A program made the position numbers and the translations under genes. From positions 98,201,451-98,265,450 of the forward strand of contig CM068825.1 in NCBI GenBank assembly GCA_028554795.2: 64,000 nt of DNA, written 5' to 3'. A model generated the notes under the pieces. It saw only the letters and a list, made by a program, of their open reading frames with translations. It did not search any database and had not been told where the DNA came from. Below are positions 1-64,000 of this stretch, one piece after another; position 1 is the first letter of the stretch, and each line of letters begins with the position of its first letter. The DNA comes from Sinohyriopsis cumingii (taxonomy: Eukaryota > Mollusca > Bivalvia > Unionida > Unionidae).

Positions 1-860
1 TTTGCCATCGATATAATTGTTTAATATATTCTCACACATAATATTTTCTCCAATATATTGTATAGAAATATAGCCACAACAATATTCTCACAAAAATATT
101 CTCTATGACATATATTATCCTAGCTATATTCTCACCAGAAAACAGTCTCTGTATAAATGTACTATTGCAGCATCACTTTAGGCTCACACGGGGTGAGGCT
201 CTCTTCAGTATCATGTACACACATTTAAATAAAAACGTACGAGTGATTTAAGGTAAAGTTATGGAATATACAAGGCTTTGACGTGCATCAAAGCCTGAAA
301 TCTAAAACGCTCATAATGATACTAATCAGCGCAATCGAATATATGCTTTACTTTTTGGACAACCATCTAGCGCATATGCAAATTTAATACTTGTTTTCGT
401 TTGCGCTCATTCCTAACGAAGAGTAAAATGACTATAGATTGTGTTCTTTGTTCACGTGTTGTGTCTGTAGCCATAAGGGCCCAGAAGCTCAACTTCACAG
501 TATCACAAAAAATGCCTTCTACATAAAAAGAAACAACTATCAAACGAATATCGACTGTCGTTTGTATGGAGGCGTATGTTCTTTATGTATTGTTTTGATC
601 GCGTGTTGGAGCTTTATTTAAAAGCGAATCTGAATATTGGGATGAAGGTAGCTAAACATAGAGGAGGTGTATAAAGAAAGTCGAACCACAACAACAATAA
701 TAACAACAACAACAACAAAAAACAAAAAACAAAACAAAACAAAACAAAAACAACAACCTATGGTATTATTTTATTAACGGGTTCTATCAGAAAAAGGATT
801 ATAATATAAATGACTATTACCGTGCATTTGCTTTATTCGTTAATTGGTTCTGTAAACTAT
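1..860. other. AT-rich non-genic leader
   Basis: No gene is recognised here. The first 140 bases repeat the word atattctcac several times. A 9 bp perfect inverted repeat (aggctttga / tcaaagcct) lies near 270-300. An A-rich tract of caa, aac and caaaa units occupies about 685-755. The short open frame at 439-621 has no recognisable domain and looks like chance. Confidence 0.5.
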
Positions 861-869
861 AATCAGCCC

Positions 870-2981
870 ACTACACTACTAAGATCATGGAAAGTTCCAG
901 CTGCAAAGAGCTCTTCGAGATTACTAACAAGCTAATGTCAAGGAACAAATCAACACCACTTCCAACTACCTTCTCTCCAGTCGACCTTCCGGACATGTTT
1001 GCAAATTTCTTCCGTGACAAGTACAAACCATTAGAGATAAGCTTGACACCACAATTTCAATTGACTCGTCGTCACCATGCAGTTGGGATACAGAATTTGA
1101 GCGGCAACCATTAGCAGCATTTGAACCTGTCTCTATGGATTTCGTACGTACAATTGTGATGAAGAGTGCACCAAAGTCATGTGAACTTGATCCAATTCCA
1201 ACATCACTGCTGCTTGAGTGCTTAAATCCAGTATTGCATTCACTAACTGATGTTATTAATACCTCTCTCTCATCCGGGGAAAACCCATCATTTTTCAAAA
1301 CTGCCATTGTAAAGCCTCTGCTGAAGAAACCAACACTAGACCATAACGATTTAAAGAACTACCGCCCAGTTTCTAATCTCCCATTCATTTCAAAAATCTT
1401 AGAAAAGGTTGTTCTATCTCATCTTGTATCTCATCTAAATTCAAACAGTCTTTTTAGCAATGTACAATCTGCATATCGCCCTTGCCACAGTACTGAAACT
1501 ACTCTTCTAAAAGTAGTTAATGACATTCTCTCTGCGTTGGATAGCGGAAAGATTACAGTCCTCACCCTCCTTGATTTGTCTGCAGCATTTGACACAATAG
1601 ACCATGATATATTACTTCACCATCTCCAGCATGTATTTGGCATTCATGATACAGCCTTACTGTGGTTCAAGTCCTTCTTGGTCAACAGGATACAAATTGT
1701 ATCTGCAAATGGAATACACTCCAGCCAAGTTGATCTATGTTGTGGTGTTCCACAGGGATTTGTTCTTGGACCTGTTCACTTCATTCTGTACACTCATTCG
1801 CTCTCAAGTGTCATAGATCATCATCCAGTGTCTCACCAATTGTACGCTGATGACACCCAAATATACAAATCTAGCCACCCAACTGAAGTTGATGCTACCA
1901 TCCAAGGTGTAGAGAGGTGCATTTCTGATGTGAAATCATGGATGACATGTAACAAGCTGCAAATGAATGATGATAAAACTGAGGCCATTCTGATCACAAC
2001 ACAAAGCCTTTCTCATTCACATCCTTTACCTCAAACAATAAATATCAGCAACACCAACATTAAATTCACACAATCAGTACGAAACCTAGGTGTTACTCTG
2101 GACATTACTCTCACAATGCACCAACATGTCATGAACATGTGCAAGGCTGCATATCTTGAGCTGAGACGCATTTCTGATGTGAAATCATGGATGACATGTA
2201 ACAAGCTGCAGATGAATGATGATAAAAACTGAGGCCATTCTGATCACAACACAAAGCCTTTCTCATTCACATCCTTTACCTCAAACAATAAATATCAGCA
2301 ACACCAACATTAAATTCACACAATCAGTACGAAACTCAATTCTGTCTGGTTCAGCTCAATATCTACTCCAGAAACTTCAAAAAGTTCAATACACAGCTGC
2401 TCGGATCATACTTAGAGTACCACGATCAGAGGACACCTCCCCGCTGCTCTGTACCCTACACTGGCTATCCATTCGATCCAGAATCAAACACCAAATTTCT
2501 TCTCCATGCTATGTTTCACTGTCGGACTCTATTCCAACATACCTATCCGACCTCACCCATGTGTACACACCAGCAGGATACTTACACTACTTTTCTGACA
2601 ATCGTATACTCATTATTTCCACTATGAAAACAAAGTCATATGGACAGCGTTCTTTTGCATACCAGGGCCGAGCAACGTGGAATGAATTGCCCGCTGAACT
2701 TAGACACAAAGATACAGTGATCACATTCAAGAAGGCTCTCAAAACTCACTTATTTCGACTACAAGAACAAACTTGAAGACCTAATAATGTTTCCTACCTG
2801 AAATATTCTCAGCATGTTTTTTATTTTTTAATGTTTTTTCTAATTTCATGGTGTTTGTTTTTGTAATAATATTATTATATGTTTTTTTATCTTATAGGTG
2901 TTGTCTAATGATGTAAAGCGCTTAGGGCTTCTAAAGATTAGGCGCTATACAAAGTCCTCATGATTATTATTATTATTATAT
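870..2981 (+). mobile_element. 5'-truncated L2/CR1-like non-LTR retrotransposon with internal duplication
   Basis: This is the 3' half of a LINE polyprotein of the L2/CR1 group, which copies its RNA by target-primed reverse transcription. Reverse transcriptase homology is read in pieces: 887-1114 (upstream linker), 1135-2232 (RT palm and fingers), 2216-2776 (thumb and C-terminus). RT motif A (LDLSAAFDTIDHD) and the catalytic YADD box (QLYADDTQIYKS) are visible. Motif B is damaged, with Phe where the VPQGS serine is usual. Frameshifts separate the pieces, so the copy is dead. The 3' end carries the family-typical 'gcgctatacaaag' sequence and ends in a short (TTA)n tail at 2963-2981. A 167 bp internal segment (1919-2085) is repeated at 2168-2335 and replaces about 30 RT residues. 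Clade assignment rests on recognition of protein wording only. Confidence 0.85.
1919..2335 (+). repeat. Internal direct duplication inside the LINE (copies 1919-2085 and 2168-2335)
   Basis: The two copies are almost identical over about 167 bases. The second has one extra A in its gataaaa run (near 2223-2227), which shifts the frame. The second copy sits where the segment between the 'ELRRIS' and 'LSGSAQYLLQKLQ' parts of the RT would normally lie, so it replaces rather than adds sequence. This suggests the reverse transcriptase jumped back on its template and later jumped forward. Confidence 0.85.
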
Positions 2982-3195
2982 TGTGTTCTTGTATGAATTC
3001 ATAATGTTGAACGTTGACAAACATCATCAGAGTATGAAACAATAATTTGAAACACACCAAAACATGAAAGTACTAAAATCAACATTGGATAATTTTAAAA
3101 TGTAAAATGTGTTAGCGTCGTTATTCATGTTTCCACTTGACGAAATATTTCAGCACACAACTTCACAGTATCATTTACAATAGAGAAAACGAAGA
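2982..3195. other. Intergenic, no feature seen
   Basis: AT-rich sequence between the LINE tail and the MITE. No gene, motif or repeat was recognised. Confidence 0.4.
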
Positions 3196-3415
3196 CTACC
3201 GTATGTACTTGCTTATAAGTTCAATCCAACTGCAAGATGAACCGACCCAGATAAACCTCCTCATAATAAACCGGCAGATCTGGGTCTGTGCAGTTTATTA
3301 GTAATCAGTAGAACAAACAATATAGACCCTGATCTCCAGATCCACTATGCAAGGGCAGATCAGGGGATTTGTTGTTTGCAGTTTGACTCGACTTATAAGC
3401 ATGTGCATACGGTAG
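3196..3415. mobile_element. Non-autonomous MITE with ~39 bp terminal inverted repeats
   Basis: The left end (ctaccgtatgtacttgctta...) and the reverse complement of the right end (ctaccgtatgcacatgctta...) match over about 39 bases with a few mismatches, continuing to a shared actgca. The ends can be read as TA + ccgtatg ... catacgg + TA, which fits a TA target site duplication of the Tc1/mariner type. The 220 bp interior has no reading frame, so mobilisation would need a transposase supplied elsewhere. Superfamily is inferred from the TA only. Confidence 0.7.
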
Positions 3416-4253
3416 ATCTCGCCCTCTAGCCGACTATAACACTGAGAAATACAACTGATTGCAGCAATTGTCGAAGAACTAGAAAATGGGATTACGTTGT
3501 ACAGTTATGAATTTTACCCAACTTTTATCGCAACGACAGGCATAAAGAATATGTTATATTTTCCTTAAAGGGATAAAAGAATTTTAGGACATTGCTAATG
3601 TTACCTATCGGAACTCTCAAGGCAAAATGATATCTATGTATGAGGTGTACGGTAACGGGGTCATGCATTTAACCATCCTAAATTGAATATCAGTTGTTCT
3701 AAAAAGCACTGGTATAGTTTAACCAAAGTCTATTCAGTCCTGATTATTGAATGATCTGCATCATAACTGTCATTAAATAAAATCAGATGAAAATTATGTG
3801 ATCGTAGTCTAATACATGACACCCATTACTGAAATAGTCGCTAGCGAATGCCTACATAACCTATATGGCTTGTGCAAAATTATAGTGCTTGATAGCTAAT
3901 CAACACTAAATATAAAATCAGTAGATCATGCCTAAGTGGACATGTTATTTATGGTTTTTAACTGATATAAATGTTTCGCTTTGATTTTATTTTCCTGCAG
4001 TGATTCATGCTTGCTCCCATTGCACTGTTTCTTTGTTTCCTTCTTTTTCCTATGACAGATTGTTGATAAATGACGGGAAGCATTATCTTAAAATAACCCT
4101 GCAAGCAAATTGTTTTAAATACTGCTATTTCAAACGGTTGTTTACATATGTCATTATCAAGCTCAATCTTGTTTATCATTTCATTACTTCCTCAGGCTGT
4201 TTAGTACATTGTTTGCTCGTGGCCTTTTGAAAAGTCCCATTGTCCCTAGATTC

Positions 4254-4290
<37 letters not shown>

Positions 4291-5500
4291 TTGCGCTCTC
4301 AGGGGTGTGCACGCACGCGTGAATGTATATCATTTCTTCTCATGAAAGGACTCCATATTGATTCACATGTAAAGCATTTTTGATATAAAAATATTTTGCT
4401 GGTTACCTGTTTAATTGTTACATCTAATTTGAACAAAAATGGCGTACGTCTTTTCAAAGTTTAGTTCAAGGTTAACATGCTTGCAAGAAGTCGCATGCTA
4501 TCATATCCATTTGAAATTCATGCCATATAAGCTCTGTATTTGAAGTATACCGGTTTGGGAATATAAGCTACGTGTTATAAATAGAAAATACTATGGTGTA
4601 TATCTGAATATTTCTAGTGAGCCATCCTTAATTTCCGTGTCTTTTAATATAACATTTAAGAACTCGGAGAAGAGCAAGCATAAATATGGCAGGTATTTCT
4701 CCAAAAATGAAATCTGGCGCAGTTTCATGATTACATTGTTTTGTAAAACTTAACAAATATTTTAATCATCAAAGTTAGACATGAAAATGTGAGAGGAACC
4801 TACAATATTACGAAGTGAATCCAAATAAACCTGCAAAAAGTTTTATTAAAGTCCAGAAGAATGAAACGTTCCGCATAAACTTCAGAACTGGAATTGTACT
4901 GATCAGCCAAGAATAGTGACGTTGTCAAAATAGCGTTAATAATTTCACAATAGTTCCAGAATAATATTATAGTCCAAAACTGATCACTTTTTATTTCTAC
5001 TGAACAGTCAAAAACAAATCTTTTTCCTCTCAAAATATAACACAAAAGACGTCTGCAGACTTGATGTCACAACAAGAACACAAAAAATAAGAATGATTCC
5101 AAATCAGGAATCAATCTGATTCCTCAGTTCTCTCCTTATATACACCTTCAATAGTATATTAAGACTGTATATGGCAAAATTCGCCACTTGACAGATCTTC
5201 CTATTCAGTCTAATATTTTAAAATACCTATTCATGTCAATTAGCTTCTAATATATCACATGACTGATCTGTCCAATGGGAGAAAGGCCGAACTTATCTAT
5301 TTTCATTATTAGTAACTGTGAACACACACGCAAGCATCTATTTATAGATCCTATGCATTTTTATGCACATACGAAAACCAGTTATAGATAATTACTACAA
5401 TTTACAATGACTAAAATTAATTATTTTTAGACAAAATAATGTACCAGGAGTTTCAAAAAATTGATATACATAATATGCAGATTAATAATTTCAAAGGTCA
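3416..5500. other. AT-rich intergenic DNA with a short (TG)n/(GC)n microsatellite
   Basis: No gene recognised. A (TG)n tract followed by alternating GC and an acgcacgcg stretch lies at 4254-4320. Open frames at 3958-4230 and 4800-5045 encode no recognisable domain and have poor coding texture. Confidence 0.4.
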
Positions 5501-6168
5501 CAATGTAAAAGATCCCTATTAAACTCTTAGAGGGATGTTATATTTAGGATACGCCCTGTCTAATCTGCGTGTGCGGAAATACACTGCAGCAGAGTTTAAA
5601 GTCAAGTAACAATAACGAATATTTTGTTTATCTATTGAGTACATAAGCAAATGTATGCTTTATGGTGTTCTAATTAGTAATCAGAATTGTTTCCATTTGA
5701 AGTACTGTCCATTATAGTTATTAAAAGCTACGATATATTTTTTCCATACCATTCTTACTCGTACATTCGGATTGTATATTATGAAATAAAATGTGTGCCA
5801 TAAAACTGTTTACATTTATATAAAAAATATGTCAGCCACAATACGAATTAGTCAAGATCATTTATTTGATTGTTATTGTTTTTCTTGGATATGCGTTACT
5901 TCATGATAAGAGACACAATTTTAGGAAACAAAGTCAACCGACCCTTGTATACAAGTCAGATAACTGAAAGGCTGTTACTGATCACAGACCAAGAATTTGA
6001 GAATTAGATATGATATTATAATAAATCGAATAAAGTTTGGATGTTTCTGAATGAACACTTACTGGGCCTTGTCACACCTATTGATAAGCAGCGAGACATG
6101 AAAATAAAAGGGGAAAATAATCCATTGATCATCGTGCAAAATTAATATCTACTGTTCTTAAATTCTAG

Positions 6169-6326
6169 GTCTGAAGTTGGAAAGAATATTTTTGAAACTG
6201 CTGGAAATAATGAGAGCACCAGAAGTAGCCTAACTGAGGTTGAAATAGATATTTTTGAAACTGCTGGAAATAACGAGAGTCCAAGAAGTAGCCTGACTGA
6301 AGTTACTTCCTACTTAGAAGTTCTAG
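6169..6326 (+). CDS. Candidate exon A1 (two 21-residue repeats)
   Basis: Preceded by a ttctag acceptor and followed by a gtgga donor. The exon is 158 nt. It enters with one base completing a codon and leaves one base over, so it fits exon B. It encodes two copies of a 21-residue repeat of the form S-E-V-G-I-N-I-F-E-T-A-G-N-N-E-S-P-R-S-S-L, then a short tail (TEVTSYLEVL). The repeat is rich in Ser, Glu and Asn, with a central hydrophobic INIFE core. The protein is not recognised and no function is proposed. The reading frame is also open past the donor to a stop at about 6375, so an unspliced end cannot be excluded. Confidence 0.6.
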
Positions 6327-6750
6327 GTGGATCAGGCATGTCTCCAACCTTATTCAATAACTTTTTAAGCCGATAATATTTAAGTGTAGCTGGGGAAAAA
6401 GAATAATTCGTAAATTTATTCTTTTGCTTTTTATTCTATAACTATAGATAACTGCATGTCAGCATTAACATGCTTGCGGAATATTAGTTTGAGAAATAAA
6501 AATCATTTTTATTTTGTATATAATCAAATTTATTCCATTTGTTTGTGTTTTCTAAATCTATGACTGTCTATGGGAGTGTTTCTAATGTGAATTAATTGGC
6601 TGACATATAGAATTCTAACTTTCATTATAATCTTTTGAACATAAGCGCGATCCACAACTGTAACTGCAAGTTTTCACAAAGAAATATGGTTTTTTTTAAA
6701 ACAGATTCATTTGTGACCGGAATGATTATACTAATCGATTATCATTTCAG

Positions 6751-6787
6751 ATCTTACAGTAGAGTGCAGAGAAGAAGCCAGTGCCAG
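6751..6787 (+). CDS. Candidate exon B1 (37 nt microexon)
   Basis: A strong pyrimidine-rich acceptor (atcatttcag) is followed by 37 nt and a gttagt donor. Read from exon A1 (one base carried over) it encodes the acidic stretch DLTVECREEASA, and it leaves two bases for the next exon A. Every unit has the matching exon at the same distance, always 34 or 37 nt, which keeps the frame. Confidence 0.6.
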
Positions 6788-7275
6788 GTTAGTATGGCAC
6801 GTGTAACTGTAAAGATATATTGAAAAGGTATACCAATCAACTTTCAAATGTATAGGCCAGGGTCGACATAAACGATTGCATTGGAGACTGCATATGAACA
6901 CTGAGATTAAAGATGCATACTTCAGGCGAGCACATATGCCCACTCAAAGCAAATATAATGATTTATCTAAATGTAAACATAAATGTCATTAAACGCTGAT
7001 ACTTGCATACATTGATACATGTGAATAGTGCTATTTAACGTTCTGCGTTCAAGTGAAAAAGAATAAATTGGCTATAATTTCATCTCCTATAAGAAATAGA
7101 TTACACAGTTTATATAAATGGTAGTGAAAACAACGAATCATCATGGAAACAACATAGATATATTAGAGAAGGGAAAGTGATAGCAAGAAAGTCAACTTTT
7201 CTAAAGGATTGATTGGTGCGTTAGTCCAGGTACTGGATATACTATGTGTACATTATTTTCTCGTTTTATTTCCAG

Positions 7276-7376
7276 TGGAAAAACCTAAAGTAGATCGAAT
7301 TCGATGCTATAGCTCTCTGTACCATATTCAGGCAAACATAACAAGAAGACATAAAATTGAAACTAATAAGAACCAG
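7276..7376 (+). CDS. Candidate exon C1 (alternative or terminal exon)
   Basis: Bounded by a tttccag acceptor and an aaccag|gtata donor, 101 nt. Its open frame (EKPKVDRIRCYSSLYHIQ..., basic at the end) is related in wording to the matching part of unit 2. The frame fits direct splicing from exon A (which leaves one base) but not from exon B, after which a stop follows within four codons. It also cannot join to exon A2 without a stop. It may be an alternative 3' exon, or only a conserved intron piece. Confidence 0.35.
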
Positions 7377-7664
7377 GTATACAACATTAAACCAACGACA
7401 GGACAGCAGTGACTCAGTGGTTACTGTGTTGTAGTTGCTACAGGAAAGGGGGTGGGGTGAAGATTCAAGGTGCCCGTTTGATTTCCCTATTATTTGAGAA
7501 TTAGATATGATATTATAATTAATCAAATAGAGTTTGGATGTTTCTGAATGAACACTTACTGGACCTTGTCACTTCTATTTATTAGCAGCAAGGCATAACA
7601 GTACAAATGAAAGTATAAAATGGATCATTTGCAAAATTAATATCTCATAACTATTGTATTTCAG

Positions 7665-7765
7665 TTCTCGGACTGAAGTTGGAATAAATATTTTTGAAAC
7701 TGCTGGAGATATGGACAGTTCCAGGAGTAGCCTTTCTGAAGTATCTTCCTACTTAGAAGTTGTAG
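7665..7765 (+). CDS. Candidate exon A2 (single 21-residue repeat)
   Basis: The acceptor (gtatttcag) is shifted about six bases upstream compared with other units, adding two codons. The exon is 101 nt with the same entry and exit phases as the other A exons. It holds one copy of the 21-residue repeat (variant ETAGDMDSSRSSL) and the conserved tail SEVSSYLEVV. Joining from exon B1 is open in frame. Confidence 0.55.
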
Positions 7766-8333
7766 GTGGGTCAGTCTTGCCTCCAACCTTAATCAATTTA
7801 TTTTTGAGTAGATAATATTTACGCGTAGCTGGGAAAAGGAATAACTCTTTAATATCTTTAGTTCAGAACACATTAGCAAATGTCTGTAGATTATTATACT
7901 GTTTCTTGTTCTTTTTCTACAACTGAGCATAATTACACGCCAGCACTGTCAAGATTGTAGGATATGAGCTTGCCAAATAAAAGTAATCTCAATTTTGCAA
8001 ATAAACAGATTTAATGTATATTTTAGTCTTTTCTGACACTGGGAGAGTTTCTAAATTAAATTATGTGGCAGAGATGCATAACTCCATCTTCCATTTGACT
8101 CTTCTGCATCTATATGCACAACATAGTGGTCATTACCAGTTTGCAGTCGAAATATGTTTCTAAAGTCTTTTGTGAATGGAATAATTGTTATCATTAATTA
8201 TTGTTTTGAATTCACAATATGGTGCGGAAAAGAAGCCAATGTATCTTGGCCAGAATTACAAGTTTTCAAAGAAAATATCTTTGAAAAGGTCTTTTGTGAA
8301 TAGAATAAATGTTATCATCTATTATCACTTCAG

Positions 8334-8367
8334 ATCTTACAGCAGGAAGAGAAGAAGATCGTGCTGG
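8334..8367 (+). CDS. Candidate exon B2 (34 nt)
   Basis: The acceptor is cacttcag and the donor gtcagt. The 34 nt read DLTAGREEDRA in the frame set by exon A2 and leave two bases (gg) that complete a codon with exon A3. It is three bases shorter than B1, so the phase is unchanged. Confidence 0.55.
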
Positions 8368-8856
8368 GTCAGTATGTCATGTATAGCTCTAAAGACATAA
8401 TGCAATGGTATTCCAGTCCAACGCATTAAGTTTAGTCCAGCGTTGGTGTTTAAAAAATGCAGATAAACACTGAGATTAAACGTGCGTACTGCAGGAGAGC
8501 ACATTTCCCAAATCAAAGCAAATAGAACGAATATATCGAAATGTACATTAAGATGACATTGAACAATGTCACTTGCGTGCTTTGATGCATTTGAAAACTG
8601 CTATTTAACGTCTTGTGTTCATTTGAAGAGGAAAATAGATCATAAATCATGATTCTATCGCCCATAAAAAGTAATTACACACATTTTAAATAAATATGAG
8701 TGAAAGCAAAGAATCATCATGGAAGCAGCATGGATATATCATTTGATGTAAATAGGTAACAAGTAAATAGACCTTTCTTGTGTTTTATTAGGTGCACGAG
8801 TCTGTGTAAGAAGTATTGTGTGCCTTTCTTTTGACTAGTCTTCTTTGTTTCTAAAG

Positions 8857-8948
8857 TAAAAACCGGAACTCGATCTAATCGATATTATAGATATCTGTAT
8901 CATATTCAACCAAATAAAATATCTAGACATACATATATCGATGAATAG
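8857..8948 (+). CDS. Candidate exon C2, terminal
   Basis: Homologous to exon C1: after a ctaaag acceptor the frame reads RSNRYYRYLYHIQPNK and ends at TAG 8946-8948. The shared YHIQ-N core suggests common ancestry. As with C1, it is in frame only if joined directly to an exon A. Units 3 and 4 lose this segment where their (TA)n tracts begin. Confidence 0.3.
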
Positions 8949-9613
8949 TCACCGGATCAAGACGAAGAAAATCCATTTTAAACACTTGGAGAAATTTTGT
9001 ATTTTGGTAATACCCTTTATAATCTACATGTGAGGAAATAGACTTCATTAGAGTTTCAAGTAAACAAACCGGTGAGGAATCGGACGTTACTAATTCGAAT
9101 TCATGAGCAGATGTACGCCTCCTGGTCCTCGGATTAATGATAATAATATAATTGTTTTCATTTGAAAGCAGCGAACCATTTATTTTTATGCCTTTCTTCG
9201 TCATACTTTCGAAATAAATATTATGAAATGAAAAATATGCCATATAACAAATTAGATTTTTAAGAAAAAAATCCAACATCAGCCACAATACGAATTAGCC
9301 AAGATCATTTATTTGATTGTTGTTGTTTTGATTGGAGATGAATTTCTTCAATATAAGACCTGCACTGCTAAATAACAAGAAATAATTAACACATGCATAA
9401 AAGTCGAATATTTGAAAGTTTCTTAATGATTATTGATCTCTGAATTAACATTTTAATATGATGTTTTCATTATGAATTAAATAAAATTTGGATGTTTCTA
9501 AATGAACAGTTACATGACCTTATCACTTCCATTGATTAGGAGCAAGACATGAAAATACTAAATGGATCATCTAGTAAACGTAAGATCACATAACTGTCGT
9601 ACTTAAATTGTAG

Positions 9614-9771
9614 GTCTGAAGTTGGAATAAATGTTTGTGAATCTTCTGAAAATAACGATAGTCCCAGGAGTAGCCCGTCGCTAGTCGGAATAATTCTTTC
9701 TGAAAATGCTGGAAATAACGAGAGTACCAGGAGCAGCCTGTCGGAAGCTTCTTCGTACATAAAAGTTCAAG
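9614..9771 (+). CDS. Candidate exon A3 (two diverged repeats)
   Basis: 158 nt after a ttgtag acceptor, followed by a gtgggt donor. It holds two 21-residue repeats, both diverged (GINVCESSENNDSPRSSPS and GIILSENAGNNESTRSSLS), and the tail SEASSYIKVQ. Phases match the other A exons, and joining from B2 gives an open frame. Confidence 0.55.
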
Positions 9772-10343
9772 GTGGGTCAGGCATGCCTCCAACCTTAATC
9801 AGTCTCATTTTAAGTTGATACTATTTACGTGTAGCTGGGAGAAGGAAAGAAGGAATAATTCTTTAATAACGTAAGTTCAGACCACATAATAATCTGTAAA
9901 TTATTGACCTGTCTTTTTTTTTTTCTTCTTCTGCAACTGAGCATACTTACATGCCGGTAATTATCATTCTTTCAAATTATGAGTTTGCCTAATAAAAGTA
10001 ACCTCTATTTTGCAAATTAGAAGATTTATTAAATTTGTCTTTTCTGACACTGTGATAGATTCTAATTTAATTTATTTGGCAGAGATGTAATATTCAGTTT
10101 TCCATTTTAATATTTCACATAGGCGCCTATCACAGTCGTTAGCAGTTTTCAGTCCAAATTGGTTTTCAAAAGTCTTTCGTGAATGAAATAAATGTTATCA
10201 TTGATTATCGTTTCATGTCGACAAATGACTGCGGAAAAGAAGCAATGCATCATAGCCATAATTACTAGTTTTCAAAAAATATTTAAAATAAAATAAAGGT
10301 CTTTTATGAATAGAATAAATGTTATCATCGATTATCATTTCAG

Positions 10344-10377
10344 ATCTTACAGCAGAGGGAGAAGAAGACAGTGTGAG
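10344..10377 (+). CDS. Candidate exon B3 (34 nt)
   Basis: The acceptor is atcatttcag and the donor gtcagt. It encodes DLTAEGEEDSV plus two bases. It is acidic, like the other B exons. Confidence 0.55.
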
Positions 10378-10858
10378 GTCAGTATGGTATGACTAATTTT
10401 GAAGGCAAAATACAATGGTATACCAGTACAAGTATGAAATGTTAGGCCAGCGTCTGTGTAAAAAGACTGCATAATGTTACCGACTGCAGATAAACACTGA
10501 GATTAAACGTGCATAACACAGGGGAATTCATTTCGCAAGTCAAAGTAAATAAAAGGAATGTATTTAAATATACATTTAGATGGCACTGCATAATGATACT
10601 TGCATACTTTGAAGCATTTGAAAACTGCTATTTAACGTCTTTTCTTCCTTTGAAAAGGAAAATAGTTAATAATAATGCATGATTCTATCTCCCTTAAAAG
10701 GTAATTACACATAATTTAACTAAATGTGAGTGAAAACAACGAATCATCATGGAAGCAGCATGGATATATCATTGGAAGTAAATAGGTAACAAGTAAATCG
10801 ACCTTTCGGATTATTTATTAGGTTTATGATATTTATTTATTTAACCGGAAATTGTACG

Positions 10859-10860
<2 letters not shown>

Positions 10861-10926
<66 letters not shown>
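10861..10926. repeat. (TA)n microsatellite in unit 3
   Basis: About 33 uninterrupted TA dinucleotides, followed by tg and a short (GA)n. It occupies the same place as the tract in unit 4. Confidence 0.95.
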
Positions 10927-10930
<4 letters not shown>

Positions 10931-11290
10931 TGTCTGTGTGCGTGTAGAAAGAGAGAGAGAGAATATATATACCAGTGTCAATAATAGTTTATTTTATGTT
11001 TATAAAAGCAGCGACACCATTTATTTTATTCCTTTTATCATCATACTTTTGAATTATATATCATGATATGAAAAATGTGCTATATCACTATTTAGTTTCT
11101 TAATGATTATTGATCTCTGAATTAACATTTTAATATGATGTTTTTATTATTAATTAAATAAAATTTGGATGTTTCTAAATGAACAGTTACATGACCTTAT
11201 CACTTCCATTGATTAGGAGCAAGACATGAAAATACTAAATGGATCATCTAGTAAACGTAAGATCACATAACTGTCGTACTTAAATTGTAG

Positions 11291-11448
11291 GTCTGAAGTT
11301 GGAATAAATGTTTGTGAATCTTCTGAAAATAACCATAGTCCCAGGAGTAGCCCGTCGCAAGTCGGAATAATTCTTTTTGAAAATGCTGGAAATAACGAGA
11401 GTACCAGGAGCAGCCTGTCGGAAGCTTCTTCGTACATAGAAGTTCAAG
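11291..11448 (+). CDS. Candidate exon A4 (two repeats, near-copy of A3)
   Basis: 158 nt, differing from A3 at only a handful of bases, including cta to caa and tct to ttt codons. Acceptor, donor, phases and tail are the same as A3. The surrounding intron is equally similar, so units 3 and 4 separated recently. Confidence 0.55.
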
Positions 11449-12016
11449 GTGGGTCAGGCATGCCTCCAACCTTAATCAGTCTCATTTTAAGTTGATACTA
11501 TTTACGTGTAGCTGGGAGAAGGAAAGAAGGAATGATTCTTTAATAACGTAAGTTCAGACCACATAATAATCTGTAAATTATTGAACTGTCTTTTTTTTTT
11601 CTTCTGCAACTGAGCATACTTACATGCCGGTAATTATCATGCTTTCAGATTATGAGTTTGCCTAATAAAAGTAATCTCTATTTTGCAAATTAGAAGATTT
11701 ATTAAATTTGTCTTTTCTGACACTGTGATAGATTCTAATTTAATTTATTTGGCAGAGATGCAATATTCAGTTTTCCATTTTAATATTTCACATAGGCGCA
11801 TATCACAATCGTTAGCAGTTTTCAGTCCAAATTGGTTTTCAAAAGTCTTTCGTGAATGAAACAAATGTTATCATTGATTATCGTTTCATATCTAATGCAG
11901 AGTGCGGAAAAGAAGCAATGCATCATATCCATAATTACTAGTTTTCATTAAATATTTAAAATAAAATAAAGGTCTTTTATGAATAGAATAAATGTTATCA
12001 TCGATTATCATTTCAG

Positions 12017-12050
12017 ATCTTACAGCAGAGGGAGAAGAAGACAGTGAGAG
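12017..12050 (+). CDS. Candidate exon B4 (34 nt)
   Basis: The acceptor is atcatttcag and the donor gtcagt. It encodes DLTAEGEEDSE plus two bases, one residue different from B3. Confidence 0.55.
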
Positions 12051-12523
12051 GTCAGTATGGTGTGACTACTTTTGAAGACAAAATACAATAGTATACCAGT
12101 ACAAGTATGAAATGTTAGGCCAGCGTCGGTATAAAAAGACTGCATAATGTTACCGACTGCAGATAAACACTGAGATTAAACATGCATACCACAGGGGATT
12201 TCATAAAACAAATAGAAGGAATGTATTTAAATATACATTTAGATGGCATTGCATAATGATACTTGCATACTTTGAAGCATTTGAAAACTGCTATTTAACG
12301 TCTTTTGTTCCTTTGAAAAGGAAAAGCAGATAATAATAATAATACATGATTCTATCGTCCTTGAAAGGTAATTACACATAATTTAACTAAATGTGAGTGA
12401 CGACAACGAGTCATCATGGAAGCAGCATGTGTATATCATTGGAAGTAAATAGGTAACAAGTAAATCGACCTTTCGGATTATTTATTAAGTTCATGATATT
12501 TATTTATTAACCAGAAATTGTAG

Positions 12524-12530
<7 letters not shown>

Positions 12531-12591
<61 letters not shown>
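12531..12591. repeat. (TA)n microsatellite in unit 4
   Basis: About 30 TA dinucleotides, in the position matching the tract in unit 3, followed by gcgtgtgtgtagagagag. Confidence 0.95.
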
Positions 12592-12594
<3 letters not shown>

Positions 12595-13143
12595 TGTGTG
12601 TAGAGAGAGGGAATATATAATTGTTATCGTTTAAATCTCTGTCAATAACAGTGTCAATAATAGCTTATTTTATGTTTATAAAAGCAGCTACATCATTTAT
12701 TTTATGCTTTTTGTCATCATACTTTCGAATTATATATCATGGTATGAAAAATATGCCATATCACTATTTAGATTTCTAAGAAAAAATGCAACATCAGCAA
12801 CAATACGAATAAGCTAAGATAATGTATTTAATTGATATTGTTTTGTGTGGAGATGTATTTGCTCATGATAAAACACATACGGCTAACTAGAAAAACAAAA
12901 CCGATCCATGCATATGAGTCAAATATTTGAAAGGTTTTACTGATAACATGACCTCCGAATTAACATTTTGATATTACCCCTATCCCTATTAATCGAATCA
13001 ATTTTGGACGCTTTTAAATGAATATGCACTGGACCTTGTCACTTTTTATTTATTAGGAGCAAGTCGTGAAAGTACAAATGAAAATATTAAATGGATCAAT
13101 TTTCAAAATTAATCTCACATTAGCTATTGTATATACATTGTAG

Positions 13144-14296
13144 GTCCGAAGTTGAAAGAAATATTTTTGAAACTGCTGCAAATAATCATACTGCAAGGAG
13201 TAGCCTAACTGAGATTGGGATAAATATTTTAGAAATTGCTGAAAATAATGAGAGTCCGAGGAGTAGCCTTTCTGAAATTGTGATAAATGCTTTTGAAACT
13301 GATGGAAATTATGAGAGTCCGATGAATAGCTTGTCTGAAAATGGAATTAATATTTTTCAAACTGCTGGAGAAAATGGGAGTCCAAGGAGTAGCCTTTCTG
13401 AAGTTGTGATAAATGCTTTTGAAACTGATGGAAATGATGAGGGTCCGAGGAGTAGCCTGTCTGAAAATGGAATTAATATTTTTGAAATTGCTGGAGAAAA
13501 TGAGAGTCCGAGGAGAGGTCTATCTGAAAATGGGCTAACTATTTTTAAAACTATTTGAAATGATGAGTGTCAGAGGAGCAGCCTGTCTGAATTTGGGATA
13601 TATTCTTTTGAAACTGCTGGAAATGATGAAAGTCTGAGGCGCAGCCTGTCTGAAGTTGTGATAAATTCTTTTGAAACTGCTGGAAATGATGAGAGTCCGA
13701 GGAGTAGCCTGTCTAAAATTGGGATTATTATTGTTGAAACTGCTGGAAGTGATGAGAGTCCGGAGAAAAGACTATCTGAAGTTGGGATAAATATTGTTGA
13801 AACTGTTGGAAATGATGAGTGTCCGAGAAGCAGCCTGTCTAAAGTTGTAATAAATGCTTTTGAAACTGCCGGAAATTATGAGAGTCCGAGGAGTAGCCTG
13901 TCTGAAATTGGGATTAATATTTTTGAAACTGCTGGAAATAATGAGAGTCCGAGGAAAAGACTGTCTGAAGTTGAGATAAATATTTTTGAAAATGTTGGAA
14001 ATTGAGGAGTAGCCTGTCTGATGTTGGGATAAATGCTTTTGAAACTGCTGGAAATGATAAAAGTCTGAGGAGCGGCCTGTCTGACGTTGGGATAAATGCT
14101 TTTGAAACTGCTAGAAATGATGAGAGTCCGAGGAGTAGCCTGTCTGAAATTGGGAGCAATATTTTTGAAACTACTGGAAAAAATGAGAGTCCGAGGAGAA
14201 GCCTGTCTGAAGATGGGATTAATATTTTTGAAATTGATGGAAATGATGAGAGCCAAAGCAGTGGACTGTCTGAAATTTCTTACTTTGAAGTTCAAG
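13144..14296 (+). pseudogene. Expanded exon A5: eighteen 63 bp repeats, interrupted
   Basis: The acceptor is at the ttgtag just before 13144 and the donor at 14297. Eighteen tandem 21-codon repeats run from 13145 to 14268 (seventeen of 63 bp and one of 53 bp), then the conserved tail SEISYFEVQ. Repeats of an INAFE type and an INIFE type partly alternate, giving a 126 bp sub-period. Two lesions are visible. In repeat 7 a glycine codon has become TGA (13556-13558). In repeat 14, 10 bases are missing (near 13999-14003), which shifts the frame. The length is 1 mod 3, whereas other A exons are 2 mod 3, exactly what the 10 bp loss predicts. Either this unit is a pseudogene or the lesions are assembly errors. 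Confidence 0.65.
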
Positions 14297-14732
14297 GTTG
14301 GCAGGCATGCCTTTACCTTTAATTAATCCCTTTTAACGTCAATAATATTTACGTGTAGCTGAGGAAATGAATAATCATTCAATAGCTAAAGTTCATAATA
14401 CACCAGCAAATGTACATAGGTGGAATTGTTGTTCTTGTTTTTGTGTATTTTCGCTATAACTGTGCACAATTACTTGTGAGCACCACCATGTATTTTGTGT
14501 GCAAATAATACAATTTATAATATTCATTTGTCTCATCTGAAACTAGAACTATTTATAGGAGCATTTCTAATTTGAATTATTTGGCACAAATTAATAATGT
14601 AAAAATCCATTTGTATCTTCTAAACACAGGTGCGCATCATAGCCGGAATTACAAGCTTTCACACAGAAACTAATTTTTTTATAAAAAGTCTCTGGAGGAC
14701 AAAATTATTATTCTAATCGATTTTCATTTCAG

Positions 14733-14769
14733 ATCTTACAGTAGAGTGCAGAGAAAAAGCCAGTGCCAG
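14733..14769 (+). CDS. Candidate exon B5 (37 nt)
   Basis: The acceptor is ttcatttcag and the donor gtcagt. It encodes DLTVECREKASA, one residue from B1 (E to K). The next 150 bases also match unit 1 more closely than units 2-4. Confidence 0.5.
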
Positions 14770-15239
14770 GTCAGTATGGCACGTGTAGCTGTAAAGACGT
14801 ATTGGAAAGGTATGCCAATAAACTTTCATATATTTAGGCCACGGTCGACATAAACGATTGCATAGTGTTGCAGAATGCAGATGAACAATGTAAGGTTAAG
14901 GATGCATACTACAGACGTGTAAATTTTCCAACTCAGAAAATATAAGGGATTTATTTAAACACACACATGGCAAACTGTTTTTAACGCCTTGTATTCAAAT
15001 AAAAAGGAAAATAAATGATAACACATGGTTCAATCGACGATGAAATGAACACATTTAAATAAGAGCGAATGAAAACAACATGGATATATTACTGAAACAA
15101 ATTCGAGCCACATCTTTGTTTTTCATTTCGTTAAGATTGTCATACATTTACTTTTTTCATTCATTGTTCTTGTCATTGTTTGTTAAGTGCATATGCGAAT
15201 GAATGTTCAATGGATAAGCAACATGATATATGAGATTCA

Positions 15240-16110
15240 GTCTTATGCAGAAAGAATGATATTAAGATCTTCTATGATGCTTTGAAAACAATTTGCGGAC
15301 CACAGTCATCAGGAACATCTCCAATACTGAGTGCTGAGAGCGCCATGCTCTTCAATGACAAACAAAATATACTTCAAATATGGGCAGACCACTTCAGCAG
15401 CGTCCTCAATCAACATTTATCTGTTAGTGAGGAGGCAAATAATAGATTGCTTCATTTGGAAATCAACATAATACTTGCTGACTGAAACTGCAAAAACAAC
15501 TGACCTGATGTCAAATGCCAAAGCACCTGGAATAGATGATATACCAGTAGAGGTTCACAAAACTGGAGGTTCGCAGATGGCACATAAACTTAATTAATTT
15601 TCCAGTCAATGTTGACTCAAGGAACCATACCCCAGATGTTCAAAGAGACAACTATCGTCCACCTGTGCAAGGCTGAAGACAACAGCCAGTCATGCGACAA
15701 CCATCGATACATCACCTTGTTATCAACAGATGGCAAACTTTTTGCCAGAATTTTGCTGAATCGTCATTTGCATCACATTGATCAAGGGATCTTATCAGAG
15801 TCCGTGTTCCTTCAGCAAGAGGGTCATGGACATGGTGTTTGCAGCTTATCAGCTCCAGCAGATATGTCAAGAGCAGTACTCCAACCAGTAAATGACAGTC
15901 ATCGAACTGACAAAATAATTTGACGCAGTTAGTTGTGTGGGCCTCTGAAAGATCACAGTAAAGTTTGGTTGTCCTGAGAAAATTACCATGATGGTTTGGC
16001 TGTTCCATGATGGCATGTTCGCTCGTGTCGTGGAAGACGGCGAATCACCAGAACCATTCACAGTAAACAAAATGGAGTCAAGCAAGTCTGAGTGTTAGCC
16101 CCAACCCTCT
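15240..16110 (+). mobile_element. Degraded LINE fragment, first copy (EN-RT type)
   Basis: Pieces of a non-LTR reverse transcriptase common in marine invertebrates. 15282-15485 covers the linker before RT (GPQSSGTSP, WADHFSSVLN). 15609-15923 covers RT fingers (GTIPQMFKETTIVHL, SQSCDNHRYITLLS). 15940-16090 reads GCPEKITMMVWLFHDGMFARV in another frame. The family's catalytic FADD region is absent. Many stops and frameshifts mark it as dead. A second copy of the same family starts directly after it. Confidence 0.8.
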
Positions 16111-16139
16111 TCAGTATGCAGACAGAACTACCATTAAGT

Positions 16140-17935
16140 ATTGATATAATGTATATGATGCTTTGAAAAGAATCTACTAGTCACATGCATCGGAACCATC
16201 AACAATACTGAATGCTGATGGCACCATACTGTTCACTGACAAAGACAATATAATACAAAGATGAGCAGAACACTTCAGCAATATTCACAGTTAATATTTA
16301 TCTGTTAGTGAAAAGGCTATTGATCCTCCAACGCTGCCTGAAACTAAGAAAGCAGTTGACATGCTGTCAGACGACAAATTACCTGGAGAAGAATCTCCAG
16401 AGGTTTGCACATGGCACAAAAACTTAACTCTTCCAGTCAATATAAAAACAAATAACTATAGCCCAGTCCTGTGCACCACATCTATCAGGGGCTCCTGTCT
16501 GATAGACGGTGTGGCTTCCGGAAAGGACCAGTGACCACAAACATTGTTTCTACAGCTCGTTAACTCCAGGAGAAATGTCAGGAACCATACTCCAGCCTGA
16601 ACATGACATTCCTCAATCAGACAAAAGTGTTTTATATGGCCAGTCATGGGGTCTCTGGAAGATCGTATCAAAGTGTGGTTGCCCAAATGAACTCGTCGTA
16701 ATGGTTCGGCAGTTTAACGATGGCATGCTCGCTCGCGTTCTGGACCACAGTGTATCATCTGAACCATTCCCAGACACCAATGAAGTTACACAATTTACCT
16801 CACTCCTCGTCAATAAGATGTTCACTGCCAAGATTACTGACGCCTTCCGTGACTATGGCACTTGGATCGATATCATATACAGAACTGATGGCACGCTCTT
16901 TACTCTGGGGAGACTACGGGCAAATACAGAATATAGGGAGTAACTGTTTGCGATCTCATATTTGATGAGAACTGTTCACTGAATGCCAAATCTGAGTCTG
17001 AGATACTATAAAGTATGGACTATTTTGCTTCAGCTGGCGATAATTTTGGTCTTACAATCATTACTAAAAAGACAGAGATGATGCACTACCCAGTATCAGG
17101 AAAGCCTTATTTAGACCCTACCATCACAGTGAATGGTCAAACCACCTGGCAGTAAACAAGTTTGCCTTTTTCGGCACTACACTGTCACGTGCATTTTACG
17201 TCGATTACGAAATATACGCCAGAATTACCATATCAATCGTGGCACTGGTCAGACAAAGCGCAAATGTGAAGGAGCGTCAAGGCATTAGTCTGCAGAACAT
17301 ACTGGACGTCTACAAAACCATTTTACTGTTATCCATGATGTATGAATGCGAAACCTGGACGGTACACATACTCTTTGCCAAGAAGCTGAATCAATTTCAG
17401 ATGAAATGTGTGGAGAAATGGATGAGGATAATATAGCAGGACAAGGTCTCTGACACTGATGTTCTCACACGGGCAGTCATTCTAAGCATCCACACTCTGC
17501 TGCTGAAATCATAGATGGAATGGGCAAAGCACGTCACCAGAATGTCAGATTCGGAACTGCTAAAGAAGATCTTCTACGGCGAGCGGAAAGAAGGAGAGCA
17601 ATCTCATGGAGGTCACAAGAAATTCTTCAAAAACTCCCTTAAGTCATATTTAAAGCATTTCAACATTGACTTTGATTACTGAAAGTTCCCTCTAATGATA
17701 ATTCCACCTAGCGCAGCTGCATCCATACTGGAGTTGCAGACTATGATCTGAGGAGAATTGGAGAAGAGCAAGCAGGGGGAAAGCTTGGAACTGCATCACG
17801 TCTATTGATCAATAAACCCCAGATTACAACTCTAGCCCATTGTGCCACAAACTTTCCAGAGCAAACATTGGTCTGATCGTCCGCTTACGTGCTCACCGAA
17901 ACCAAACCAATTAGTCATCTTATTGTCATCTTCGA
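16140..17935 (+). mobile_element. Degraded LINE, second copy reaching the 3' end
   Basis: It restarts with the same linker (YDALKR, ILNADGTILFTDKDNI) and continues through RT (GCPNELVVMVRQFNDGMLARV), the region after the catalytic box (NFGLTIITKKTEMMHYPVSG), the thumb (ISLQNILDVYKTILL, YECETWTV) and the C-terminal zinc-knuckle area (NIGLIVRLRAH near 17,850-17,890). It ends with the gtcatcttcgaaatcaaagg wording typical of this family. Numerous stops are present. It lies in tandem with the preceding fragment. Confidence 0.8.
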
Positions 17936-18034
17936 AATCAAAGGACATACACTAGTTTAAAAAAGAATCAGTTATTTGAAACTGCAAAATATGAATCAGG
18001 TAGTATTTTCCACATATGCATTCTTTACTTTCTA

Positions 18035-18340
18035 TAGTCATAATAAATTGTTTAGACTTGATCGTGTTAAATAGTATATTGACATGTATTATTGTCGATG
18101 GATGGGTGAATGCAGCCATGTATGTATGTATGTATGTATGTATGTTTGTACAGTTTCAGTTCTTTTTTTCAGCAGGAATAATGAATTTTAATCAAACAGT
18201 CAAAAATAGTTTTCATATTCAGTTCCATTTATTTTATACTCCGAATCAAGGTTTGAAATAACAAGATTGTTTCTTTGAAATGGTTGTCACTTCTAATAAG
18301 AGTCCAAAGAATAGTAAACCTGAGACTAAGTTCTAATCCG
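18035..18340 (+). repeat. Diverged remnant of the exon array (exon D-like piece and exon A-like repeat)
   Basis: A tttctatag acceptor-like site at 18034 is followed by tcataataaattgtttagac, which resembles the sequence after the tttctacag site at 21788. At 18272-18335 the wording tttgaaatggttgtcac and agagtccaaagaatag matches the 63 bp exon A repeat at low identity. A (TATG)n tract at 18117-18146 lies between them. This appears to be the remains of a further unit. Confidence 0.4.
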
Positions 18341-19190
18341 CACCCAAAAGTGTGTCAGCCACCCACCGCAAAATAAATATTTATGACTATTTTAAAATCA
18401 AAAAGAAATTATTATTAATAATTCGATCAACTAACATGCAAGCAGACAAACCAGACAAACACACGAGCCAACAAAAGTAAACTTTAGAATTAATCATTCG
18501 AATATGTGATGTGTGAAAAGAAATAGATTTTCCACACATGTACGCCTTTCATTCTTAAGTCGACGCCAGTTATCCATACATAAACCTGTACAGAAATATA
18601 GACGTTGCCAATCACAAGCATCCTTATCTTAAGCGCTTTACTGCTATTTAGAAAAAGAATGGATACAAAAACGACAAGCTGTTCGAAGCGATGGAATTGA
18701 CATTCTTGTGGGAATGCATGCCTGCCTACATCCTTGTTTCTATTCATTGATCCATAAATAGATAGGTACACAATTCATAAATAAATATATACATAGATAC
18801 ATACATGCATAGAAACTGTGTAACAAAAAGTAGAGGCAACACAAAGATGTACATAAAGCATACTCTTCATGGTTAAAAGGGAGAAGAGTTTTTAAAAATT
18901 CTCGCTGAGAGCTATTATATTTAGCTAATGCACCAAATTTATATTTGAACAATTAATTTGCGTCTGAGTTTGAAGTCCAAAAATGCTACTTCGTGGTCTT
19001 CAAATGTAATATATATATGATCCGACTTAACGTTTTCTAATCTTATAAGCAATATTGTACATAATTCTCAGGAAATCTATTGTTATCTTCAAACATACTC
19101 CATGGCTCTTCTAGTCAAAATAGATAGTGGACAAAACTATGTCTTAATTTATAGTGTTGTCAACTATTGTCAACATTTGCATTGAATGCA
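18341..19190. other. Non-coding, diverged array spacer
   Basis: AT-rich, with no recognisable gene. Open frames on the minus strand at 18490-18952 have low-complexity composition and no domain. Confidence 0.35.
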
Positions 19191-19307
19191 ATTATATTTT
19201 TATATACCTTTCGTTCCTATCCTTTCGAATTATGTTATTAAATGAAACTTAAAACCTTCTGATTGGTTGTACAAGATGTAACAACATCAATAGCGACAAT
19301 ATGAAGT

Positions 19308-19434
<127 letters not shown>

Positions 19435-19439
19435 TCAAT

Positions 19440-21450
19440 TACTTCATATGTAATTCTTCTTCATAAGAGAAACTTCATTAGAAACACTGCATTGGACGTC
19501 AAACATTTAGAAGGTTCCTACTGATAATAAACAGTTAATTAAAAGATATAAAATATGATCTTCTTATAAATCGAATGCGTTTGTACGAGCACGTTCTGGG
19601 CATTATAACTATTATTGACTGGCAACATGAAAATAATTGATATTCAGATATTAATGGCTCTAATACCCCATAATTATGTTTAAATCTATTTTTGATAAAG
19701 GAAGAAAGACTGTTCCACCCGCTGGGAATCACGATGTTTCTCACAAAGACGAGGGTTTAAAGAATACCAGGACCGAAGTCCATTCCTCATTAGAACCCCA
19801 TGGTTGGTAAAATATGCCCCATCTATGACTAATCAATTTTTAATAATAACGTGTAAACGACGTCATTATTCCGTACGGAACAATCATAATAATAGAGCAC
19901 AAGTATTTATGACTCTATTATAAATTTTTACCAATTAATGCCACAAACGTGCATGCAGATGAATGGGTTTACCAAACATATATTAATTTTTTTTTCACAA
20001 ACATTCAGTTTGTAGACCAGTATCTTTTTTCCATTGTAACTCTTCTTTTGTTTAAATTAAACTAGTTAAACTTATCGTATTCAGTGCACTTATATATAAC
20101 AATGTTTCAAATTTAAACTATCTGGCAAACGTGCTTACTTTAAATTGAATTCAATTACTTTATAAAGGAAGCACACGTCGTTCATACTTAATGGTTGCAG
20201 GTATAATGTTTACAAACAAGTCTACTGTGAGAGATTTTTTTCCCTCTCATTCTCATTTCAGATCCCATAATAACACGCAGATTAGAAGCAAAAGCCACTG
20301 TGAACCACATTTTTCGCTATAAAGACATTGAAAAGGCATTCCAGTCTATGCATGTATGTTTAGGCCAACATTGAAATTCACGATCAGAAAGTGCTGTAAA
20401 TTGGAGATGACAACTGTGAGATTAATGGTGCAAGCACCAATCAACGAAGCTTCAAAATTCAGACGAAATTACAACGATTTATTTAAATATTCATGTAGGT
20501 GTCATCCGACGTTGGCACTTGCATTCTTTTATACGCTAGGAAACTGGTATCAGATAATCTAAGTTTTTAGTTCCGTCTGTCGAAAATAGAAAAGTCAAAA
20601 TTAAGCTAGTATCAGGAAGAAAACACATTGAAAAAAAAATCCCCAAGACAGTATTCTGTCACACATAATATATAATATATACAGTTTATGACAAAGGAAG
20701 AGATAACAATTACTTGCGCGCGCGTACGTGTGTGTGTGTGTGTGTGTGTGATTTGGATTTTTAACGTAGCTTTAACAATTTTTCAGTCATATCGCTACGA
20801 TGTATGCAGTGTGGCAGTTGATAGTGATTTTTAGCACTGGGGTATCATGCCACAGACAGTGTGGCAATTTAAAGTGATGTCTAGGATTGCGGCATCATGC
20901 CACAGACAAGTAGCATGATGTCCCACCCAGTCACATTATCCCGACACCAGGCCGACCAGTCCTAACACTATCCTCTTAATGCTGAGCGCCTAGCAAGGCA
21001 GCTGTTAGTACCATTTCTGTAAGTTTTTGGAATGACTTGGCCGGGGTTCAAACCCACGACCTCCCGCATCCGAGGCGGACAATCTAACCACAAGGCCTCT
21101 GGAGCGGTACGATTAATTGCAATGAAAACAAAATGGACTTACTATTGATAGCAAAGAGGTGAAAGAAAGAAACTTAACTTTTGAAGGATAGATGCATAAA
21201 TCGCGAAACCAGTTATCATTATCTCGATATCGCAATTTCCTCATGTAGTAACTTAAGCTCAATCAAATCTGACATGATAACAGTCTATTTGATATTCTAC
21301 TAGAATAATAACCATACAAACACGTCAAACAAACTGGCAATAAACCAATACACATTTAACTGAGCATACGAACTACAATCACTCAGTGGTTACTGTGCTG
21401 TGCATGCAGTCTGAAGGAAGAGACCGAGTCCTGCTTATACCAGGCCCAAT
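19440..21450 (+). pseudogene. Highly diverged sixth unit of the exon array
   Basis: The landmark before exon A survives (aaatcgaatg... near 19,565). A degraded exon A is recognisable at about 19,690-19,792 (accgaagtccattcctcatt before a gttggt donor). A degraded exon B starts at 20262 after a tctcatttcag acceptor, but its donor has changed to gtgaac. The segment around 21,130-21,420 matches the end of unit 1 (for example cactcagtggttactgtg). Exon frames are not kept. SINE copy 1 is inserted within it. Confidence 0.5.
20751..21108 (-). mobile_element. tRNA-derived SINE, copy 1
   Basis: The tRNA-like head is on the minus strand at the right end, with an internal Pol III B-box (ggtttgaaccc). 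The tail lies toward 20,751. This copy has an extra ~50 bp because the gtgtggca...catgccacagac segment is present twice (about 20,807-20,908). Imperfect flanking words (acaattacttgc and acgattaattgc) may be a decayed target duplication. A (TG)n tract abuts the tail. Confidence 0.85.
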
Positions 21451-22130
21451 AAACCTCTGTGTTGGTTCTCTGGGCACGGCAATTTAATTTACTTGCCTCG
21501 CCCCAACCTTTTATGCCTCAATGAGAGATTAAACACCAGACCAAAACCTAAACAATCAAATATACAAATAAGCATCAAGAACAACAATAGCAATAAAATT
21601 AAGGAAGAAATTTCTCACATCTTAAAACAGGTTTAGATTCCAAGTTTGATATTCCAAAGAAAACAATTAAAAAAAATACTAATTGGGTTATAGGAATAAC
21701 AATGTAATATTTAACATAAATCAATGACTGGAATATGTACAAAACAAAAACGCAGTATGTCCACATATGTATTCTTTTATTTCTACAGTCATCGTAAATT
21801 GCCTAGACATTATCATAAGACAAGTTATAGGAAATGTCCATTGCAAAGACTATCAAGTAAAGACAATAAATCAATGCCAAAAAAATGCATTCATATATGT
21901 GCATCCATAGCAGCCTTTCTATGTTAGTGAAGAGATGTTGCTTTTTCTTATTGCACATTTTGTACCCTGCGTTTAAAGAAGTACAAAATGATATTTTCAG
22001 TGTAGATTAGAAGAGCTGTCGACGTTTGTTAATTCTTGTTATAAGAAAACATACCTATCTGTGATGAGTCTTTTGTTGAAAGCTTTTTTAATAAAAATCC
22101 AGTGTTTTAGAAAACAAAAGCAGGTCCGGA
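21450..22130. other. Non-genic; possible exon D homologue at 21,789
   Basis: After a good acceptor (atttctacag) the frame SHRKLPRHYHKTSYRK continues to a stop at 21927; it is basic with a few Cys. The same acceptor context appears in diverged form at 18,034. It could be a 3' exon of the modular array gene, but nothing else supports it. The rest shows no feature. Confidence 0.25.
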
Positions 22131-22178
22131 CCCTTAATTTTGTTTACTCCCAAAACTGCAAAATGAATGATTTGAATC

Positions 22179-22545
22179 TCTGAAGTACGAAAAGATATAG
22201 CATTTCCACTTGTGCAATCTGAAGTACAAAAAGAAATAGCATTTCCACTTGTGCAATCTAAAGTACGAAAAGAAACAGCATTTCCACTTGTGCAATCTGA
22301 AGTACGAAACATAGCATTTCCACTTGTGCAGTCTGAAGTACGAAAAGAAACAGCATTTCCACTTGTGCAATCTGAAGTACGAAAATAAATAGCATTTCCA
22401 CTTGTGCAATCTGAAGTACGAAAAGAAATAGTATTTCGACACTTGCAATCTGAAGTGCGAAAGTAGATAGCATTTCCACACGTGTAATGTGAAGTACGAA
22501 AAGAAATAACAATTCCACACGTGCAATCTGAAATTCGAAACTGGC
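22179..22545. repeat. 39 bp tandem repeat, ~9 copies
   Basis: Each unit contains agcatttccacttgtgcaat followed by ctgaagtacgaaaagaaat, with a few shorter or diverged copies (one lacks about six bases near 22,309). Because 39 is divisible by three, the minus strand stays open in two frames with a 13-residue period (CYFFSYFRLHKWK). This is a by-product of the period rather than evidence of a gene. Confidence 0.9.
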
Positions 22546-22786
22546 GATTCTCATATGGGTGGACATTTTAAATGTTATTGCCGTGGAAACATCGCAAAAG
22601 TGTCAGGACTCTGTTACAGCTTATATGCCAATAGAGATATCATCTACCAGTGCTTGTAACTCAGCAGTGAATAAAAACTATTTCACGATCGTAATTTCAT
22701 GTAGAATCAAGCCTGTTTGTTTGAGATTGTCGATCAGGAAACTAAGACATAATAAACTGTGTAATTTCTTCCAAATATTTCTTGTA

Positions 22787-22823
<37 letters not shown>

Positions 22824-23100
22824 TTAGAGTACAAAAGTGACTGATGTGCAAGCCGGCCGTCTACTACAAAACATTACAACTGTAGCTGTATAATTATCGC
22901 AAAACGGTACAACTGTCAAGATATAATTGTACTGACACCCTAATTGGTGATATAGGCAGCTGTGGATTAAATAGTTTCGGTTTTACCTTAGATTTTTATC
23001 TAAATAATTCGGTTCTCTCTAAAAAGCCTTTCTTAGAAGACAAGATATGATCTTGCATATTCCGTGCTCTACGTACTAGTTATCATGCAAATCAAATTAA
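22546..23100. other. Spacer with (TC)n tract
   Basis: A (TC)n microsatellite lies at 22793-22821. No gene is recognised in the remainder. Confidence 0.5.
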
Positions 23101-25068
23101 AGCAAAACATTTAATCTTAATGAAGATCCCTAATGAAAATAATTACAGCGAAACATGTATAGTCTTAATGAGGACTCATGAAGACAATAATTGAGGTAGA
23201 ACATTTAATCTTAAATAGTACTCATAAGGACAATAATTGAATCAAAACATTTATAGTCTTGATGAGGACTTCTAATGACAATAATTCAAGCAAAACATTT
23301 ATAGTCTTGATGAGGACTCCTAATGACAATAATTCAAGCAAAACATTTATAGTCTTAATGAGGACTCATGAAGACAATAATTAAGGTAGAACATTTAATC
23401 TTAAATAGTACTCCTAAAGACAATAATTGAAGCAAAACATGTATAGTCTTGATGAGGACTCCTAATGACAATAATTCAAGCAAAACGTTTATAGCCTTAA
23501 TGAGGACTCATAATGACAATAATTGAGGTAGAACATTTAATCTTAAATAGTACTCCTAAGGACAATAATTGAAGCAAAAATTTATACTCTTGATGAGGAC
23601 TCATAATGACAATAATTGAGGTAGAACATTTAATCTTAAAGAGTACTCATCAGGACAATAATTGAAGCAAAATTTATAGTCTTGATGAGGACTCCTAATG
23701 ACAATAATTCAAGCAAAACATTTATAGTCTTAATGAGGACTCATAATGACAATAATTGAGGTAGAACATTTAATCTTAAATAGTACTCCTAAGGACAATA
23801 ATTGAAGCAAAAATTTATACTCTTGATGAGGACTCATAATGACAATAATTGAGGTAGAACATTTAATCTTAAAGAGTACTCATCAGGACAATAATTGAAG
23901 CAAAATTTATAGTCTTGATGAGGACTCCTAATGACAATAATTCAAGCAAAACATTTATAGTCTTAATGAGGACTCATAATGACAATAATTGAGGTAGAAC
24001 ATTTAATCTTAAATAATACTCCTAAGGACAATAATTGAAGCAAAACATTTATAGTCTTGATGAGGACTTCTAATGACAATAATTCAAGCAAAAAATTTAT
24101 AGTCTTGATGAGGACTCCTAATGACAATAATTCAAGCAAAACATTTATAGTCTTAATGAGGACTCTTAATGACAATAATTGAAGCAAAACATTTTTAGTC
24201 TTGATGAGGACTCCTAATGACAATAATTCAAGCAAAACATTTATAGTCTTAATGAGGACTCTTAATGACAATAATTGAAGCAAAACATTTATAGTCTTGA
24301 TGAGGACTCATAATGACAATAATTCATGTAAAACATTTATAGTCTTGATGAGGACTCCTAATGACAATAATTCAAGCAAAACATTTATAGTCTTAATGAG
24401 GACTCATAATGACAATAATCGAAGGAAAACATTTTTAGTCTTAATGAGGACTCCTAATGACAATAAATCAAGCAAAACATTTATAGTCTTAATGAGGACT
24501 CCTAATTACAATAATTCAAGCAAAACATTTATAGTCTTGATGAGGATTCATAATGACAATGATTCAAGCAAAACATTTATAGTCTTAATGAGGACTCATA
24601 ATGACAATAATCGAAGGAAAACATTTTTAGTCTTAATGAGGACTCCTAATGACAATAATTCAAGCAAAACATTTATAGTCTTAATGAGGACTCCTAATTA
24701 CAATAATTCAAGCAAAACATTTATAGTCTTGATGAGGATTCATAATGACAATGATTCAAGCAAAACATTTATAGTCTTAATGAGGACTCATAATGACAAT
24801 AATTGAAGCAGAACATTTATAGTCTTAATGAGGACTCCTAATGAAAATAATTCAAGCAAAACATTTATAGTCTTAATGAGTACTCGTAATGACAATAATT
24901 GAAGCAAAACATTTATAGTCTTAATGAGGACTCATAATGACAATAATTGAAGCAGAACATTTATAGTCTTAATGAGGACTCCTAATGACAATAATTCAAG
25001 CAAAACATTTATAGTCTTAATGAGGACTTCTAATTACAATACTTGCAGCAAACATTTATAGTCTTATA
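23101..25068. repeat. 48 bp tandem repeat array, ~41 copies
   Basis: Repeat units read tcttgatgaggactcctaat, gacaataattcaagcaaaac, atttatag. A second variant has ggtagaacatttaatcttaa. Higher-order periods are visible: about 233 bp between 23,525 and 23,758, and 192 bp (four units) between 24,419 and 24,611. Both strands stay open for over 100 codons (16-residue periods MRTPNDNNSSKTFIVL on plus and LLSLGVLIKTINVLLE on minus) because 48 is a multiple of three and the unit lacks stops. No start context, splice sites or domain suggest a protein. Confidence 0.95.
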
Positions 25069-27057
25069 CTTTTATACTTTCATATTTAGCGTCGTGTTTA
25101 TTAATTAATGTCATTTTCAGTTTTCTCTTCTTATTATATAACAATGAAAATGACTAAATATGACCAAATATTTCAAAAATTAATGCACTTTTGATATCTG
25201 CATTTTAGTTATTAGACTGAATCATATTTTGATTTTATCCATATGCGACTTGTTGAAGTTGTATATTACGAGCTCATAATGAGACAACAGGTTAGTTTCT
25301 TAGGAGAAAACTGTGCGCAAACGCCGTTTAAAAAAACAAACTGTTTGAAACGAATGATATCTAAGATAGAACAGGAACCTTTCTCATAAAGTATGAAGAT
25401 TTCAATGTCCGTTTGACAGAAACAAGTTTATTAATTTGACAAGAATATTGTTTAGTTCTAGTTGCTTGGTAATGAAATCTTGCGGAAATACTCAAAATAA
25501 CTATTTTAGTTACAATAATTTACCTTCCATTTAAAGCAATCCTTATGTTTACTGCACTATATTAATTAAAAACATCGTTACACTTAATATTAATTTTTAC
25601 CGTCTTCTAATCGTTAGTATTTATTTCAATAATGTTTCTTTTTGTTGGGTTAAATTCTTACTATTTGTTTATCAGAGATTGATTTAGTTATTTGTCAATT
25701 TATCAGATCATTGGGTGATATCATATATCACAGTCTTGATACTAATGTAAATCAAGACCACTGTGCAACAGTCGGAGGTAAGCACTTTCTTTCAGGTTAT
25801 GTAAATTTAACAGGAATTTATAAGATAATTCAATATTTCAATCAACCTATACGAAGGCTGTGGATTATTTTGAATTAAAGTTACGTGATGCAGAATCAAA
25901 TATATTGTTTGAAGAAAAAAATGTTCATAATATTGATTTCATATTTCTGGGAAATGAGGCTAAGGAAAAGGAAGAAATTATCTCCATGTCCGTAATAAAT
26001 TTCCACTATCCACAGACTTACAACAGGGCAGCAGTTTTAATAAATTTAGTTTTTTGCTGACGCTTTATAAAAAATAAATTAAAGAAAGAAATCAGATCAA
26101 AGACATTTCTGGAATACTATCTATATTGAAATTGATTTACCACTATGTCACGCAATTTGAGATTTCGGTGATATTCTTGATAAAGGTTTAGATATGAATA
26201 AGTTTATAACGTTTTAGATGGTGTATCAACAAACGAAAACACCACTAACAGCAGCAGCAGCACACCCACTAATATGGACTTCATTACAATCATCATCATC
26301 GTCATCATCATCAACCAGCTTATTAGCCCTCAAATGAGTTTTGATTTCTAATTTCAGGTGGAAGGAAATGATCGTCGCTTCAAATGTATTGCAAATATAG
26401 TAGCAAGCAAATTGCAACGTCATTCTCAGAGTAAATTGTTGCCTCATTTTCTCTTGATAATCCGATATATTTATATTGCTACTGAATCGATTTCTCTTTT
26501 GCCAATATAGACGTATTATTGTACTTAAAGTTAACACTTTCCTTCAATATTATTATGATTTAAGAAACACACTAAGCTGTTATGTCCATTGTTTTTTTTA
26601 ACTTGATCCACGAGACGCAGCTGGATATTATTGTCATCTTTGATGCTGTATATATCACACGCTTGAATATTAGGTTGTGTCAATTTAGCTTACCTTATAT
26701 TGCAAACTCAAACGTTAAAAGACAAAAAACATGTAAATATTGATTTAAAATAAAATATACATAATTTATTAATTCAATATAATTTTTGCTACATATATTT
26801 CATGTGTGTTCTTTCGTCACATTTCCTAATTTTATATCAGTAGTAGAGGGGATGGTTTTGAGTCTGTGGGAATTTAAAATTAGGGAATAAGTGATTCAAC
26901 ATCGAAACGGAGGGGACAGTATGGAGTCTAAGGGAAATTAACACCATCGGTTTATGGGGTCGAACACAAACTTAGACTTAGTAGAAATTTAGGATTAATT
27001 TAGGGCTCTGTGGAATTAACATAAGTACTGGACTACGATGGGGTACGACATGAATGG
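25069..27057. other. AT-rich intergenic DNA
   Basis: No gene recognised. The open frame at 25860-26060 (66 codons) has no domain. A CAT/CAG-rich low-complexity stretch lies at about 26,248-26,312. From about 26,840 the sequence begins to repeat tatgg-gtc-aaggaattaac wording that leads into the next satellite segment. Confidence 0.4.
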
Positions 27058-30000
27058 ATTAGTAATGGTTTTGGTTTGGTATGGTATGGGGTCCTAAAGG
27101 AATTACCATTACTGCACTACTATTGGGCCCTATCAGAAATGTTACATGGTTGCAACAACATAGAGCCCTGTTGGAATTTAGCATTATCACACAATTGGTA
27201 CTAATAGGGTGGGGTCTGCGGAAATTTTAACATTACCGCATAGTTCGGGAGGCTGTGCATCAAATGGAAATTAAATATTAGGAGCCACTATGGACCCTAT
27301 GGAAAATGATCAAGGAGATATTAACTGTGAGCTACTACACCTTTATAAATGCACAGTACGACATAAGCACCAATGTTTTCACACCATAGGCATAGTGGTC
27401 GCTGATGTTATGGGTTAGTTAACTCAGTGAAAAACGCAGTTAGTTCCACAATTAAAAGAGATGGAGCCAAAGTTTAGACCAGTATTATGTGCAAGAGTAA
27501 GAAAAGGGTGTTGCTATGGTTACCATAGCCAGTGCAATAAGTGTATGTACAACGTCGTGGCTAGGGTATGAGTACAGGCAGAGGACAACAACCTACCGTA
27601 GGCCGTTATATAAAAAGTTTAACATTGGTGTACGTTTCCAAACCAAGGACAGGCACCTGGAAAAGGTATTTATACAAATGTGGTCGCTATTGTATAAGTA
27701 CAGTAAGTGAACAAGGACCTAAGAGATGCTGCCAGATAAAAGGCATAAGGTGTGTGTACGACTTCCAACAGTTGACAAGGATATAGAAAAAGTGTTTGTA
27801 CAGAGATGTGACAACACTAGGGCACAAGGACCAAAGGAAGTCTCTTAGGTCAGAGCAGAAAATCTCAGTGTGTACGATTTGAAACAATGGATAAGGATCT
27901 ATGAGATGTAATGTTTCAAAACCTTCACTAATGCAAATACACGTAGAGGACAGGAATCTAAGGAATGCTATTATAGAAAGGTCACAACCTTTGCGTATAA
28001 TTTCATAACAAACACGGATGTATAATGTTCATTAATACTAAGCTCTGGCAATTGTAAGCGTACATAGGACATGGACCAAACGAAGGCATCTATATAAATT
28101 GTATAGTCTTGTTGTGTGGCTTCAAACAGTGCACAAGAGATTTAAGATATGAATTTATTCAAACCCTTTTACAAAGTCCTCGAGATCCTACAGGTAGCGG
28201 ACAAGGACATAAGGAAGGTCGCTATAGACAAGGCCGAATTTTTGGGTATGATTCCAAAGCATTGGCAAGGAACTAAAATATGTAGTTAATCAAGATCTTG
28301 GTATTGGATGAGTACATGCAGCGATCAAGGACATGGCAAACGTCTGTGTACGATTTCAATCAAAGCAAAATGACCTAAGATGCACACTTATTAAAAATCC
28401 TGGCGCTTGAATATTAGCAAAGGACGATAACCTAAGGAAGACTACTAAAGACAACGCATGATACCTGTATATGATTTCAAGCAATGGACAAGGACATATG
28501 ATATGTCTGTAGTCGAAACCGTGGCAATTGTATTAATATAGTCAGAGAAAAAAGTGTTAAAAGAGTTTAGTATAAAAAAGTTGTGAATATTGTGTATCAT
28601 TTTCAGACCGTGAACAAATATCTAGAATACAAACGAGCCCTTGATGATTTTATGAGAACTGGCAGTAGGGAAGGACCTATGCAAGGTTTCTTTTCAAAAG
28701 CCAGAGTATTGTGTTTGATTAAATAAGCGTGACTTTTGTGAATGATTTATAGTTTTGGAAAATGATCTAGGATAATGTATTTATCTAAAACTGGTGATTG
28801 TACGAGTGCAGGCTGTGGGCATTGAAATATGCAAGGTTTCTATTCAAATGTGTGGGTATTTGATTGCAGATGAGGGGAAACGTATATTAGTGACTTTATG
28901 GGGCAGATATGACTTTCGTATATTGATTCAAGCTATGAACAAATGTATAGGATAGTTATGTATACAAAAGCCGTGACGGTTGTAAGAGTCTGGACAGCCG
29001 ATGATATAACTTCATACAATGAACAAGGCCCTTGAGTAGGATACAATATAGAAATGTGCTCGTTTTTTAAAGATATTTTGAACTAGTGGATAACGATCAT
29101 GCATATGTTTCTATAGAAGGGCTTGGATTTTCTGTTAGTACACACACTGGATAAAGACCTAGGAATTGTTTGCATAAAATAGTTCTACAGAATAGAGTGA
29201 ACAGGGACCTAGGACATGTTTCCATATAAAGGCTGGATATGTACTGTACGTGTAGAGACATTGGACACGGAACTAGGTATATTTACATTGGAAAGGCTTT
29301 GTAATTTATTTGATTACAGAAGGTGGATAAGGATCATTTTAAATTACGGTAATTAGCAAATAACATGGATATAGCTTTTGATCAACTCATACATTTGACA
29401 ACTAAGCACATATTTGCATATAATTATTTCAAATCATCGATTCGTCCTAATAATAATATTTACATATTTCATGTCAACAGCAAATTATAAGCATCATTAT
29501 GATATAGTTATATTTTGTATCTGACATAATAAAATTCTCTGTAGAAACAAAAATGAAAGAGATTAATGTCTTGATATATTTGTTCATAATAGATTAAAGT
29601 GTAACCCTTGTTAACAATATAAATCAGATTTAGGTGACTTATACGTGGGTCATAGTATATCCTCTCTCCCTCACTATCTAGTGTATAGTGGATTCATTTT
29701 AAACCAAAGACTTCCAAAATGTCAAATTCTTCAGAGAATAAGTAAAAAAGGAAATATGTTAAGCATCATACACACTAATAGAATTATTGTTTCTCAAAGG
29801 AATACAATAATATTACCAGCTTGTTCTAGATATACAGAATGAACATGCCGTAACTTTAAAATATTATAGAAACTCGGGTTTCTAACGCAATTCATTTAGA
29901 TTGGCAAGTTTGTCAACGTGCACATAGCGTAACCTGAAATTTAATTTTATGACCTTTGGGTCATTACATTGCTGGATAGAATTTTATGATTTATTTTATC

Positions 30001-30245
30001 ATTTTATTGCTGGAAATAATTTCATGACTCTCTGATCATTACATTGATGAATATACAACTTTGCTATGTTCGCTCCCCTCATATTTCAGTGTAATGAGCC
30101 TACTGAAGTACAAGTAAACACCTGCTGTATAATTTCCTGAAGCTATTTATTTTAACTGCATTACTAAGTATGAAAATTATTGTAATATCTATGCATAAGT
30201 AATATATTTTTTATATGCTTTAAAGTTTTAAAGATTATGTCTTGT
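27058..30245. repeat. Segment 1 of a duplicated region built from a degenerate ~60 bp satellite
   Basis: The whole segment is homologous, in the same orientation, to 43,013-47,800. Shared anchors include ggaagccactatgg-like wording, atgatcaaggagatat, catacatttgacaact and cgtcctaat-ataatatttac. About 27,480-29,350 is a degenerate alternation of a gtgtacgatttcaaacagtg / gacaaggatctagg half and a cgtggcaattgtacgagtac / ggacaaggacctaagg half, with a full period near 125 bp. The 62 bp monomer amplified in segment 2 occurs once here, near 29,265-29,330. The short open frames inside are fortuitous. Confidence 0.75.
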
Positions 30246-32490
30246 AAAGAAGCTTTGCAATGTGTTCGTAATTTATGTTTGATTGCCTGGCAAAGCTTCT
30301 GTGCTTAATTATGGATATAAGGAAGAAAAGTGCTATTCGAAAGGTTGTGTTTGCCTTATAAACTTAGCAATGTCTTCATTAATTTAGCAGCAAGGGTTGC
30401 GTCTGCTTGTTGTCCTTACTACGTTTTAGTAACGGAAATATTTTTTTATACTATATTTATATTACTGAACGTGTTGTCAACAGAAGAACATCATTTATGA
30501 ATTATGTTAATGTGACGAGCATCAATTAATGAATTGAGGAATGTGTATTCGCTATCAATGTTATTACTAGATTAATTAGATATTAATAACGCACATTGTA
30601 TTAAATAAAAGTAATTAAATTAATATACAAACCCTTGCACAACATGTACATGTAAACACTTGAAGTGGGAATATGAACGGATAATTTTGACAAACCGTTA
30701 GAAATTTATAGAGGTAGGTGGATCATCATGCATATATCACATTAAAATTATCACTGGACTATCAAGACACTTTTCTTTGATAATGAGGAACTGAGTGATA
30801 ACGTACCGCAAAAGAAGAAATATGAATATCAGGACCTGATAAATCACAACCATCACTGTAGTATGTTTCTTTAAGTTGTTTTACCAAGTCTTACGATGAA
30901 TGAATATGCAAAAGCTGTGTTTGACCCCAAAAGTGAAAAAGCGAGTGAACACGTCATTGCATCCACTGTATTTGCTTCATAGTGACCCATGCCAAGTACG
31001 AAGAGAATCTTAGCAGAGGTTTAGGAAATAGATTCAACGTTAAACAAAACTTACGCGAATTGTTGATGATGAAAACACGATAACAGTGACCGATATCACT
31101 AATTTCCAACAAAAGGGACTCGTCATGAACACGAAATTGTGGCCTGCTGCCCTTATTTGTCATCATGTTGTATAATGCTTTTAGGAATACAAATTGTTAC
31201 CATGTTTAGTTCCCGTTTACAAGGACATACATGTAGCTAAGTAATGCTTTATGTGTCTCGATGTTAATGCAGGTGACAGTGAGCATTGTCATGTATCACG
31301 AAATAGTGGTCAAATATCACAATTTGCAACAATACAAGTTTAACATGATTGACCCGACATCAAGGATATGATTCACTTTGTACGACTGGAACTAAAGAAC
31401 AGACGTGATTCATGGTTAGCCCTCTAGAAATATTTACAGAGATGATTCACATTTTTTTTTATTCTTGTTCATAATGAAATTGTATGCAGAACAAATTATA
31501 ACATCCTAGTGGTTTGATAAAATTTACAAACTATTTGGAATAACCATACTTTAGAAATTGATTGCATGTCTATTTTAATTTGCAATAGTTGTGTGTTTTT
31601 AATTTTAATGTCTCCTGATCAAGGAGAGTGTGTTTGCATATGATAGGGTAGGCCTCTGAATTATCAATATTGTATTGCAATTGTCTAAATAAATTATTCT
31701 CATGTTTTATTTCTGTTGCATTTTTGTTCCCGTCTGCTGTTTTCAAATACTACTGGTGGTAAAAGTGGCATTCAAATTCTTTGGTAATTATAGGCCACAT
31801 GGAAATGGTCACATGATATAAGGAGATAACTCCCCTAGTTCATTTTACTGATTAATGTTCTCTTAGAAGGAGTTACATCCCCTGATTATCTTGTCAAGAG
31901 AGAAAAAGAAATGGGGAGTGCAACACATGTAGAATGTAAAGCTTTATTTGACAGTGGATTAGCATCATTTGCACAAAACTAAAAGTTCTTTACAGCAAGA
32001 TGCTTTCTTTCGAATGTGATCATCCTGAGTTCAGATCTTTCGATTTTTTAAAAATGGGTGTTCTGTTGTTAATAAAGGTAGCTATGTTTGGTGGTACAAA
32101 CTAGAAATTTAGGTGAACATGCTTCAACGGTTTTTCAACAGATGAAATGTTGATTGATGTACAGATGGTGTACTATGGATGGAGAACAGACAAAGTGAAA
32201 CCGTAAGCTCACTTGACTTAATTTAGAGCTAGGTCAACTGAAACTCATTGAGAAATCAAGTGTGCTATCAAAATAAGTTGGTAAATCTGACCTACCTTTT
32301 CAGGTGTGAACAATAGTCCCTAAATGAATAAATGTAGAATCCATTTGATGTTCATGGACTAGCAATAAAAAAGTTAGTTTTTATATTCGGGTGATTCAGA
32401 TTGACAATTCATTCCTGAACAATATCCCATGTGATTTCTGTTATGGTTCTTCAAGGTGTTCTAAAAATAAACATATAGTTTATATGTGTC
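30246..32490. other. Intergenic DNA with a small hairpin
   Basis: An 11 bp perfect inverted repeat (agaagctttgc / gcaaagcttct) spans 30248-30300 with a 31-base loop. No gene is recognised. The open frame on the minus strand at 30954-31166 has no domain. Confidence 0.4.
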
Positions 32491-32495
32491 AGGCA

Positions 32496-32592
32496 CAGGC
32501 ACTTGATGTTGGGGTAAACTAATGTGTACCCTCACCATATAACATATGTATGGTGATGGTACACATTAGTTTACACCAGAATCAAGTGCCTG
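32496..32592. repeat. Near-perfect 44 bp-arm inverted repeat (foldback)
   Basis: The left arm 32496-32539 and the reverse complement of the right arm 32549-32592 match at 40 of 44 positions, separated by only nine bases. Both arms share caggcacttgat at the outer end and taaactaatgtgtacc in the middle. The transcript of either strand would fold into one long stem. The length and pairing are compatible with a microRNA-type precursor or a foldback/MITE relic. No terminal duplication was found. Confidence 0.85.
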
Positions 32593-32599
32593 TGGTGTC

Positions 32600-34260
32600 A
32601 GAGAAATTCATGTTTGGGGTCATACATTTAGTACGTACGCAAAATATTAGACATTCTCCTCTCCCCCTCCTCCTTGTAGCATGGTGTACATTTTTTTTAA
32701 CCCTCCCCCATGCACATGTATGCTTTTGTTTAGTACACTATCCCCCGCCACGTACTTCACAGTTTATAGTTTTAACAGCACGATAAACAGTCATGTCCTT
32801 GGCTGTCAAATCAGTTTTGTAATGTGCGCTCCACATGATGCGTTTGATGTTGGCTTAGGATGCATGACAAATGCCACATACTTAGCACAGTAATCTCTTA
32901 ATCTCACTGTTTGAAAATGATGGACAGTAGCGGTCAAAGGAAGATTCCATCAGCACTTTTGCAGGTACTTATTCTATACGCTGTATCAGAGAACAAAACT
33001 ATGGACTGTTTTGGAAGCTAGAAAAGGACTGAGCAGGCTATCAACTTGTTGACATATAGAGCTTCCGTTTACAGGTTAGAAATTATACATTGATGAATTC
33101 AATAACTAAATCTTAACTTTTTATATCCTTGATGCCTTTTGTTTCTAAATTTGGTAAGGGGGAGGGGCATAAATACTGGGAAAATGTGCGAATACTATAG
33201 GTTGTGTGTAGTTGGCTAAGGTATAAATATTTTACTGTTAGTAGCTATAATATAGTTTGTGGGTACGTATTACTTCGTGTTACTTCCCCATGCACAACCA
33301 AATGTTGCAATTTAAAAACCGAAAAATGCTCATACGAGTTCGTACATCTCATTCAACTCAAGCTGCTTGAAAACTATTATGTTTGTCCTGTCATGAAGAT
33401 TTTGGTCACTCTGACATCCCAATTTAACTGCTTTTTAATAACTTTCAGCTGCGGAATGAAAACTTCATTGATTTCATTTGTTCAAAAACGTCTTTAACTT
33501 CTAAAATTTCTAACATTCCAACCTAAATTTACCTGGAAATGTTATATAGCTTTATCTACTGTGACATTTGTATGCAGTGGTGTACTGAGTTTAGCAGAAT
33601 TTATACAGAGCAAAGAATCGCTAAAATATGTGAAACTGGATCTCGATCACTTTTAATAAAAATATCAGGACTTCATCCACATAACCATTTTTATGATTAT
33701 TGTTATCTCCATCCCATGTTAATAAATTTGTATCGTTTCACAAATCGTCTCCTTATTATTGTACAGGATGTCATTTTAAATGACTGCAATTTTTCAAAGT
33801 TTACTCTTTCATTTTATTTGCTTAATCAATTACAAATTCGTTTCATCTATCTTTCTCTTTGAAATATGGGTCTATTCAGCAGAGAATGGGAAACAGCATC
33901 TGATGTTACTAATTATATTTGACTGAACCAGGGTGTGTGTGTGTGTGTGTGTCTTCGTCGTTTAAACATTAAAGGATTTATAGTACGCGTAAAAGGCACA
34001 TCGGACATTTGTTTATCGCTGTGCGGCGGTTAACTTCAGAATGTTTTGCTAGGTTTTGGCATTACTGTACAATGTTTTCTTTTTTTCACTGATTCATCTG
34101 CAGTAAAAAGTCATGGTCCGGGAGCAACTGTTGGATGCTTAATAAATGTAGGCAATGTCGATACGGAATTATTTTTTATCACAATGATTGCTGTGCCAGA
34201 TAAGCAACCGGAAAAGATGTTTTATCCACACGTAATAGTTCCTGGGCTCTGAAGATGTCG
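32600..34260. other. AT-rich intergenic DNA
   Basis: Several short open frames (for example 33204-33497, 33539-33862 and 34046-34252) have phenylalanine/leucine-rich low-complexity products and no domain. A (TG)n tract lies at 33931-33951. No supported gene. Confidence 0.4.
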
Positions 34261-34265
34261 CTCAG

Positions 34266-34573
34266 CGGATTTTTAACGTAACTTTAACAATTTTTAAGTC
34301 ATATCGCACGATGTCTGCAGTGTGGCAGTTTATAGTGATGTCTAGCACTGGGGCATCGTGCCGCAGACATGTAGCATGACGTTCCACCCAGTCACATTAT
34401 CCTGACACCAGGCCGACCAGTCCTAACACTAACCTCTTAATGCTAAGCGCCTACCGGGGCAGCTGTTAGTACCATTTTTATAAGTCTTTTTTATTTTGAC
34501 TCGGCCGGGGTTCGAACCCGTGACTTCCCGCATTCGAGGCGGACGCTCTAACCGCTAGGCCACCTCAGCAGTC
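34266..34573 (-). mobile_element. tRNA-derived SINE, copy 2
   Basis: Same family and orientation as copy 1. The tRNA-like head near 34,500-34,573 contains gggttcgaaccc (B-box, seen here in palindromic form). The tail toward 34,266 carries ttaacgtaactttaac. Flanking duplications are not obvious. Confidence 0.85.
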
Positions 34574-34650
34574 CATGTGGGGATAATTCAAGCACATAAA
34601 AACCATTGTTCCAAGCGTAAATATTAGCAGCGATACCAATGATAAGTCCT

Positions 34651-35445
34651 TTAAACATTGTAAATATCACTAGCCTTACCAATGAGTACACATTGTAATA
34701 ATTGAGTCCAATGCCCCCTTGGCCATTTCAAATTTTCAGCAACTGTTTTAAAACGAGTAAAATAGTTGTCTACTTTTTTGGTTTGAAAGGGGGCACTAAT
34801 CTAACATTCTTTGCAAGATCAAAATTTAAATTTGGATTTGAAGTGTGAATATACTTTTCACTTGCCAGCTCCATTTCTTTTATTCTAAATTGATGTTCCC
34901 TCTCTTTCTCTCGTTCTTCTTTATCTAACTGCATTTGCATTTGTTCTTTTTGTAACTGCATTTGTTTTTCTTTCTCTCTTTCCTGTCTCTCTCCTCTTTC
35001 TCCGATTGGAAATGCATTTGGTCTTTCTGTAACTGTATTTTTTTTTTATAACTGCATTTGTCTTTCTTTCTCTTTTTCTTCCGCTTGTAATGCATTTGTT
35101 TTTCTTGTAACTGCATTTGCATCTCTCTCTCTCTTTCTCTCTTTCTTCTTTCTGAAGTCCCAGCTCCCATAACTCCAATTCCATCTTGTATTTAAATTCT
35201 AATTTCTTTACGTTTGTGTCAGAGTCTGATAGAGACTTACGGATGGAAACCATAGTACTTTTATCAAAAACATTCTTTTCTACCAAATACTGAACCAAAA
35301 AATTTCTTATTTCTTGTTTCGTTAAGGAAGACTTTACCTCAGAAAGATCGTATTTTCTGGCAAGTTGAATCAATTCATCTTTTTTGAAAAGATCTAATTG
35401 TTCCTGGGTAGGATTTGAACGAAAGATTTCCACTTTTGATAACAT
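34651..35445 (-). pseudogene. Ty3/Gypsy-like gag fragment, frameshifted
   Basis: Gag is the structural protein of LTR retrotransposon particles. From the start at 35445 the minus strand encodes a helical SAP-like N-terminus (IFRSNPTQEQLDLF..., LARKYDLSEVK), then a Glu/Lys/Arg/Gln-rich coiled region that continues in other frames, then the family-typical FDLAKNVRLVPPF (to 34,770). After a one-base frame change comes the SCAN-like gag core with LKWPRGHWTQLLQCVLIGKA, ending at a stop at 34,651-34,653. At least two frame changes occur in the charged repeat region and one at about 34,773. The rest of gag, and pol, are absent, so the copy is dead. Confidence 0.7.
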
Positions 35446-35552
35446 TTTAGAAAAAGCTTGCCGATTTCACTAAACATTTCAAATACTTGGGGAATTCAAA
35501 TTTGAAAAAAAACCACAATGTTTTCTGAAATATTTTAGACAAAATTCATCAT

Positions 35553-35571
35553 TATCCCGGACGAACCTCCA
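35553..35571 (-). other. Possible primer binding site / LTR edge
   Basis: On the minus strand the sequence tggaggttcgtccgggat lies about 110 bases upstream of the gag start. TGG plus a GTTCG-type tRNA 3' arm complement is what a Gypsy-like primer binding site looks like. If so, the 5' LTR would begin just beyond, toward higher coordinates. No matching second LTR is in the window. Confidence 0.4.
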
Positions 35572-35574
35572 TTT

Positions 35575-36147
<573 letters not shown>

Positions 36148-36150
<3 letters not shown>

Positions 36151-37548
36151 CTGCTAGCTGCATTAGTGTATTGTTCTGAGGGAGGCACTTAATCGTAACT
36201 TCCCTTGGGTAGCCCGCTGCGGTGATTCTCTCGAGCGATTCTGTTACTTGTACATGTATATATAAAAACTTGTACATGTATGTATAAGTCTCTGCCTCCA
36301 ACATTCATGTCTGAAATCAACTCTAGACCGATTCACGGGAAGCAAACTCAACTCAAAACATTACTGAGTGGCATATACCATAATTTTCATGTTTGTTATC
36401 GAACGGAAATAAAATATATGTAATCTTCGCCAGTTGTATAATACAGAGAAACAGACTCAAAAAGACGTCCATGTTAAGCAGGGCAAAAGTTTACATACCC
36501 AAACATAAATTTAACATTAAGCCGCCATTTTTGACAAGTCAGTGTGGTTAGACTTAATTTAGTGGGCTGAGTTTATGTTTTCTGGTTATATGGCAGTATT
36601 TTATTCAGACAGAATACTGGTTCCAATTGTAATATGGTTTTGAGATATGGGAAATGCATATGTCACAGTGATATACAGAGATATGGGAAATGCATATGTT
36701 ACAGTGATATACAGAGTGCATACTGTTTTGATGATGTATAATTTCCATGTTGAAAGCGGGTACCTCCATTTTCATGTGCCATCGGATATATGGCAGAGTA
36801 CATTATTAAATATGTATATTAAATGGATGATCACCTTTTTCTCACGATCAGTAAAACAATTGACGTTTCAGTCATATACATACTTGGTAGTCAATATTTT
36901 CAATTAGAATGACCGATATGTACTACTGGCAAAATTATAATTGTACGCTTTAGCAAAGATTTAACCTGCTTTACTTCATCCACTGTTTACAGCAATTTTC
37001 AAATAATCTTTATACGGGACTCAGTTTTTTTCAATTATTGTCAGCAAAAAGAAAATAAGATACTGCGCAACAAAGCAAACAATTTAATAAAAGCTCATCG
37101 TACCCTTAAATATTTTCTGTCGTTTCCATGCATTTTTTATTTTACCACAGTGTGATTCCTGATTCATAAAAGAGTATTGTTTCCGTCATTGTGTATGGTA
37201 CACAATTATGGCATTATAATGATTATACTAATAATTAAATAATCCTAGTTTAATGACTATCTGTGTACCTCTGTTTATAGTGATTATTTGTTGATTATGG
37301 GGAGTCGGTGCTGGTAAGATATTTCTCAGTTAACTAATATCTAGAAGCAGAAGTCATAATGTATAGTATTCGCGAGACTTTACGATAACATGGATTAGTT
37401 TAATAAAATCGACCCTCCTTAATTTCGTAAGAAAAGGAATTATCTGGATATTCTAACATATACCTGTTCAGTAATTTGAGATAGAATAATTCTTTCTATT
37501 AGGTGTTTGGATTATGTTTTAGTGCATGTTATGTGTGTATGTGTGTGT
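36148..37548. other. Intergenic DNA with one 36 bp tandem pair
   Basis: A 36 bp unit (agatatgggaaatgcatatg...) is present twice in a row at 36643-36714 with one difference. No gene is recognised in the remainder. Confidence 0.45.
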
Positions 37549-37853
37549 GATTTGGATTCTTAGCGTAACTTTAACAATTGTTCAGTCATATCGCTACGAT
37601 GTAAGCAGTGTGACAGTTTATAGTGATATCTAGCACTGGATCATAATGCCGCAGACATGTAACATGTACCCAATCACATTAACCTGACGCCAGGCCGACC
37701 AGTCCTAAAACTAACCTCTTAATAATGAGCGCCAAGCGAGGCAGCTGTTAGTACCATTTTTAGAAGTCTTTGGTATAACTCGGCCGGAGTTCAAACCCGC
37801 GACCTCCTGCATCTGAGGCGGACTCTCTAACCACCAGGCCACCCGAGCGGTCC
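37549..37853 (-). mobile_element. tRNA-derived SINE, copy 3
   Basis: Same family and orientation. The tRNA-like head occupies about 37,780-37,853, with gagttcaaacccgc at the B-box position. A (TG)n tract abuts the tail, as in copy 1. Possible decayed duplications agtgcatgtt and agtacatgtc flank it. Confidence 0.85.
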
Positions 37854-39690
37854 AGTACATGTCGTAAAGTACAGCTCTATTGACTGAAAAGGCTTACTGA
37901 TGAGTCATGCGGACGTGAAGCAAACAACAACAAGAACAAACAACATGCAATTATGAAATTAGGGTCTTGTAAATATTGGGTCATTAGTGATTTGAGGAAA
38001 ATTGTTGGTGGTATTCGCGCGTTTAAGAACCCTTCATTTGACAGATTATTGTCCTGATGTCCTTTGAAAAAGAGGAAACACGAAACTCAAGCTAGACGTG
38101 ATCGTGAGATCCAATGAGCGTTAAAATAACAACAACAATAATAATAATAATAATAATAATAAGAAGAAGAAGAAGAAGAAGGAGAAGAAGAAGAACAATT
38201 CATAGTCTGTACTAAATATATGTGATTTTTATTTTTGATTGTTTCCAACAGGTAACATGGCGTTAAATCCAAACAGCAACTTCTGTTAAAAGTCGAAATT
38301 TAAATATGGCGAAATTGGCACTTTCCCATACATTGCAATTGACAAGTCAACCCGCTATGCAGATGAGGCGTCTAACCAAACTTCTCGAGATATAATATCG
38401 TTGATATTATAAAGAGAAACACCATTTTCGTATATGTTACAATTTTATCTTACTTGGATTCCCAAATATAACAGATGTTTCCTACATTTTTAAATTTCAT
38501 TATAAATAACCCAGAACATATTAGAATAGTCTATAATGGCACTGTGACCTGTATCAATCCAAGTGTGGTTGGAATTTTGATCATAGTTCAGCTTGGGAAA
38601 AAACGCATTAAATATAATATATTGAGAAATCATTGAAGGTCTGACCGCATAGCCAAGGCCTGTACACACTTCTTCCCCCGCCACCCACTCCATAGCAGTA
38701 AAAAGTAAGCTTTTCTATGTTTCTATGAAATCTTGCTTACTGTTTTGTCTATGTGCACTAATTTTAGACAGCTGTCTTACATGGATGAAGAGGATATTTA
38801 AGCTTATAGTTGTTGAATCAGATGATACAGACTAGGCTGATGGTGGTGGACCGGTGGTGCGTTTCCGCATAGGGTGATTCCTGTAAATAGCGATGTATAT
38901 GCACGAACATACCTTCCTATTGATCTTTTTTCTCTCAGTAAAAGAAAGATGCATAATACAACCAGCCGTAGTTAGCGTTAAAGAAATACAGCTGGTATAA
39001 TTTAAATGCATTAAATATTTCCATTACTACTTATTCATAAATCGATAGACTTTACAGTCAGAAAAGTCAGCACCACGAACAAAGATAGGATGAATACTAA
39101 ATTTACAGTAATTACGTGTCGTATTAATTAGTTAGTTAAAACCATTACGTTAAAAAAGCGAAGTTAGTGTTAAGTACAATGTTTATCATTACACGTCTAC
39201 ACGTCCTTTACGGTCTTAACATATAAATCTAGCCATCATATTCGCATTTTCCGGTATGATGCACAGCAATGTTTCATTGATTCTGTTTATCTTGCACTTC
39301 CCCGATACTTATTTTAGTTTATGATTGATCCGTCCTTCTTATCAATTGCTAATTATTTAAACTTACGAACATAAGTGCCGTCAATAGAACGCATTGTAAA
39401 GCTATCGAAAGACGAGATCTAAATTTCAAAAACTAAATGGATACTTAAATAAAAACTGAGCAGAAATTGAAGGGGTCCAGCGAACGCACGGGTCTAATAA
39501 ATGTAATTTTGATACCATTTCATTTTCTGCATCTTTATCTAGTTAACTTTGTTATCTTCGATTTCCCCCTTTCTTGTTTCTATTATTGGAACTTTGCGTT
39601 TCTTCTTCGAATTTAAATTCCGGGCACATTTTATCATGTATAATGTATATCGCATTAAAATTTTATCATGTATAATGTATATAGCATTAA
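37854..39690. other. Intergenic DNA with a trinucleotide tract
   Basis: A run of aac, aat and aag/agg triplets lies at about 38,126-38,196. A direct repeat (ttttatcatgtataatgtat...) occurs twice at about 39,630-39,690. No gene is recognised. Confidence 0.45.
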
Positions 39691-40120
39691 AAGATGACGT
39701 GACTCGACCCGACCCTCAGCGTTCTACCAGTCTTGATGTATGGTGTGGGCACGCGAATGCAAACCGCGGCGGTGGTTAAAAAGATCAATGCATTTTAATG
39801 GTGCCTCCGCAGCGTTCTTCGTGTCATACGCACCCAGTACATCACAAATGCAGAGATTAAAGACAGAACGAAGCAGTCACCGGACATAGACACTATCAGG
39901 TCAAGACGCTTACATCTCTTTGACTACAATGGTCGAGCACCTCCTTGGACCACAATCGCTGCATTTAAAAAAAAAACAGCAAGGGATGGAAGCGATCAGT
40001 GGGAAGACCGAAAAAGCATCTGACCAAGTGGTGGAGCAGGACCTTAAGGAGTTCGACCTCGGAATACTCACCGCATCTACTCGTGGAGACCTGCATCTAC
40101 GGCTAGGCTGTCTCAGATGG
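39690..40120 (+). mobile_element. LINE 3'-end remnant (C-terminal RT region)
   Basis: In successive frames the plus strand reads wording typical of the C-terminal part of an invertebrate LINE polyprotein: NAEIKDRTKQSPDIDTIRSR near 39,855-39,910, and KASDQVVEQDLKEFDLG at about 40,015-40,065. A poly-A run at 39,966-39,975 and frame changes break it. It belongs to a different LINE lineage from the copies at 15-18 kb. A GAT/GGT-rich low-complexity stretch follows at 40,125-40,180. Confidence 0.6.
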
Positions 40121-40436
40121 GACGCTAATGATAACGGTGATGGTGGTGATAGTGGTTGTGCTGCTGCTGATGATGATGACCCGACCTTCAATATTTTGGG
40201 ACACGAGAGCGAGGAAGATATATGCAGTAGTCTGGTTAAAATATGCATTGTCATATAGTTCAACGATCCCCAGGTACTCTATATCCTGGCACAAGTATTA
40301 TGGGATGTTGTCAATATTAATCTATCTTAAATATTAAAATATAACTTTTAATTCTGCATTAAACGTTTTATTTTATCGTATCTTATAACCCCGTCCATGT
40401 TTAAATATATGCCGTTTTAAAACTGCAGTGAAGAAG

Positions 40437-40451
40437 CCAATGGAGGGCGTG
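40437..40451. repeat. Target site duplication, left (SINE copy 4)
   Basis: The 15-base word ccaatggagggcgtg here is repeated exactly at 40771-40785, flanking the SINE. Confidence 0.9.
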
Positions 40452-40770
40452 ATGTTATATGATTTGGGACTTTTAACGTAGATTTAACAATTTTTCAGCC
40501 ATAGCGCTACGATGTCTGCAGTGTGTCAGTTTATAGTGACGTCTAGCACTTGAGCATCATGCCGCAGATGTGTAGCATGATGTCCCACCCAGTCACATTA
40601 TCCTGACACCAGGCCTTCCAGTCCTAACACTAACATCTTAATACTGAGCGCCAAGCCAAGCAGCTGTCAGTACCATTTTTGTAAGTCTTTGGTATGACTC
40701 GACCTGGGATCGAACCCACGACCTCCCGCATCCGAGGCGGACGCTCTAACCACTAGGCCGCCGGAGCGGT
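40452..40770 (-). mobile_element. tRNA-derived SINE, copy 4, with intact target site duplication
   Basis: The tRNA-like head on the minus strand has a consensus B-box (ggttcgatccc at 40706-40716) and an A-box region near 40,750. The body shares the gtgtgtcagtttatagtgac region and the tail ttaacgtagatttaac with the other copies. The exact 15 bp flanking duplication shows LINE-type insertion and makes this the youngest of the four copies by that criterion. Confidence 0.92.
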
Positions 40771-40785
40771 CCAATGGAGGGCGTG
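40771..40785. repeat. Target site duplication, right (SINE copy 4)
   Basis: Exact copy of 40437-40451. Confidence 0.9.
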
Positions 40786-40984
40786 TATAATCAGTGAATG
40801 ATAGTTAGTGTGGAAGTACCGGTGAATATAAACTGCTCTTAAGAACTTTCAGAATAGACAATATTTAAGAATGGTTTAACTGCAATTTTTGTTACTATTG
40901 TGTAATATATATTTTTTTAGTTCTTCATAATAATTTAATTAAATCATCTTGATTTGTGTGCATGTTGTCACTGTGTTCTCCACA

Positions 40985-41350
40985 AGTAGCATTCCAGCCA
41001 ATCACTCGTCCATTCTGTGACATAGGCACTGACGATCGTGACAGGCTTTCTTCCATGCGACAGGGTAAGTTTCATGGTGATATGCCTTTGGAAGTCCAGC
41101 TAGCTTTCTAGCAAACATTGACTTCACTGCAAAGCCGACTCCGTCCTCATGTGGCTCCTCACTTCCTCTTCCACTCCAAAAGAAGGCGTAGCCAGCACCC
41201 ATTTCACAAAGTTCGTCTCTCCTGCAAGGCGATTGTCATTTAAAGCTGTAACGTTAATGTTTTACTGGCTATCTCTCTGCGAGTCAATAAACTCTCCTCT
41301 GAGGTCTGTTAGCATCATTTCTGTCCAAACGTGCGGAGGGTGAGAGGAAC
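40985..41350 (-). mobile_element. LINE endonuclease fragment, minus strand
   Basis: The minus strand encodes the start of an APE endonuclease domain of the same LINE type as the RT fragments at 15-18 kb. RTLLDRNDANRPQRR lies at about 41,338-41,294. INVTALNDNRLAGETNF follows, then after a frame change GAGYAFFWSGRGSEEPHEDG and GVGFAVKSMFARKLAGLPK. It stops at 41,002. The catalytic residues further downstream are absent. Confidence 0.75.
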
Positions 41351-42100
41351 GATCTTCATCTCTTTGTTTGCAGTGTTTCCAAGGCTGATGTAGAGTCCCC
41401 ACCAGCCGCGGTTAGCTGGCTAGGGAAAGATGGAGATAGCAAGTTTAAGGCACCTTTTCTAGCCCCTTTCTCATGCCATGGAGGTGAGCAGTGTGAAACC
41501 TAAAAAGAGCTGCTCAGTCGCTCAGGGGGCTGCCGAACTCTAATGCTTATCCGTGTTACTGAAGAACGACCGTATGGGCTGCCAGTGTACCCACACCTGC
41601 CTCTTCGTCGTTCATCCGTCGCCATAGGACTTTGTGGACACGGATGACCAAGTGACTTGCGCAATAACTTGGTTTAAAGTGAGGAAGTGTTGCGCGTCGT
41701 TGACCTCACTCTTTCATCCAAGACCATCTGGATCCAGTGGCAAGACATAGCCAAGACAGCTGGAGATTCAGTCGGAGGTGTACGGAAGTGTATGGGGGTG
41801 AGTGGGTAGTACCCTGGTGGGGGAACAGTCGTACCGTTTCCAGGGTACCTGATTTACCTTTGATCCCTACATGCAGCCAACTCTCACATGTGGCTCCAAG
41901 AAGCTGTGACATGCGCAGCAGTAACACCCCGGTAAACAACTTCGTCTGGCGGGCTAAACCAGGTGAGGGTAGCCGACGGGTCTTAAACTCTTGGTGAATT
42001 ATGGCTTGCCTACCTAAACATACGGAAACTAAATTCGACGGACTGCGTGGAGGAGACCGAGCAGGAAGGCGATTCATAGCAACGCAATATGGAGTGCATA
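41351..42100 (-). mobile_element. Probable LINE 5' untranslated region, minus strand
   Basis: This GC-rich stretch lies immediately upstream, on the minus strand, of the endonuclease fragment and contrasts with the AT-rich surroundings. Its wording (for example ctcacctggtttagcccgcc on the minus strand) is familiar from 5' regions of this LINE type in other marine animals. Open frames at 41706-42185 are unlikely to be genes. Confidence 0.5.
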
Positions 42101-43012
42101 GAGCATGACGAGGCGAGTAGATTGTCCTGGTCATCCTGCCAAAGTAAACTGAAGCACAATGACACCTTTTCCATGCTGACACCAAAGCTATACCCTCTGT
42201 ACAACTAGCAGGTTAGCAATTACTGATCAAACCCTCGGCCATATCCTGCTACTACGACGTAAATACGGCAGGTGGAGCAATATTGATTCTTATTGTCTGT
42301 CGAACAGTATCCACATAAACCGTCGCACAATGTCAGTTTCCTAAAAGATACACCGATCTTTACAAGCTGATTCTTCTCTTTAAGCATGATGTGAAGACAG
42401 TAAACTATTATCGATGTTATGTTGGTACCCAACAGTTTTAGAATTACTGTGTAGGAAAAGCTTATGAAGAAACATGACTTTTAACAGATGAAAAACTCAC
42501 CCTGCTCATGTGTAGAGATTGCACTTCCTAAAAGAGAACGCATCTCTATCTACCCAAAATCATAAGTCGCTCAGGAGAATTGCACTCATATGGAACGGCG
42601 CAAGACCTATCGTATCAATCAGACCATGCTAGCTGATACTGCATCATCACATCTAAATCACCACTAATACACAACATCGCACAGTCGGTCCTTTAAAACT
42701 TCATAAACTAATTCTAATTAAATAGATTTTGTTCAAATCAGCACGCAAACGACTTCTAACGAATGCTTCTGGATGCTAATACTGCACATGATGAGTCCCA
42801 ATCAGTTTTCTAAAAGAAAAACAAAAGAGACATCTGCTTTCACATATGAATATTTTAATCAAACTACATGATTATAAACTTTTAACAATCTCAATGCACC
42901 GAGCTATCGGAAACATCGGTGCAACTTTCTTTATTCCACCCATTAGACAACAACGTTCGTAACCCAACTATTCAAACGTAATTGGGATGCGGCGGTTACC
43001 CGCCCGACTGTA
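42101..43012. other. Intergenic DNA, no feature seen
   Basis: No gene or repeat recognised. Confidence 0.4.
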
Positions 43013-45407
43013 CCATTAATGGTTCTGATATGGTATAGTATGGGGCCCAAAAGGAATTAACATTACTGCACTGTTATTGGTCCCAATCAAAATGTAACAT
43101 GGTTGCATCAGTATAGAAAATTATAGGAATTTAACATTACCGCACAATTGGGACTGGCGGGGGATTAGGACCTATGGCAATTTGACATTGCTGCATAGTT
43201 CGAGAGTCTGTGCGCCAAATTAAATATAATATTAGGAAGCCACTATGGGTCCTCTGGGAAATGATCAAGGAGATATGCAGCCTTATACATGTACAGTACG
43301 GCATATGCTCAAATGTTTTCACACTATAGGCATGGTGGTCAATGAAGTTACAATTTGCTTACCTCGGTAAAATAACGCAGTTAATTTCACAAGAAACGGA
43401 TACAGAACCAAATTTAGAGAAGATTTTGAAAATAATTCAGTTCAAAAGGTTTTCTTCAGTCCGTATTATATGCAAAATGTAGAAAGTGTGTTACGATAGT
43501 TGCAGTAGCTAATGCAAGTGGAACAAATATGTACCAAGTCGTGGCGACTGTGTGAGTACAAGCAAACAATAAAGACCTAAGGTAGGCCTTGATAGAAAAG
43601 CTTAACATTGATGTACGTTTCCACGCTAAGGATAGGGACCAGGAAAATGTATTTAAACAAAGTGGTGGTGTACGAGTACAGTAAGTGGATAAGGATCTAA
43701 TTGATGCTGCCATATAAAAGGCATAAGGTTTGTGAATGATTTGCAACAGTTGACAAGGATCTAGCAAAAATGTTTATACAGAGTATTGACAGTTGTGTGA
43801 ATCAAACTAGGGCGCAAGGACCTAAGGAAACCTCTCACACGAAAGGCATGAAATGACTATGTACGGTTCTAAACAGTGGACAATGATCTATGAAATGTAC
43901 TTATAAAAATACACGTAGAAGACAGGAACCAAAGGAACGCTGTTATAGAAATATCATAGCGTGTATGTATCATGATATTCATTAATTAAAAGCTGTGGCA
44001 ATCGTACGAGTACAAATAGCGGACAAGCACCTAAGGAAGACAGCTATGTAACATGTATATAGTTTTTGTGTGGCTTCAAAAAGTGCACAACGTATCTAGG
44101 ATATGCGTTTATTCAAAACCTTTCACAAAATCCTCGAGATGCTACAGGCAGCGGACAAGGACTAAAGAAAGGTCTCTGTAGGAAAGGCCCAATCTTTGGG
44201 TACGATTCCATGCATGAGCAAGGACCTTAAATAGGTACTTACTCCAAGCAGATGTATGAGTAAAAGGACCTGGGAAACGTCTCTGTACAATTTCAAACAC
44301 AGCAAAGAAAATATTAAAAATTCTGGCGCTTGAATATTAGCAAGGACGGTACTCTAAGGAAGACTTCTATAGACAATGCATGACATATATGTATGATTTC
44401 AAGCAAAGGACAAAGATATAGTGTATGTATGTATACAAAACCGTGGCAATTGTTTGAAGATAGAGAAAAGAATAGTTAAATGAGGTCAGTATAAACAGGC
44501 GTAATTTTTTGTGTATGCGTTCAAACAGTGTACAAAGATCTAGAGTACATATGCAAACAAACCCTTGATTCTGTTATGAATACTGGCAATAAGCAAAGAG
44601 CTAGAGTAGGTTTCTTTTCAAAAGCCAGAGCATTGTGTTTGACTATATAACCATGACTTTTCTAAATGATTTTTAGCTGTGGACGAAGATCTTGGATAGG
44701 GATATTCACACACAATGGTGATTGTACGAATGCAGGCTGTGCGCATTGGCGTAGGCCATGTTTCTATTCAATGGTGTGGGTGTTTGATTGCAGGTGTGGA
44801 GAAGCACCATATTCGTGCCTTTCTTGCAAGTAAACGTGCATTTTGTATATGAATTCAAACAATGAACAAAGTTATACGATAGTTATGCATACAAAAGCCG
44901 TGACGACTGTATGAGAATGGGCAGCGGCAAAGGAATGCTGCTATATGCAAGGCGGGGTTAATTATATAATTTTAAACAGTGAACAAAGGCCCTTGTATAA
45001 GATTCAAGATATAAATGTGCTCGTTGTTTAATATAACCTAGATCTGTGGACAAGGATCTTGTATATGTTTCTATATAAGGGGCTTTATTTTCTGTGAGTA
45101 CGCTGATTGGATAAAGACCTAGGAGTAGGTTTCATTGATAAAACATTTCAGCTTTGTGTATAATTTCAAAGCGTAGCAACGGTCTAGGAACACCTATGCA
45201 AAGGGTTGACTAATGTAATGATCAATGATGTAATAAAATGTTATAAAGAATAGGTTTTGCCTTGGTACATGACTGCAAAGACTGGACGTGACCTAATAAA
45301 GTTTTTCTATAAAATGGCTGGATATGTACTATACGAGTATAGACATTAGACAAGGATACAGATCCATTCGCATAGAAAAGGCTTTGTAATGTACAAGCAG
45401 AGATACT

Positions 45408-46771
45408 GGACAAGGATCCAGGCACATTTGCATTGAAAAGGCTTCGTAATCTATTTGATTACAGAAGGCGGACAAGGATCCAGGTACATTTGAATTGAAA
45501 AGGCTTCGTAATTTATTTGATTACAAAAGGTGGACAAGGATCCAGGTACATTTGCATTGAAAAGGCTTCGTAATCTATTTGATTACAAAAGGTGGACAAG
45601 GATCCAGGTACATTTGCATTGAAAAGGCTTCGTAATCTATTTGATTACAAAAGGTGGACAAGGATCCAGGTACATTTGCATTGAAAAGGCTTCGTAATCT
45701 ATTTGATTACAAAAGGTGGACAAGGATCCAGGTACATTTGCATTGAAAAGGCTTCGTAATCTATTTGATTACAAAAGGTAGACAAGGATCCAGGTACATT
45801 TGCATTGAAAAGGCTTCGTAATCTATTTGATTACAGAAGGCGGACAAGGATCCAGGTACATTTGCATTGAAAAGGCTTCGTAATCTATTTGATTACAAAA
45901 GGTGGACAAGGATCCAGGTACATTTGCATTGAAAAGGCTTCGTAATCTATTTGATTACAAAAGGTGGACAAGGATCCAGGTACATTTGCATTGAAAAGGC
46001 TTCGTAATCTATTTGATTACAAAAGGTGGACAAGGATCCAGGTACATTTGCATTGAAAAGGCTTCGTAATCTATTTGATTACAAAAGGTGGACAAGGATC
46101 CAGGTACATTTGCATTGAAAAGGCTTCGTAATCTATTTGATTACAAAAGGTGGACAAGGATCCAGGTACATTTGCATTGAAAAGGCTTCGTAATCTATTT
46201 GATTACAAAAGGTGGACAAGGATCCAGGTACATTTGCATTGAAAAGGCTTTGTAATCTATTTGATTACAAAAGGTGGACAAGGATCCAGGTACATTTGCA
46301 TTGAAAAGGCTTCGTAATCTATTTGATTACAAAAGGTGGACAAGGATCCAGGTACATTTGCATTGAAAAGGCTTCGTAATCTATTTGATTACAAAAGGTG
46401 GACAAGGATCCAGGTACATTTGCATTGAAAAGGCTTCGTAATCTATTTGATTACAAAAGGTGGACAAGGATCCAGGTACATTTGCATTGAAAAGGCTTCG
46501 TAATCTATTTGATTACAAAAGGTGGACAAGGATCCAGGTACATTTGCATTGAAAAGGCTTCGTAATCTATTTGATTACAAAAGGTGGACAAGGATCCAGG
46601 TACATTTGCATTGAAAAGGCTTCGTAATCTATTTGATTACAAAAGGTGGACAAGGATCCAGGTACATTTGCATTGAAAAGGCTTCGTAATCTATTTGATT
46701 ACAAAAGGTGGACAAGGATCCAGGTACATTTGCATTGAAAAGGCTTTGTAATCTATTTGATTACAAAAGGT
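45408..46771. repeat. 62 bp tandem repeat, 22 copies
   Basis: Exactly 22 head-to-tail units of 62 bp. Each contains ggacaaggatccaggtacat, then ttgcattgaaaaggcttcgt, then aatctatttgattacaaaag, gt. Interior units are almost identical. Variants sit near the left edge (agaaggc for aaaaggt) and the right edge (ctttgt for cttcgt). Every unit has a GGATCC site. It arose from one monomer of the degenerate ~60 bp satellite. Confidence 0.97.
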
Positions 46772-47400
46772 GCACAAGGCTCATGTTAAATTATAGGAAT
46801 TACAAACTAACATGGGTATAGCTTTTGATAAACGCATACATTTGACAACTGAGCACATATATGCATATGATTATTTCAAGTTATTCATTCGTCCTAATTA
46901 TAATATTTACATATTTCAAGTAAGCAGCAAATTATATACATCATAACGACATAGATAAATATTCTATCTGACACGAATATGGTTCTCAGTAGAAGCGAAA
47001 ATGAAAGAGATTATATCTTAACATATGTTTTTCTAATCCACTAAAGTATAACCTCTGTTGGAAATTTGGACCAGATTACGCTGATGTCTTAGTATATCCT
47101 CTCTCTCTCTGTCCCTAACTATCAAGTGGATGGTGGATTAATTTTAAACCAGAGACTTCCAAACTGTCAAGTTGTTTAGAGATAAAATAAAAATAAAAAT
47201 ATATTGAGCATCATAAACATAAATAGAATTATTGTTTTTCAAAAGAAAACAATATTAACAGTTTTTGTATATATATCGAATAAACTTGCTCTAATAATAA
47301 AAAATATAGAAATTCAGATTTCTAAAAACAATTACTTTAGATGGACAAATTTGTTAACGTGCACAGTGTTTAACCTGAAATGTAATTTTAAGACTGTTCT

Positions 47401-47585
47401 GATCATTACGTTACAGGATATAATTTGATGACTTTCTGATCATTACGTTACAGGATATAATTTGATGACTTTCTGATCATTACGTTACAGGATATAATTT
47501 GATGACTTTCTGATCATTACGTTACAGGAAACAATTTGATGACTTTTTGATCCTTACGTTACAGGATATACTTTGATGACTTTCT
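47401..47585. repeat. 37 bp tandem repeat, 5 copies
   Basis: Units starting at 47401, 47438, 47475, 47512 and 47549 read gatcattacgttacaggata, taatttgatgactttct. Two or three degenerate units occur at the matching place in segment 1 (about 29,960-30,050). Confidence 0.9.
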
Positions 47586-47800
47586 TATTATTAATTGTTG
47601 GCTATATGAAGTTATGTTCAACGTCTTTAAATTTCACAGTGACCGTAAGGACTCTACCGACATACAAGTAAATACCCTCTGGAAATACCCTCTGTATGGC
47701 TTCTTTTTTGCATTAAAAACTGTGAAAATCACTATGCTATATGTAAGTATGAGACGTATAATTTTATATGCTTTTCAATTTTAAATGTACTTGTGATGTT

Positions 47801-48659
47801 AAGAATGTATGCCTATTTCTCTGAAAAATCTGTTAAGAAATATTTCTCTTATGAAGAGGACGGGGAAAGTATGTGCCACGTACATTTGTGGATACGTGAG
47901 GGATGAGTTGATCATAGGACACATGAACAATTCTTTCTTTTAGTAAAACCTGTTGATTTTATGTAACTGTAGGAGGTAAAATTATAATTAAATATATCAT
48001 GATGGTACGCTTATGTTAAAATGCAGGAATGATGTGCAATTTAAAAAATAATGAACATCAAACGATACAGATTTTTTTCAGATATTCAGTATCGCACTAA
48101 ATATCTTTCCCGTCTCTAGAGGTCATCAAATGTTATCTGGCATAAAGACATTGGCAATACAGAGAATGTGACAGTTTTAGAAAAGCTTGCTAAATATGGG
48201 TCAAATTACATCTTTCAATGGTGGATATGCTTGCTCTTTCAGATTATACGCTCTCGTGTGAGTGTGTGGTTGTGTTTGTGCAATATATTAAAAGAAATGC
48301 CAAAAACTGTTAAGATTAACAGGACTTTGCAACTTATTCTGACAAAGTGACGATAACTTAATGTTCAGGCTGTTTAAGAGCAGGAACTTATTCAGTTTGA
48401 GTTAACTGACCTACCTTTGTAATATAACCGATGTAGTATGTTCAGAAACAATTTTTTTTTCCAAAGGGAGCAAACCCATCTAGTTCAATTTTATGTTAGT
48501 AGGGAGAGATATGTGCAAAGTACATCAGATTCTGATTATTTTTTTACTCAAATCAAAACAATATTCTATTTTTATACATGGAATTTAAGAAAATGTATCA
48601 CTTTGTATTACTATTTTGTCAACGAAGAAAGGACAAGGATAGAGATGACATAAACACAT
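47801..48659. other. AT-rich spacer before the macrosatellite
   Basis: No gene recognised. Open frames at 48168-48350 and 48438-48653 show no domain. Confidence 0.4.
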
Positions 48660-50245
48660 ATTAAACAATGAGGACATAAATACACATTAATCTAGGAGGA
48701 TATAAATACACATCAATCAAGGAGAACATAAACACACATTAATCTAGGAGGACATAAACACACATTAATCTAGGAGGACATGAACACACATTAATCTAGG
48801 AGGACATAAACACATATTAATCTAGGATATAAACACACATTAATCTAGGAGGACATAAACACACATTAATCTAGGAGAACATAAATACAAATTAATCTAG
48901 GAGGACATAAATACAAATTAATCTAGGAGGACATAAACACACATTAATCTAGGAGGACATAAACACACATTAATCTAGGAGGACATAAACACATACTAAT
49001 CTAGGAGGACATAAATACATATTAATCTAGGAGGACATAAACACACATTAATCTAGGAGAACATAAACACACATTAATCTAGGAGGACATAAACACACAT
49101 TAATCTAGGAGGACATAAACACACATTAATCTAGGAGGACATAAACACACATTAATCTAGGAGGACATAAACACATATTAATCTAGGATATAAACACACA
49201 TTAATCTAGGAGGACATAAACACACATTAATCTAGGAGAACATAAATACAAATTAATCTAGGAGGACATAAATACAAATTAATCTAGGAGGACATAAACA
49301 CACATTAATCTAGGAGGACATAAACACACATTAATCTAGGACATAAACACACATTAATCTAGGAGGACATAAACACACATTAATCTGGGAGAACATAAAC
49401 ACATATTAATCTAAGATATAAAGACAAATTAATCTAGGAGGACATAAACACACATTAATCTAGGATATAAATACAAATTAATCTAGGAGGACATAAACAC
49501 ACATTAATCTAGGAGGACATAAACACACATTAATCTAGGAGGACATAAACACATATTAATCTAGGATATAAACACACATTAATCTAGGAGGACATAAACA
49601 CACATTAATCTAGGAGAACATAAATACAAATTAATCTAGGAGGACATAAACACACATTAATCTAGGAGGACATAAACACACATTAATCTAGGAGAACATA
49701 AACACATATTAATCTAGGATATAAAGACAAATTAATCTAGGAGGACATAAACACACATTAATCTAGGATATAAATACAAATTAATCTAGGAGGACATAAA
49801 TACAAATTAATCATGTAGGACATAAACACACATTAATCTAGGAGGACATAAACACACATTAATCTAGGAGAGCATAAACACATATTAATCTAGGATATAA
49901 AGACAAATTAATCTAGGAGGACATAAACACACATTAATCTAGGATATAAATACAAATTAATCTAGGAGGACATAAACACACATTAATCTAGGATATAAAT
50001 ACAAATTAATCTAGGAGGACATAAACACACATTAATCTAGGAGGACATAAACACACATTAATCTAGGAGGACATAAACACACATTAATCTAGGAGGACAT
50101 AAACACACATTAATCTAGGATATAAAAACACATTCATCTAGGAAGACATAAACACACATTAATCAAGGAGAACATAAATACAAATTAATTTAGGAAGACA
50201 TAAACACACATTAATCTAGGAGAACATAAACACACATTATTCTAG
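48660..50245. repeat. 26/23 bp minisatellite, first stretch
   Basis: Units of 26 bp (aggaggacataaacacac, attaatct) mix with 23 bp variants in which aggaggacat is aggatat. From about 48,900 onward it aligns with the last ~1.35 kb of the next satellite stretch at the constant offset of 8,867. Further left the alignment fades, so this is the left edge of the macrosatellite. Confidence 0.95.
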
Positions 50246-50813
50246 CACATGCTAACTACTTCCTAGCATGTAGAGTATTACATGACACTAAAGAGATAAA
50301 TAAAATCACCTATGTACAATAGCTGACTTAAGCCATAAACCCAGCTACAAAATAACTATTTAAATATGCACAAAATTTAACCAATAACAATTTTTGCGCA
50401 TACCAAGTAACGTCTTCTGGTCAGGAAAGATCTTCAAGCGGCGATGACTGACATATTGCAGGTAGTTTGTATCTTGAGAGCCATTATAATTGCATCTGCT
50501 TCATGGTTACTTCAGACAACTCCAGAAATATTACGTGTACTTTCAAAGGAAACACTGGTCAACAGTGAAATCATTACTGACTTGAAAAGGCCCTAATCTG
50601 TAGTATTTTGGTGTGCCGAACACGAATATAACCGTGAAAAATTTGTATTGGCTCTCGTTTTGAAGATATTCATATACCTCATTTTCTATGTTTCACTGTG
50701 TAAATTTCTCCAGTAGGACTGCAGCAACATCCGGAATAATGATGTAACATTGCATAATACCATCATGCTCACATCATCCACAGTTGATTGCATCATTTTC
50801 TGATGCAATGCAA

Positions 50814-50933
50814 TACTAATGCCATGCGGCTGCTGAAGTAAGTTGACGTCAGCAGTGTACTATACATGTGTAGGCCTATTATACTAATGCCAGGCGGCTG
50901 CTGAAGCTGACGTAAGCAGTGTACTATATAAAG
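50814..50933 (+). promoter_or_regulatory. Promoter with duplicated CRE-like module and TATA box
   Basis: A ~68 bp module is present twice (from 50,814 and 50,882), each with gcggctgctgaag, a CRE-type site and agcagtgtactata. The first CRE-like site is the perfect palindrome TGACGTCA (50844-50851) and the second TGACGTAA (50908-50915). Only the second module ends in a real TATA box, TATATAAA (50925-50932), about 115 bases before the ATG. Initiation near 50,955-50,960 is expected from TATA spacing. A 9 bp-stem hairpin (attgcatca / tgatgcaat) lies just upstream. Confidence 0.65.
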
Positions 50934-51046
50934 CCCAATCAGATAGGTTCAGCATTTAAAATATTTTAGACGTTGTGCGAGACAGTTCAAGCTACTGTTA
51001 CATAAAACTTATTATTTTATCCATTTACGTACAATAAAGAACAGTA

Positions 51047-52735
51047 ATGCCTCGAAAGTGTGTTAATACCGCGGACAATTTTTGCTATATTTGTGGGGAA
51101 GTGACATTTGCCAACCAGAAGAAAAGTATCAATTCTCAAGTGAAGAAGGCATATCATCTTTACTTCGGATGCAAGGTTGGTGACCAAGACAAGCCTTGGG
51201 CTCCGCATATATGCTGTGCTACATGTACAACACAGCTTTCACAGTGGTTGAATTGCAAAAGGTCATCAATGCCGTTTGCAGTCCCAATGGTGTGGAGAGA
51301 GCCAAGCAACCACCTAAATGACTGTTACTTCTGCTTGGTTCCTCCTCTTTCCGGCGGAATAACGAAGCGAAAGAAGTCGAGAATAGTCTACCCAAACATT
51401 CCGTCTGCATTGAGACCAGTTCCACATGGTGAGGGACTTCCTATTCCAGAATCTCCAGCAGAATATTCTCTTGATTCATCTGACGAAGACAAAGGTGAGT
51501 CGACCTGTTCTTCTCCTGGTCCATCAGCATGCAGTGATCCAGATTTTCACTGTGGTGCATCATCAACCCCACACAGAATAACACAGGAAGAACTAAATGA
51601 CCTGATTCGTGATTTGGACTTATCAAAGAACAAGGCAGAATTGCTAGGATCAAGACTCCAACAATGGAATCTTCTAGAAGAAGATGTCACAATTACTGCA
51701 TATCGAAAGCGCCACCAGCAATTGGAGCCTTTCTTCAGAAAGGAAAGTAATCTGATATTCTGTTCCGATATTGAGGGCCTCATGAATGCTTTAAAAATCA
51801 CTCATGACCCACAAGAATGGAGACTATTTGTGGACTCTTCGAAACTGAGTCTCAAGGCTGTGCTTTTGCACAATGGAAACATTCTTCCATCTATTCCAGT
51901 AGCGTATGCTGTCCACATGAAAGAGACATACGATAACTTAAGGCAGCTACTGAATTCCATTGATTATAACAAGTACAGCTGGCACCTCTGTGGTGATTTG
52001 AAGGTAGTTGCCCTTTTAATGGGACTGCAGCAAGGATATACAAAATACATGTGTTTCTTATGCGAGTGGGATAGCCGAGCAAGGGAAATGCACTACATGA
52101 GGAAGGAATGGACTCACAGGCAGAATGTAGCCATTGGAGAGAAGAATATCCAACACCCAGCTCTGGTTGAGGCTCAGAAAATCTTGCTACCACCCCTTCA
52201 CATCAAACTAGGTTTGATGAAGAACTTCGTGAAAGCCATTGACCGGACTTTGCCAGCATTCCGATACCTGCATGAAAAATTCCCTCGACTCAGCGAAGTA
52301 AAGATTAAAGAGGGAGTTTTTGTGGGTCCTCAGATTCGAGAGCTTTTCAAAGATGACCGGTTCAACAACTTGCTGGAAGGTGACGCGAAACAAGCATGGA
52401 ATGCTTTTCGCCTAGTTTTTACAAACTTCCTCGGAAATGTTAGGGCAGAAAACTATAAGGAACTAGTAGAAGACATGTTGATGAAGTATAAGAAACTTGG
52501 CTGCAATATGTCTCTAAAGATTCACTTCCTTCATTCCCATTTGGATTTCTTTCCTAGCAACTGTGGTATTGTTAGTGATGAACATGGCGAACGTTTTCAT
52601 CAAGATATCGCAACAATGGAACAAAGATACCAGGGAAAATGGTCCACTACAATGCTGGCTGACTACTGCTGGACACTCCTCAGAGATGCTCCCGAACAGC
52701 TGTACAAGAGACAGGCGAAGAAATCTAAGATGTAG
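51047..52735 (+). CDS. Transposase-like zinc-binding protein, copy 1 (562 aa, intact)
   Basis: Single-exon frame of 562 codons. I recognise the wording as a multi-copy family of uncharacterised proteins found across invertebrates, probably derived from a DNA transposon; I cannot name the superfamily. Residues 13-60 form a Cys-rich putative zinc module (C13-x2-C16, C42, C56/C57/C60), with a further CYFC pair at 93-96. Residues 105-180 are a Ser/Pro/Glu-rich linker with a basic TKRKKSR patch. Residues 215-560 form the conserved catalytic-like part. D263 (FVDSSK), D317 (GDLKVV) and an acidic residue in DEHGERFHQD (511-520) are candidates for an RNase H-fold DDE set, and C336/C339 form another CxxC. 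The start is the first ATG after the TATA box. The frame is intact, which suggests recent selection or recent duplication. An AATAAA lies at 53315-53320. Confidence 0.85.
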   Translation: MPRKCVNTADNFCYICGEVTFANQKKSINSQVKKAYHLYFGCKVGDQDKPWAPHICCATCTTQLSQWLNCKRSSMPFAVPMVWREPSNHLNDCYFCLVPPLSGGITKRKKSRIVYPNIPSALRPVPHGEGLPIPESPAEYSLDSSDEDKGESTCSSPGPSACSDPDFHCGASSTPHRITQEELNDLIRDLDLSKNKAELLGSRLQQWNLLEEDVTITAYRKRHQQLEPFFRKESNLIFCSDIEGLMNALKITHDPQEWRLFVDSSKLSLKAVLLHNGNILPSIPVAYAVHMKETYDNLRQLLNSIDYNKYSWHLCGDLKVVALLMGLQQGYTKYMCFLCEWDSRAREMHYMRKEWTHRQNVAIGEKNIQHPALVEAQKILLPPLHIKLGLMKNFVKAIDRTLPAFRYLHEKFPRLSEVKIKEGVFVGPQIRELFKDDRFNNLLEGDAKQAWNAFRLVFTNFLGNVRAENYKELVEDMLMKYKKLGCNMSLKIHFLHSHLDFFPSNCGIVSDEHGERFHQDIATMEQRYQGKWSTTMLADYCWTLLRDAPEQLYKRQAKKSKM

Positions 52736-53649
52736 TCAATGACTTGATTTTTTATAGGTAGGCTATTACAGTTGACCTTTTACTATTGGAATGCATTTCG
52801 TTATGTAAACATTAATTTCTTGCAGATTACAAAAAAACTAGAGCCAATTTTGCAATTTGACTGTCATATTCGTGTTCAGCACATAAAAATTGATAAGAAT
52901 TGACTAATTTTATTTCAGTAACATGACTTTTGTAAAAATTTGTTGTCCAGTGAAATGAGACTGTAATTTTACTTCCGATGTAAATTTTGCAACATGAACA
53001 CAGATGACTAGTCCTAACCTATACAGTATGTTGATGCATATAGAAGGAAAACACTTTTCTACCAGACAAGATCGCCTAGCCCAATGTTGCGGATGATGAC
53101 ATCTAAGAGTGGCAGATAAATTACTTTCACTCCCTCAAACACTCCCCCATAGTTTAATCTCAGTAATACGTTATTTGCCAGTACTGTTTAGCTAAATTAT
53201 ATCATTAACGATATAGGCCAGGGGATCTTTAAAGAATTTAAGAACGTCTAATTTGCAAACCTATAACCTTTAATGGTGGAGATCGGACAAGATTTATCCT
53301 CAAAACCGAAGAGTAATAAATGTATTACTGAAGTAGGAGAAGTATGCAAGGATTATTGCATTTCCTAGTACAATAATTGCTGGAGAAAGAAAAGAATTTG
53401 TGAATCGCAGACGTAAACCCTCTTATATTATGGAATGAACCAACGATTATCAACCAGGCCTCTGAAAGATGGCTACTTGAGCACCAACTTGAATTAAAGT
53501 TGGGTGTACTACAGGAGGTGTCCCAGTGGATGACATCACCCTCTCCGGAACTAATTGCTTTGGAAAGATGGGATGACACAATAGTCTGTATTGCCTTACA
53601 GTTACCTCCTCGTCATGGAGTCATATATGCGGATTACTACTTTGCACAA

Positions 53650-56600
53650 TCAAAGAGAACATAAACACACATTAATCTAGGAGGACATAAACACACATTA
53701 ATCTAGGAGGACATAAACACACATTAATCTAGGAGGACATAAACACATATTAATCTAGGAGGACATAAATACATATTAATCTAGGAGGACATAAACACAC
53801 ATTAATCTAGGAGAACATAAACACACATTAATCTATGAGGACATAAACACACATTAATCTAGGAGGACATAAACACACATTAACCTAGGAGGACAGAAAC
53901 ACATATTAATCTAGGATATAAACACACATTAATCTAGGAGGACATAAACACACATTAATCTAGGAGAACATAAATACAAATTAATCTAGGAGGACATGAA
54001 TACAAATTAATCTAGGAGGACATAAACACACATTAATCTAGGAGGACATAAACACATATTAATCTAGGAGGACATAAATACATATTAGTCTAGGAGGACA
54101 TAAACACACATTAATCTAGGAGAACATAAACACACATTAATCTAGGAGGACATAAACACATATTAATCTAGGATATAAACACACATCAATCTAGGAGGAC
54201 ATAAACACACATTAATCTAGGAGAACATAAATACAAATTAATCTAGGAGGACATAAATACAAATTAATCTAGGAGGACATAAACACACATTAATCTAGGA
54301 GTACATAAACACACATTAATCTAGGAGGACATAAACACATATTAATCTAGGATATAAACACACATTAATCAAGGAGGACATAAACACAAATTAATCTAGG
54401 AGAACATAAATACAAATTAATCTAGGAGGACATAAATACAAATTAATCAAGGAGGACATAAACACACATTAATCTAGGAGGACATAAACACACATTAATC
54501 TAGGATATAAATACAAATTAATCTAGGAGGACATAAATACAAATTAATCATGGAGGACATAAACACACATTAATCTAGGAGGACATAAACACACATTAAT
54601 CTGGGAGAACATAAACACATATTAATCTAGGATATAAAGACAATTTAATCTAGGAGGACATAAACACACATTAATCTAGGATATCAATACAAATTAATCT
54701 AGGAGAACATAAACACACATTAATCTAGGAGGACATAAACACACATTAATCTAGGAGGACATAAACACATATTAATCTAGGATATAAACACACATTAATC
54801 TAGGAGGACATAAACACACATTAATCTAGGAGAACATAAATACAAATTAATCTAGGAGGACATAAATACAAATTAATCTAGGAGGACATAAACACACATT
54901 AATCTAGGAGGACATAAACACACATTAATCTAGGATATAAATACAAATTAATCTAGGAGGACATAAATACAAATTAATCATGGAGGACATAAACACACAT
55001 TAATCTAGGAGGACATAAACACACATTAATCTGGGAGAACATAAACAAAAATTAATCTAGGATATAAAGACAAATTAATCTAGGAGGACATAAACACACA
55101 TTAATCTAGGATATAAATACAAATTAATCTAGGAGGACATAAACACACATTAATCTAGGAGGACATAAACACACATTAATCTAGGAGGACATAAACACAC
55201 ATTAATCTAGGAGGACATAAACACATATTAATCTAGGATATAAACACACATTAATCTAGGAGGTCATAAACACACATTAATCTAGGAGAACATAAATACA
55301 AATTAATCTAGGAGGACATAAATACAAATTAATCTAGGAGGACATAAACACACATTAATCTAGGAGGACATAAACACACATTAATCTAGGAGGACATAAA
55401 CACATATTAATCTAGGATATAAACACACATTAATCTAGGAGGACATAAGCACAAATTAATCTAGGAGAACATAAATACAAATTAATCCAGGAGGACATAA
55501 ACACACATTAATCTAGGAGGACATAAACACACATTAATCTAGGACATAAACACACATTAATCTAGGATATAAATATAAATTAATCAAGGAGGACATAAAC
55601 ACACATTAATCTAGGAGGACATAAACACACATTAATCTAGGAGAACATAAACACATATTAATCTAGGATATAAAGACAAATTAATCTAGGAGGACATAAA
55701 CACACATTAATCTAGGATATAAATACAAATTAATCTAGGAGGACATAAACACACATTAATCTAGGAGGACATAAAAACACATTAATCTAGGAGGACATAA
55801 ACACATATTAATCTAGGAGGACATAAATACATATTAATCTAGGAGGACATAAACACACATTAATCTAGGAGAACATAAACACACATTAATCTAGGAGGAC
55901 ATAAACACACATTAATCTAGGAGGACATAAACACACATTAACCTAGGAGGACATAAACACATATCAATCTAGGATATAAACACACATTAATCTAGGAGGA
56001 CATAAACACACATTAATCTAGGAGAACATAAATACAAATTAATCTAGGAGGACATAAATACAAATTAATCTAGGAGGACATAAACACACATTAATCTAGG
56101 AGGACATAAACACATATTAATCTAGGAGGACATAAATACATATTAATCTAGGAGGACATAAACACACATTAATATAGGAGAACATAAACACACATTAATC
56201 TAGGAGGACATAAACACATATTAATCTAGGACATAAACACACATTAATCTAGGAGGACATAAACACACATTAACCTAGGAGGACATAAACACATATCAAT
56301 CTAGGATATAAACACACATTAATCTAGGAGGACATAAACACACATTAATCTAGGAGAACATAAATACAAATTAATCTAGGAGGACATAAATACAAATTAA
56401 TCTAGGAGGACATAAACACACATCAATCTAGGAGTACATAAACACACATTAATCTAGGAGGACATAAACACATATTAATCTAGGATATAAACACACATTA
56501 ATCTAGGAGGACATAAACACAAATTAATCTAGGAGAACATAAATACAAATTAATCTAGGAGGACATAAATACAAATTAATCAAGGAGGACATAAACACAC

Positions 56601-59112
56601 ATTAATCTAGGAGGACATAAACACACATTAATCTAGGATATAAATACAAATTAATCTAGGAGGACATAAATACAAATTAATCATGGAGGACATAAACACA
56701 CATTAATCTAGGAGGACATAAACACACATTAATCTGGGAGAACATAAACACATATTAATCTAGGATATAAAGACAATTTAATCTAGGAGGACATAAACAC
56801 ACATTAATCTAGGATATCAATACAAATTAATCTAGGAGGACATAAACACACATTAATCTAGGAGGACATAAACACACATTAATCTAGGAGGACATAAACA
56901 CATATTAATCCAGGATATAAACACACATTAATCTAGGAGGACATAAACACACATTAATCTAGGAGAACATAAATACAAATTAATCTAGGAGGACATAAAT
57001 ACAAATTAATCTAGGAGGACATAAACACACATTAATCTAGGAGGACATAAACACACATTAATCTTGGATATAAATACAAATTAATCTAGGAGAACATAAA
57101 TACAAATTAATCATGGAGGACATAAACACACATTAATCTAGGAGGACATAAACACACATTAATCTGGGAGAACATAAACACATATTAATCTAGGATATAA
57201 AGACAAATTAATCTAGGAGGACATAAACACACATTAATCTAGGATATAAATACAAATTAATCTAGGAGGACATAAACACACATTAATCTAGGAGGACATA
57301 AACACATATTAATCTAGGATATAAACACACATTAATCTAGGAGGTCATAAACACACATTAATCTAGGAGAACATAAATACAAATTAATCTAGGAGGACAT
57401 AAATACAAATTAATCTAGGAGGACATAAACACACATTAATCTAGGAGGACATAAACACACATTAATCTAGGAGGACATAAACACATATTAATCTAGGATA
57501 TAAACACACATTAATCTAGGAGGACATAAGCACAAATTAATCTAGGAGAACATAAATACAAATTAATCCAGGAGGACATAAACACACATTAATCTAGGAG
57601 GACATAAACACACATTAATCTAGGACATAAACACACATTAATCTAGGATATAAATATAAATTAATCAAGGAGGACATAAACACACATTAATCTAGGAGGA
57701 CATAAACACACATTAATCTAGGAGAACATAAACACATATTAATCTAGGATATAAAGACAAATTAATCTAGGAGGACATAAACACACATTAGTCTAGGATA
57801 TAAATACAAATTAATCTAGGAGGACATAAACACACATTAATCTAGGAGGACATAAACACACATTAATCTAGGAGGACATAAATACATATTAATCATGGAG
57901 GACATAAACACACATTAATCTAGGAGAACATAAACACACATTAATCTAGGAGGACATAAACACACATTAATCTAGGAGGACATAAACACACATTAATCTA
58001 GGAGGACATAAACACACATTAATCTAGGAGGACATAAACACATATTAATCTAGGATATAAACACACATTAATCTAGGAGGACATAAACACACATTAATCT
58101 AGGAGAACATAAATACAAATTAATCTAGGAGGACATAAATACAAATTAATCTAGGAGGACATAAACACACATTAATCTAGGAGGACATAAACACACATTA
58201 ATCTAGGACATAAACACACATTAATCTAGGAGGACATAAACACACATTAATCTGGGAGAACATAAACACATATTAATCTAAGATATAAAGACAAATTAAT
58301 CTAGGAGGACATAAACACACATTAATCTAGGATATAAATACAAATTAATCTAGGAGGACATAAACACACATTAATCTAGGAGGACATAAACACACATTAA
58401 TCTAGGAGGACATAAACACATATTAATCTAGGATATAAACACACATTAATCTAGGAGGACATAAACACACATTAATCTAGGAGAACATAAATACAAATTA
58501 ATCTAGGAGGACATAAACACACATTAATCTAGGAGGACATAAACACACATTAATCTAGGAGAACATAAACACATATTAATCTAGGATATAAAGACAAATT
58601 AATCTAGGAGGACATAAACACACATTAATCTAGGATATAAATACAAATTAATCTAGGAGGACATAAATACAAATTAATCATGTAGGACATAAACACACAT
58701 TAATCTAGGAGGACATAAACACACATTAATCTAGGAGAGCATAAACACATATTAATCTAGGATATAAAGACAAATTAATCTAGGAGGACATAAACACACA
58801 TTAATCTAGGATATAAATACAAATTAATCTAGGAGGACATAAACACACATTAATCTAGGATATAAATACAAATTAATCTAGGAGGACATAAACACACATT
58901 AATCTAGGAGGACATAAACACACATTAATCTAGGAGGACATAAACACACATTAATCTAGGAGGACATAAACACACATTAATCTAGGATATAAAAACACAT
59001 TCATCTAGGAAGACATAAACACACATTAATCAAGGAGAACATAAATACAAATTAATTTAGGAAGACATAAACACACATTAATCTAGGAGAACATAAACAC
59101 ACATTATTCTAG
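53650..59112. repeat. 26/23 bp minisatellite, complete inter-core stretch (5.46 kb)
   Basis: Over 200 units of the same 26/23 bp repeat as the first stretch, with aataca, cacaaa, catggagg and gatatcaat variants. The variant pattern recurs: for example, the rare agacaattta word at 54,638 reappears 2,133 bases later at 56,771, followed in both by the rare gatatcaat. A higher-order repeat of about 2.1 kb is therefore present inside the stretch. No genes. Confidence 0.95.
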
Positions 59113-59680
59113 CACATGCTAACTACTTCCTAGCATGTAGAGTATTACATGACACTAAAGAGATAAATAAAATCACCTATGTACAATAGCTGACTTAAGC
59201 CATAAACCCAGCTACAAAATAACTATTTAAATATGCACAAAATTTAACCAATAACAATTTTTGCGCATACCAAGTAACGTCTTCTGGTCAGGAAAGATCT
59301 TCAAGCGGCGATGACTGACATATTGCAGGTAGTTTGTATCTTGAGAGCCATTATAATTGCATCTGCTTCATGGTTACTTCAGACAACTCCAGAAATATTA
59401 CGTGTACTTTCAAAGGAAACACTGGTCAACAGTGAAATCATTACTGACTTGAAAAGGCCCTAATCTGTAGTATTTTGGTGTGCCGAACACGAATATAACC
59501 GTGAAAAATTTGTATTGGCTCTCGTTTTGAAGATATTCATATACCTCATTTTCTATGTTTCACTGTGTAAATTTCTCCAGTAGGACTGCAGCAACATCCG
59601 GAATAATGATGTAACATTGCATAATACCATCATGCTCACATCATCCACAGTTGATTGCATCATTTTCTGATGCAATGCAA

Positions 59681-59800
59681 TACTAATGCCATGCGACTGC
59701 TGAAGTAAGTTGACGTCAGCAGTGTACTATACATGTGTAGGCCTATTATACTAATGCCAGGCGGCTGCTGAAGCTGACGTAAGCAGTGTACTATATAAAG
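59681..59800 (+). promoter_or_regulatory. Promoter of copy 2 (CRE-like pair and TATA box)
   Basis: Same layout as copy 1: TGACGTCA at 59711-59718, TGACGTAA at 59775-59782 and TATATAAA at 59792-59799. One base in the first module differs (atgcgactg instead of atgcggctg). The regulatory words themselves are unchanged. Confidence 0.65.
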
Positions 59801-59913
59801 CCCAATCAGATAGGTTCAGCATTTAAAATATTTTAGACGTTGTGCGAGACAGTTCAAGCTACTGTTACATAAAACTTATTATTTTATCCATTTACGTACA
59901 ATAAAGAACAGTA

Positions 59914-61602
59914 ATGCCTCGAAAGTGTGTTAATACCGCGGACAATTTTTGCTATATTTGTGGGGAAGTGACATTTGCCAACCAGAAGAAAAGTATCAAT
60001 TCTCAAGTGAAGAAGGCATATCATCTTTACTTCGGATGCAAGGTTGGTGACCAAGACAAGCCTTGGGCTCCGCATATATGCTGTGCTACATGTACAACAC
60101 AGCTTTCACAGTGGTTGAATTGCAAAAGGTCATCAATGCCGTTTGCAGTCCCAATGGTGTGGAGAGAGCCAAGCAACCACCTAAATGACTGTTACTTCTG
60201 CTTGGTTCCTCCTCTTTCCGGCGGAATAACGAAGCGAAAGAAGTCGAGAATAGTCTACCCAAACATTCCGTCTGCATTGAGACCAGTTCCACATGGTGAG
60301 GGACTTCCTATTCCAGAATCTCCAGCAGAATATTCTCTTGATTCATCTGACGAAGACAAAGGTGAGTCGACCTGTTCTTCTCCTGGTCCATCAGCATGCA
60401 GTGATCCAGATTTTCACTGTGGTGCATCATCAACCCCACACAGAATAACACAGGAAGAACTAAATGACCTGATTCATGATTTGGACTTATCAAAGAACAA
60501 GGCAGAATTGCTAGGATCAAGACTCCAACAATGGAATCTTCTAGAAGAAGATGTCACAATTACTGCATATCGAAAGCGCCACCAGCAATTGGAGCCTTTC
60601 TTCAGAAAGGAAAGTAATCTGATATTCTGTTCCGATATTGAGGGCCTCATGAATGCTTTAAAAATCACTCATGACCCACAAGAATGGAGACTATTTGTGG
60701 ACTCTTCGAAACTGAGTCTCAAGGCTGTGCTTTTGCACAATGGAAACATTCTTCCATCTATTCCAGTAGCGTATGCTGTCCACATGAAAGAGACATACGA
60801 TAACTTAAGGCAGCTACTGAATTCCATTGATTATAACAAGTACAGCTGGCACCTCTGTGGTGATTTGAAGGTAGTTGCCCTTTTAATGGGACTGCAGCAA
60901 GGATATACAAAATACATGTGTTTCTTATGCGAGTGGGATAGCCGAGCAAGGGAAATGCACTACATGAGGAAGGAATGGACTCACAGGCAGAATGTAGCCA
61001 TTGGAGAGAAGAATATCCAACACCCAGCTCTGGTTGAGGCTCAGAAAATCTTGCTACCACCCCTTCACATCAAACTAGGTTTGATGAAGAACTTCGTGAA
61101 AGCCATTGACCGGACTTTGCCAGCATTCCGATACCTGCATGAAAAATTCCCTCGACTCAGCGAAGTAAAGATTAAAGAGGGAGTTTTTGTGGGTCCTCAG
61201 ATTCGAGAGCTTTTCAAAGATGACCGGTTCAACAACTTGCTGGAAGGTGACGCGAAACAAGCATGGAATGCTTTTCGCCTAGTTTTTACAAACTTCCTCG
61301 GAAATGTTAGGGCAGAAAACTATAAGGAACTAGTAGAAGACATGTTGATGAAGTATAAGAAACTTGGCTGCAATATGTCTCTAAAGATTCACTTCCTTCA
61401 TTCCCATTTGGATTTCTTTCCTAGCAACTGTGGTATTGTTAGTGATGAACATGGCGAACGTTTTCATCAAGATATCGCAACAATGGAACAAAGATACCAG
61501 GGAAAATGGTCCACTACAATGCTGGCTGACTACTGCTGGACACTCCTCAGAGATGCTCCCGAACAGCTGTACAAGAGACAGGCGAAGAAATCTAAGATGT
61601 AG
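59914..61602 (+). CDS. Transposase-like zinc-binding protein, copy 2 (562 aa, intact)
   Basis: Same protein as copy 1 except residue 188, where Arg (cgt) is His (cat), in the linker helix ELNDLI-x-DLDLSKNK. All Cys pairs and the candidate catalytic acids D263, D317 and the DEHGERFHQD box are kept. Start, promoter spacing and 3' flank are as in copy 1. Such identity means either very recent duplication, homogenisation by unequal exchange, or an assembly duplication. Confidence 0.85.
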   Translation: MPRKCVNTADNFCYICGEVTFANQKKSINSQVKKAYHLYFGCKVGDQDKPWAPHICCATCTTQLSQWLNCKRSSMPFAVPMVWREPSNHLNDCYFCLVPPLSGGITKRKKSRIVYPNIPSALRPVPHGEGLPIPESPAEYSLDSSDEDKGESTCSSPGPSACSDPDFHCGASSTPHRITQEELNDLIHDLDLSKNKAELLGSRLQQWNLLEEDVTITAYRKRHQQLEPFFRKESNLIFCSDIEGLMNALKITHDPQEWRLFVDSSKLSLKAVLLHNGNILPSIPVAYAVHMKETYDNLRQLLNSIDYNKYSWHLCGDLKVVALLMGLQQGYTKYMCFLCEWDSRAREMHYMRKEWTHRQNVAIGEKNIQHPALVEAQKILLPPLHIKLGLMKNFVKAIDRTLPAFRYLHEKFPRLSEVKIKEGVFVGPQIRELFKDDRFNNLLEGDAKQAWNAFRLVFTNFLGNVRAENYKELVEDMLMKYKKLGCNMSLKIHFLHSHLDFFPSNCGIVSDEHGERFHQDIATMEQRYQGKWSTTMLADYCWTLLRDAPEQLYKRQAKKSKM

Positions 61603-62516
61603 TCAATGACTTGATTTTTTATAGGTAGGCTATTACAGTTGACCTTTTACTATTGGAATGCATTTCGTTATGTAAACATTAATTTCTTGCAGATTACAAA
61701 AAAACTAGAGCCAATTTTGCAATTTGACTGTCATATTCGTGTTCAGCACATAAAAATTGATAAGAATTGACTAATTTTATTTCAGTAACATGACTTTTGT
61801 AAAAATTTGTTGTCCAGTGAAATGAGACTGTAATTTTACTTCCGATGTAAATTTTGCAACATGAACACAGATGACTAGTCCTAACCTATACAGTATGTTG
61901 ATGCATATAGAAGGAAAACACTTTTCTACCAGACAAGATCGCCTAGCCCAATGTTGCGGATGATGACATCTAAGAGTGGCAGATAAATTACTTTCACTCC
62001 CTCAAACACTCCCCCATAGTTTAATCTCAGTAATACGTTATTTGCCAGTACTGTTTAGCTAAATTATATCATTAACGATATAGGCCAGGGGATCTTTAAA
62101 GAATTTAAGAACGTCTAATTTGCAAACCTATAACCTTTAATGGTGGAGATCGGACAAGATTTATCCTCAAAACCGAAGAGTAATAAATGTATTACTGAAG
62201 TAGGAGAAGTATGCAAGGATTATTGCATTTCCTAGTACAATAATTGCTGGAGAAAGAAAAGAATTTGTGAATCGCAGACGTAAACCCTCTTATATTATGG
62301 AATGAACCAACGATTATCAACCAGGCCTCTGAAAGATGGCTACTTGAGCACCAACTTGAATTAAAGTTGGGTGTACTACAGGAGGTGTCCCAGTGGATGA
62401 CATCACCCTCTCCGGAACTAATTGCTTTGGAAAGATGGGATGACACAATAGTCTGTATTGCCTTACAGTTACCTCCTCGTCATGGAGTCATATATGCGGA
62501 TTACTACTTTGCACAA

Positions 62517-64000
62517 TCAAAGAGAACATAAACACACATTAATCTAGGAGGACATAAACACACATTAATCTAGGAGGACATAAACACACATTAATCTAGG
62601 AGGACATAAACACATATTAATCTAGGAGGACATAAATACATATTAATCTAGGAGGACATAAACACACATTAATCTAGGAGAACATAAACACACATTAATC
62701 TATGAGGACATAAACACACATTAATCTAGGAGGACATAAACACACATTAACCTAGGAGGACAGAAACACATATTAATCTAGGATATAAACACACATTAAT
62801 CTAGGAGGACATAAACACACATTAATCTAGGAGAACATAAATACAAATTAATCTAGGAGGACATGAATACAAATTAATCTAGGAGGACATAAACACACAT
62901 TAATCTAGGAGGACATAAACACATATTAATCTAGGAGGACATAAATACATATTAGTCTAGGAGGACATAAACACACATTAATCTAGGAGAACATAAACAC
63001 ACATTAATCTAGGAGGACATAAACACATATTAATCTAGGATATAAACACACATCAATCTAGGAGGACATAAACACACATTAATCTAGGAGAACATAAATA
63101 CAAATTAATCTAGGAGGACATAAATACAAATTAATCTAGGAGGACATAAACACACATTAATCTAGGAGTACATAAACACACATTAATCTAGGAGGACATA
63201 AACACATATTAATCTAGGATATAAACACACATTAATCAAGGAGGACATAAACACAAATTAATCTAGGAGAACATAAATACAAATTAATCTAGGAGGACAT
63301 AAATACAAATTAATCAAGGAGGACATAAACACACATTAATCTAGGAGGACATAAACACACATTAATCTAGGATATAAATACAAATTAATCTAGGAGGACA
63401 TAAATACAAATTAATCATGGAGGACATAAACACACATTAATCTAGGAGGACATAAACACACATTAATCTGGGAGAACATAAACACATATTAATCTAGGAT
63501 ATAAAGACAATTTAATCTAGGAGGACATAAACACACATTAATCTAGGATATCAATACAAATTAATCTAGGAGAACATAAACACACATTAATCTAGGAGGA
63601 CTTAAACACACATTAATCTAGGAGGACATAAACACATATTAATCTAGGATATAAACACACATTAATCTAGGAGGACATAAACACACATTAATCTAGGAGA
63701 ACATAAATACAAATTAATCTAGGAGGACATAAATACAAATTAATCTAGGAGGACATAAACACACATTAATCTAGGAGGACATAAACACACATTAATCTAG
63801 GATATAAATACAAATTAATCTAGGAGGACATAAATACAAATTAATCATGGAGGACATAAACACACATTAATCTAGGAGGACATAAACACACATTAATCTG
63901 GGAGAACATAAACAAAAATTAATCTAGGATATAAAGACAAATTAATCTAGGAGGACATAAACACACATTAATCTAGGATATAAATACAAATTAATCTAGG
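62517..64000. repeat. 26/23 bp minisatellite, third stretch, runs off the window
   Basis: It follows the stretch beginning at 53,650 base for base at offset 8,867 (one difference noticed at 63,602, T for A). It shows that the macrosatellite continues beyond the window. Confidence 0.95.

Follow-up and report, generated by a model that had tools for sequence, protein, structure and literature searches.

A DNA transposon of 2,400 bp, intact and carrying an open transposase gene, was very probably duplicated together with its surroundings in the genome of Sinohyriopsis cumingii when the minisatellite arrays on either side of it misaligned and exchanged, which makes the locus a local duplication and not a new macrosatellite. 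The doubling of the transposase gene is thereby a by-product of minisatellite instability and exchange. The window, that is, the whole stretch of 64,000 nucleotides that we analysed (C2:98201451-98265450), holds two copies of the transposon, and the contig beyond it holds a third, empty copy of the segment into which the transposon went. All features described below lie on the forward strand, and positions past the end of the window are given as window-equivalents.

Geometry of the repeated segment

The earlier note had described a 3.4-kb core with a 562-codon gene plus 5.46 kb of minisatellite as a repeated whole, and we reproduced both the coordinates and the open reading frames. With the limits chosen there, the two near-identical core copies, each of about 3.4 kb, lie at 50246-53650 and 59113-62517, spaced by exactly 8,867 bp and separated by about 5.46 kb of 26/23-bp minisatellite. 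The spacing had been presented as a constant offset; it is exact between these two cores, but two cores cannot show constancy, and the third starts 11,868 bp after the start of the second. The claim that only three differences had been noticed along more than 13 kb did not hold either, since the span that can be compared at this offset within the window amounts to only 6,104 bp (49030-55133 against 57897-64000), with three substitutions (50829, 51609 and 54735), or to 6,192 bp with eight substitutions, five of them extra, when the comparison begins 88 bp earlier.

Apart from the transposon, core 1 consists of a left part of 307 bp (50246..50552) and a right part (52956..53646) that ends at the motif TTTGCA (53641-53646). 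The left part recurs in core 2 (59113..59419), in the third core (window-equivalent 70981-71287) and in two downstream paralogous loci; the right part of core 2 occupies 61820..62513, including the 3-bp target duplication. The constant segment associated with the arrays is this non-transposon DNA of about 1 kb.

The transposon and its transposase

Copy 1 of the transposon (50553..52952) has the ends CACTGG...CCAGTG and is flanked by a target site duplication, AAA, on the left (50550..50552) and on the right (52953..52955). Copy 2 (59420..61819) differs from it by two substitutions in 2,400 bp. The terminal inverted repeats are imperfect and extend over roughly 115 bp each (about 50553-50667 and 52834-52952), with the extreme ends CACTGGTCAACA and CACTGGACAACA agreeing at 11 of 12 bases. 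Among the 72 CAC/GTG pairs that flank the reading frame, two reach 11/12, and only the pair 50553/52952 has a 3-bp duplication. The inner inverted repeats score 50, whereas none of 300 dinucleotide shuffles exceeds 35; the outer extension is weak by itself, its score being reached by 7 of 500 shuffles, and we accept it because of the other genomic copies and the empty sites described below. Shorter ends at 50621/52874, at the inner CACGAATAT repeat, were rejected, their flanks being GAA and TTC, which is no duplication. We likewise dropped the idea that the core has a Helitron-like terminus on its left, suggested by a CTAG next to a short palindrome, given the CAC...GTG ends and the empty sites.

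Two features of the Chapaev superfamily are present, namely terminal inverted repeats of the form CAC...GTG and a target site duplication of 3 to 4 bp. By contrast, the TWA duplication between A and T of the Chapaev3 group was not found: the duplication here is AAA, preceded by G and followed by T. We therefore file the element at the level of the Chapaev superfamily, without a subgroup. It is a recently landed, ordinary DNA transposon.

The two 562-codon reading frames (copy 1 at 51047..52735, copy 2 at 59914..61602) are both open and differ in coding terms only by the replacement of R188 with H in copy 2, at a residue nearly invariant among 27 aligned proteins. The proposal that the gene is transposon-encoded is borne out, as it lies within the 2,400-bp element with its ends and target duplications. 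The motifs listed for Chapaev transposases in the account of PMC4079192, C(2)C, LH and H(4)H, correspond here to C336/C339, L384-H385 and H493/H498, and all six residues form invariant columns in the alignment of 27 proteins. The predicted fold is RAG1/Transib-like. With the 562-aa protein as query, no Pfam model matched, and the 27 aligned proteins gave only weak matches by single members (best zf-AD, 0.0017; RAG1_imp_bd, 0.32). A sequence search of solved structures returned only weak unrelated matches, the best of them an RNA polymerase subunit (E 0.019), and a search of viral_contigs and genome_contigs found no relatives. The predicted fold, the motifs, the ends and the target duplications make cut-and-paste movement of its own transposon the most likely role of the protein.

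Empty sites and other copies in the genome

The third core (window-equivalent 70981-71977) contains no transposon. Its left part reaches as far as 71287, while the right part already starts at 71285, and this 3-bp overlap, which corresponds to the AAA duplication, leaves a single AAA, so that the third core is an exact empty site. Past TTTGCA, the third core, which ends at 71977, continues into unique flank, as do both paralogous loci; cores 1 and 2 turn to minisatellite immediately after the same motif (53646/53647 and 62513/62514). The two paralogous cores are found further along the contig, at positions 98382534 and 98471174, which places them about 110 and 199 kb past the third core. The regions fetched around them, L064 and L065, each comprise one array (40 and 79 parsed units, respectively), one empty core and a right flank matching at about 97%, and their cores differ from core 1 by 3.2%. 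A single AAA occupies all three empty sites. The left flank is present in L064 and absent from L065, which is therefore an incomplete copy of the ancestral arrangement. These two loci preserve that arrangement: an array, an empty core and the right flank. The third core may once have been occupied and have lost its transposon precisely; both its divergence from core 1 (7 differences in 991 positions, 0.71%) and the empty state of the two paralogous loci argue against such a loss.

We searched the whole genome assembly (2.90 Gb in 1,138 contigs) for further copies of the transposon and scored 40 of 88 candidates; three were at the locus and 37 elsewhere, the latter matching only from about the left end of the transposon. 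There are thus at least 37 other copies, on 17 contigs, and the genome contains at least 39 near-identical copies of the element. All 37 fetched copies span the element from end to end (one of them with a 38-base internal gap) at 99.1-99.7% identity to copy 1, their median pairwise difference is 0.33%, and 23 keep the 562-codon reading frame. AAA stands on both sides in 34 of the 37 (the exceptions are L023, L024 and L051), in a sample biased to copies with AAA on the left because the query contained it. The earlier note had named, beforehand, dispersal without the minisatellite 26-mer as the finding that would tell against its reading, and this is what we found for the gene: the 26-mer is absent from the 300-bp flanks of all 37 fetched copies on those 17 contigs.

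A chimeric minisatellite array

Three arrays of the 26/23-bp minisatellite separate and border the cores. Array 1 (48647..50245) has 62 parsed units and is degenerate at both edges. Array 2 (53647..59112) has 214, and array 3, which begins at 62514, runs through the end of the window at 64000 and on to window-equivalent 70980, has 332 in total. The observation that arrays 2 and 3 share the order of their variants was confirmed, as 56 of the 57 array-3 units parsed within the window are the same as in array 2. This likeness, however, does not extend over the whole of array 2, which is chimeric, array-3-like on its left and array-1-like on its right. Units 0-166 are identical to array 3 in 161 of 167 cases, one extra unit being allowed, whereas the 47 units 167-213 all match array 1, and just 8 of them match array 3. 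The switch from array-3 to array-1 type takes place in a tract of about 140 bp (57864..58004) where arrays 1 and 3 resemble each other; we regard this tract as the probable site of exchange. Within it, array 2 also carries a private two-base change (57895-57896).

Since array 2 combines array-3 and array-1 stretches, the 8,867-bp spacing would reflect one unequal exchange and no unit length; on the evidence of these unit sequences, it is best explained as set by the position of that exchange between minisatellite arrays. Arrays 2 and 3 start abruptly with standard units, in contrast with array 1 and its degenerate ends, as expected if the junction between core and array is a duplication breakpoint inside an array. 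Further expansions or contractions are needed to account for array lengths of 62, 214 and 332 units, and of 40 and 79 in the paralogous loci.

Order of events

Outside the transposon, cores 1 and 2 show no difference in 993 positions. Both local transposon copies have in common five alignment columns in 2,400 bp (about 0.21%) that none of the 37 other copies shows. Both local copies have the same flanks and target duplications, which implies that copy 2 arose by duplication and not by a second insertion. As read from the sequences, this order of divergence fits a duplication that came first, an insertion after it and an unequal exchange in recent time. Some of the five shared changes may have come from an unsampled source copy, so that the dating of the insertion step is soft.

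The starting state would have been one 26/23-bp array, one transposon-free segment of 1 kb and the right flank, a state seen in L064 and L065. An older tandem duplication would then have joined the right edge of the segment to the interior of the array, producing the order array-segment-array-segment; the junction is observed, and the event is what it suggests. Next, the 2,400-bp Chapaev-superfamily transposon entered the left segment with duplication of its AAA target, as the three empty sites show. Finally, and recently, the arrays before and after the transposon-bearing segment would have misaligned and exchanged within their shared tract at about 57,864-58,004, duplicating 8,867 bp, transposon included, and leaving the middle array chimeric. 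The chimeric array is there to be seen; that it arose by unequal crossover, and not by another recombination route, is our inference.

Alternative explanations

The most serious alternative is an artefact of assembly, in which core 2 and part of the arrays would have been duplicated falsely, by combining two haplotypes or by joining repeat reads wrongly. The comparison rests on one assembly, and two alleles could look as alike as cores 1 and 2 do, with no difference outside the transposon and two within it. Nevertheless, array 2 joins array-3 to array-1 sequence in a specific way and does not repeat one whole array, a few sites do distinguish the two copies, the contig reaches chromosome scale at 171 Mb and the third, more diverged core is present regardless. 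We consequently deem an artefact quite unlikely.

The reading put forward in the earlier note was that of a genuine macrosatellite, its unit measuring 8,867 bp, in which a transposon-derived gene forms the constant, single-copy part and gene dosage tracks the length of the array. The exact 8,867-bp distance between two cores with intact reading frames agrees with it, and the gene was indeed copied once with the array. Yet the uniform multi-kilobase head-to-tail units of a macrosatellite were not found at this locus, which has three cores at spacings of 8,867 and 11,868 bp, unequal arrays, and the transposon in two cores of the three. The next core along is empty, both paralogous loci are single arrays with empty cores, the transposon is dispersed elsewhere without the 26-mer in its flanks, and the position of the exchange accounts for the spacing. 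A macrosatellite is accordingly very improbable.

That the same transposon inserted independently into two neighbouring cores is hardly conceivable: near-identical copies are numerous and the cores present the same AAA target, but the five changes confined to the two local copies and the identity of the surrounding core speak for a single insertion. It is just as hard to believe that the local transposase gene was domesticated and its duplication selected for. Both reading frames are open, but so are 23 of the 37 other copies at the full 562 codons, so that openness here needs no selection and is uninformative; moreover, the only coding difference, R188H, falls on a nearly invariant residue, and both transposon ends and the target duplications are retained. 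The exchange between misaligned minisatellite arrays is thus the explanation that we retain.

Significance

For a natural case, the successive steps can be read at this locus with unusual clarity: a paralogous ancestral state, an exact empty site, an insertion and a chimeric minisatellite that places the exchange within about 140 bp. The locus carries a caution, too, as a window that cuts off a locus can give the false impression of a gene inside a macrosatellite. The protein itself represents a widespread animal transposase with a RAG1-like predicted fold that, as a query, is matched by no Pfam model. Unstable minisatellites might, more speculatively, serve as a non-transpositional amplifier of young autonomous transposons; the number of intact transposase genes at this locus would then vary between individuals by repeated unequal exchange, with extra copies diverging, as by R188H, yet still supplying transposase. 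We regard this broader idea as rather doubtful.

Comparison with known systems

As described in the relevant parts of Zhang et al. (2014, PMC4079192), Chapaev3 transposons, such as Garfield of Bombyx mori, resemble the present element in size (about 2.3-2.4 kb, with a transposase of about 556-562 aa), in the C(2)C, LH and H(4)H motifs, in the CAC...GTG ends and in the 3-bp target duplication. According to the same account, most Chapaev3 reading frames have a single exon, as here, whereas Garfield itself has two, and the target duplication of the group is TWA, in contrast with AAA here. The likeness of the protein to the RAG1/Transib transposase core (PDB 6xny, 6pqx) is one of predicted fold.

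The macrosatellites D4Z4 (DUX4) and RS447 (a deubiquitinating enzyme) are presented in the corresponding portion of PMC3018141 as tandem multi-kilobase segments, each with an open reading frame, in arrays of up to about 100 units; the locus studied here has three unequally spaced cores, with the gene in two. A closer parallel is offered by the tandem duplication of transposons and the formation of satellites through unequal crossover or non-allelic homologous recombination (NAHR), as reviewed in sections of PMC9659126 and PMC12628747. The cases treated there and the present locus have in common a tandem transposon copy produced by recombination between homologous repeats, with the difference that the recombining homology is provided here by the flanking minisatellite and not by the transposon copies themselves. 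The locus is, in this respect, another, well-resolved case of a transposon duplicated along these known lines.

Segmental duplications

Two stretches of the window, 42131–48620 and 34872–38058, recur elsewhere on C2, the contig that holds the window, near C2:98376000 (identity about 95–99%) and again near C2:98466000 (97%), that is, around the two paralogous loci L064 and L065, each with one array and one empty core. These repeated parts indicate that the transposon/minisatellite locus is a member of a segmental-duplication cluster on this single contig. Two other copies of the transposon in the same genome, L023 and L024, have the 8 flanking letters on either side of the element in common, which suggests that another segmental duplication took a transposon copy with it. 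Both lie on contig C21, with ~105 kb between them.

Other repeats and coding sequences

Ahead of the ORF, but still inside the left end of the transposon, a direct repeat of ~50 bp (50813–50864 and 50881–50928, 87% alike) lies just upstream of a TATATAAAG box; these units are possible promoter or transposase-binding repeats. A local duplication occupies 9401–12180, with offsets of 1,677 and 1,673 and an identity of 86–100%, counting only 100-base steps above 80%; (TA)n runs occur in or near it, at 10861 and 12526. Similar-looking repeats of 63 bp, the length of 21 codons, are found at four sites (6171–6304, 9620–9743, 11296–11424 and 13159–14277, the last with ~18 copies). A 62-bp minisatellite, its unit length indivisible by three, covers 45407–46779 (~22 copies, 98% matches), and a 48-bp one covers 23095–25066 (~42 copies), within which one frame is open for 169 codons (24297–24806). 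The window also contains a 365-codon reverse transcriptase ORF at 1135–2229 (PF00078, E 1.3e-33), with 62% identity to its top-scoring homolog in a homolog search.
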